From positions 1 through 41,101 of the forward strand of contig JAJYXI010000057.1 of NCBI GenBank assembly GCA_021791055.1: DNA of 41,101 nucleotides. Reading direction: 5' to 3'. Under the pieces are notes generated by a model. It saw only the letters and a list, made by a program, of their open reading frames with translations. It was not told the DNA's origin and did no database searches. This DNA comes from Nitrospirota bacterium (GTDB lineage: Bacteria > Nitrospirota > Thermodesulfovibrionia > Thermodesulfovibrionales > Dissulfurispiraceae). Numbering within the stretch: the stretch's first letter is position 1; every line of letters starts with the position of its first letter. Position numbers and translations under genes: made by a program. Shown one piece after another: positions 1 through 41,101 of the stretch.

Positions 1-137
1 TGCATAAGGTAAGTTGGGCATAAAGGCTCGCAGAACAAAAGAGGTTAGATAAAGGGACTAAAGGCTGGAAGAACACCACAACTTTAACAGATTGTAACTT
101 TTAGCTTGATAAACTTCGTTAGAAGAGAGGAGGTGTT

Positions 138-155
138 ATGAAAAGATTCCTGTAA
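138..155 (+). CDS. Possible five-codon leader ORF (MKRFL)
   Basis: A strong Shine-Dalgarno (GAGGAGG at 127-133) is followed by ATG and only five codons before TAA. The start resembles that of the cytochrome gene 160 nt downstream, which also has AGGAGG and begins ATGAAAAGG. It may be a leader peptide, or the remnant of a truncated or duplicated gene start. Nothing else in 1-297 looks coding; a TATAAT hexamer lies at 187-192 but has no convincing -35 partner. Confidence 0.25.
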   Translation: MKRFL

Positions 156-255
156 CTTTCCTGCGGGCGTTTGTCCAATATTTATGTATAATCTATTGCT
201 ATTTTTAATAGCTAATATCCGAGCAAACGCGGGTTCCCGGTATCACGAGGGGCCT

Positions 256-279
256 GTGGGGGAGATGGGTCTCCCCCAC
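256..279 (+). promoter_or_regulatory. Perfect 10-bp hairpin just 5' of the cytochrome ribosome binding site
   Basis: GTGGGGGAGA (256-265) and TCTCCCCCAC (270-279) are exact inverted complements around a TGGG loop. The Shine-Dalgarno AAAAGGAGG follows at 285-293 and the start codon is at 298. There is no T-tract, so it is not an ordinary intrinsic terminator. In mRNA it would form a very stable stem next to the ribosome entry site, so a role in mRNA stability or translation control is possible. Confidence 0.55.
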
Positions 280-297
280 GCTCTAAAAGGAGGTCGC

Positions 298-1236
298 ATG
301 AAAAGGGTTTTCTTGGTGGCTCTCTTATGGATTCCCCTGCTCTGTTTTACCTATACAGCAAGTGCAGAGACCTTTACCTGTCTGGCCTGTCACAGCGCAA
401 TGAAGGGTAAGATTCGGACAGAAGAAGGCGCTTTAATCGATGTAAATGTTGACGGAGAAAAATACTCTGAATCCGTTCACGGAGGTTTTGATTGTATTAT
501 ATGCCATAAACAATTCGGTTCCAATCCCCACGAACCGGCAAGGATTGCAAATGTTCCACAGGGCATTGCTTCTCTGGCGAGCAAGCTGACCCATAAGGCA
601 AAGGTCGATCCGGTCGCCCTTGCTGCGTGCTCGGAATGTCACGGTGATATTTATAAATCGTGGCAGAACAGCGTCCACGGCAGCAATGTAATACAGAAGA
701 AGCAGTCTGACGGCGCTTCCTGTATAGACTGTCACGGCTCACCCCATTACATAACGCCTAAGAATACAGTTGCATCCCATGTCAATAAAAAGAATATAAT
801 TAAGACCTGCGGGGAATGCCATGAAAAGGAAGACCTCGCCGGGAAATACGGCCTTGGAACCCATATACTTGAAAGATACTATGAAAGCTTTCATGGTAAA
901 AAATATGTCATAGGACATCCCAATGCTCCAACATGTGTTGACTGCCACAGATCTCACGATGTAAAAAAGTGGGAAGACCCAATGTCCCCTGTTGCATGGG
1001 ATAACAGGACAGAGACATGCGGCAGGTGTCATAAAGGCGCTACCAAGAAGTTTGTCACCGCAATTACCCACAAACCATATGGAAAGGATAACCCTGTCCC
1101 GTATTATTTCGAAAAGGGATTGATAGTCCTTTTATTGTCGGTATTCGCATTTATTGTCGGACATGTCATCCTCGATGCGTATTCGGAAATCAGGGATAAG
1201 GTCTTAAGAAAAGGGAAGGAGGGGCACCATGAATAA
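298..1236 (+). CDS. Seven-haem membrane-anchored periplasmic cytochrome c
   Basis: The protein (312 aa) has an N-terminal signal peptide, seven CxxCH haem c motifs (CLACH, CIICH, CSECH, CIDCH, CGECH, CVDCH, CGRCH), and a C-terminal transmembrane helix followed by a short charged tail. It should therefore sit in the periplasm, anchored in the inner membrane. I chose the ATG at 298 over an upstream in-frame one at 184 because AGGAGG lies directly before it and it starts the signal peptide. It overlaps the cytochrome b gene by 8 nt, which indicates one operon. The pair resembles a split version of the Geobacter CbcL layout (multihaem c domain plus HydC/FdnI-like b domain). Inferred role: passing electrons between the quinone pool and periplasmic carriers. 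The specific partner is unknown. Confidence 0.85.
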   Translation: MKRVFLVALLWIPLLCFTYTASAETFTCLACHSAMKGKIRTEEGALIDVNVDGEKYSESVHGGFDCIICHKQFGSNPHEPARIANVPQGIASLASKLTHKAKVDPVALAACSECHGDIYKSWQNSVHGSNVIQKKQSDGASCIDCHGSPHYITPKNTVASHVNKKNIIKTCGECHEKEDLAGKYGLGTHILERYYESFHGKKYVIGHPNAPTCVDCHRSHDVKKWEDPMSPVAWDNRTETCGRCHKGATKKFVTAITHKPYGKDNPVPYYFEKGLIVLLLSVFAFIVGHVILDAYSEIRDKVLRKGKEGHHE

Positions 1237-1954
1237 AGAGATCCCAAAGGAATATCTCCGTTTTAATGTTACAGAGAGGATTCAGCATGTAATTATGTTG
1301 ACCACATTCCTGCTCCTGTCCTTCACAGGTTGGGCATTGAAATATCCGGAACAGACTGTCGAACACTCAAGCTGGCTGGTAAGGATATGGGGCGGTGCAA
1401 AGAATACCGGAATTGTCCATCGCATAGCAGGTATCACCATGCTGCTGGACTTTGTATGGCATGTGCTTTATCTCGGATACATGCTTTCAACAGGAAAGAT
1501 GAAGATCAGGAAAGACACGACCATTATACCCCTGCCGAAGGATGTGATGGACGCCGTTAAAAACATACTGTATTTCCTCGGCCTTGGCAAAGAGAAGCCG
1601 CAATTCGGCAGATTCAGCTATATACATAAATTCGATTACTGGGCGGTCTTCTGGGGCATGGGAATCATAGGACTGTCAGGTCTTTTCCTTGCATTCCCTG
1701 TGCAGGCTTCATATCTCTTCCCTTTATGGAGCGTGAACTGGATATGGGAGGTAATCTCCATCATGCACAGCGATGAGGCTCTTCTTGCCATAGTCTTCAT
1801 ACTCTTCTGGCACTTCTATAACGAACATCTGAAGTGGAACAAATTCCCCATGAGCATGACATGGATTACAGGAAAGATTTCCATCGAGGATATGAAGCAT
1901 GAGCATCCCATCGAGTATAAACTGGAATTCGGCGACAAAGGGGACAACAAATGA
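1229..1954 (+). CDS. Cytochrome b (HydC/FdnI-like) quinone-interacting subunit
   Basis: A 241-aa membrane protein with four hydrophobic helices (about residues 20-38, 65-87, 137-157 and 183-203). Histidines H20, H64, H78, H180, H195 and H200 lie in or near the helices and are candidates for two b-haem ligand pairs, as in formate dehydrogenase gamma and hydrogenase cytochrome b subunits. The gene is embedded between two multihaem c cytochromes with overlaps on both sides (8 nt upstream, 4 nt downstream), so the three products very likely form one quinol:cytochrome c electron-transfer complex. No dehydrogenase or hydrogenase catalytic subunit is in the window. Direction of electron flow cannot be read from sequence. 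Confidence 0.8.
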   Translation: MNKEIPKEYLRFNVTERIQHVIMLTTFLLLSFTGWALKYPEQTVEHSSWLVRIWGGAKNTGIVHRIAGITMLLDFVWHVLYLGYMLSTGKMKIRKDTTIIPLPKDVMDAVKNILYFLGLGKEKPQFGRFSYIHKFDYWAVFWGMGIIGLSGLFLAFPVQASYLFPLWSVNWIWEVISIMHSDEALLAIVFILFWHFYNEHLKWNKFPMSMTWITGKISIEDMKHEHPIEYKLEFGDKGDNK

Positions 1955-2715
1955 GATGGTTGATAGCGATTATAACCATAAGCGCATTGATATTCGGCTG
2001 TGCTCCAAAGAAGGCGGAAAAAGGCGTAGCAGAAAAGGCCGCTGAGAAAATAATATCAAGGGACGAGGCAGTAAGCAGTTTGCCGTGCTTTAAATGCCAC
2101 TCATACCAGAAATTCTCCGCGCCACCCCGGAGGGGGATATTCCCCCACCAGAAGCATATGAGCGCAGGCTATCACTGCAATCAGTGCCACGACCCCAGAG
2201 GGCATCGGCACATGGTGGTTAACAGGAATATCTGCAGCAACTGTCACAGCATGAAGATAATTACCTTTGACAGGACGGTTTTACCGTCAAAGTTTAACCA
2301 CGAGGCTCACGCAAAGCTGTTCAACTGCAAGGAGTGCCATCCGGGGATATTCCTGATGAGCGCAGGCGCTGCCCATGTCACCATGAAGGACATTAATAAC
2401 GGTGCATATTGCGGCGCATGTCATGACGGCAAAAAGGCATTTGCTTCTTCTGAGTGTGCAAAGTGCCATAAAATGAAGGGCTTTGAAAAGGAGCTCGTAT
2501 ATAAGGTTGACGGTATAGGCAATGTGGTCTTCAGCCACAAGTTCCACACAACAGCGTTCTCCTGCGATTCATGCCATCCGAAATTATTCGACATGAAGAA
2601 GACACAGGGAAAAATGAAGATGGATGACATGAACAACGGAAAACTCTGCGGTGCCTGCCACAACGGAAACATTGCTTCACCTGTATCGGACTGCGGAAAA
2701 TGCCATAAGGGATAG
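1951..2715 (+). CDS. Nine-haem lipoprotein cytochrome c with repeated c7-type modules
   Basis: The 254-aa protein starts with a lipoprotein signal peptide (lipobox ending at C17) and has nine CxxCH motifs: CFKCH, CNQCH, CSNCH, CKECH, CGACH, CAKCH, CDSCH, CGACH and CGKCH. The last six fall into two tandem three-haem modules (F-x-H-x-x-H ... C-x-x-CH-P ... M-x-D-x-N-N-G ... CGACH ... C-x-KCH), the layout of cytochrome c7/c3-type repeats. The same module occurs alone in the small cytochrome at 38742-39059. The start overlaps the cytochrome b gene (ATGA). Inferred: a lipid-anchored electron carrier that takes electrons from the 7-haem/b-type partners. Confidence 0.85.
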   Translation: MRWLIAIITISALIFGCAPKKAEKGVAEKAAEKIISRDEAVSSLPCFKCHSYQKFSAPPRRGIFPHQKHMSAGYHCNQCHDPRGHRHMVVNRNICSNCHSMKIITFDRTVLPSKFNHEAHAKLFNCKECHPGIFLMSAGAAHVTMKDINNGAYCGACHDGKKAFASSECAKCHKMKGFEKELVYKVDGIGNVVFSHKFHTTAFSCDSCHPKLFDMKKTQGKMKMDDMNNGKLCGACHNGNIASPVSDCGKCHKG

Positions 2716-2773
2716 AAAGGATAGATAGCTGCATGTTGCGGCTGTATTGAAGCAAGATTGTCTGGGTTCTCAG

Positions 2774-2799
2774 TGGGGGCAGATAACGCCCTGCCCCCA
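2774..2799. terminator. Hairpin between convergent operons, possible bidirectional terminator
   Basis: TGGGGGCAG (2774-2782) and CTGCCCCCA (2791-2799) form a 9-bp perfect stem with an 8-nt loop, between the stop of the lipoprotein cytochrome and the stop of the convergent small membrane protein gene. Neither side has a clear T-tract, so intrinsic termination would be weak. The position is typical of a terminator. Confidence 0.45.
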
Positions 2800-2807
2800 T
2801 CATTAGT

Positions 2808-3095
2808 TTACCGTTCCTTTGTAAGCACCTGAAACAGCCTTGCAATCATCACGCTGAAGATTCCGCCTATGAAGGAGCCGAATGCCCCTATGATGGCAAC
2901 GACTATTATTACGCCTATGATCACTGTAAAGTTGTTGGGTGAAAGGTGTGCATTGAACATGCGATTAAGGTCATTGGCCACTGCCTCGCTCCATCCGCCG
3001 CCGAGGCTCTTTCCAAGTAGTAGATCCATGCTGAGGGCAACTGCAACACCCAAGATTCCGCCCAATATAACGCCGATATAAAAGGCCCTTTTCAT
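2808..3095 (-). CDS. Small two-helix membrane protein of unknown function
   Basis: A 95-aa protein with two glycine-rich hydrophobic segments (about residues 4-27 and 57-88) joined by a short soluble loop, and a basic end (LTKER). I recognise no family. Its start codon overlaps the stop of the NtrC-type regulator (TAATG arrangement), so it is the last gene of the kinase-regulator operon. It might be a small partner of the sensor kinase or an unrelated passenger. Confidence 0.6.
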   Translation of the reverse strand: MKRAFYIGVILGGILGVAVALSMDLLLGKSLGGGWSEAVANDLNRMFNAHLSPNNFTVIIGVIIVVAIIGAFGSFIGGIFSVMIARLFQVLTKER

Positions 3096-4441
3096 TACTC
3101 TTCTATCCCGTACTTTTTAAACTTTCTGTATAAAGTCGCAAGGTCGATACCCAATGCCTTTGCTGTTTCTTCCTTGTTTTTGTTGTGGGCTTCGTAAAGC
3201 TTTATGAGCAGATTTTTTTCATAATCGCCCAGATATGCCTTTAAAGTAGAGGATTGTATGTCGTGTTCGGTTTTTTTCAATTTGTCAGGAAGATTGCCTT
3301 GAGTAATGTAGTCTCCTTCTGTAAGGACGACTGCCCTCTCTATTACATTGCCCAGCTCTCTTACATTGCCGGGCCATGAGTATTCGATTAATGAAGACAG
3401 TGTCTCCGTATCAATGCCCTTTATATTTTTTTTATGCTCTTCCGAAAATTTATCTATGAAATGCCTTGCGAGCATCTCTATGTCGTCCTTCCGCTCCCTT
3501 AAAGGCGGTATCTTTATCTCTATTACATTTAATCTCCAGTAAAGGTCTTCCCTGAACTTCCCTTCCTTTATCCTGTTTTCTATGTCCACATTGGTTGCGG
3601 AGATTATCCTTACATCAACTATTTTGGGTTTTGTTTCGCCGAGGGGATAAACCTCACCTGTCTCTAATACCTTTAGAAGTTTTGCCTGAAGATTAGGAGG
3701 CATATCCCCTATTTCGTCCAGAAAGAGTGTCCCCTCATGGGCAAGAGGGATGAGTCCTAATTTATCCGACACAGCACCCGTAAATGCTCCCTTTTTATAA
3801 CCGAAAAGCTCTGATTCAAGTAGCCCTTCAGGAATCGCAGAGCAGTTTATGGAAATAAACGGTTTATCCCGTCTCGGGCTGTTGCAATGGATTAGTTCTG
3901 CAATAAGGCCCTTTCCTGTCCCGCTCTCCCCCAATATCAGTATATTGCTTTTTGTGGGTATCACCTTTTCGAGGGTCTCGATTATTTTTATCATGGACTC
4001 TGAGTTTGCAACAAAGTCCCTGCAGGCCATGCGCTGGCTTATCTGCTGTTTAAGGGCAATGTTTTCATTTATTATCTTTTTCTGTTCGATGACTTTTTTG
4101 ATTGTGAGCTTTATCTCTTCGTTGAGGAAGGGCTTTACAATATAATCAGATGCGCCTTTTTTCATTGCCTCAACTGCAGACTCTATGGAGGCAAATGCCG
4201 TCATCATTATCACCGGCATATCAGGGTTTATCTCCTTTGACTTTTCGAGAACGGTCATTCCGTCGACCCTACCCATCTTCAGGTCTGTAATTATAACATC
4301 AAAGCTCTCAGTCTTGAGGTTTTCTATTGCATCCTCGCCGCTGTTCACAGAGGTTACGGCATAGCCCTCCCTCTTTAGCAGGAATTCCAATGCCTTACAT
4401 ATGTCAGGCTCGTCATCGACTATTAATATCTTTGGCTTCAT
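3095..4441 (-). CDS. NtrC-family sigma-54-dependent response regulator
   Basis: The 448-aa protein has three domains in order: receiver (residues 1-120; acidic pocket D9/D10/E11, phosphoacceptor D53, K103), AAA+ ATPase (about 145-385; Walker A GESGTGKG at 171-178, GAFTGA sigma-54 contact loop at 218-223, Walker B LFLDEIGD at 239-246), and a C-terminal Fis-type helix-turn-helix (about 415-445). All key residues for sigma-54 activation are present. It lies 6 nt after the sensor kinase stop and is its likely partner. The window contains a good sigma-54 promoter at 38690-38705 in front of a cytochrome gene, a possible target. Target genes are otherwise unknown. Confidence 0.93.
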   Translation of the reverse strand: MKPKILIVDDEPDICKALEFLLKREGYAVTSVNSGEDAIENLKTESFDVIITDLKMGRVDGMTVLEKSKEINPDMPVIMMTAFASIESAVEAMKKGASDYIVKPFLNEEIKLTIKKVIEQKKIINENIALKQQISQRMACRDFVANSESMIKIIETLEKVIPTKSNILILGESGTGKGLIAELIHCNSPRRDKPFISINCSAIPEGLLESELFGYKKGAFTGAVSDKLGLIPLAHEGTLFLDEIGDMPPNLQAKLLKVLETGEVYPLGETKPKIVDVRIISATNVDIENRIKEGKFREDLYWRLNVIEIKIPPLRERKDDIEMLARHFIDKFSEEHKKNIKGIDTETLSSLIEYSWPGNVRELGNVIERAVVLTEGDYITQGNLPDKLKKTEHDIQSSTLKAYLGDYEKNLLIKLYEAHNKNKEETAKALGIDLATLYRKFKKYGIEE

Positions 4442-4447
4442 TCTCTT

Positions 4448-6490
4448 TTAGCTGTTATTTATTGGTATAGTTATTGTGAATAAGCTTCCCTTGCCGGCTT
4501 CGCTCTCAACGGTCAGCGTACCGCTCATCTTTTTGATAATATTATAACTTACTGCAAGTCCGAGACCCGTGCCCTTTTCCTTGGTTGTATAGAAGGGATC
4601 GAATATCTTGAGTAGATCCTCCCGCGGAATGCCTGTGCCTGTATCTTCGAACTGTACGATTATATCGCTTCCCCTCAACATGCTTCTGACAGTAAGCTTC
4701 CCTCCATCAGGCATGGCGTCTATGGCGTTCAGCGTGAGGTTTACAAAGACCTGCGAAAGCTGATTCCCATCAATGGTGACTACAGGCAGAGAAGGGGAAA
4801 GCTCTTTGATGATTGATATGGTCTTTGCCTTTTTGTCGTACTGTATAAGATTGATGGATGTCTCTATAATTTCGTTTATATAACATTCTTTTGGCTCTCC
4901 GGCAGGCATCTTTGAGAAGCCGGAAAGCTGTTTCAATATTTCTGAAATCCTGTTTATGTGAAAATAAATTGTTTCGAGGCTCTCTTTTTTAAAATCATCG
5001 TCTTCCATTTCCCTGAGTATCTGGACAAAGGAGAAAATGGATGTGAGAGGATTTCCTATCTCATGGGCAATGCCGGCTGCAAGCCTTCCGATGGAGGCGA
5101 GTTTTTCTGAATGGATTATCTGTTCTTCCATCTTTTTTATTTCTGTTACATCCTGTATAAGCCTTATGTATCCATGGATTTCTCCGTTTACTCCTTTCAC
5201 AGGAGCAGTGGTAATCTGGAAGTGCTTATCCCTCTGCCCGAAGAGGTTAGATAGAATTACCGTGTCAATACTATCTTTGGCTCTGGTATACTCAGCTGAA
5301 ACATGGCAGTCAGGACAGATATCCTCGCAAGATTTGCCGGTAACATCCATGCCGGCCATATCTTTTATCATCTGATTTGTCCATTGAATCCTGCCGGATC
5401 TGTCGATTAATACAATTCCGCCTCCTATGGCGCTGACAATGGTATTGAGCTTTTCCTTTTCACTTACAAGCTCTGCTGTTCTTTCATTGACCCTTTCTTC
5501 GAGTTCGACAGCATATTTTTCAAGCTCTTCCTTTCTCTTTGCCACCTCTTCTGCCTTTATCCTCTTTTTGTTGAATATAATCAAAAGGGTTGAAACAACG
5601 CTCGTGGTAATGAAAATGGATATTATGAGATAGGAGTAGAGTCCCATGCTATGTCTCGTAGCCGAGGTTACTTCGGAGTAGGGGGCGGACACAGCGATTA
5701 TCCATGAAAGGCTATCTATGCCAACAGTGGAAAATGCAATAATCTTGTCCTCCCCTGTAGGCGCAATGTGCCTGCCGTAATTGCTTGTCTTTCCCTCGAT
5801 TATGCGCTTTTCGAGATCAAAGTTCATATGACATTTAAAACAGGTGGAATCTGCCTTGTAAATGTTTCCGCCAACCATGCCGGGCTGGGTAGGATGGTAG
5901 AGGAGGGTTCCGTTTTTATCCATCATCCATGCATATCCTCTGCTGCCCGATTTTATATTGCTTACAAAGTATTTTGCTATATCGTTTATTTTGATGGATA
6001 GGAAGATTATCCCCTTCATGCTGTTCTGGTTGTATACCGGGGATATGATGTAAATGGCATGGGGGGTCTCAATGATGAGGGTGTTGCCGGGCACTATATT
6101 TTTCGTCTGTTCCAGCATATTAGCAGCAATGGGTTTTAATGTATCGCTGTCCCCCTCGAAAAAGACTATATTGCCTTTTACATCCAGAATGCCGAGGGTT
6201 GTTTCTATTATTCCCTTCTTTCTCAGGGCATCATTTGTCAGCCAGTCGAGGTCCTTTTTGTTCGTTATGCCCCGCTTGGACAGCATATTGGAGATATGGC
6301 GGACATCCTGCTTTATGAAATACAGATAGGCGCTTATGTTGTCGGCTATGGATTTGGAGAGCAGAGACTGCTGCTTGTTAAACTGCTCCGCCATTTCCAT
6401 CTGGAGGGATTGCTGGAAAAAGACATTCAGTGTAATAAGGACAGAGATTACAGTTATGAGGGTTCCGACTATCAGTAAGTAGCTCTTCAT
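4448..6490 (-). CDS. Membrane sensor histidine kinase with periplasmic haem c motif
   Basis: About 680 aa: TM helix (about residues 4-25), large periplasmic Cache-like domain, second TM (about 284-306), coiled coil, PAS domain (about 350-450), HisKA with phosphoacceptor H476 in AHEIGNP, and a HATPase with the N box, DTGTGIP, and the GTGLGLAV motif. The periplasmic domain carries a CFKCH haem c motif (C217, C220, H221), so it probably senses redox state or a gas through covalent haem, as known for Geobacter sensors with a haem in a PAS-like periplasmic fold. The PAS domain has a second, cytoplasmic CPDCH (C392-H396), which cannot get haem c by the periplasmic pathway. I prefer the ATG at 6490; an in-frame TTG at 6508 lies inside a T6 tract. 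It is paired with the NtrC-type regulator downstream. Confidence 0.88.
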   Translation of the reverse strand: MKSYLLIVGTLITVISVLITLNVFFQQSLQMEMAEQFNKQQSLLSKSIADNISAYLYFIKQDVRHISNMLSKRGITNKKDLDWLTNDALRKKGIIETTLGILDVKGNIVFFEGDSDTLKPIAANMLEQTKNIVPGNTLIIETPHAIYIISPVYNQNSMKGIIFLSIKINDIAKYFVSNIKSGSRGYAWMMDKNGTLLYHPTQPGMVGGNIYKADSTCFKCHMNFDLEKRIIEGKTSNYGRHIAPTGEDKIIAFSTVGIDSLSWIIAVSAPYSEVTSATRHSMGLYSYLIISIFITTSVVSTLLIIFNKKRIKAEEVAKRKEELEKYAVELEERVNERTAELVSEKEKLNTIVSAIGGGIVLIDRSGRIQWTNQMIKDMAGMDVTGKSCEDICPDCHVSAEYTRAKDSIDTVILSNLFGQRDKHFQITTAPVKGVNGEIHGYIRLIQDVTEIKKMEEQIIHSEKLASIGRLAAGIAHEIGNPLTSIFSFVQILREMEDDDFKKESLETIYFHINRISEILKQLSGFSKMPAGEPKECYINEIIETSINLIQYDKKAKTISIIKELSPSLPVVTIDGNQLSQVFVNLTLNAIDAMPDGGKLTVRSMLRGSDIIVQFEDTGTGIPREDLLKIFDPFYTTKEKGTGLGLAVSYNIIKKMSGTLTVESEAGKGSLFTITIPINNS

Positions 6491-6517
6491 TTCTTTATAT
6501 GATAGCAAAAAACAGCT

Positions 6518-6574
6518 ATCAGTGTCAGTTATCGGTGTCGGTGTTAGTCACTGACACTAATCACTGACACTAAT
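6518..6574 (-). terminator. Long hairpin made of AGTGTCAGT words, then T6
   Basis: Arms 6518-6543 and 6549-6574 are inverted complements at 21 of 26 positions, around a 5-nt loop. The right arm is two exact copies of CACTGACACTAAT. On the minus strand the stem is followed 5 nt later by six T, so it can act as an intrinsic terminator after the thioesterase gene. It belongs to the word-array class described in the findings. Confidence 0.55.
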
Positions 6575-6585
6575 TTTCTGTTGTT

Positions 6586-6981
6586 CTATTTCGACGGGAT
6601 AAGTTTCGCGTAAGCCTCGGCAATGATTGTGCCGTCGGATGTTTTTAAAAGACGGGACTGTGCCTCGATAAGCCGTGGGCCTTTTCTGATTATCTCTGCC
6701 TCGGCAACCGCCTTTTCATTCACCATCAACGGCCTTTTGAATCTCACATTTATTTCTGCGGTAACAGGCATTATCCCTTCTGCTATGGCAGCCTGTATCA
6801 TGGCCTCGTCAAGGACGGTTGCAATTATTCCGCCGTGGGCTATGTCTTTGTAGCCCTGATATATCATGGATGGTATAAACTCTGTGGTAATCTTGCCGTT
6901 TGAGTAAGTGAAGGAAAGCTTTAATCCGCAATGGTTTTCTCTGCCGCATGCAAAACAGTGATTGTCGTCTTCGAGTTTCAT
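6586..6981 (-). CDS. PaaI-like hotdog-fold thioesterase
   Basis: The 131-aa protein has the hotdog/4HBT pattern: an N-terminal CFACGRENHCGLKL segment, then a G-Y-x-D-I-A-H-G-G-I-I-A-T helix-cap motif with the catalytic-region HGG, then the strands RFKRPL and AEAEI. This fits acyl-CoA thioesterases of the PaaI/YbgC superfamily; the substrate is not predictable. I place the start at the ATG at 6981. The frame stays open to a GTG at 7035, but that extension only translates an octamer repeat array (HILIY-type peptide) and has no family counterpart. No Shine-Dalgarno is evident at either start. Confidence 0.75.
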   Translation of the reverse strand: MKLEDDNHCFACGRENHCGLKLSFTYSNGKITTEFIPSMIYQGYKDIAHGGIIATVLDEAMIQAAIAEGIMPVTAEINVRFKRPLMVNEKAVAEAEIIRKGPRLIEAQSRLLKTSDGTIIAEAYAKLIPSK

Positions 6982-6989
6982 TTTTTGGT

Positions 6990-7065
6990 AAATGAGTATA
7001 TGAGTAAATGAGTATATGAGTATATGAGTTTTCACCCATTAACTCATTCACCCATCAACCCATTT
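6990..7065. repeat. Inverted octamer array (NNATGRGT) between rho and the thioesterase gene
   Basis: Five tandem octamers (AAATGAGT or ATATGAGT) fill 6990-7029. Four inverted octamers (ACCCATTA, ACTCATTC, ACCCATCA, ACCCATTT) fill 7034-7065, ending just beside the rho stop codon at 7067. The two halves can pair into a long hairpin, probably acting as a 3' end or processing structure of the rho message. The unit is degenerate at its first two bases and alternates A/G at position 5. Confidence 0.8.
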
Positions 7066-7066
7066 A

Positions 7067-8329
7067 CTATTTGTTCATCATCTCCAGGAACTCTTTGTTG
7101 CTTTTTGCTCCCTTAAGCTTGCTGAGCAGGAATTCCATGCTTTCCACTGTGCTCAAAGGATTCAATACCTTTCTGAGGATCCACATCTTGTTGAGAACAT
7201 CCGTATTAACGAGCAGCTCCTCTTTCCTTGTTCCTGAAGCATTAATGTCAATGCTCGGGAATATCCTCTTGTCAACGAGCTTGCGGTCAAGGTGGAGCTC
7301 CATATTGCCTGTTCCCTTGAACTCCTCGAAGATTACATCATCCATCCTGCTTCCTGTATCTACAAGCGCTGTTGCGAGTATGGTGAGACTGCCGCCTTCT
7401 TCAATGCTTCTTGCGGTGCCGAAAAATCTCTTGGGTCTCTGGAGGGCATTGGCATCAAGTCCGCCTGACAATACCTTTCCGCTTGTCGGAGTTATTGTAT
7501 TATAAGCCCTTGCAAGCCTTGTTATGCTGTCAAGGAGTATGACCACATCCTTCTTTGTCTCTACCAGTCTCTTTGCCCTTTCGATGACCATTTCGGAGAC
7601 CTGACAATGTCTCTGCGGCGGCTCGTCAAAGGTGGAGCTTATAATCTCTGCTGTGCTCACCTGTCTCTTCCAGTCTGTCACTTCCTCGGGTCTTTCATCT
7701 ATCAGGAGTATTATCAGGTGTATCTCCTTGTGGTTCTTTTTAATGGACTTTGCTATGGACTGAAGGAGCACTGTCTTTCCGGTTCTCGGCGCTGCAACTA
7801 CAAGTCCACGCTGTCCCTTGCCTATGGGTGTTATGAGGTCCATAACCCTCATGGAGTAATCATCGGGATGATACTCAAGGTTTATCTTTTCAGTCGGATA
7901 ATACGGAGTAAGGTTGTCGAATAATGGACGGCTTACATTGTCCTCGGTAGATTCTCCATTTATGGTTTCTACTTTCAGGAGCGCGAAATATCTTTCATTC
8001 TCTTTTGGAGGTCTTATCTGTCCCGATACAAAATCGCCTGTCCTTAATGTGAACCTCCTTATCTGTGACGGGGATACATATATGTCATCAGGAGAGGGAA
8101 GGTAGCTGTAATCAGGGGAGCGGAGAAAACCAAAGCCGTCAGGGAGTATCTCCAGAACACCCGCTCCATAGACATTTCCGGCCTTTTCAGCCTGCGCCTG
8201 CAGTATGGCAAATATAAGCTCCTGCTTTCTCATTCCTGTTGCACCTTCCACATTGAGTTCCTTGGCAAGGTGCGTGAGTCCATCAATGTTCTTTTCTTTC
8301 AATTCCGAAATTGAAATATAGCTTTCCAT
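7067..8329 (-). CDS. rho: Transcription termination factor Rho
   Basis: A 420-aa protein, the usual Rho length. It has the N-terminal helical domain ([20 protein letters not shown]), the cold-shock-like RNA-binding fold with GFGFLRSP, and a RecA-type ATPase with Walker A APRTGKT, Walker [17 protein letters not shown], and the secondary-site loops ([17 protein letters not shown]). It is an RNA-dependent helicase that ends transcription. I chose the ATG at 8329 (AGAGAGG upstream) over an in-frame ATG at 8356. The gene has its own sigma-70-like promoter and a long structured leader, in line with the known autoregulation of rho genes. Confidence 0.95.
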
Positions 8330-8368
8330 GTGTTTTTTACCTCTCTGTGTTGTCATAATTAATCGCTA

Positions 8369-8448
8369 TTGGATAATTTGGTCATCAAGTAATTGATTTT
8401 TAATATTCGAATACTCCTGATGGTTTAATGGCTTAATGACTTATCAAC
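8369..8448 (-). repeat. Degenerate octamer array in the rho leader
   Basis: On the minus strand four octamers follow in phase (GTTGATAA, GTCATTAA, GCCATTAA, ACCATCAG; 8448-8417). A second, looser group lies at 8392-8369. One segment of each group pairs in inverted orientation at 8 of 9 bases (8381-8389 with 8432-8440). It looks like a decayed member of the same array family. Confidence 0.4.
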
Positions 8449-8508
8449 CAAGTATGAATTGCTTAATCCTTGAGTTCTGCTTTTTGATTTTTGCATCTGT
8501 TCTTACGA

Positions 8509-8557
8509 ATTATCCCTAACTCTGGCCCAACTCTGGACTTAATTCAGGAGGGATAAT
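8509..8557 (-). promoter_or_regulatory. Inverted repeat near the 5' end of the rho leader
   Basis: ATTATCCCT (8509-8517) and AGGGATAAT (8549-8557) are perfect 9-bp inverted complements. The loop between them holds two direct copies of AACTCTGG. It starts about 10 nt after the predicted start of transcription. It could be a leader stem acting in rho autoregulation, or a protein-binding site. The rest of the 8330-8573 leader holds a possible 23-codon ORF without a clear ribosome site. Confidence 0.45.
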
Positions 8558-8573
8558 CAGAATGACTATAATT

Positions 8574-8602
8574 AGAATACAAAATGTTTATATCTTTGTC
8601 AA
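8574..8602 (-). promoter_or_regulatory. Sigma-70-type promoter for rho
   Basis: On the minus strand TTGACA (8602-8597), a 17-nt spacer, then TATTCT (8579-8574): a perfect -35 and a good -10. The predicted start is near 8567, giving a leader of about 240 nt before the rho ATG. Confidence 0.7.
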
Positions 8603-8626
8603 TACTTGTTCCTGTGAAAACGGGAA

Positions 8627-9184
8627 TCAAATGAACTCTTTTTCGCATCGGGCTATAATCTGCGTCATCTCCTCCTCGGATATGTCAGGCAGTACAATCC
8701 TGCCGTTTTCATCGCGGTCGAGTTGTGAAATGCCGGGGAACTGCCTTTCCAGCAATTTAATGTTTAGTGCCTGCTGTCTGATTATGTCCAGAAGCCTCCT
8801 GTTTTCCTCTTCCAGATTATACTTGTCGATTGCAGCCTTTACAGCAAACCGTATATCCATATCATTCCACGGCTTTGTGAAGAATCTGTAAATCTCGCCC
8901 TCGTTGATTGCCTTCATTGCAGAATCTATGCTTGCATGCCCTGTCAGCATAATCCTGATTATATTGGGGAATTGTTCACGAACCATTGAAAGGAATTCCG
9001 AGCCGGAGATTTCCGGCATCCTTTCATCGGATATAACCACCTTTATAGAGTGCTTTTTCAATATCTCCATGGCCTCCGGTGCACTGTTGGCTGAATATAT
9101 CCGATAAGGCTCATCAATGAATACCCTCGTAAGCGCAGAGATTACATTCGGCTCGTCATCAACTATCAGGATGTTGTCTTCCAT
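8627..9184 (-). CDS. Single-receiver response regulator with coiled-coil tail
   Basis: The 185-aa protein has a receiver domain (acidic pocket D9/D10/E11, phosphoacceptor D53 in VISDERMP, and a KPWND motif), a short coiled coil (about 122-145), and a C-terminal segment with FPGI and RDENGRIVLPDIS. The KPWND signature is shared with the five other KPWND receivers in this operon and is common in RpfG-type regulators. No output domain is recognised, so it may act by protein contact. It overlaps the upstream ATPase fusion by 19 nt and is the last gene of the 15-kb signalling operon. Confidence 0.85.
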   Translation of the reverse strand: MEDNILIVDDEPNVISALTRVFIDEPYRIYSANSAPEAMEILKKHSIKVVISDERMPEISGSEFLSMVREQFPNIIRIMLTGHASIDSAMKAINEGEIYRFFTKPWNDMDIRFAVKAAIDKYNLEEENRRLLDIIRQQALNIKLLERQFPGISQLDRDENGRIVLPDISEEEMTQIIARCEKEFI

Positions 9185-11616
9185 TCTAAACCTCCTTTAT
9201 CCGTCTGCTTTTTCGTCCCGCAGAACGGGCATATGAGCCATTCCTCCTCAAGTGGCAGTTTACAATTATGGCATATGTTATGCCTGAACATGCCGCAGTA
9301 GGGGCAGAATAAAAATTTTATATCGATCATGTTGCCGCAGTTCTCGCACTGGCGCTCATACTTTGTGGGAGGGCCTATTACCCTCAATAGCTCCTCCAGT
9401 GTCGTAATGCCGAGCCTTACCTTCTCTATCCCATCCTCTATTAATGTCCTCATCCCTCCCGCCTTTGCGAGGTTCATAATTTCCGACTCTTTATAATCGC
9501 TGCTTATGAGCTGCCTGAACTCATCGTTCATTACAAACAACTCGAAAATACCTGTCCTTCCAAGATAGCCTGTATTATTGCATTTGCTGCATCCCTTGCC
9601 AATGGTCACTTCCTTGAAAGTGTTCTCCGGTATCTTGAGGAGCTTCATTCCCTCTGCATCAGGACTGGTTGTTGTCTTACAGTAGTGGCAGACTTTTCTT
9701 ACAAGTCTTTGCGCTATTATCCCTTCAATAGCCGATGCGATGAGATATGGTTTGACGCCGATATCGATAAGACGGGTGATGGATGCCACTGTGTTGTTTG
9801 TGTGGAGGCTTGTTAAAACCATGTGGCCTGTGAGCGCTGCCTTGAATGCCACATCCGCTGTTTCATGATCACGGATTTCACCCACCAGTATTACATCAGG
9901 GTCCTGCCTTAGCGTCGCCCTCAATACGGATGCAAAGGAAAGTCCTATGCGCTCCCTTACATAAACCTGACTGGCATCTTCGAGGAAGTATTCGACAGGG
10001 TCTTCTATGGTCTCATAGTTTTTGGTGGACTGGAGCATTTCATAAAGAATGGAATAAAGCATGGTGGTCTTGCCGCTTCCTGTGGGGCCGGTCGATATCA
10101 GTATGCCCTGAGGTTTTTTTATGACTACCTCCAATCTCTGTAGGTCGTCCTGCAGCATTCCAAGCTCTGCAATCTTTTTGATGGAGGCGCCTTTATCCAG
10201 TATCCTCATAACAATTTTTTCGCCATTTATAGTCGGCATGCTTGAGACCCTTACATCCACTATTCTTGTGCCTGTTTTCATGGTAATCCTTCCGTCCTGC
10301 GGCTTGCGGCGCTCTGAAATGTCCATCTTGGCAAGGATCTTCATCCTCGATATAACAGCAGGGTGGAGATTTGAAGGTATTTTTATCTTTGTGTGGAGCA
10401 TTCCGTCGATTCTGTATCTGACAATTGTATATTTGGTCTTTGGCTCGATGTGTATATCGCTTGCCTGATAGCGGAGCGCCTCCATGATGATTGCATTTAC
10501 AATCCTTACAATTGGTGGAATGCCTGATGTGCTGATGAGCTCCTGAACATTTATGTCCGATTCATCTTCTTCTATGACAACATCTATTTCCTCTATGGGC
10601 TCAAACTCCAGTGTTTCTCCGATTTCCTGAATTGTTTCTGTCCCTTCTCTTTCTCCGTATATTTTTTTAATCTGATTAATAATATCAGAGGAAGTTGCAA
10701 CCACAGGAATTACTTTAAATCCCGTAAGCATGGAGATATTGTCTGTTTTCATAATGTCCGAAGGGTCTGCCATGGCAATTGTTAAATTCCTGCCGTCGAG
10801 TTTTATGGGAATCAGCCTGTTTTTTTCACACAGCTCCATGGGTAGAAACTTTGCCACATTCGGGTTTATACGAACCTCTTTAAGGTCTATATAATCTAAA
10901 TTCTGGTGCTTCTGGAGCGCCTGTACCATCTTCGATTCTGTCGTAAATCCAAGTCGGACTATTACATCGCTTATGAATTCGTCCTTATCTTTTTCTTTCA
11001 ATGCCCTGCTGAGCTGTTCATTGGTGATGATGCCAGATTTCACGAGTATGCTGCCTAAAATTCCCCTGTATTCGTCAAAGAGATTGGAGTAGGTTTTGAT
11101 TTTTACCTGCTGCTCCTTTGCCAGCTCCTTGAGCTTCTTATTTTCATGGATCAGGACATACTGCTGCAGGGCAAGGCTTACGGTCAGACGCAGGTCTTCG
11201 TCATTCCACGGTTTTGTTATGAATTTATAGACAGCGCCTTCATTCACTGCACCCATAATCGCCTGAATATCCGCATGGCCTGTGAGCATGATCCGTATGG
11301 TCTCGGGCCATCTGTTTTTAATCTCTCTGAGCAGTTCGGAACCTAACATCCCGGGCATTCTGTGGTCGGAAATCACCAGGTGAACGACGGTGTTTTCTAT
11401 AGTCCTGAGGGCATCTTCCCCTGAAGCGGCGGTCAGGATTTCGTAGTTTTCATCGAGGAATATGCGTCTAAGCGCATTAAGCACATTTTCTTCATCGTCG
11501 ACAAAGAGCAGCGTAAACCTTCTCTGTTCAGAATCCGGCATTTCTCCGGAGCGGATTATTTCATCTTCGGATCCGTCTTTTTTTACTGCCTTGAAGAGTT
11601 CAGCGTATTTACTCAT
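9166..11616 (-). CDS. Receiver - PilB/GspE-type ATPase - double zinc ribbon fusion
   Basis: The 816-aa protein has, in order: receiver domain (about 33-155; D84, KPWND), coiled linker, MshEN/T2SSE N-domain-like region (about 182-325), secretion ATPase (about 355-750; Walker A GPTGSGKTT at 510-518, Walker B VILVGEIRD near 575-583, HTNN His box, and the PilB/GspE zinc site C643/C646/C676/C679), and a C-terminal double zinc ribbon (C757, C760, C771, C774, C782, C785, C796, C799). The ATPase would power type IV pilus assembly or type II secretion. Fusion to a receiver implies direct phospho-control, and the N-domain may bind c-di-GMP, although its first RLG-type motif is imperfect. No pilin or secretin gene is nearby. 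It overlaps the upstream kinase by 8 nt. Confidence 0.9.
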   Translation of the reverse strand: MSKYAELFKAVKKDGSEDEIIRSGEMPDSEQRRFTLLFVDDEENVLNALRRIFLDENYEILTAASGEDALRTIENTVVHLVISDHRMPGMLGSELLREIKNRWPETIRIMLTGHADIQAIMGAVNEGAVYKFITKPWNDEDLRLTVSLALQQYVLIHENKKLKELAKEQQVKIKTYSNLFDEYRGILGSILVKSGIITNEQLSRALKEKDKDEFISDVIVRLGFTTESKMVQALQKHQNLDYIDLKEVRINPNVAKFLPMELCEKNRLIPIKLDGRNLTIAMADPSDIMKTDNISMLTGFKVIPVVATSSDIINQIKKIYGEREGTETIQEIGETLEFEPIEEIDVVIEEDESDINVQELISTSGIPPIVRIVNAIIMEALRYQASDIHIEPKTKYTIVRYRIDGMLHTKIKIPSNLHPAVISRMKILAKMDISERRKPQDGRITMKTGTRIVDVRVSSMPTINGEKIVMRILDKGASIKKIAELGMLQDDLQRLEVVIKKPQGILISTGPTGSGKTTMLYSILYEMLQSTKNYETIEDPVEYFLEDASQVYVRERIGLSFASVLRATLRQDPDVILVGEIRDHETADVAFKAALTGHMVLTSLHTNNTVASITRLIDIGVKPYLIASAIEGIIAQRLVRKVCHYCKTTTSPDAEGMKLLKIPENTFKEVTIGKGCSKCNNTGYLGRTGIFELFVMNDEFRQLISSDYKESEIMNLAKAGGMRTLIEDGIEKVRLGITTLEELLRVIGPPTKYERQCENCGNMIDIKFLFCPYCGMFRHNICHNCKLPLEEEWLICPFCGTKKQTDKGGLEWKTTS

Positions 11617-12982
11617 AAAAACCGTTTCCCGTTTCCCGTTTCCCGTTCAATGGCAATGTTATTACAAAGGTTGCCCCCTTCTCCGGCTCGCTCTTGACTT
11701 CGATATTCCCTCCATACCGGGATATAATATCATAGGTTACTGTCAGACCCATGCCTATGCCTTTGCCCACATCCTTTGTGGTAAAAAAAGGCTCAAATAT
11801 GCGGCTCTGGATCTCAGAGGGAATGCCCTTACCATTGTCAGCAATGGAAATGACCGCATTATCACCGTGCTGTTCTGTTTTAATCGTTACTATAATGTTA
11901 TCGTCCCTTGAATGGAGGGCGTTTAACAGGATGTTCAGAAACGCCTGACAAATAAGCCCGGGATTGCCGTAGAAACCCGCAACCTGACCATACTGTTTTG
12001 CGATCTCTGCCGACCTGTTTTTTATCTCATGTGAAAGCACACCGATGGTATTGTCCATTTCTTCATTGATACTCATCTCACTGTCGGTAGCTTCATCTAT
12101 GTGTGAGAAGTCCTTCAGATTGACCACAATGTTTTTTATACGCTCGGCTCCGTCAACGCTCTGTTTAATGAGGCCATGGATATCATTTATTATGAAGTCA
12201 ATCTTTAGTTTTTTCCGCAGTTCTTCTGATTCCCGACTTCTGTGCCCTGACTCCTGACTGTAAAATCTAAGCATTTCATCAATATTTTTAATATATTTCC
12301 AGAATGTATTGAGATTGCTGTAAATAAAGCCCATGGGATTGTTTATCTCATGGGCAACGCCTGCTGCAAGCTTTCCTATGGACGCCATCTTCTCCTGCTG
12401 GAGGAGCCTTGTGTATGCCCTTTTCAATTCTTCTGTTCTTTCAATGACCCTTTGCTCAAGGGTCTCTGCCAGCTCCTTGTATTTCTTTTCCGAGGCTGTC
12501 AGGTTTTTGTTGATTTCAAGAAGCTCTTCGTAAGACCTTTTTACAACAGTTGTGTGCAGTTCTGTGGTGAATACCCGTTTTACGATATTCCTTATTATGA
12601 TGTTGAGACCCGTGAAAGCGGTATCCATGAGGTTCGAGAGAAACTGTTCATTTAGCGCTTCTGGTGCGGATACGAAAAAGAAACCGATGGGTTCAGCCTC
12701 ATGATAGATGGCAGATAATCGCCAGTTAACTCTGCTTAGGGTCTCCAGGTTTTTGTGATCTCTTTTTGTTATGGCCTCCATTACAGTTGACGGCAATTCT
12801 CTGTTATCCGGGATATTGCCTTCCGACCATAGGAATTTGCCCTTGTCGTCTGTAACAGCCGCAAGGTCTGCGCCTGCCTCCACCATTGCCTTCAACAGGG
12901 GGAGCACATCCGGGGCGCTCAGTATGTCTTTAAGCCCCATATCTGCGCCGAGGGAAAAATCTATCCTGTCCATTTGTTCCAT
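11609..12982 (-). CDS. Soluble histidine kinase with N-terminal sensory domain
   Basis: The 457-aa protein has no transmembrane helix. Residues 1-140 form a domain I cannot assign firmly (Roadblock- or GAF-like by feel: an AAVTDDKGKFLWSEG stretch and a predicted alpha/beta pattern). A coiled coil follows (about 145-198), then HisKA with H211 in AHEINNP, then HATPase (DNGKGIP, GKGIGMGLTV). The gene follows the MglA-like GTPase by 1 nt and overlaps the PilB fusion, so it may sense GTPase state and phosphorylate the receiver-ATPase. Two short heptamer arrays lie inside it, one in the kinase core and one encoding its last residues. Confidence 0.85.
   Translation of the reverse strand: MEQMDRIDFSLGADMGLKDILSAPDVLPLLKAMVEAGADLAAVTDDKGKFLWSEGNIPDNRELPSTVMEAITKRDHKNLETLSRVNWRLSAIYHEAEPIGFFFVSAPEALNEQFLSNLMDTAFTGLNIIIRNIVKRVFTTELHTTVVKRSYEELLEINKNLTASEKKYKELAETLEQRVIERTEELKRAYTRLLQQEKMASIGKLAAGVAHEINNPMGFIYSNLNTFWKYIKNIDEMLRFYSQESGHRSRESEELRKKLKIDFIINDIHGLIKQSVDGAERIKNIVVNLKDFSHIDEATDSEMSINEEMDNTIGVLSHEIKNRSAEIAKQYGQVAGFYGNPGLICQAFLNILLNALHSRDDNIIVTIKTEQHGDNAVISIADNGKGIPSEIQSRIFEPFFTTKDVGKGIGMGLTVTYDIISRYGGNIEVKSEPEKGATFVITLPLNGKRETGNGFYE
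11624..11647 (-). repeat. Heptamer array (GTTTCCC x3) at the end of the kinase gene
   Basis: Three exact GTTTCCC units (11624-11644) plus GTT. On the minus strand they encode the last residues of the kinase (GKRETGNG). Single orientation. Confidence 0.6.
12223..12257 (-). repeat. In-frame heptamer array inside the kinase core
   Basis: Five degenerate heptamers in plus orientation: CTTCTGA, TTCCCGA, CTTCTGT, GCCCTGA, CTCCTGA. They are translated as SQESGHRSRESEE, in the helix between HisKA and the DFIINDI motif, the same place where the kinase at 17547 carries its own array. Confidence 0.55.
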
Positions 12983-12983
12983 A

Positions 12984-13652
12984 CTACTGCTCTGCCAAAT
13001 CGGCGCTTAGCCTTGCAAGGTTATCCACGAACATCTCCTTTGTGAGCATATGTTTTTCTTTCAGGCTGTGGCGGATGTCGATGTAATCGTAAGTGAGCGC
13101 TACAAGCCTCCTGAATGTTTCGAGAACGCCCTGTCCGTATAATGCAGATGCCATAAAAACCGGTATGCCTGTGGATTCCCATGCCCTGTGAATCTCATCT
13201 TCTGAAATAATATCCTTCAAGTCTCTTTTGTTAAATTGTATAATGAGGGGTATCTTCTCTATATCGATTCCCACAAATGCAAGGTTTTTTTCGAGGTTTT
13301 CGAAGCTCTCAACATTATTCGCAGATTCCGAAATCTGGGAGTCAGCAATAAAGGCGATGCCGTCGGCCCTTGTCAATACCGCCTTTCTGGTTGCATCGTG
13401 CCGCACCTGTCCCGGAACAGTATAGACCTTTACCTTTATCTTCAGACCGCCCGGGGCTGTAAAGAAAAAGGGGAGCAGGTCAAAGAATATGGTGCGGTCA
13501 TCTTTTGTATCGAGTGTCATCAAATCACCCCTGCCTTCTATGGCAAGGATGTCGTGGAGCCGCAAAAGATTGGTGGTCTTGCCTGACATGGCAGGGCCGT
13601 AATATACGAGCTTTAAAACCATCCTTTGCTCTATTTCGTCGTATTCAATCAT
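12984..13652 (-). CDS. MglA-like Ras-family GTPase
   Basis: The 222-aa protein has P-loop GPAMSGKTTN (19-28), G3 box TVPGQ, which is the MglA form of the motif, G4 box NKRD and G5 SAL. The neighbouring FIADSQ and the absence of a membrane tail also match MglA, the bacterial GTPase that sets cell polarity and directs type IV pili and gliding machinery. No MglB (Roadblock) GAP gene is recognised next to it, though the kinase downstream has an unassigned N-terminal domain. It overlaps the HD-type regulator by 4 nt. Inferred: part of a switch that positions or activates the PilB-like ATPase. Confidence 0.88.
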   Translation of the reverse strand: MIEYDEIEQRMVLKLVYYGPAMSGKTTNLLRLHDILAIEGRGDLMTLDTKDDRTIFFDLLPFFFTAPGGLKIKVKVYTVPGQVRHDATRKAVLTRADGIAFIADSQISESANNVESFENLEKNLAFVGIDIEKIPLIIQFNKRDLKDIISEDEIHRAWESTGIPVFMASALYGQGVLETFRRLVALTYDYIDIRHSLKEKHMLTKEMFVDNLARLSADLAEQ

Positions 13653-14998
13653 TTCCTTTTTACCCAGATAAATACTCCTGTTTTTGCCGGATCAATATGA
13701 TAGCCCCTTTTTAATGTCGCTATATTCTTGTCGTTCAATACACTGCCTGCACTTAAAAGTAAAAGCCCTGTTCCGCTCCTTATATCCCTGGACACGATCA
13801 TTCCCGGCATGACATCGTTGACTGTCAATTCTATCTCTATCCTCGTTTTCAGGTCTATTTCTATTTCTTTAAATATCGAGGCGAATCTTTCCTTTACTAC
13901 ATCGGTAAGGAATTTGAACATCTCAGGGTCGAACTGCGTTCCAAGAGATGCCTTTATCTTATCCAGAACACCCTGCACGGCATGAATTTGAAATGTACCA
14001 TGAATCAGTCTGTCAAATTGATCAGCTATTGCGATTATTCTCGAACCAACCGGTATCTGTTTTTCCTTGATGCCGTCAGGGAACCCTTTTCCGTTAAACC
14101 ACTCGTGATGGTGTCTTATAAGAACGCCCGCACTACGGAGGTCCTCAATAAAGTCAATAGCAGCCTGTCCCCTTACAGTGTGCTTTCTGTATTCTACAAT
14201 CTCATCAGGAGACATCTCGGCAGAGGTTTTTAACAAAACAACATCGGAGATGCCGATTTTACCAATATCATGCAGTTGGGCTGCTATCGCAATTGTTTCT
14301 GCTTCGGAACTATTCATGCCCATTTTTATTGCCATCTCTTTTGATATTGCTGCAACACTATTTGAGTGGCTGCTAACGGATTTATCCTTTAATTCGATGA
14401 GATTTGAAAACGAAGAGATAAAGTCTTTAATGTTTCTGTTTAACCTCTCATTGAGTCTTTCAAGCTCCTTATTCTGTCTTGTTAAGTCTACTGTCTGCTG
14501 CTGTACGTAAAATTCAAGCTCTGAACTCCACTTCTTAAGTTCTTCATTCTGCTTTCTTGTGAGTTCTGTAAGGCGCTTATTTTCCTTTTTCAGGTTGTAT
14601 ATTTCTACCGAATTCAGTACTGTCAGCATCAAGTCGTTGTCGTCCCATGGCTTTGTTATATACTTTGATGCGCCTCCCTTATTTACTGCATCCATTGCCG
14701 CATTGATATCGGCATAGCCTGTAAGTACAATTCTTACGGATTCGGGCTGCATCTTTCTTGCCTTTTCGAGGAATTCCGAGCCGCTCATTTCAGGCATCTT
14801 CTGGTCGGAGACTATGACGGCAACCTCGCTGTTTTTCAACATTCCGAGGCCTTCCTTGCCTGACATGGCTGTGAGGATGTTTATGCCGTCCACATCCATG
14901 AACAGCCGCCTCATGGAGCGGAGGACATTTTCTTCATCGTCCACAAAGAGGACATTGAATATTTCTTTATTAGGCAATGTTATCCCTGATAAATGCAA
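13649..14998 (-). CDS. Response regulator with HD-GYP-type phosphodiesterase domain
   Basis: The 449-aa protein has a receiver (D65, KPWDD), a long coiled coil (about 135-195), and an HD-GYP domain: H243-D244 in LHDIGKIG, HHHE at 296-299, and GFP at 305-307 in place of GYP. A C-terminal domain of about 95 aa follows (VNDVMPGMIVSRDI...), as seen in some RpfG relatives. The expected activity is hydrolysis of c-di-GMP; the GFP variant may weaken it. The start is a TTG at 14998 with AAGGTGG 6 nt upstream, inside the end of the preceding gene (29-nt overlap); a second TTG at 14977 is possible. Confidence 0.87.
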   Translation of the reverse strand: MHLSGITLPNKEIFNVLFVDDEENVLRSMRRLFMDVDGINILTAMSGKEGLGMLKNSEVAVIVSDQKMPEMSGSEFLEKARKMQPESVRIVLTGYADINAAMDAVNKGGASKYITKPWDDNDLMLTVLNSVEIYNLKKENKRLTELTRKQNEELKKWSSELEFYVQQQTVDLTRQNKELERLNERLNRNIKDFISSFSNLIELKDKSVSSHSNSVAAISKEMAIKMGMNSSEAETIAIAAQLHDIGKIGISDVVLLKTSAEMSPDEIVEYRKHTVRGQAAIDFIEDLRSAGVLIRHHHEWFNGKGFPDGIKEKQIPVGSRIIAIADQFDRLIHGTFQIHAVQGVLDKIKASLGTQFDPEMFKFLTDVVKERFASIFKEIEIDLKTRIEIELTVNDVMPGMIVSRDIRSGTGLLLLSAGSVLNDKNIATLKRGYHIDPAKTGVFIWVKRK

Positions 14999-15761
14999 GG
15001 GTTACCACCTTTTGCTCCTTTCCAATATCCAATGAGACTCCGAGAAGTTTTCCTGAGATACCATTTATCTCCACTTTCTCCACAGCGCCATATCTGGTCT
15101 TCATTGTGTCCACAAACTTCATTACCTTTTCCGGCATGGTGTGCTGGTCTCCTGTAACACCCTTCCATGCGGGATTGCATCGAAATACCATATTTTTAAA
15201 GTCAAAAAAGGAGATCCCTATGGGCAATGAATCAATGATATGTTGGTTGATATTCATCTCCTTGCTTTTAGACTCAAGATGGGCTGACTGTTGTTCCATG
15301 AATTCCTTCAGTTTGCTGTTTAACATTACGAGCTGCCTGTTTTTTTCCTCAAGTTCGGATGTCAGCTCAAGGTTTTTCTTATGGAGGAAGTATCTGTCGA
15401 GGGCATTGGATATGGTAATTCTCAATTCATCATCATTCCACGGTTTTGGAATGAATTTGTAGATATGTCCCTCGTTTACGGCTGTAATCAATGCATTAAG
15501 GTCTGCATAACCGGAAAGGATTATTCTTATGATATCCTCCCGCTGTTTCCTTACGACCTTCAGGAGTTCGATGCCGTTCATATCAGGCATGCGGTAGTCA
15601 GAGACAATGAGCTGCACATCGTTTTCTTCCAGTATCTTCAGGGCTTCCTTCCCTGACAGTGCCGTGAGTATTGTGTAACCGGCATCCATGAAGACCCTTT
15701 TTACTGCGGTGAGGACATTCTCCTCATCATCCACAAAGAGTATCTTGACCTTTTCATCCAT
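14970..15761 (-). CDS. Response regulator with receiver, coiled coil and PAS-like output
   Basis: The 263-aa protein has a receiver (D55 in VSDYRMP, KPWND), a coiled coil (about 125-165), and a PAS-like domain (about 168-260: IIDSLPIGISFFDFKNMVFRC). There is no kinase or DNA-binding domain. It is a paralogue of the gene at 16736-17545, so receiver-PAS proteins and HD-GYP proteins alternate in the operon. GGAGGGGG precedes the ATG. Inferred: an adaptor that changes binding partners when phosphorylated or when its PAS senses a ligand. Confidence 0.83.
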   Translation of the reverse strand: MDEKVKILFVDDEENVLTAVKRVFMDAGYTILTALSGKEALKILEENDVQLIVSDYRMPDMNGIELLKVVRKQREDIIRIILSGYADLNALITAVNEGHIYKFIPKPWNDDELRITISNALDRYFLHKKNLELTSELEEKNRQLVMLNSKLKEFMEQQSAHLESKSKEMNINQHIIDSLPIGISFFDFKNMVFRCNPAWKGVTGDQHTMPEKVMKFVDTMKTRYGAVEKVEINGISGKLLGVSLDIGKEQKVVTLAFIRDNIA

Positions 15762-15779
15762 TTCCCCCTCCTGTATATA

Positions 15780-16739
15780 CTATGAAGTTTTAAAACTTTT
15801 TTCTGTTAAAAGTTTTATAAAGATATCCACAATCTCAGGGTCAAAAAACTGTCCTTTGAACGAAATTAAAAACTCTATTGCCTTTTCATGTGAAATTTTA
15901 TTCCTGTAAGGCCGGTCGGATGTCAATGCGTCATAGGTATCGGCTACGGTGACTATTCTGGCCTCGATTGGAATATCGGCGCTCTTTAATCCGAGGGGAT
16001 AGCCCTTTCCATCATACCTTTCGTGGTGATAAAGGACGATGTTGATTACTGCTTCCGGAAGCTGGGCCAGCCTTGCCACATTGGCTCCCCATCTGGAATG
16101 GTTTCTTACTATTTCCATCTGTTCCGGAGATAATGGACCATTGTGGTTAAGTATGGATTCAGGGACGCCAATCTTGCCGCAGTCATGGAGCCATCCACCG
16201 TATTTTATGTATTTCTGATCTTCCTTTGATAGACCGAGGGCCTCTGCCATCTTAACTGCATAATTTGCCACCCTGTCGCAGTGTCCTTTTGTATAAGGGT
16301 CTTTAAGTTCTATGGTCTGGGCCAAAGAGAGCAGGGTTGGCTCATCTGCCCTTTTGAAAGATAAGACGACTTTGTAATGATTGACGGCATTGAGGACTGT
16401 ACCCTTCAGGTCATTATCGTTCCACGGCTTTGTTATAAACTTATAAACCGCTCCTTTGTTAATGGCGTCTATGGCAGCATGGAGGTCTGCATAGGCGGTC
16501 ATTATGATCCTTACGGTTTCAGGGGAGATGTCCTTTGCCTTTTGCAGGAATTCTATGCCGGTCATTTCGGGCATTCGGTTGTCAGAGACAATAACGGAGA
16601 TGTTGTTGTTCTTTAATATATCCATGGCCTCAAAGGCATTCATGGCAGTCATTATTCTTACATCGCTGTCCATAAAGAGCCTTTTCATGGAGTTCAGGAC
16701 ATTGATTTCATCGTCAACAAATAAAACCGTATCCTTCAT
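15780..16739 (-). CDS. RpfG-type response regulator with HD-GYP phosphodiesterase
   Basis: The 319-aa protein has a receiver (D53, KPWND) joined to an HD-GYP domain with the full canonical motifs: H185-D186 in LHDCGKIG, HHE at 238-240 and the GYP triplet at 246-248 (DGKGYP). It should degrade c-di-GMP to GMP or pGpG when activated by phosphorylation. It overlaps the upstream receiver-PAS gene by 4 nt, which points to joint translation. Confidence 0.92.
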   Translation of the reverse strand: MKDTVLFVDDEINVLNSMKRLFMDSDVRIMTAMNAFEAMDILKNNNISVIVSDNRMPEMTGIEFLQKAKDISPETVRIIMTAYADLHAAIDAINKGAVYKFITKPWNDNDLKGTVLNAVNHYKVVLSFKRADEPTLLSLAQTIELKDPYTKGHCDRVANYAVKMAEALGLSKEDQKYIKYGGWLHDCGKIGVPESILNHNGPLSPEQMEIVRNHSRWGANVARLAQLPEAVINIVLYHHERYDGKGYPLGLKSADIPIEARIVTVADTYDALTSDRPYRNKISHEKAIEFLISFKGQFFDPEIVDIFIKLLTEKSFKTS

Positions 16740-17545
16740 ACGATATCATCCTCTCTGCTAAAAATAAGGATTATGCCCTTCTGTGTATCGCTATAATCCA
16801 TTATAGCACCGGAAAGCCTGCCGTAAATTCCATTTATTTCTACTTTTTTTATTGTTTTGTCTTTGTTCTTGACTCCCTCAATAAAATCTTTTATGTCCTC
16901 AGGCAGTCCGCCTGAGACAGCCCCAATATTTTGGCCCAATAACTGCCAGTTGGTATTTGTAATATCAATCCATGTTGAATTGCATAAAACTATTGTATTG
17001 CTGAAATCTATTCCTATAATCCCCACAGGCATTGCATCGAGGATGTTCTGCTGAATGGAGAGTGCCTTGCTTCTGAAAGCGAGATGGGATTCCAGCTCCT
17101 TATTCAGTCTTGTGAGTTCATTATTTTTTTTCTGGAGTTCTTCTGTGAGTTCCAGATTTTTCTTAAAGAGGTAATACCTTTCAATGGCATTGGAAATAGC
17201 GACCTTTAATTCATCATCATTCCACGGCTTTGGAATGAATTTATAAATCTGTCCCTCATTTATGGCTGATACGACTGCAGCAGCGTCAGCATATCCGGAA
17301 AGTACAATTCTGACAGTATCCGGCCAGCATTTGCACACCTCTTTAAGAAATTCAACACCATTCATGCCGGGCATACGGTAGTCTGATATGATTATCTGAA
17401 CCTCCTCTCTTTTGAGAATTTTCAGCCCGTCTTCTCCTGATGCTGCTGTGAGGATTGTATACTCCTCGTCAAGAAAGAGCCTCTTTAGGGCATTCAGGAC
17501 ATTCTGTTCATCGTCTACACATAATATTTTGATTTCTTCATTCAT
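16736..17545 (-). CDS. Response regulator with receiver, coiled coil and PAS-like output
   Basis: A 269-aa paralogue of the protein at 14970-15761: receiver (D55 in ISDYRMP, KPWND), coiled coil, PAS-like domain (ILDAMPVGIIGIDFSNTIVLCN) and a C-terminal strand pair. I chose the ATG at 17545, which has GGAGAGG four bases upstream and sits one base after the stop of the kinase gene; a longer frame from 17560 begins inside the kinase gene. Output mechanism unknown. Confidence 0.83.
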   Translation of the reverse strand: MNEEIKILCVDDEQNVLNALKRLFLDEEYTILTAASGEDGLKILKREEVQIIISDYRMPGMNGVEFLKEVCKCWPDTVRIVLSGYADAAAVVSAINEGQIYKFIPKPWNDDELKVAISNAIERYYLFKKNLELTEELQKKNNELTRLNKELESHLAFRSKALSIQQNILDAMPVGIIGIDFSNTIVLCNSTWIDITNTNWQLLGQNIGAVSGGLPEDIKDFIEGVKNKDKTIKKVEINGIYGRLSGAIMDYSDTQKGIILIFSREDDIV

Positions 17546-17546
17546 T

Positions 17547-18932
17547 TTACCTCTCCACAACCGGGATTTTTATGGTAAAGGCGCTTCCCTTGCCCGCTTT
17601 GCTCTCAACGGTTATGTCTCCATTGTGTTTTTTTACAATATCATACGCTATGCTCAGCCCGAGCCCTGTGCCCTTGCCAACTTCCTTGGTTGTGAAAAAT
17701 GGCTCGAATATCCGGTTCAGGTTCTCAGAAGGTATACCCTTTCCTGTGTCGGATATCGAAATATATATAAAACCACTGCCATGCCATGTCTTTACTGTAA
17801 TCTCTCCCTGCTTCTCTATGGCATGTGCTGCATTGATCAGCATGTTCATGAACACCTGATTGAGCTGTCCGGGATTGCATTTTGTTAAAGGTATGTCTCC
17901 GTATTCCTTCTTCACCGTTGCCTTGTATTTCAGCTCATTCCAGACCATGTTTATGGTGCTTTCTATCCCTGCATTGATGTCAGCCATCTTCCACTCTGCC
18001 TCATCAATCCTTGAGAAGCTCTTTAAGTCCTGCACTATCTTTTTTACCCTCTCTGCACCGTCAAGGGATTCCCTGATAAGGTTGCCTAAGTCATCTATTA
18101 TGTAATCGATCTTCAGGGATTTTTTAAATTCATCCACTTTTTTCTGTATCTCTCCAAACTCCGAACTCTTAACTCCTAACTCCCCGATTGCCTCTGTCTG
18201 TGCCTTTATGAACTCTGACAGCTTATCAGCATACTTCTGAAGTGAGCCGAGATTGCTCATTACAAACCCGACAGGGTTGTTGATTTCATGGGCGATGCCT
18301 GCTGCAAGCTGGCCTATGGATGCCATCTTTTCCTGCTGCAATATCTGAGATTGGGCAGCTTTCAGTTCGGCATATGCCTTCTCAAGTTCCTTGTGCTGGG
18401 ATTCGGTAAGCTGCTTCATCTCATTATTTTTCTCAATGAGCTCTTTCTGACTCGCCTTCAACTCTTCTTCTATCTTTTGTACTGCCTCTATCGTCTGTAT
18501 CTTTTCTGTCAGTATCTTATTCCTGTCCTCGAATTCCTTCAGTTGTAAAAGGTTCCTGACTCTTACTATAAGCTCTGCATTATCCACAGGCTTTGCGAGG
18601 AAATCGTTTGCGCCTGCCTCAAGGCATTTAAGTCTCGTTTCTTTGTCGCCGAGGGAGGTAAGGACGATAACCGGTATGTGCCTGCTGTCAGGGTATTCTT
18701 TAAGCCTTTTGCAGGTCTCTACCCCGTTCATTACAGGCATTAAGACATCAAGCAGGATAAGATCGGGTCGTATCTTCTTTGTCTTTTCCATTGCCTCTAA
18801 ACCATTCCCCGCTGTCTCAAAATGGTATCCATAGCAGCTTACGAGGGCAGACAGGAGTTTAAGGTTTGCCTGTTCATCATCTACGATAAGTATTGTGTAT
18901 TTATTTTTTTGGCTTTCTGTCTGTGAATTCAT
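17547..18932 (-). CDS. Receiver-histidine kinase (soluble)
   Basis: The 461-aa protein begins with a receiver domain (D62 in LLDVLMP, K114) followed by a coiled coil (about 130-200), HisKA with H215 in AHEINNP, and HATPase (DTGKGIP, GKGTGLGLS). It has no membrane segment, so it probably acts as a relay that is itself phosphorylated. It shares a nearly identical core with the next kinase at 18971. A heptamer array is translated inside the kinase core. A TATAAT (18944-18939) lies exactly six bases before the ATG and there is no Shine-Dalgarno, so a leaderless internal transcript is possible. Confidence 0.88.
   Translation of the reverse strand: MNSQTESQKNKYTILIVDDEQANLKLLSALVSCYGYHFETAGNGLEAMEKTKKIRPDLILLDVLMPVMNGVETCKRLKEYPDSRHIPVIVLTSLGDKETRLKCLEAGANDFLAKPVDNAELIVRVRNLLQLKEFEDRNKILTEKIQTIEAVQKIEEELKASQKELIEKNNEMKQLTESQHKELEKAYAELKAAQSQILQQEKMASIGQLAAGIAHEINNPVGFVMSNLGSLQKYADKLSEFIKAQTEAIGELGVKSSEFGEIQKKVDEFKKSLKIDYIIDDLGNLIRESLDGAERVKKIVQDLKSFSRIDEAEWKMADINAGIESTINMVWNELKYKATVKKEYGDIPLTKCNPGQLNQVFMNMLINAAHAIEKQGEITVKTWHGSGFIYISISDTGKGIPSENLNRIFEPFFTTKEVGKGTGLGLSIAYDIVKKHNGDITVESKAGKGSAFTIKIPVVER
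17897..18107 (-). repeat. Near-identical kinase segment shared with 19321-19531
   Basis: 17897-18107 matches 19321-19531 almost base for base, including a 113-nt identical run (17995-18107 against 19419-19531) and identical synonymous positions, while flanking parts of the two kinase genes differ more. This suggests recent gene conversion or duplication. Confidence 0.75.
18157..18184 (-). repeat. In-frame heptamer array (AACTCYN) in the kinase gene
   Basis: Four tandem heptamers in plus orientation: AACTCCG, AACTCTT, AACTCCT, AACTCCC. They encode GELGVKSSEF within the kinase core. The same AACTCYN word builds the array in the GH57 gene at 26668-26702. The sister kinase at 18971 has no such array here. 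Confidence 0.65.
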
Positions 18933-18970
18933 ATGGTAATTATATAACTATTTTTTTATTGCTGATTATT

Positions 18971-20638
18971 TTATTTTTCCACAACAGGGACTTTTACAGT
19001 AAAAGTTGTTCCCTTGCCAACCTCGCTTTCTACAATTATATCACCATTGTGTTTTTTGACAATGTCATATGCTATGCTTAATCCAAGCCCTGTGCCCTTT
19101 CCAACCTCTTTTGTAGTGAAAAACGGCTCGAATATCCGGTCTATCTTATCGGCGGGTATACCGCATCCTGTATCAGAAATGGAAATATAGATATAACCAT
19201 TGTCGTGCCATGTCTTCATCGTAATCTCTCCCTGTTTCTCTATGGCATGTGCTGCATTGACCAATATGTTCATAAATACCTGATTGAGCTGCCCCGGATT
19301 GCACTTCGTTAAAGGCATGTCTCCGTATTCCTTCTTCACCGTTGCCTTGTATTTCAGCTCATTCCACACGATGTTTATGGTGCTTTCTATTCCTGCATTG
19401 ATGTCAGCCATCTTCCATTCTGCCTCATCAATCCTTGAGAAGCTCTTTAAGTCCTGCACTATCTTTTTTACCCTCTCTGCACCGTCAAGGGATTCCCTGA
19501 TAAGGTTGCCTAAGTCATCTATTATGTAATCAACCTTGAGAGATTTCCTGCTTTCCGTTATTGCATTTAGTATTTTTCCGTCCCCTGATAATTTTTTGAT
19601 GGTCTCTGTCTGTACATCGATAAACTCAGACAGCCTGCTGACATATTTCTGGAGTGAGCTCAAATTGCTCATTATAAATCCCACGGGGTTGTTGACTTCA
19701 TGGGCAATTCCTGCTGCAAGCTGACCTATGGATGCCATCTTCTCCTGCTGAAGTATCTGTGACTGGGCTGCCTTGAGTTCAGCATATGCCTTTTCAAGCT
19801 CTTTATGATGTGCTTCAAGCATCTCTTTGCTTTTCTTTAGCTCCTCCTCTGTTCTCTCTCGTTCCTCTTCTCTCTTTTTGCGGTCGGTGATGTCCTGAAG
19901 TGTTATTACGGCAGTATATGTGCTGGCAGTCCCCAAGTTTTTAACATAGTAGATGTCATAGTTGAAATATCTTCCACCGGGATGATAGTACTCTATGCTG
20001 CCTGAACTGCTGATTTTATAGCTGAATCCGCTCTCTTTAAAGACATCCTGCCATTTACGGTTCAATAATTCAGAATAGGACCTTCCGGTTAAGGCGGTCA
20101 ATATTTTATTGCATCTTATAATATTATCCCTTGCATCAATTAATATTACTATGTCATTGATACAATCCATGGTTTGTTCCCATTCTCTTTTGGCGATCTC
20201 AATGGCTTTAATTGTTCCTGTCAGGATTTCGTTATTTTTCTTGATTTCTTCAAGATTTTTAAGTTGTAGGAAATTTTTGATTCTTGCTATAAGCTCTATA
20301 TTGTCAACGGGTTTTGAAAGGAAGTCGTTTGCGCCTGCCTTTAAGGATTCAATCTTTGTCTCTTTATCTTCGAGGGCAGTAAGCACAATAATCGGGATAT
20401 GCCGGGTTTCAGGGTCTTCCTTTAGCCTTTTGCATGCCTCTATCCCATCCATTTCAGGCATTAAGATATCAAGGAGTATAATGTCCGGGTTAATCTTTTT
20501 TGTCTTTTCTATGGCCTCTATTCCATTCCGGGCGGTATCAAAGATATATCCATAACGGGATATTAAAGTGGACATATATTTAAGATTTGCTTCCTCATCA
20601 TCTACTATGAGGATTTTTGTCTGTTTCTCTTCCTCCAT
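18971..20638 (-). CDS. Receiver-PAS-histidine kinase (soluble)
   Basis: The 555-aa protein has a receiver (D57 in LLDILMP), a PAS domain (about 150-255: CINDIVILIDARDNIIRCNKI ... ITDRKK), a coiled coil, HisKA (AHEVNNP) and HATPase (DTGCGIP, GKGTGLGLS). It is a close paralogue of the kinase at 17547 but has an extra PAS domain. The start is the ATG at 20638, 11 nt after the preceding receiver fragment. No membrane segment is seen, so it senses an internal signal or relays phosphate. Confidence 0.88.
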   Translation of the reverse strand: MEEEKQTKILIVDDEEANLKYMSTLISRYGYIFDTARNGIEAIEKTKKINPDIILLDILMPEMDGIEACKRLKEDPETRHIPIIVLTALEDKETKIESLKAGANDFLSKPVDNIELIARIKNFLQLKNLEEIKKNNEILTGTIKAIEIAKREWEQTMDCINDIVILIDARDNIIRCNKILTALTGRSYSELLNRKWQDVFKESGFSYKISSSGSIEYYHPGGRYFNYDIYYVKNLGTASTYTAVITLQDITDRKKREEERERTEEELKKSKEMLEAHHKELEKAYAELKAAQSQILQQEKMASIGQLAAGIAHEVNNPVGFIMSNLSSLQKYVSRLSEFIDVQTETIKKLSGDGKILNAITESRKSLKVDYIIDDLGNLIRESLDGAERVKKIVQDLKSFSRIDEAEWKMADINAGIESTINIVWNELKYKATVKKEYGDMPLTKCNPGQLNQVFMNILVNAAHAIEKQGEITMKTWHDNGYIYISISDTGCGIPADKIDRIFEPFFTTKEVGKGTGLGLSIAYDIVKKHNGDIIVESEVGKGTTFTVKVPVVEK

Positions 20639-20649
20639 AAATCCTCCTG

Positions 20650-20922
20650 TTACTCTAATGCATCGGATACAGCCTGTGCCAGTTTCTCCATATTAAAGGG
20701 CTTTTGTATAATTGCCTCAATCCCTGCCTCAAGTAAATCCTCCTTCTTTGCACAAAAGTCATAGCCTGTAATCCCTAAAATCTTGACGGATGGTTTTCTT
20801 TGTTTGATTTCCCTGCTCAGTTCCATACCTCCCATCTCAGGCATTATCATATCAGTAATCACCAATCCTATCTCATCACATTGACACTCAAATATATTCA
20901 GAGCCTCTTTGCCGAGAGACAC
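20650..20922 (-). pseudogene. C-terminal receiver fragment of a broken hybrid kinase
   Basis: Ninety codons carry the second half of a receiver domain (GLVITDMIMPEMGG with the phosphoacceptor Asp, then ITGYD and KPF). The first strand and acidic pocket are missing. The frame differs from that of the kinase fragment just upstream, with which it overlaps at 20888-20922. It was almost certainly the C-terminal receiver of the same hybrid kinase. Confidence 0.75.
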
Positions 20923-21454
20923 GGATGTTTTCAGGGATTAATTTTTTTATTAATTTCAGGAACTCTTTAATAAAAGGCTTCAGGTCAAACAATTTCATTT
21001 CACTTGCAGATTTACGGCTGAAGTCCAGTATCTGGCGAATCAGTTGTGCGGCGCTTCTTCCGCCCTGACTGATTGTCTCTGCCATCTGTCTTGCATCAGG
21101 AGATAATTCCGTGTCTAAAAGAAGGAGGTCTGTATAGCCGATGATGCCGGTAAGGAGATTGTTGAAGTCATGGGCAATGCCTGCGGCCAGATGTCCAACT
21201 GCAGCCAATCTCTCCTGTAAGATCATCTTCTCCTCTGTTTTTTTGCGCTCTGTTATGTCCCTGAATATGCCTGTGATAATCTTCCTGCCCTTGATTTCAG
21301 AAACGCTTGCACTGATTTCCACAGGAATCTTTCCGCCGTCTTTATGGGCTACAAAGAGGTCTGTCTGGACTGCATCTCCTTTCTGAATATGCTCCTTAAA
21401 AACACTCGCATAAAATTCAGCATCTTCCTTTGGATGTAACTCTGTCTGGCGCAT
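20888..21454 (-). pseudogene. PAS-HisKA fragment of a broken hybrid kinase
   Basis: The frame encodes most of a PAS domain (ATG at 21454, though homology extends upstream in the same frame to RYLGRPINEIIG, near 21485) and a HisKA domain with AHDFNNLL. It then stops right after LIPENIRVS, where a HATPase domain should begin. The ATPase domain and the start of the receiver are absent, and the remaining receiver is in another frame. An internal deletion near 20925 explains this. The product could not phosphorylate itself. Confidence 0.75.
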
Positions 21455-21456
21455 AC

Positions 21457-21957
21457 CTATAATCTCATTAATTGGCCTGCCGAGGTATCTCTGTCAATAT
21501 AGGCAAATAACTTTCCCCTCAGTCCATAGATGTCCTTTATGCCGCTGTCCTTCCTCACAAACACCACACCTTCATAGTTGGAATCCCCGTTACTCTCAGG
21601 TCTCGCCAACGGAACAGCCCCTATCTCTTTGATTGACCTGTAGCAGATAAGGCTTCCCATGACGGCAGCATCTATCTCTCTGTTTTTCATCTTCTCAAGG
21701 ACTGTTACATAGTCCTTCTGGGGCATGAGCTGTGCATTAATGTTTAACCGTTTGTTCAGATAATCCACGATGGGCTGATACTGCTTGATTGTCTCTGTTA
21801 TGGTCAGGGCAGGGACAACGCCGATGCGGACAAACTGACTCTTTTCCTTCGTGGTGATTATCCCTTTCGGCTCCTCCTGCCTCTCGCATCCGGGGAAAAG
21901 AATTAATAAAAAGAATAAGAGAAAAGCCATGTATGCCTTATTATATTGCCCTGTCAT
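21457..21957 (-). pseudogene. Truncated PhnD-like periplasmic binding lipoprotein, sensor part of the broken kinase
   Basis: 166 codons: lipoprotein-type signal peptide (ending FPGC) followed by the first half of a PhnD-like binding protein (VRIGVVPALTITET ... IDAAVMGSL). The homologous reading ends at RDTSAG, then the frame changes into the PAS domain. Full domains of this family are about twice as long. The original gene was probably a PhnD-PAS-kinase-receiver sensor. It overlaps the upstream hybrid kinase by 4 nt. Confidence 0.7.
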
Positions 21958-24185
21958 CTTGAAACCCTCCCCCTATCCAGAATCTCCCTCACCTTTCTCA
22001 GAAGCTCCTTTGGAGAGACAGGCTTAAGGATGAAATCCAATCCTCCCCCAAGGATTCCCTTTTTATGTATGAGGTCTGCTGTATAGGCACTCAGAAACAA
22101 CGTCTTTATGTGGGGATTGATTTTTTTGATTTCTTCATAAGCCTCTTTGCCGTTCTTCTTCGGCATTATGACATCAAGGAGTAAAAGTTGTATATCCTCT
22201 TTATTCTTCATGAATTTTTCTATCGCCTCTTCTCCATCCCCTGCCGCTATAACCTTGTATCCGAGTCTCTCAAGCACATCCCCTGTCAGTTTCCTTACAG
22301 CCTGATCATCCTCTGCCACAAGCACTGTCTCTGTCCCTCCCTCCGGGTAGGCAGCGGGCATTGCACTCACTGTCTCTTCAACCTCTGATCTAATCAAGGG
22401 CAGATATATCTTAAATGTCGTGCCTTTCTGCGGTTCGCTGTAGACATTGATATAGCCGTCGTGCTGTTTTACTATCCCATAGACCATCGCAAGCCCGAGG
22501 CCTGTGCCTCTGCCGAGTTCCTTTGTCGTGAAGAATGGCTCGAATATCCTCTGCCTCGTCTTCTCATCCATACCAATGCCTGAATCTGTCACCGACAAAA
22601 GGGCATACATTCCTGACTCTCCATAACCATGTCTCTTTATATACTCATCATCCATCCGTGTAATCTCCGTCTCCATGATCAATTCCCCTCTATCAGGCAT
22701 GGCATCCCTCGCATTTGTTGCAAGGTTCATCAATACCTGCTCTATCTGGCCACTGTCTATCAATACTTTTAAATCCTTATCTGAAAGCGCTGTTTTTAAT
22801 TCTATATCCTCGCCTATAATCCTCCTTAAAAATTTTTCTACGCCCTTTATGATTTCATTCAGATCATGGGGCTTCAGGTCTATTATCTGCTTTCTGCTGA
22901 AGGCGAGCAGACTTCTTGTCAGATGGGCTGCCCTTTCTCCTGCATTGAGTATCTCTTTAAGATGAATTCTATTGGGGTCATCTTCCTTCATATCCATTTG
23001 CATTAAGCTTCCAAAACCAATTATCGCATTAAGCATATTGTTAAAGTCATGGGCTATGCCGCCTGCAAGCTGACCGATTGCCTCCATCTTCTGAGCATGG
23101 CGAAGCTGGTCTTCAAGCTTCTTGCGCTCGGTTATGTCCCGTGTGATGGTTACAAAGCCTATGTGCTCTCCTTTCTCATCCTTCAGTGCGGTAAGCGTCA
23201 TTTCTGCCGGAAATCGCCTGCCATCCTTCGCAACCCTTATGGTTTCAGCCGTTTTGACGAATCCCTCGAAGGTCGCTTTCTTGAACCTATCACGGCAGGC
23301 ATCCTGAGCCTCATGGGGAACCACCAGAGACCATGGCTTGCCGATGATCTCCTCTGCCCGGTAGCCGAATATCATCTCTGCGCCACGGTTCCATGAGACG
23401 ATGTTTGTATCTAAATCCAGACCTGCGATCGCATCTGTGGCATGCTCTGTTATGTTTGAGAGGAATGCCCGCTCCTCCTCGGCCTGCCTGCGCTCGGTGA
23501 TGTCCAGCAGCGTTCCGATGACAGCAGGTTTCCCGTTGTATTCTACCTTTGCCCCGTAAACCTCAACATCGATAAGCGTTCCGTCTTTTCGCAGTCCTTT
23601 AAAGGAATAGCGTATGTCCCGAACGCCGCCTTCTATGCGCTTGCGAATATTCCCTGCTACGAGGTTACGGTCTTCAGGCGCTGTCAAATCCATTGGTCCT
23701 AATTTATCGATCAACTCTTCAACCCTATAGCCAAAGATCGAGGCAAGGGCTGGATTTACATATCTAAAAAGATTGTCCTGTATCAAATAAACACCTGTTA
23801 ATGTCGATTCCGTTAACAATCGGAATCGTTCCTCGCTTTCGGAGATTTCCTCCTGCGACTCCACAAGACTTTTCTGCGAGCGTTCAATCTCCTTATATGC
23901 CATCTTAAGATCCTGCAAGACCTTTTCCCGTTTGTTCAGATAAATCGTCACTATAACAAGTAATATAGCTGTCACAAGGCCGGCAAAGAAGCCAACAATC
24001 AGATGCTCTTCATCAAAGTATGGGATGTCAGGATGAGCAAAACTATCCACTATTGCGCCTAAATTTGCCATCAAAAAGACAAGGAGTAGGGAAACAACCA
24101 ACTGAAAAGCAAATCTCCTGCCCGAAATAAATAAGGACTTAACATTCTCAGCAATCATATTTCCCATCAGAAGAAATGCAAGCAC
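21954..24185 (-). CDS. Membrane hybrid sensor histidine kinase
   Basis: 743 aa: two transmembrane helices near the N-terminus (about 25-45 and 62-84), coiled coil, two PAS domains (about 115-235 and 240-360), HisKA with AHDFNNML, HATPase ([18 protein letters not shown]) and a C-terminal receiver ([17 protein letters not shown]). It is the first gene of the 15-kb signalling operon. The frame as read starts at a GTG at 24185. Upstream, a separate ATG at 24208 would join this frame if a run of six A (24194-24189 on the minus strand) had one more base, giving a natural N-terminus ([16 protein letters not shown]); this could be a frameshift or a sequencing error. Confidence 0.85.
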
Positions 24186-24254
24186 GAGTTTTTTGGTTTA
24201 AGTTTCATTAGGATTCCCCCCTAAGAGCTGCTTTATAGTCAATAATAATACAGA

Positions 24255-24284
24255 TTGCATGGATGGTAAAGTAAAAAGTATAAT
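24255..24284 (+). promoter_or_regulatory. Candidate promoter for selD
   Basis: TTGCAT (24255-24260), 18-nt spacer, perfect TATAAT (24279-24284). The ATG at 24290 is only five bases further on and has no Shine-Dalgarno, so the transcript would be leaderless or nearly so. Confidence 0.5.
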
Positions 24285-24289
24285 AGCTC

Positions 24290-25300
24290 ATGGATTACAG
24301 ATTGACAGAAAAGGTCAGGGCTGCCGGCTGAGCAGCAAAGATGGGTCCGTCGGACCTTGAAGAAATCATAGGCGATATTCAAACCTCTGAAAGTCCTGCT
24401 GTGATTGTCGGCCCGGGAGATGATGCAGGGGTTTGCCTTATTGATAACACCGCAATTGTTGAGACCGTTGATGTCATAACGCCTGTGGTGAACGATCCCT
24501 TTACCTTCGGCGCCATAAGCGCCAATAACTCATTGAGCGATGTTTATGCCATGGGAGGCAGGCCTGTTTCTGCCCTTGCCATTGCAGGTTTTTCTTCGTG
24601 TGATTATGAGCCGGTAGTTTTTAAAGAAATCCTGAGGGGCGCTGTGCATTCATTAGACAGGGCAGGGGCAGTCCTTATCGGCGGACACAGCTTTGAAGAT
24701 GCAGAACTGAAATTCGGCCTGTCTGTAACAGGCATTGTAAATAAAGACAAAATACTGAGGGTCTCCGGCGCAGAAGATGGGGATGTAATTATTATTACAA
24801 AGCCCATAGGCATAGGTATTCTCACCACTTCACTTAAGGGCGGGAAATTAACGGATGATGATATGAAGCCAGCCATTGGCTGGATGCTAACATTGAACGA
24901 TACGGCATCGGAGATGGCGTTAAGGGCAGGCGCCACTGCATGCACTGATATAACGGGGTTTGGCCTTTTGGGACATGCCTACAATATGGTTAAGGGTTCT
25001 GGCATCAATTTCGAGATTAAAAAGGACAGCGTTCCGGTATTAGAAAATGTGCGTGAGATGATTAATTCAGGCATGGTTCCGGAGGGCGCATACAACAATC
25101 TCAGGTTTCTCGACGGAAAGGTTGAATTTTCTCCTCATATAACCGAGGAAGACAGGCTTTTGCTTGCAGACCCCCAGACATCCGGAGGGCTCTTGATAAC
25201 CCTGAAGGAAGAAAACATTAAGGTGTTTAAGGAATCAGGTATATACTTCTCTGTTATCGGCAGGGTTGTAAAAGGCTCCGGCAAGATTATAGTAAAGTGA
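24290..25300 (+). CDS. selD: Selenide, water dikinase (selenophosphate synthase), a selenoprotein
   Basis: SelD makes selenophosphate from selenide and ATP for selenocysteine and selenouridine. The reading frame starts at ATG 24290 and contains an in-frame TGA at 24329-24331, giving LTEKVRAAG-U-AAK-MGPSDLEEI. This is the SelD active-site loop, where E. coli has Cys17 and Lys20; here Sec14 and Lys17. A stop codon (TAG) lies two codons upstream of the ATG, so this is the only good start. The rest (336 aa in all) has GPGDDAG, the SLSDVYAMGG helix, FGLLGH and DPQTSGG motifs. Calling the gene from the ATG at 24341 would drop the catalytic residues. It overlaps the GH57 gene by 4 nt. Confidence 0.93.
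24344..24356 (+). promoter_or_regulatory. Candidate bacterial SECIS hairpin
   Basis: GGTCC (24344-24348) and GGACC (24352-24356) make a perfect 5-bp stem with a GTC loop, starting 12 nt after the UGA. Bacterial SECIS elements sit in this position, with G and U in the apical loop for SelB binding. Further pairing of CAA (24336-24338) with TTG (24357-24359) across a bulge is possible. Confidence 0.6.
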
Positions 25301-26934
25301 ATGGTTATTTGATACTTCTTCTCCATGCCCATCTGCCGTATGTAAGACATCCTGAGCATGAATATTCCCTTGAAGAAAACTGGCTCTTTGAAGCAATGAG
25401 GGAGACCTATATCCCTTTGCTTGATCTCCTTGAAAGAATGGTTAATGACGGGATAAGCCCTCATCTTACACTATCCATAAGTCCGCCCCTCATAGAGATG
25501 CTGAATGACGAACTGCTCAGGAAAAGATTTGTTCGATACATGGACAATCTTATAGAGCTTTCAGAGGCTGAAAAAAAGAGGACAAAAGGGTCGGCTTTCG
25601 AGTCTGTGGCATTCCTCTATAACAACGAGTTTAAAAAGATTAGGCATCTGTATCTTGAGAGATATAAGCAGGATCTGGTTTCTGCATTCAGGAGGCTTCA
25701 GGACGAAGGACATATAGAGATTGTTGCAACTGCCGCAACCCATGCATTCTTGCCTGCATTTGAGAATTACCCGGATACAGTTAGAGCACAAATAGAGATC
25801 GGCGTTAAAAGTTATGTCCACAACTTTGGCAGACAGCCTTCCGGTTTCTGGATTCCTGAGTGCGGATATTTCAAAGGCCTTGATTCGCTTTTGAAGGATG
25901 CAGGCATACGATATTTCTTTCTCGAATCCCATGGCATTATTCACGGAAGGCCGAGACCGAAATACAGTATATACAGCCCTGTATTATCTCCTGCAGGCTT
26001 GACAGTTTTGGGAAGGGATTTTAAATCAGCAAGACAGGTATGGTGCGCATCGAGGGGCTATCCGGGAGAGCCTTCCTATAGGGACTTCTATCGCGATATA
26101 GGCTTTGACCTTCCCATGGATTATATAAAGCAATTCACCCGTCTCGGCAATATAAGGACATTCACAGGGATAAAATACCACAGCATTACAGGTAATACGG
26201 AAAATAAATTGCCTTATAACAGGATAAGGGCGATGGAGATGGTGTCGGAGCATGCAAGGCATTTTGTTGAAAGCAGGGAATCGGACATCGAACGCCTTTC
26301 TGAATTCGGTCATTTCTCTGAATCAGGTGGGCCTGTTATATTCTCGGCCTTTGATGCAGAGCTCTTCGGCCACTGGTGGTTTGAGGGGATTGAATGGCTG
26401 AATATTGTGCTCAGGAGCATATCTGAAGGCAAGAGGTCCTTTGATATTGTTACTCCCGAAAGATATTTCAATGAATATGTTAATTCTGACACCATGCAGT
26501 CCATACAGATCTCATCCTCAAGCTGGGGAGAGGGTGGATATAATTCCCTATGGATAGGTGAAAAAAATCATCATCTCTACAGGCATATTCATAAAATGGC
26601 GGAGAGGATGAAAGTGCTAAAAGAGTTAAGAGTTAAGAGTTATGAGTTAAGAGTTAAAGAAATTCCAAACTCTAAACTCCGGACGCCGAACTCTAAACTC
26701 TTACTGCAGAGAGCAATAAATCAGGCAAAGAGGGAGATGCTCCTTGCACAGGCAAGCGACTGGCCATTTTTAATGCAGAAGGGAAGGGCATCGGAATATG
26801 CCGAGCGCAGGGTGATGAGGCATATCGAGAGGTTCAATATGCTTTTTGATATGATTATGAGCGGGAATGTGGAAGAGTCTATATTGAAGTCTATGGAAGA
26901 ATCCAACAGGATTTTCTTACACTTTGCCTTCTGA
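25297..26934 (+). CDS. GH57 family 1,4-alpha-glucan branching enzyme
   Basis: The 545-aa protein has the GH57 signatures: HAHLPYVRHPE near the N-terminus, WIPECGY with the likely nucleophile E188, and FDAELFGHWWFEG with the likely acid D353, followed by the C-terminal helical domain that ends in the substrate-binding region. This matches bacterial GH57 branching enzymes, which introduce alpha-1,6 branches into glycogen. It starts with GTG at 25297, overlapping the selD stop (GTGA). Residues about 442-468 are encoded by an inverted heptamer array, an insertion that the fold does not explain. The 3' end overlaps the convergent LysR gene by 18 nt. Confidence 0.87.
   Translation: MNGYLILLLHAHLPYVRHPEHEYSLEENWLFEAMRETYIPLLDLLERMVNDGISPHLTLSISPPLIEMLNDELLRKRFVRYMDNLIELSEAEKKRTKGSAFESVAFLYNNEFKKIRHLYLERYKQDLVSAFRRLQDEGHIEIVATAATHAFLPAFENYPDTVRAQIEIGVKSYVHNFGRQPSGFWIPECGYFKGLDSLLKDAGIRYFFLESHGIIHGRPRPKYSIYSPVLSPAGLTVLGRDFKSARQVWCASRGYPGEPSYRDFYRDIGFDLPMDYIKQFTRLGNIRTFTGIKYHSITGNTENKLPYNRIRAMEMVSEHARHFVESRESDIERLSEFGHFSESGGPVIFSAFDAELFGHWWFEGIEWLNIVLRSISEGKRSFDIVTPERYFNEYVNSDTMQSIQISSSSWGEGGYNSLWIGEKNHHLYRHIHKMAERMKVLKELRVKSYELRVKEIPNSKLRTPNSKLLLQRAINQAKREMLLAQASDWPFLMQKGRASEYAERRVMRHIERFNMLFDMIMSGNVEESILKSMEESNRIFLHFAF
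26621..26702 (+). repeat. Inverted heptamer array translated inside the GH57 gene
   Basis: Five direct heptamers (AAGAGTT x3, ATGAGTT, AAGAGTT; 26621-26655), a 12-nt spacer, then five inverted heptamers (AACTCTA, AACTCCG, GACGCCG, AACTCTA, AACTCTT; 26668-26702). It is open in the coding frame as KELRVKSYELRVKEIPNSKLRTPNSKLL split over both arms. The arms can pair in mRNA. Confidence 0.8.
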
Positions 26935-27843
26935 CAGCAGGCTGTCATAGGGGTATGCTTTCAGGTAGGCGAGGAACTCGTCCACTGCGTGGGATAAGAC
27001 AGCGTTTTTCTGCATTATGAGGGAGAAGCTCCTGAGGATCTTCTCTTCCTTCGGAGTAATCAGCTTTAAGCTTCCGTATTTGACCTCTTTTCTCGCAGCC
27101 CATTTTGAGACAATCGATATGCCGATTCCGCTCTCAACAGCCTCTTTTATGGATTCTGTGCTGCCCAACACTAATGCTATGCGCATATCGCTTGTATTTA
27201 TTCCGTGTGATGAGAGGTATTTCTCTATCATCTGTCTTGTGCCCGAGCCCTCCTCCCTAAGAATAAACGGCTCTTTGGTCACTTCTAAAATGGAGACAAC
27301 CTTTTTCTTGGCCCATGGATGGAAAGGAGGCACTATAAAAGAAAGCTCATCCGGGATTATCGAATCTATTTTCATTTTATGCCTGGATGTTTCACCCTCT
27401 ACAAGTCCGAGGTCGATTATCCCTGAATTTAGAAAGTCAACGATTCTTTTTGTGTTTCCAATAAGGAGATTTATCTTTATTTTTGGATGCGTCTTTTTGA
27501 AATTGGCTATTACTGTCGGAAGTATGTAATTGCCTATGGTTGTGCTCGCACCGATTGTTATGCTTCCCTTTATCAGTCCTGTTATCTTTCCTATCTCTTT
27601 TTCTGCCTCGGCATAAAGAGTGAGTATGTCTTTTGCGTATCTATAAAGGATTTCGCCTGAAGGGGTGAGGTTGATAAAACTGCTTGACCTGTCGAAGAGC
27701 TTTGTCTCGTATATCTCTTCGAGCGCCTGAATCTGGAGGCTAACGGCAGGCTGCGTCAAGTGAATAATCTCAGAGGTTTTTGAAAAACTCTTTGTCTCTG
27801 CAACCGTACAAAAAACTTTTAATTTGTGGTCTTCCATTCCCAT
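26917..27843 (-). CDS. LysR-family transcriptional regulator, possibly selenium-linked
   Basis: The 308-aa protein has an N-terminal winged helix-turn-helix (KLKVFCTVAETKSFSKTSEIIHLTQPAVSLQIQALEE) and a periplasmic-binding-protein-like effector domain (about 90-295). It is close in style to CysB/CbbR-type LysR proteins. A group of LysR regulators associated with selenium metabolism genes is known; its place next to selD makes that a reasonable guess but no more. It converges on the GH57 gene and overlaps it by 18 nt. A TTTACA-N18-TATATT promoter (27881-27852, minus strand) ends eight bases before the ATG. Confidence 0.85.
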   Translation of the reverse strand: MGMEDHKLKVFCTVAETKSFSKTSEIIHLTQPAVSLQIQALEEIYETKLFDRSSSFINLTPSGEILYRYAKDILTLYAEAEKEIGKITGLIKGSITIGASTTIGNYILPTVIANFKKTHPKIKINLLIGNTKRIVDFLNSGIIDLGLVEGETSRHKMKIDSIIPDELSFIVPPFHPWAKKKVVSILEVTKEPFILREEGSGTRQMIEKYLSSHGINTSDMRIALVLGSTESIKEAVESGIGISIVSKWAARKEVKYGSLKLITPKEEKILRSFSLIMQKNAVLSHAVDEFLAYLKAYPYDSLLSEGKV

Positions 27844-27851
27844 AGCAGATT

Positions 27852-27881
27852 AATATACCATAAAATTTATTTATATGTAAA
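27852..27881 (-). promoter_or_regulatory. Candidate promoter for the LysR gene
   Basis: On the minus strand TTTACA (27881-27876), 18-nt spacer, TATATT (27857-27852). The predicted start lies within two or three bases of the ATG at 27843; there is no convincing Shine-Dalgarno. Confidence 0.45.
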
Positions 27882-27903
27882 TAAAAGATGGAGTGAGAAG
27901 AAC

Positions 27904-27952
27904 TGGAGTATTGGAGTAATGTTCCAACATTTCAACACTCCATTACTCCAAA
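27904..27952. repeat. Inverted octamer array (TGGAGTAW)
   Basis: Two direct octamers (TGGAGTAT, TGGAGTAA; 27904-27919) face two inverted ones (ACTCCATT, ACTCCAAA; 27937-27952). TTGGAGTAATG (27911-27921) pairs perfectly with 27941-27951, an 11-bp stem. It lies just after the zinc-ribbon protein stop and is followed by T-rich sequence on the minus strand, so it could be the 3' end of the rpsU-dnaG-rpoD operon. Confidence 0.7.
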
Positions 27953-27955
27953 TTA

Positions 27956-28675
27956 TTATTCCATCGCTTCCGGCTTGACATAATATAGGATTCTTCTGCA
28001 CTGAGGACAATTAATGATTTCGTCGCCGGTCTTTATTTCAACAAACAACTGCGGCGGGATGTGCATATTGCACCCTTGACATGCCTCATCTTTTGCTTCT
28101 ACGACGGCAATGCCGCGGCTTGCCTTCATGATTGTCATATATTCATTGTAAATGCCGCTGTCTATTTTATCTGTCAATCCTTTTCTGTTTTTTTTCAGTT
28201 TCTTAAATTCTTCGTCCCATTCAAGGACTTCCTTTTCAAGCTCTTTTTTCATTACTTCTATCTTTGCTTTTTCTTCGGTTATGCGGCCTTTTTCTATCTC
28301 TAAAACCTTTGATGATCCCTCGATGGAATCCATAATGGACAGCATTTCATCCTCCGAAGATTTAAGCTCCTTTTCTGCCTTTTCTATCTCTTTGGTTTGC
28401 GCCTGATATTCCTTATTGGTCTTAATCTCGGATGTTCTTTGCTTCAGCTTCTTTATTTTTTCCTTTATATCTTCGATGTCCCGCTCTTTGTCCTTTTTCT
28501 TCTTCTCCAGAGAGGCATGCTGCTGCTTTACATTTTCGTATGCTGCCTCTGCACTTTTCAAAGGTCCTTCGTGTGATGAGATTGTGGCAGGTATTGCATC
28601 CATTTTCAGGCGGGTGGAGAGTATAATGGAGTCGAGTTTCTGCAGTTCTATTAGAAGCCTCAATTGTTCGTTCAC
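27956..28675 (-). CDS. Coiled-coil protein with C4 zinc ribbon (DUF164/CT398-like)
   Basis: The protein (239 aa) is mostly a long antiparallel coiled coil (about residues 25-170) followed by a zinc ribbon with C-x-x-C pairs (CQGC and CPQC) and the PPQLF stretch typical of this family. CT398-like proteins bind sigma-54 or flagellar/secretion parts in some bacteria, and the family is often found near rpoD-dnaG and rnhA-type genes; the role here is unknown. I chose the GTG at 28675 because GAGGAG lies four bases upstream; an in-frame TTG at 28687 is less likely. Confidence 0.8.
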   Translation of the reverse strand: MNEQLRLLIELQKLDSIILSTRLKMDAIPATISSHEGPLKSAEAAYENVKQQHASLEKKKKDKERDIEDIKEKIKKLKQRTSEIKTNKEYQAQTKEIEKAEKELKSSEDEMLSIMDSIEGSSKVLEIEKGRITEEKAKIEVMKKELEKEVLEWDEEFKKLKKNRKGLTDKIDSGIYNEYMTIMKASRGIAVVEAKDEACQGCNMHIPPQLFVEIKTGDEIINCPQCRRILYYVKPEAME

Positions 28676-28696
28676 AGTTCTCCTCAAGTTTAAGAG

Positions 28697-28770
28697 TGGG
28701 CCCTCCAGGACTCGAACCTGGGACCAACCGGTTATGAGCCGGTAGCTCTAACCAACTGAGCTAAGGGCCC
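28697..28770 (-). tRNA. tRNA with CAU anticodon, probably tRNA-Ile2 (lysidine type)
   Basis: The minus strand folds into a full cloverleaf: acceptor GGGCCCT/AGGGCCC, D arm TAGCTCAGTTGGTTAGAGC, anticodon loop CTCATAA within an ACCGG/CCGGT stem, and T arm with GGTTCGAGTCC. The anticodon is CAT. The acceptor stem (GGGCCCT), the variable region TTGGTC and the CGGCTCATAACCG anticodon arm resemble tRNA-Ile2 rather than elongator tRNA-Met; initiator features (C1-A72 mismatch, GGG/CCC anticodon stem) are absent. CCA is not encoded. It is probably co-transcribed with rpoD. Confidence 0.88.
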
Positions 28771-28815
28771 TGACAAATCAGAGATAATAACTTTAACTTT
28801 TGCGCTCTCTTTAAG

Positions 28816-30360
28816 TCAAGACTTTCCGAGAAAATCCCTTAGCCACTTGCTTCTGGCAGGATGTTTCAGTTTTCTTATTGCCTTTACTTCTATCTGTCTT
28901 ATGCGCTCGCGGGTTACCTCAAACTCCTGACCCACTTCCTCAAGCGTATGCGGGCTGTCTTCGCCTATTCCAAACCTCTTTCTTATAACCATTTCCTCTT
29001 TTGGAGACAGCGTGCAGAGCACCTTATCGATATGCGCTCTCAAGTCCTCGTGAATGACTGCATCCAGAGGGGAGAGGTTTCCCTTATCTTCTATGAAATC
29101 TTTAAGCATTGTGTCAGACTCCTCTCCGATTGGAGTCTCGATCGATATAGGCTCCTTTGATATTTTCAATATGCTTCTTACTTTATCAAGGGGGATTTTT
29201 GCCCGGTTTGCTATATCGTCAGGGCTTGGTTCAACGCCGAGCTCCTGCACCAGCTCCTTTGTTACACGATTTATCTTGTTGATGTTCTCTATCATATGAA
29301 CAGGTATTCTTATTGTCCTTGACTGGTCTGCTATAGCCCTGCTTATCGCCTGTCTTATCCACCATGTGGCGTAGGTGCTGAATTTGTAACCACGCCTGTA
29401 TTCAAATTTGTCGACAGCGCGCATAAGGCCTATATTGCCCTCCTGTATCAAATCGCCAAGGCTTAGACCTTTGCCGATATATCTCTTTGCAATGCTTATA
29501 ACGAGCCTGAGATTTGATTCGACCAGTTGTCCCTTTGCATTGTTGACCTCGACCTCTGCCTTTTCGAGTTCCTGCGAAATCTTTTTTATTTCTGATGCCC
29601 TTAATCCAAGGGTTGATTCCATTTTTTTAATCACGGCTGTTAAGTCCTTGCATTTAGATGAATTGTTCCTCGTCTTTTTTGCCTTGCGGAGTTCTTCATG
29701 CATGGATTGCATCTGGCTGTTTATCTTTTTCAATTCCTCTGAGAATGCATTTATGACATCGTCTCTCATGTTCAGTTCCTTGACTCTCTGGAGTATCTGG
29801 CTTTTATTGTCCTGTAACCGCTTGTAGACAGGCGCATCTTTTTTTGCAGGAGAATCCTTGCTTTCTGCGCAAAAGCCGCCGTCTTTCAAAAGTTTTTTCC
29901 TCTTGGTAAACAGCGAGTTTATGGATTCTGTTATCTTAGAGAACTTCTCCTTTTCCTCAAGGATATCGTCTTCGGACAGATCTTCGCCGTCCTGAATGAG
30001 CTCTACCAGAGGAGCCTCGCCCTTCTCTACAAGTCTGCCCAGCGTAATGAGTTTGTTCAGGACAAAAGGGATTGTGAATATTGCGCCGCATATTTTCAAT
30101 TTACCTTCTTCTATCTGCTGTGCGATCTCTATCTCTCCGTCCTTGGTCAGCAGGGGAATCGAGCTTATCCCTTTCAGATATGCCCGTAAGGGATCATACT
30201 CCTGCTCGATGGCTCCCTTTATTGCCTCTTCTGACTCAAATGTTTCTGTTCTCTCTTCTAAAAAATTCTCCTCAGAAAGATTCTTAGTATTTACATCGGC
30301 ATCCTGTTCTTCAAATCCTTTCTCGTAAATATTAAACGGGTTATCATCAATTCTTGACAA
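28816..30360 (-). CDS. rpoD: Primary sigma factor RpoD (sigma-70)
   Basis: The 514-aa protein has region 1.2 ([21 protein letters not shown]), a non-conserved insert with coiled coil, regions 2.1-2.4 ([39 protein letters not shown]), region 3, and region 4 ([20 protein letters not shown]). This is the housekeeping sigma factor. The start is a TTG at 30360 with AAGGGGG seven bases upstream; no other start fits, because the next Met is far inside. The gene overlaps dnaG by 14 nt, so it is translationally linked. Confidence 0.95.
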
Positions 30361-32125
30361 GGTTTCCCCCTTTTATTTTGTGTGAAAGATTTCTTAAATA
30401 ATTTCTGTGTCGGGTTAAAGAATCTAAAAGTTTTTCATCTCCGAGCTGTTCTGCTGCTTTAATTTGTTTTTCAATATTTTTTAAAACAATTTTTTTAAGG
30501 CAACATTCTATGCTTTCATCTGCATGTTCTTCATCAATTTGAGGGTTTACGGAGAACATTGTTATCAATTTTTGCTCTCCTTCATTGCAGATAGACAATA
30601 GCTTTTCGATTAGTAACCCTTTATTTATATTTGACTCATCTGCCGTGTATGTTTTTATTTTCTCAAAGATTCCTCTTATGACTGGATTTTCTACAATTTT
30701 GATATCAATCCTATCTATTATAGCATTTGTTTTTTCAGGCATGGAAAGGGCAATATTTAGAAGTATTTCTTCGTCAGTTTTTATCTCTTTTTTTATTTCT
30801 TTTATTTTAGTGCTCTTCGAAAATTCTTTTTGAGAAGTTCCAATAGAATGCATGCCTGATCCTTTTAAGTTTAATGTTTTTTGGATAACATTCTTTAATT
30901 CTTCCCTGAGTGTCAGCTCATTTGTCTTTGATTTGTCTGACAGCTCACGGATGGCCTCATCCCTCTGTAATGGATCAGGACAGGAGGATATTACCTGCAG
31001 CATATACCTGACCGCATCGAGCTTGCTTTTGCCAGAAATCATTAACAGGAATTCTGCGGGAGATATTGCCTTGCTCATGTATTTCCTGAAGTTCTCTTCC
31101 CCATGCCTTCTTAAAAATGTATCAGGGTCTTCACCTTGCGGTAGAAGGAGGATTTTTGCAATCATGCCCTCTGCATAGCATAGCTCTATCGACCTTTTTG
31201 TTGCGGATATTCCTGCAGAATCGCCGTCGAAAATCAGAAGCACCTTATTCGAGAATCTTTTCAGCTTCTTCAGTTGTCCTGAGGTCAGGGCAGTTCCAAG
31301 AGGTGCAATGGCATTTGCAAAGCCGTACTGATGGCACATTATTGCATCGAGGTAGCCTTCCACAATGATGGAATATCCCTTTTGTGTTATGGTGCTTTTT
31401 GCGATATTAAGTCCATAGCTTGTTTCTCCCTTTTTGAATATAATGCTGTCAGGAGAGTTTATATATTTTGGCATGTTTTTCAGATTGGACAGTATCCTGC
31501 CTCCAAAGGCGATAGCCCTTCCCTGAAGATCAAATATGGGAAACATCAGCCTGTCCCTGAAAAAGTCATAAACACCCTTTTCTCCGGAATTCACAAGGCC
31601 GGATGCCTTTATGTGCTCTAATGAGAACCCCTGCTCCTTGAGATGACTGAACAGGGAATCTTTTTCACTTTTACTGTAACCGATGGAAAACCTTTCTATG
31701 GTTTCGCTGTTCAGCCCTCTCTCTTTCAGATAAGATGTAGCTTGTTTAGAAATTTTTAAATTATTCTGGAAAAAAAGGAGTGCTTCTTTCTGGATTGCAA
31801 AAAGGCTCTCTTTCATGCCTTTTATTTTGGAGTCACCCTTGAAGACTTCTGTCTTTATGCCTGCCTTTTGAGAAAGATGAGATACAGCCTCCTGAAAGGT
31901 CATGTTTTCGTAGTTCATCACAAAGGCGAAAATATCTCCTCCTTTGTGACAGCCGAAACAATGGAATATCTGCTTTGAAGGGCTTACCATAAAAGAGGGG
32001 GTTTTCTCAGAATGAAACGGACACAGGCCCTTGTAATTCTGACCGGCACGTTTTAAGTCCATATATTCGGCTATCAGATCGATTATATCTATCCTGGATT
32101 TTATCTCTTCAGTAATGGAGTTCAT
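30347..32125 (-). CDS. dnaG: DNA primase
   Basis: The 592-aa protein has an N-terminal CHC2 zinc finger (C35, H38, C56, C59), a Toprim catalytic core ([18 protein letters not shown]) and a C-terminal helicase-binding region. It makes RNA primers for replication. The start codon at 32125 has no Shine-Dalgarno; it lies within an octamer array (CATAGCGTTAT on the plus strand). The gene sits in the classic order rpsU-dnaG-rpoD. Confidence 0.95.
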
Positions 32126-32194
32126 AGCGTTATTGCGTTTATGGTGCTGAACATTGCTTCTACGCTATGACGCTATAACGCTATAACGCATTGC
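32123..32194. repeat. Inverted octamer array (GCGTTATA) covering the dnaG start
   Basis: On the plus strand two units (AGCGTTAT, TGCGTTTA; 32126-32141) face four inverted units (CGCTATGA, CGCTATAA, CGCTATAA, CGCATTGC; 32163-32194). The left arm contains the dnaG start codon and the right arm encodes the last residues and stop of the Nif3-like gene. Pairing of the arms would place the dnaG start region in a stem. Confidence 0.72.
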
Positions 32195-33143
32195 GCTTCA
32201 CCCTTCTAAAGCCGGAGCACTCGAGGATTTTTATTTCTTCATTCTCAGTTGTACGGTCAAGTAAAAAGTTTAACCCAAGATTATCACTGGCTATATGCCC
32301 TGCTATTACTACATTTACATGATTTTTTTCTGCCTCTTTTCTATGCTCTTCGCTGAGGTGCATGGCGACTATTGTGTTTATGCCGCTCAGTGAAAGGCTC
32401 TGGAATATCTCTTTTGAGCCCTCTGTTCCTCCTGTCATATCCACAAAGATCCTTCCTGCCTTTCTGCTCTTTGACCCCAACAGTATCTTCGGCCCTGCAT
32501 TGTTCTTTTCTCCCTCTTTGTATTCGGGCATTTCCCGCAAAAGGTCGATGACGTCATCAACCGTGTAGGGTTTTTTATCATCGAACGTCTTCTGTAAATA
32601 TGAGGCCACCATATTATCCGCAGGGGTATGCAGACAGGCAAACGGCATATTCAGGAGCTTTGCTGCATCAACAGCCCGCGTATGGTTTACAGGCATCAGT
32701 TTGCGCTCCACCTCTTTTATCCTTCCTTCCATAAGGTCTTCTGCTATATTTATCGGAACGCCAAATCTGTTCAGTATATCCGATTGCATGTACATAACCG
32801 AATAAAGATTAGCGTATGCTCTGCCTTCAGGGTGGTGGGAAACTATGAGGTCTACCGGGATATTTCTGTTTTTCAATGTCTCTGAGAGGAGTACCTCGCC
32901 TACTTCAATATCTATCCCCACAAGGATTGCTTTGATATCTTCATCGCCTGTGCCGTGAAGTATCCTTGAATCAGAGTAGGGATTTTCAAGACTCTCCATA
33001 TCAAAGGTCTCTTTTTCTTTCGGCTTGAGGTTTTCGTAATCTTTTTTTCTGCGCTCAAGCTCTTTTATGACCAAATCCTTTCCTCTGGGGTCATTGTCTA
33101 TGCCTGTGGATAATGCCTTTTTATAAAAATCGGAAAGCTTCAT
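32181..33143 (-). CDS. Nif3-like (DUF34) dinuclear metal protein
   Basis: The 320-aa protein has the family metal-ligand motifs: IVSHHPEG near residue 105, a central HTPADN segment, and VVIAGHIASDN near the C-terminus. Nif3/YbgI proteins bind two metal ions in a toroidal hexamer; suggested roles include GTP cyclohydrolase-like or metal-insertion activity, none settled. It has an N-terminal extension of about 60 aa (KELERRKKDYENLKPKEKETF) compared with short relatives. GAGGTGA precedes the ATG. It lies between yqeY and dnaG, an extension of the rpsU-dnaG-rpoD operon. Confidence 0.8.
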   Translation of the reverse strand: MKLSDFYKKALSTGIDNDPRGKDLVIKELERRKKDYENLKPKEKETFDMESLENPYSDSRILHGTGDEDIKAILVGIDIEVGEVLLSETLKNRNIPVDLIVSHHPEGRAYANLYSVMYMQSDILNRFGVPINIAEDLMEGRIKEVERKLMPVNHTRAVDAAKLLNMPFACLHTPADNMVASYLQKTFDDKKPYTVDDVIDLLREMPEYKEGEKNNAGPKILLGSKSRKAGRIFVDMTGGTEGSKEIFQSLSLSGINTIVAMHLSEEHRKEAEKNHVNVVIAGHIASDNLGLNFLLDRTTENEEIKILECSGFRRVKRNAL

Positions 33144-33164
33144 GGATTCACCTCATTATTTTGT

Positions 33165-33216
33165 AGATGAGTAGATGAGTAAAGAACTATTCACTCATAA
33201 ACCCATTTACCCATCT
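33165..33216. repeat. Inverted octamer array (NNATGRGT) between yqeY and nif3
   Basis: Two direct octamers (AGATGAGT x2; 33165-33180) face three inverted ones (ACTCATAA, ACCCATTT, ACCCATCT; 33193-33216). The unit is the same ATGAGT/ATGGGT word as in the array at 6990-7065, 26 kb away. It follows the yqeY stop directly on the minus strand. Confidence 0.75.
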
Positions 33217-33218
33217 GT

Positions 33219-33677
33219 TTATTTGCTTAAAAGTTCCTTGACCCTCTGGCTGACAATCTTTCCGTCAGCCACTCCCTTTGTTTTTGGAGTGACAATCTTC
33301 ATGACCTTCCCCATATCATTCAGAGATGTTGCATTGCATTCTTTTATGGCCGAGAGTATGATTTCGTCTATTTCCTGTGGAGACAACTGTTTAGGAAGAT
33401 AGGACTGGATTATTTCGAGTTCTTTTTTTTCTTTTTCAGAGAGGTCTGTTCTCCCTGCTTTCTCAAACTGTTCTATGGATTCCCTTCTTTGTTTGGCGAG
33501 GGATGACAGGACGGAGAGGGTATCATCATCCGTGAGGGTTCCCATTTTTTCTATGGATTTATTTTTTAAAGAGGCCTTGACCATTCTGATAACCGATACT
33601 CTTAGGTCATCTCTTGATTTCAAGGCCTCCTTGAGCTCTGCATCAAGCCTTTCAGTAATATTGGCAAGGATAGGCAC
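33219..33677 (-). CDS. GatB/YqeY-domain protein
   Basis: The 152-aa protein is all-helical, with the YqeY signature LRVSVIRMVKASLKN near the start, EIIQSYLPKQLS in the middle and MGKVMKIVTPKTKGVADGK near the end. The domain also forms the C-terminal tRNA-binding tail of GatB. YqeY genes often follow rpsU, as here (3-nt gap). The precise function is unknown. It starts with a GTG at 33677, six bases after GAGG. Confidence 0.88.
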   Translation of the reverse strand: MPILANITERLDAELKEALKSRDDLRVSVIRMVKASLKNKSIEKMGTLTDDDTLSVLSSLAKQRRESIEQFEKAGRTDLSEKEKKELEIIQSYLPKQLSPQEIDEIILSAIKECNATSLNDMGKVMKIVTPKTKGVADGKIVSQRVKELLSK

Positions 33678-33679
33678 AA

Positions 33680-33880
33680 TTACCTCGCTGAGAATGTTCT
33701 TGTTCTTTTTGCGGCCTTTTTACGAGCAGCCAAGATCTTTTTCTTTTTCTTGACGCTTGGTTTGTCGTAATGCTCCCTCTTTTTTATCTCTGAAAGTATG
33801 CCTTCCCGCTCGCACTGTTTCTTAAAGTGCTTAAGGGCAGAATCCAAAGATTCATTGTCTCTTACTTTTACAGAGGGCAT
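33680..33880 (-). CDS. rpsU: 30S ribosomal protein S21
   Basis: A 66-aa basic protein with the S21 pattern ([31 protein letters not shown]) and a lysine-rich tail. First gene of the macromolecular-synthesis operon. AGAGGGGTGA precedes the ATG. Confidence 0.95.
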
Positions 33881-33916
33881 TTATAATCACCCCTCTCTGT
33901 TTGGGATTTTCAAGTA

Positions 33917-33945
33917 ATTTACCAATTCGGGGAATTTTCTGTCAA
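33917..33945 (-). promoter_or_regulatory. Candidate promoter of the rpsU operon
   Basis: On the minus strand a perfect TTGACA (33945-33940) is followed after 17 or 18 nt by GTAAAT or TAAATT. The -10 is weak. It lies about 37 nt upstream of the rpsU ATG, after the tRNA-Arg gene. Confidence 0.5.
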
Positions 33946-33959
33946 GAAAAATACAGAAG

Positions 33960-34033
33960 CGCGCCCAGGAGGATTCGAACCCCCGACCTGCGGATTCGTA
34001 GTCCGACGCTCTATCCAGCTGAGCTATGGGCGC
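33960..34033 (-). tRNA. tRNA-Arg (anticodon ACG)
   Basis: The minus strand gives a cloverleaf: acceptor GCGCCCA/TGGGCGC, D arm TAGCTCAGCTGGATAGAGC, anticodon loop CTACGAA with anticodon ACG (read as ICG), T arm GGGGGTTCGAATCCTCC. CCA is not encoded. The reading of CGU/CGC/CGA codons depends on A-to-I editing by TadA. Confidence 0.93.
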
Positions 34034-34041
34034 ACATGGAA

Positions 34042-34071
34042 ATTCTATCAATAATCTTCGGGTTTTATCAA
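34042..34071 (-). promoter_or_regulatory. Candidate promoter for tRNA-Arg
   Basis: Minus strand TTGATA (34071-34066), 18-nt spacer, TAGAAT (34047-34042), ending eight bases before the mature tRNA 5' end. Confidence 0.5.
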
Positions 34072-34150
34072 CATACAGGTTGTCACGGCTTGCACTATAT
34101 GCTACTTTTTAAGGTATAGAGAGAAGCTAATTCTATAAAAGGGGGATATT

Positions 34151-34666
34151 ATGGATGACATATTGAAGATCATAAAAGATAGGCGCAGCATCAGGAACTT
34201 TCAGAAAAAGGATATTCCTGATGAGATAATCAAAAAGCTTGCAGATGCCCTTATCTGGGCACCGAGCGCAGGAAACCTGCAGTCAAGGAAGTTTTATTTT
34301 GTAAGGGATGAAAAAACAAAGAGGGATATTGCTGTTGCGGCTCTTAACCAGAATTTCATTGCTGAAGCGCCCCTTGTTGTCGTTGGATGTGCTGACAGGA
34401 GGATTGAGAATCGGTATGGAGACAGGGGTGTCAACCTCTATTCAATTCAGGATGTGGCATGCAGTATTATGAATATGATGCTTACTGCATGGGAAAACGG
34501 GCTCGGCAGCGTTTGGGCCGGCGCATTCAGGGAAAGCGATGTGTTTGAAATATTGGACATGCCGAATAATTTAAGGCCTGTTGCAATAGTGCCGGTTGGC
34601 TATCCTTCGAGGATTCCATCAGCACCGCCGAGGGTTTCTGCAAAAGAGGCGGTGGAGTTTAAGTGA
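34151..34666 (+). CDS. Nitroreductase-family FMN protein
   Basis: The 171-aa protein has the nitroreductase pattern: RRSIRNFQKKDIPDEIIKKLADALIWAPSAGNLQ at the N-terminus (FMN-binding Arg and Ser), the central IQDVACSIMNMMLTAWENGLGSVWAG and C-terminal PVGYPS. It is on the short side for this family. These flavoproteins use NAD(P)H to reduce varied substrates; the substrate is not predictable. AAGGGGGA precedes the ATG. Its last 67 nt overlap the convergent pseudouridine synthase gene. Confidence 0.85.
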   Translation: MDDILKIIKDRRSIRNFQKKDIPDEIIKKLADALIWAPSAGNLQSRKFYFVRDEKTKRDIAVAALNQNFIAEAPLVVVGCADRRIENRYGDRGVNLYSIQDVACSIMNMMLTAWENGLGSVWAGAFRESDVFEILDMPNNLRPVAIVPVGYPSRIPSAPPRVSAKEAVEFK

Positions 34667-35613
34667 CGGATACATTCCTCCATATCCTCCGGCAGAGGGC
34701 TTGAAAACTCAAGATATTCTTTGGTTGCAGGATGGATGAATCCGAGTGTCTCTGCATGGAGCATCTGGCGGGGAAAGACTATTTTTTTTCTGTCTATTTC
34801 GATAACTGTTTTTTTGCCGTAGGTTTTGTCACCGAGTACAGGATGTCCGATTGCGGCAAAATGAACTCTTATCTGGTGCGTCCTTCCTGTTCCGAGCTTT
34901 GCTTCAATGAGCGTTGCAGCGCCGAATCTCTTTATTGCCCTCCATCTGGTAACCGCTTCTTTTCCCCTTTCTGTTCGTGTCGACATCTTTTTTCTGTCTG
35001 AGACGGCCCGTCCTATCTTCATCTCAATTTCCCCTGAATCCTCTTTGATATTGCCATAAACAAGAGTTACATATTTCCTGTTTATTGTCCTTTTTTGGAA
35101 TTGCTCTACGAGGTCGTAATATGCCGCATCGTCAAGGGCGACAACCATTACTCCTGATGTGTCTTTATCAAGCCTGTGGACTACTCCGGGACGCAAAGGC
35201 CCTCCGATGGTCGCTAATTTTTTGCAATGATAGGCAAGGGCATTAAGGAGAGTGCTTCTATTATGTCCTGCTGCAGGATACACAACCATGTCTGCAGGCT
35301 TGTCCACCACAACAAGATGTTCGTCAATGTAAAGTATCTTGATAGGGATAGGTTCGGGTATGAGGATTTCCTTTTCTTCTTCAGGCTCATGGACTGTGAT
35401 GTTATCATCTATCTTTACTTTGTAGTTCTGGTCCTCTATCTTTTTATTCACGAGAACAAGGCCATTTTTTATGAGCTTCTGCATCTGTGAACGGGTAATC
35501 CCCGTTTTTTCTGAAACAAAAATATCGAGCCTTTCTGGAATGTCTGATTGTAAGACAGTAATGGAGATTGTCTTTCTTCTGTGTTCTGTCTTCTGTCCTC
35601 TGTCTTTTTCCAT
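34600..35613 (-). CDS. RluD-family 23S rRNA pseudouridine synthase
   Basis: The 337-aa protein has an S4 RNA-binding domain ([29 protein letters not shown]) and a pseudouridine synthase domain with the catalytic HRLDKDTSG (Asp151), GRTHQIRVH and [11 protein letters not shown] motifs. It converts uridines in large-subunit rRNA. The first 15 or so residues are encoded by a heptamer array. The last 20 residues (after ECIRHL) lie in sequence shared with the convergent nitroreductase gene and are not typical of the family, so the stop may have moved. Confidence 0.88.
35570..35604 (-). repeat. Heptamer array (YTCTGTC) encoding the RluD N-terminus
   Basis: Five heptamers in plus orientation: GTCTTTC, TTCTGTG, TTCTGTC, TTCTGTC, CTCTGTC. 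On the minus strand they encode [12 protein letters not shown], just after the start codon. Single orientation. Confidence 0.6.
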
Positions 35614-35675
35614 CGCCTTGCAAATATTATATCAGAGTGATAGAATTACCAGTTAGCAATATTGGGAGGAACACC

Positions 35676-37130
35676 TTGAAGCTCAATGAATTAACCATTT
35701 CCGAATTAAGAAGGCTTCTTGACGATAGAGAGGTTAAGCCCGGGGAAGTCCTTGATGATATTTATAACCGTATTGATGCGGTAGACGATAAGGTAAAGTC
35801 TTATATTACGATAACAAAGGATGTTGCCTATGAGATGGCAAAGGATGCAGAGCAGGCAATCCTTTCGAATAAAGCATCCCTTCTGACAGGAATACCTGTT
35901 GCAGTGAAAGACAATATGTGCACAAAGGACATATCGACCACATGCGCATCAAAGATACTCCATAATTTCAAGCCTCCTTATGAAAGCACGGTAACAGCAA
36001 GACTTAAGGAGCAGGGATATATTCTTACAGGGAAAACAAATCTTGATGAGTTCGCCATGGGCTCTTCCACGGAAAACTCAGGCTTTCATACAACAAGAAA
36101 TCCATGGGATCTGGAGCGTGTTCCGGGCGGAAGCAGCGGCGGCTCTGCTGCTGCTGTTGCTGCTGATGAATGTATTGCAGCTCTCGGCTCTGATACAGGA
36201 GGCTCTATAAGACAACCTGCTGCACTCTGCGGAGTTGTCGGCTTAAAGCCAACTTACGGCAGGGTTTCGAGATACGGGCTTGTTGCCTTTGCTTCATCCC
36301 TCGACCAGATAGGACCCATTACAAAAAATGTTGCGGATGCTGCCATAATGCTCAATGCCATAGCAGGGCATGATCCTTCTGATTCCACCTCAGCGCCCAT
36401 GGATGTTCCTGATTTCGCAAATGTACTGGGTCATGACATAAAAGGCTTAAAGATAGGTATTCCGAAGGAATACTTTATCGAGGGAATGGATAAAGATATC
36501 GAGGATTCTGTGCGCACAGCAATAAAAAAGCTTGAATCACTTGGTGCAATTCCTGTTGAGGTCTCTCTTCCCCATACAGGCTATGCAGTTGCCACTTACT
36601 ATATACTTGCCACATCAGAGGCATCTTCCAATCTTGCAAGATACGATGGCGTTAAATACGGATTCAGGGTAGACGGAAAAGATTTGCTTGATATGTATAT
36701 GAATACAAGGGCGCAGGGGTTCGGCTCCGAGGTAAAAAGGAGGATAATGCTCGGCACATATGCCCTCTCTGCAGGATATTATGAGGCTTATTATAAAAAG
36801 GGTCAGCAGGTAAGGACATTGATAAAGCAAGACTTTGACAATGCATTCAAAAATGTGGATGTAATTGTTACACCCACATCGCCAAGCGCCGCATTCAAGA
36901 TCGGCGAAAAGGCTACAGACCCGCTTCAGATGTATCTTTCTGACATATTTACAATATCGGTGAACCTCGCAGGCGTGCCTGCCATTTCCATTCCATGCGG
37001 TTTTACAAGGGACAACCTTCCGGTCGGTTTGCAGATTATCGGTAAACATTTTGACGAAGAATCCATATTCAAGATTGCCTATGCCTATGAGCAGAGCACA
37101 GAGTGGCATTTAAGGAGACCGCAGCTATGA
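35676..37130 (+). CDS. gatA: Aspartyl/glutamyl-tRNA amidotransferase subunit A
   Basis: The 484-aa amidase has the Ser-cisSer-Lys machinery: Lys in PVAVKDN, the [13 protein letters not shown] loop and [11 protein letters not shown]. GatCAB converts misacylated Glu-tRNA-Gln or Asp-tRNA-Asn to the correct amide form. I chose the TTG at 35676, which has GGGAGGA six bases upstream and gives the normal family length; a longer frame from 35568 would add 36 residues unlike the family and run into the opposite gene. Overlaps gatB by 4 nt. No gatC is in the window. Confidence 0.94.
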
Positions 37131-38560
37131 TGAAATACGAGGCAGTTATCGGTCTTGAAGTCCATGCACAGATGCTTACGGATACAAAGATGTTCTGCGG
37201 CTGCTCAACCAGATTCGGCTCTGAGCCCAATACACAGACATGCCCTGTGTGTATCGGTATGCCGGGTGTCCTTCCGGTTATGAACAAAAAGGCCCTTGAA
37301 TTCACAATCAAGACAGGGCTTGCCACGAACTGTAAAATATCCCCTTACAGCAGGTTTGCGAGGAAGAATTATTTCTATCCCGACCTGCCGAAAGGTTATC
37401 AGATAAGCCAGTATGAGCTCCCGATATGCGAGGGCGGATACATAGAGATCGTTCTCGACGGAGAGGCGAAGAGAATCGGCATCACGAGGATTCACATGGA
37501 GGAAGACGCAGGCAAGAATATCCATGAAGGCAGCGGCCCTTACAGCTTTGTTGATCTAAACCGTGCAGGCATTCCTTTGATGGAGATAGTCTCTGAGCCT
37601 GACATAAGAAGTCCTAAAGAGGCTGCTGAATACATGAAAAAGCTGAGGACAATCCTTCGCTATCTTGGCGTATGCGACGGCAACATGGAGCAGGGCTCTC
37701 TCAGGTGTGATGCCAATGTCTCTATAAGACCTGTTGGGCAGAAGGAATACGGAACAAGGGCAGAGGTAAAAAATATCAACTCATTTAAGTTTGTTGAAAA
37801 GGCCATGGAATATGAGATTAAAAGGCAGATAAAGGTTGTTGAAGAAGGTGGGAGGGTAATACAGGAGACAAGGCTCTGGGATTCAAATAAGGGGATAACG
37901 GAGTCTATGCGGGGGAAGGAAGAGGCCCATGACTACCGCTACTTCCCGGAACCTGATCTCGTGCCTATAGCTGCAGATAAGGAGTGGATTGATGAAATCA
38001 GGAGTACACTCCCTGAACTGCCAGATGCAAAAAGGGAGAGGTTTATTTCTGGATACGGCATTCCTGAATACGATGCTGATTTACTTACTGAAGAAAAAGT
38101 TAGAGCCGAGTGGTTTGAAGATGCGGTAAAGGCAGGCGGAAAACCAAAAATTGTAGCTAACTGGATAATAACAAATATTTTCAAACGCCTGAAAGAAGAA
38201 GATAAAGAAATTAATGAAACACTTCTTAAGCCTAAACACTTAGTCAGTTTACTTAGTCTTATTGATGCAGGGAGTACCAGTAGTACAATGGCAAAAACTA
38301 TTATTCTGGATGAGATCTTTAAAAGTGGTAAAATGCCTGAGGACATCGTCAAAGAAAAGGGGCTTGTACAGATAAGCGATGCAGGAGAGATAGAGAAGGC
38401 GATAGATGAGATTCTCGCAAAAAGCCAGAAAGAGGTTGAGCGTTATAAGTCCGGAGATGAAAAGCTGATTGGATTCTTTGTCGGGCAGATTATGAAGGCA
38501 ACCAAGGGTAAGGCAAATCCGCAGATGGTGAATGAGCTGCTAAAGAAGAAATTAAGCTAA
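37127..38560 (+). CDS. gatB: Aspartyl/glutamyl-tRNA amidotransferase subunit B
   Basis: The 477-aa protein begins [12 protein letters not shown] and has the conserved CPVCIGMPG zinc-site region (paired with C-x-C at CGCS), the kinase-like core ([35 protein letters not shown]) and the C-terminal YqeY-like tail domain. It activates the misacylated tRNA for GatA. ATG at 37127 overlaps the gatA stop (ATGA), with AAGGAGA upstream. Confidence 0.95.
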
Positions 38561-38680
38561 AAATACTTGAAAAATTTTATCGGTGCAATATATATTATGC
38601 CAGTCAAAATTTCCTTAAAGGGGAAAAATAATCCTCAAATTGGAAGGCAGTAAGGGCTTGAGTCCATGTAAAATCAGGCT

Positions 38681-38699
38681 TAACATGCATGGCATGTTA
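38681..38699. promoter_or_regulatory. Palindrome overlapping the sigma-54 -24 element
   Basis: TAACATGC (38681-38688) and GCATGTTA (38692-38699) are perfect 8-bp inverted complements with a 3-bp centre. The right arm covers part of the -24 region. It may be an operator. The rest of 38561-38741 holds an AT-rich stretch and no other signal that I can name. Confidence 0.5.
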
Positions 38700-38705
38700 G
38701 TTGCT
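38690..38705 (+). promoter_or_regulatory. Sigma-54 (-24/-12) promoter of the triheme cytochrome
   Basis: TGGCAT (38690-38695), five bases, TTGCT (38701-38705): a near match to TGGCAC-N5-TTGCW. The invariant GG (38691-38692) and GC (38703-38704) have the right spacing. Transcription should start near 38716, leaving a short leader with AAAGGGGGTGA before the ATG at 38742. Confidence 0.72.
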
Positions 38706-38741
38706 TTTATAATTGTTCAATAAAAGAAAGGGGGTGAATAT

Positions 38742-39059
38742 ATGAGGATTTTAACAGCAATATTGGCAATCCTGATAGCAGTTGTTTTCGTCGGCACTGC
38801 AATGGCAGTTCCTCCGGGAAAGACCATAGAGTTTGCAGGCGGAGCAATGGGCAAGATCGTTTTTGACGGCAAGACCCATGCAGACAAGGGTCTCAAATGC
38901 AATGACTGTCATACAAAGATATTCCAGATGAAGAAAGGATCTGCAAAGATGAAAATGGCAGATATCAATGCTGGAAAGTTCTGCGGCGAATGCCATAACG
39001 GCACAAAGGCATTTAAGACAAGCGATGCGGCAAACTGTACAAAATGCCACAAGAAATAA
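38742..39059 (+). CDS. Periplasmic triheme cytochrome c7-type protein
   Basis: The 105-aa protein has a signal peptide (cleavage likely after AMA) and three CxxCH motifs (CNDCH, CGECH, CTKCH) with the H-x-D-K-G and MKMADINAGK pattern. It corresponds to one three-haem module of the lipoprotein cytochrome at 1951-2715, which carries two. Cytochrome c7-type carriers shuttle electrons across the periplasm. It is a single-gene unit between gatB and a terminator, with its own sigma-54 promoter. Confidence 0.92.
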   Translation: MRILTAILAILIAVVFVGTAMAVPPGKTIEFAGGAMGKIVFDGKTHADKGLKCNDCHTKIFQMKKGSAKMKMADINAGKFCGECHNGTKAFKTSDAANCTKCHKK

Positions 39060-39079
39060 TTAGAGAGAGCAATAAAAAA

Positions 39080-39104
39080 GGCGACCATCTGGTCGCCTTT
39101 TTTT
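39080..39104. terminator. Intrinsic bidirectional terminator
   Basis: GGCGACC and GGTCGCC form a 7-bp GC-rich stem (39080-39097) with an ATCT loop, flanked by A6 on the left and T7 on the right. It ends the cytochrome gene on the plus strand and the aminotransferase gene on the minus strand. Confidence 0.9.
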
Positions 39105-39117
39105 ATTTATATAGATT

Positions 39118-40035
39118 CTACTTAATATAGGTAATCCATGATTCGTACTTCTTATTCTTGCCTTTGACTATGTCAAAGAATATGGACTGCAATTTTTTGG
39201 TAGTCTTGCCCCTCTTGCCATCCCCAATCACTCTGCCATCAAGTTCCCTTATGGGGGTGACTTCTGCTGCTGTCCCTGTGAAGAATGCCTCGTCAGCTAT
39301 ATATACTTCATCCCTTGTGAACCGCTCTTCTCTGGTATCTATTCCTGCATTCTTTGCGATTGTTATTATACTGTCCCTTGTGATGCCTTCCAATACGGAG
39401 GTGAGGGGAGTTGTCTTCAATACGCCGTTTCTTACGATGAAAATGTTTTCACCGCTTCCTTCCGACACGTATCCTTCCGTATCGAGCAGAAGCGCTTCGT
39501 CATAGCCTGCGGAAATAGCCTCTTTTTTTGCAATCTGCGAATTTACATAATAACCGCATATCTTTCCGCGCGACATGTTGGAATTCACATGATTTCTTAT
39601 GTATGAAGACACTTTTACCCTGATGCCTTTTTCGAGGCCTTCTTCGCCTAGGTACGCGCCCCAAGGCCATGCAGCGATGGCGACATTTACAGGATTGCCT
39701 TTGGGATAAAGTCCCATTGCGCCGTATCCGATGTAAACGAGCGGCCTGATGTAGCACTCTTTTTGTTTGTTTGCTTTCACCATATCTATAATCGCCTTTT
39801 TAATTTCGTCTTCTGCAAAGGGTATCTCCATGAGAAATATATGCGCTGACTGAAATAATCTTTTTACATGCTCATTGAGCTTGAAAATGGCAGGTCCTTT
39901 TGGCGTGTTGTAGCAGCGGATTCCTTCAAAGGCACCGAGTCCATAATGCAGCGTGTGCGTCATTATGTGGATTTTTGCGTCATCCCAGTTTACGAACTTC
40001 CCGTCCATCCATATCTTTTCTGTTTTATTAATCAT
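39118..40035 (-). CDS. ilvE: Branched-chain amino acid aminotransferase
   Basis: The 305-aa class IV PLP enzyme has [16 protein letters not shown], the [19 protein letters not shown] segment with the PLP-binding Lys, EGSGENIF, and GTAAEVTPI. It exchanges the amino group between glutamate and the branched-chain 2-oxoacids. The start has no Shine-Dalgarno and lies about nine bases after a -10 element. Confidence 0.93.
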
Positions 40036-40044
40036 AGGTTATTA

Positions 40045-40074
40045 TTTATAACAGTAGTATATTGGCTGTGTCAA
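40045..40074 (-). promoter_or_regulatory. Sigma-70-type promoter for ilvE
   Basis: Minus strand TTGACA (40074-40069), then TTATAA after 17 nt or TATAAA after 18 nt (ending at 40046 or 40045). The predicted start is three to four bases before the ATG at 40035, so the mRNA would have almost no leader. Confidence 0.6.
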
Positions 40075-40104
40075 TTTTAAATTGGATATATTAAAAACAT
40101 TTAT

Positions 40105-41101
40105 ATGAAAGAACTGATCATCATAGGCGGAGGGCTTGCAGGCTGTGAGGCCGCATGGCAGGCTGCAAAGAGGGGAGTTAATGTCCTGCTTTTTGAGATG
40201 AGACCGGAGAGAATGACAGAGGCCCATAAAACCAATTCGCTGTCAGAGCTTGTCTGCTCCAATTCTCTGAGGTCAAAGGAGATAAACACGGGAGCAGGTC
40301 TCTTGAAAAAAGAATTGGAGCTTGCGGATTCCTTGATAATGAAGGCAGCAAAGGAGTCTGAAGTATCTGCCGGCTCTGCCCTTGCTGTTGACAGGGTGAT
40401 GTTTTCTGAATTTATAACTGTGACTATCGAGAGCCATCTCAATATAAAAATTATCAGAAAAGAGGTTGTGGAGTTTCCCGATTCGATTGCTATTATAGCC
40501 ACAGGCCCCCTCACATCAGGTGCAATGGCTGATGCCATAAAAGCTGTTATCGGAGAGGAACATCTCCATTTTTATGATGCCATAGCTCCGATTATAGATG
40601 CCGAGAGCATTGACTACTCAAAGGTCTACCTGTCTTCAAGATATGGGAAGGGCGGGGACGACTATGTGAACTGTCCCATGACTAAGGAAGAATATAATCA
40701 GTTTTATGATACATTAATGAAGGCGGATACCGTTTCGGCAAGGGATTTTGAAGATATAAAGGTCTTTGAAGGCTGTATGCCTGTAGAGGTTATGGCGAAA
40801 AGAGGCAGGAATACGCTCGTGTTCGGGCCTTTAAAACCTGTTGGTCTGCCAGACCCGAAAACAGGAAAAATCCCTTACGCAGTTGTACAATTGAGACTTG
40901 AAAATAGAGAAAAGACAGCATACAACATGGTCGGTTTTCAGACAAGGCTGAAATGGCCTGAACAAAAGAAGGTATTCAGAATGATACCGGGGCTTGAGAA
41001 TGCAGAGTTCCTGAGATTCGGCAGTATTCACAGGAATACATATATAAACTCACCGAGGCACCTGAATGCAGACCTTACCTTGAAAGAAAAAAACAACATA
41101 T
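40105..41101 (+). CDS. trmFO: FAD/folate-dependent tRNA m5U54 methyltransferase (partial, cut by window end)
   Basis: The open frame from ATG 40105 runs to the window edge (about 332 codons). It starts with an FAD-binding [19 protein letters not shown] motif, then [13 protein letters not shown] and [11 protein letters not shown], and later [28 protein letters not shown] and [11 protein letters not shown], all characteristic of TrmFO (Gid). It methylates U54 in the T loop of tRNA using methylenetetrahydrofolate and FADH2. About 100 C-terminal residues are missing. Confidence 0.95.

Follow-up and report, generated by a model that had tools for sequence, protein, structure and literature searches.

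For bacteria that respire with extracellular or low-potential acceptors, it is to our knowledge an open question how periplasmic redox state is sensed and how a choice is made among the electron exits of the inner membrane. The question is raised here by a locus in which a sensor histidine kinase with a haem c motif and its response regulator stand tail to tail with a cytochrome operon. The locus lies in a stretch of 41,101 nucleotides from a Nitrospirota bacterium (contig JAJYXI010000057.1), hereafter the window. We consider it reasonably probable that this transmembrane kinase senses redox through haem c in a double Cache (dCache) domain and, together with an NtrC-type activator, controls the adjacent oxidoreductase, so that electron exit is matched to the redox state of the periplasm. 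The features on which this reading depends are as follows.

184 to 1236, plus strand: heptahaem c-type cytochrome with a C-terminal transmembrane segment (seven CXXCH, Cytochrome_C7); likely start ATG at 298, after AAAGGAGG
1229 to 1954, plus strand: membrane cytochrome b, Ni_hydr_CYTB / formate dehydrogenase gamma-like (Pfam, E 5.3e-9), without CXXCH
1951 to 2715, plus strand: nonahaem c7-type cytochrome (nine CXXCH, Cytochrome_C7, nanowire_3heme domain)
2773 to 2800, plus strand: terminator-like hairpin between the convergent units (sequence)
2808 to 3095, minus strand: membrane protein of 95 aa, two hydrophobic segments, no family match (ORF, Pfam, hydropathy)
3095 to 4441, minus strand: NtrC/AtoC-type response regulator with receiver, Sigma54_activat with GAFTGA, and Fis-type HTH (Pfam; best NCBIfam match AtoC, below cut-off)
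4448 to 6490, minus strand: sensor histidine kinase of 680 aa, ordered TM1, periplasmic dCache_1, TM2, PAS, HisKA, HATPase_c (ORF, Pfam over cut-off, hydropathy)
4460 to 5089, minus strand: HisKA and HATPase_c kinase core (Pfam)
5141 to 5431, minus strand: cytoplasmic PAS domain with CPDCH at residues 392-396 (Pfam PAS_4)
5573 to 5641, minus strand: second transmembrane helix, residues 284-306 (Kyte-Doolittle windows)
5687 to 6397, minus strand: periplasmic double Cache domain, PF02743 (Pfam E 1.8e-21, AlphaFold2, PDB fold matches)
5828 to 5842, minus strand: putative haem c attachment motif CFKCH, residues 217-221, with His221 as the presumed proximal ligand (C217, C220 and H221 invariant in 80/80 rows)
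5876 to 5878, minus strand: Met205, candidate distal haem ligand (invariant in 80/80 rows; not Met in 20/20 haem-free nearest relatives)

The initial annotation had described a CFKCH motif at C217-H221 in a periplasmic Cache-like domain, a pairing of the kinase with an NtrC activator and a convergence of the pair on a three-gene cytochrome operon, and all three elements were recovered. The position of the motif was borne out by the ORF translation, the Pfam dCache_1 assignment and the topology, as the domain is bracketed by hydrophobic segments at residues 1-25 and about 284-306. The kinase gene begins with ATG, and an alternative TTG at 6508 would add six residues (686 aa, with C217 then numbered C223). 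Six bases separate its stop codon from the start of the adjacent regulator, in which receiver, sigma-54 activation domain with GAFTGA and Fis-type HTH are all present, and the gene for the 95-aa membrane protein overlaps the 3' end of the regulator gene by one base. The pair on the minus strand and the cytochrome operon on the plus strand run tail to tail, with the hairpin at 2773-2800 between them. The window starts where the contig starts, which leaves 297 bases of sequence ahead of the probable start codon of the first cytochrome gene.

Some further features of the surroundings were recorded. The 95-aa protein has Gly-rich helices and adjoins the kinase and regulator in many relatives, and a small membrane protein resembling it is encoded ahead of the heptahaem gene in loci L046, L048, L060, L078, L086 and L088. 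Positions 8627-24185 of the window form a dense signalling block that holds a receiver-T2SSE(PilB-like)-zinc ribbon protein, a small Arf/MglA-like GTPase, HD-domain response regulators and several hybrid kinases.

Conservation of the motif was followed in two samples that overlap, many genomes being common to both. The sensor domain was searched in 295 genomes of the phylum and gave a match at 1e-10 in 87, and all 60 full-length matching places that were taken with their surrounding regions kept CXXCH at the same position (60/60, L087 included). A second scan, using one genome per species and two peptide patterns without CXXCH, returned 98 relatives, 80 of which were kept; by title these were almost all Nitrospirota, the two exceptions being Campylobacterota (L174) and Hippea (L183), and CXXCH was again retained throughout (80/80, L178 included). 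The weaker tier of the sensor-domain search comprised 24 places, and CXXCH was absent from all 20 that were read, which indicates that the search itself was not selecting for the motif. Conservation of CFKCH thus exceeds chance. Lack of conservation in orthologues had been named in advance as a result that would speak against haem sensing, and the motif was kept in both samples. A second haem site at the CPDCH in the PAS domain was weighed and rejected, since that motif is cytoplasmic and occurs in few relatives.

The next point concerns the Cache family to which the sensor belongs. The dCache_1 profile (PF02743) matched it over its full length at 77.2 bits against a cut-off of 45. Structure prediction around C217-H221, which the initial annotation had proposed as a check, gave a confident two-module double Cache (AlphaFold2, modelled without haem; pLDDT 86.1, pTM 0.85) with CXXCH between strands 172-175 and 215-219 of the model. 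Its PDB fold matches were dCache receptors, including Tlp1 (Z 19.9, rmsd 3.4 over 236 residues) and PscC (Z 19.2, rmsd 3.0 over 230 residues); searching the PDB with the heptahaem subunit and with the b-type subunit gave no useful match. The sensor therefore shares fold and sequence family with dCache_1 receptors such as PctA, Tlp1, PscC and the mmHK1S histidine kinases, and among the dCache_1 structures listed none is titled as a haem protein.

The obvious precedent is sCache_heme (PF11845), a family that includes GSU0582 and GSU0935; PMC12889525, which defines it, calls it the first Cache domain known to bear a cofactor covalently. Its members likewise combine a periplasmic Cache-type sensor, one CXXCH near the C-terminal strands and fusion to signalling modules; they are single Cache domains, whereas the window kinase has a double Cache of the dCache_1 family. 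Membership in PF11845 was tried and rejected. The profile gave no match to the kinase up to E 10, and a search of the whole genome with it found six other proteins, this kinase not among them. By hhalign the sensor aligned to 15 haem-free dCache_1 domains of related genomes at 99.5% probability, and likewise with the haem segment cut out, whereas against 28 PF11845 domains it reached 22% over the CXXCH stretch only, falling to 0.4% with that segment cut out. The CXXCH near the C-terminal strands was thus the feature that the sensor shared with sCache_heme, the single Cache being absent; no PF11845 structure appeared among the 50 PDB matches listed, which says little. The sensor is a haem-motif dCache_1 domain whose sequence family is separate from sCache_heme. 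A literature search with subscription journals mostly outside its coverage found no description of a haem c dCache kinase, and the accessible portions of PMC8694187, PMC4822843 and PMC12325454 contained nothing on haem in dCache domains.

Within the sensor the conserved positions are concentrated around the motif. C217, C220, H221, H199, P200, M205, F224, W188, W263 and P270 were invariant in 80/80 rows, and columns conserved at 95% or above numbered 25/103 in the membrane-proximal module and 0/68 in the distal module. Known dCache_1 receptors bind small ligands, mostly through the distal module, whereas the conserved site of the window kinase lies in the membrane-proximal one. These observations bear on the proposal that the protein senses ligands as dCache receptors ordinarily do, a small organic molecule being bound in the distal module and the haem having a structural role or being vestigial. 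We regard this as improbable: the fold does match amino-acid and organic-ligand dCache receptors, yet the distal module is the least conserved part of the domain and the haem loop the most conserved.

Reading the motif as a haem c site is supported by its invariance together with H199, M205 and F224, by the periplasmic topology and by the presence of cytochrome c assembly genes, four such proteins being encoded in the genome. A metal site or a disulphide at C-x-x-C-H in place of haem c is in our estimation very improbable. The three look the same when judged from sequence alone, but this CXXCH is on the outer side of the inner membrane and the genome encodes cytochrome c assembly proteins, the invariant Met is specific to rows with the haem motif, and the same motif is used by known c-haem Cache domains (PMC12889525).

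All 20 of the nearest haem-free relatives that were read keep the HP-motif His but have Phe or Leu where Met205 stands (12 aligned). Met205 thus tracks the haem motif, being present in 80/80 sequences with it and 0/20 without, which makes it the best candidate for a distal ligand, and it is likely to be the distal haem ligand of the kinase. In the crystal structure of GSU0935 one haem has His/Met and the other His/water ligation, and the Met is thought to leave on oxidation (PMC8396549).

The surroundings of the motif also carry information on its origin. The span from H199 to W263 was 63-64 residues in the haem family and 74-80 in the nearest haem-free class, compared with 48-60 in other dCaches, apart from one of 76 that belongs by sequence to the haem-free sister class. 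The longer loop is therefore already present in the nearest haem-free relatives, which suggests a change within an existing loop and not a fresh insert. For sCache_heme, an origin by insertion of a cytochrome fragment has been put forward (PMC12889525, a 2026 preprint). In a tree of 45 rows the 15 haem rows fell on one side of a branch with an SH-aLRT of 100%. A second dCache_1 group, in signalling proteins with CHxCH after the helix, was found in L233, L237 and L240 and also in the window's own genome (G000:C53:67924-68160, L109); its CHxCH does not align in position with CFKCH, and the group formed its own branch. The simplest reading is that haem was acquired twice, separately, within dCache_1, though losses may have contributed; among Cache domains as a whole, capture of haem c appears to have happened repeatedly. 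Locus L128 (7067-8890) likewise contains a kinase whose dCache_1 has CHxCH after the helix.

From these features a course of signalling can be proposed. Haem would be attached in the periplasm to C217 and C220 of the membrane-proximal Cache module, with His221 as the axial ligand on one side and probably Met205 on the other. A redox change at the haem would loosen or bind the Met side, in the manner described for Geobacter GSU0935, and the movement would be relayed through TM2 to the PAS-HisKA-HATPase core. The kinase would then phosphorylate the adjacent NtrC-type activator, which would switch on a sigma-54 promoter. The genes so controlled would most likely be those of the neighbouring inner-membrane quinol:multihaem-cytochrome oxidoreductase, with the result that the electron exit route would be matched to the redox state of the periplasm.

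Alternatively, the haem c could bind nitric oxide or another diatomic gas, and the kinase could switch genes for nitrosative stress or for an altered respiratory chain. Precedents are found in two papers: the one signalling-type sCache_heme protein studied has high affinity for NO and gives no stable complex with O2, NO-sensor behaviour in vitro is reported for a kinase-fused sCache_heme (both PMC12889525), and GSU0582 and GSU0935 bind NO and CO besides responding to redox (PMC8396549). These precedents, however, belong to another Cache family, and the invariant Met205 suggests that the distal site is filled. Additionally, the neighbours are quinol:cytochrome complexes, with no NO-detoxification gene recognised among those neighbours that were annotated, which are a part of all. 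Gas sensing consequently appears unlikely to us, and sensing of redox for the choice of an electron exit is the best reading.

The downstream half of the redox pathway was compared with known systems. The kinase core and regulator have AtoS-AtoC and NtrB-NtrC as their best family matches, with a differing sensor domain, and neither NCBIfam equivalog was reached (AtoS 287.5 against a cut-off of 646; AtoC 467.6 against 714). The regulator nevertheless has the receiver, the AAA+ domain with GAFTGA and the Fis-type HTH of an NtrC-type enhancer-binding protein, and the genome encodes one RpoN. A further parallel, by gene content, is the CbcBA complex, which consists of a multihaem c and a b-type cytochrome. 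The window operon has the same gene make-up in its seven-haem c ORF and Ni_hydr_CYTB ORF, to which a nine-haem c7 gene is added. What we take to be BccR (GSU0598) is a sigma-54 regulator that stands beside cbcBA and is presumably required for CbcBA.

CbcBA of Geobacter sulfurreducens is an inner-membrane cytochrome quinol oxidoreductase (PMC12307469, PMC10553843) and is described along with CbcL in these papers and in PMC9129911. Its neighbour GSU0599 is listed as a two-component protein that carries two haem c motifs (PMC8396549) and is counted among the haem c signal proteins of that species (PMC8396549, PMC3831638); PMC3831638 mentions it next to GSU0582/GSU0935-like sensors and notes a further haem motif, a likeness drawn here from its description. 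DcrA of Desulfovibrio vulgaris, a periplasmic haem c sensor of redox or oxygen (PMC8396549), is likened on the same descriptive basis, being a chemotaxis receptor where the window protein is a kinase.

To see how constant the arrangement is, gene neighbourhoods were surveyed in 79 of the loci, the 80th (L178) having been left out by the ORF caller. An orthologous regulator (at least 50% identity) stood directly downstream of the kinase in 54/79; the remaining loci had another regulator upstream (10), none seen (10) or a contig edge (5). A multihaem gene, defined by three or more CXXCH, was then sought within 6 kb. It was found in 15/27 loci that had the orthologous regulator and were complete on both flanks, compared with 3/20 for 14-kb regions taken arbitrarily from these genomes (Fisher p 0.006), and in 16/35 of all loci with complete flanks (p 0.04). 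Where another regulator lay upstream and the downstream flank was complete, the count was 0/5. Linkage of the kinase-regulator pair to cytochrome operons, recurring across the phylum, is thereby supported.

Neighbours could be classed in 58 rows, the window included, a further 22 not being classable. CbcBA-like genes were present in 18, a [4Fe-4S]-NrfD plus c7 cytochrome set (NrfCD-like) in nine, another multihaem gene in 10, a class that includes loci with CbcBA-like genes partly beyond 6 kb, and none in 21; these totals lean upward, because short loci were counted when they held a cytochrome and set aside when they did not, and the complete-flank counts are to be preferred. CbcBA-like and NrfCD-like complexes replaced one another within small clades (L122 compared with L121/L124, L116 with L118, and L180 with L147/L153). 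A type of complex that changes between close relatives indicates that a function, and not one gene block, has been kept.

These swaps bear on the remaining explanation, namely that kinase and regulator control something else and adjoin the cytochromes as members of a shared conserved gene block. In its favour, a flank with rho and thioesterase is kept in many loci, the pair follows large ORFs resembling rpoB and rpoC by size in others, and 15/38 loci that have the orthologous regulator, and whose downstream flank is complete, lack a multihaem gene within 6 kb. Set against this, the rho flank varies while the cytochromes stay, and both types of complex alternate beside the same kinase. We therefore give this explanation a low probability and retain control of the neighbouring oxidoreductase as the preferred reading.

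Several other arrangements were seen in the survey. At L124 the kinase and the regulator are separated by another kinase, which carries CXXCH and CX4CH; the two putative haem kinases might share the one regulator. Histidine kinases of this kind, with CXXCH, CX4CH and a weak sCache_4-like sensor, adjoin or sit inside the kinase-regulator cluster at L143:10989-12788, L124:5218-7029 and L122:12781-14583 and are possibly GSU0599-like. Decahaem proteins with a NapC-like N-terminus are located beside the kinase at L130:7773-8663, L153:12308-13189 and L169:4945-5787. The clade of L131, L133-L135, L137, L138, L141, L142 and L144 has a different, less similar NtrC-family regulator upstream of the kinase, with a PAS-like start in L135 and L142; in these two loci divergent genes resemble universal stress proteins, and no multihaem gene is nearby.

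The target promoter was sought directly. A sigma-54 pattern search of the window gave 13 matches against 19.7 expected by chance, none of them before the operon, where the upstream region is limited by the contig. In the upstream regions of 17 relatives a GG-N10-GC scan gave a mean best score of 5.6 of 11 against 4.1 in shuffles, and no convincing sigma-54 site was found before the first cytochrome gene in the window or in most relatives. Three near relatives were examined more closely; a GTGG-N10-GC match occurs in L040 and L041 (with a spacing of 11 in L042) after a terminator and before a 103-aa ORF upstream of the cytochromes, and is suggestive only. A TATAAT-like stretch, ATTTATGTATAATCTATTGCTATTT, is strongly conserved just 5' of the heptahaem gene in the window (177-300), L042, L111 and L112, and fits a sigma-70 promoter before that gene. 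The window also has a GC-rich hairpin ahead of the heptahaem start codon. As a hypothesis, feedback from the redox state of the periplasm to cytochrome expression, which the initial annotation had suggested, may operate through the sigma-54 activator at a promoter of the neighbouring operon.

In summary, this locus brings together a sensor, a putative haem site for which two ligands are candidates, and beside them a putative target operon, and so offers a directly testable system. We hold tentatively, at close to even confidence, that the CFKCH dCache, the CHxCH dCache and sCache_heme represent separate captures of haem, the first of which would serve in Nitrospirota as a dedicated redox meter for choosing the quinol:cytochrome complex by which electrons exit in extracellular electron transfer. 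The haem-motif dCache_1 family speaks against PF11845 having been the sole family in which Cache domains gained haem c.
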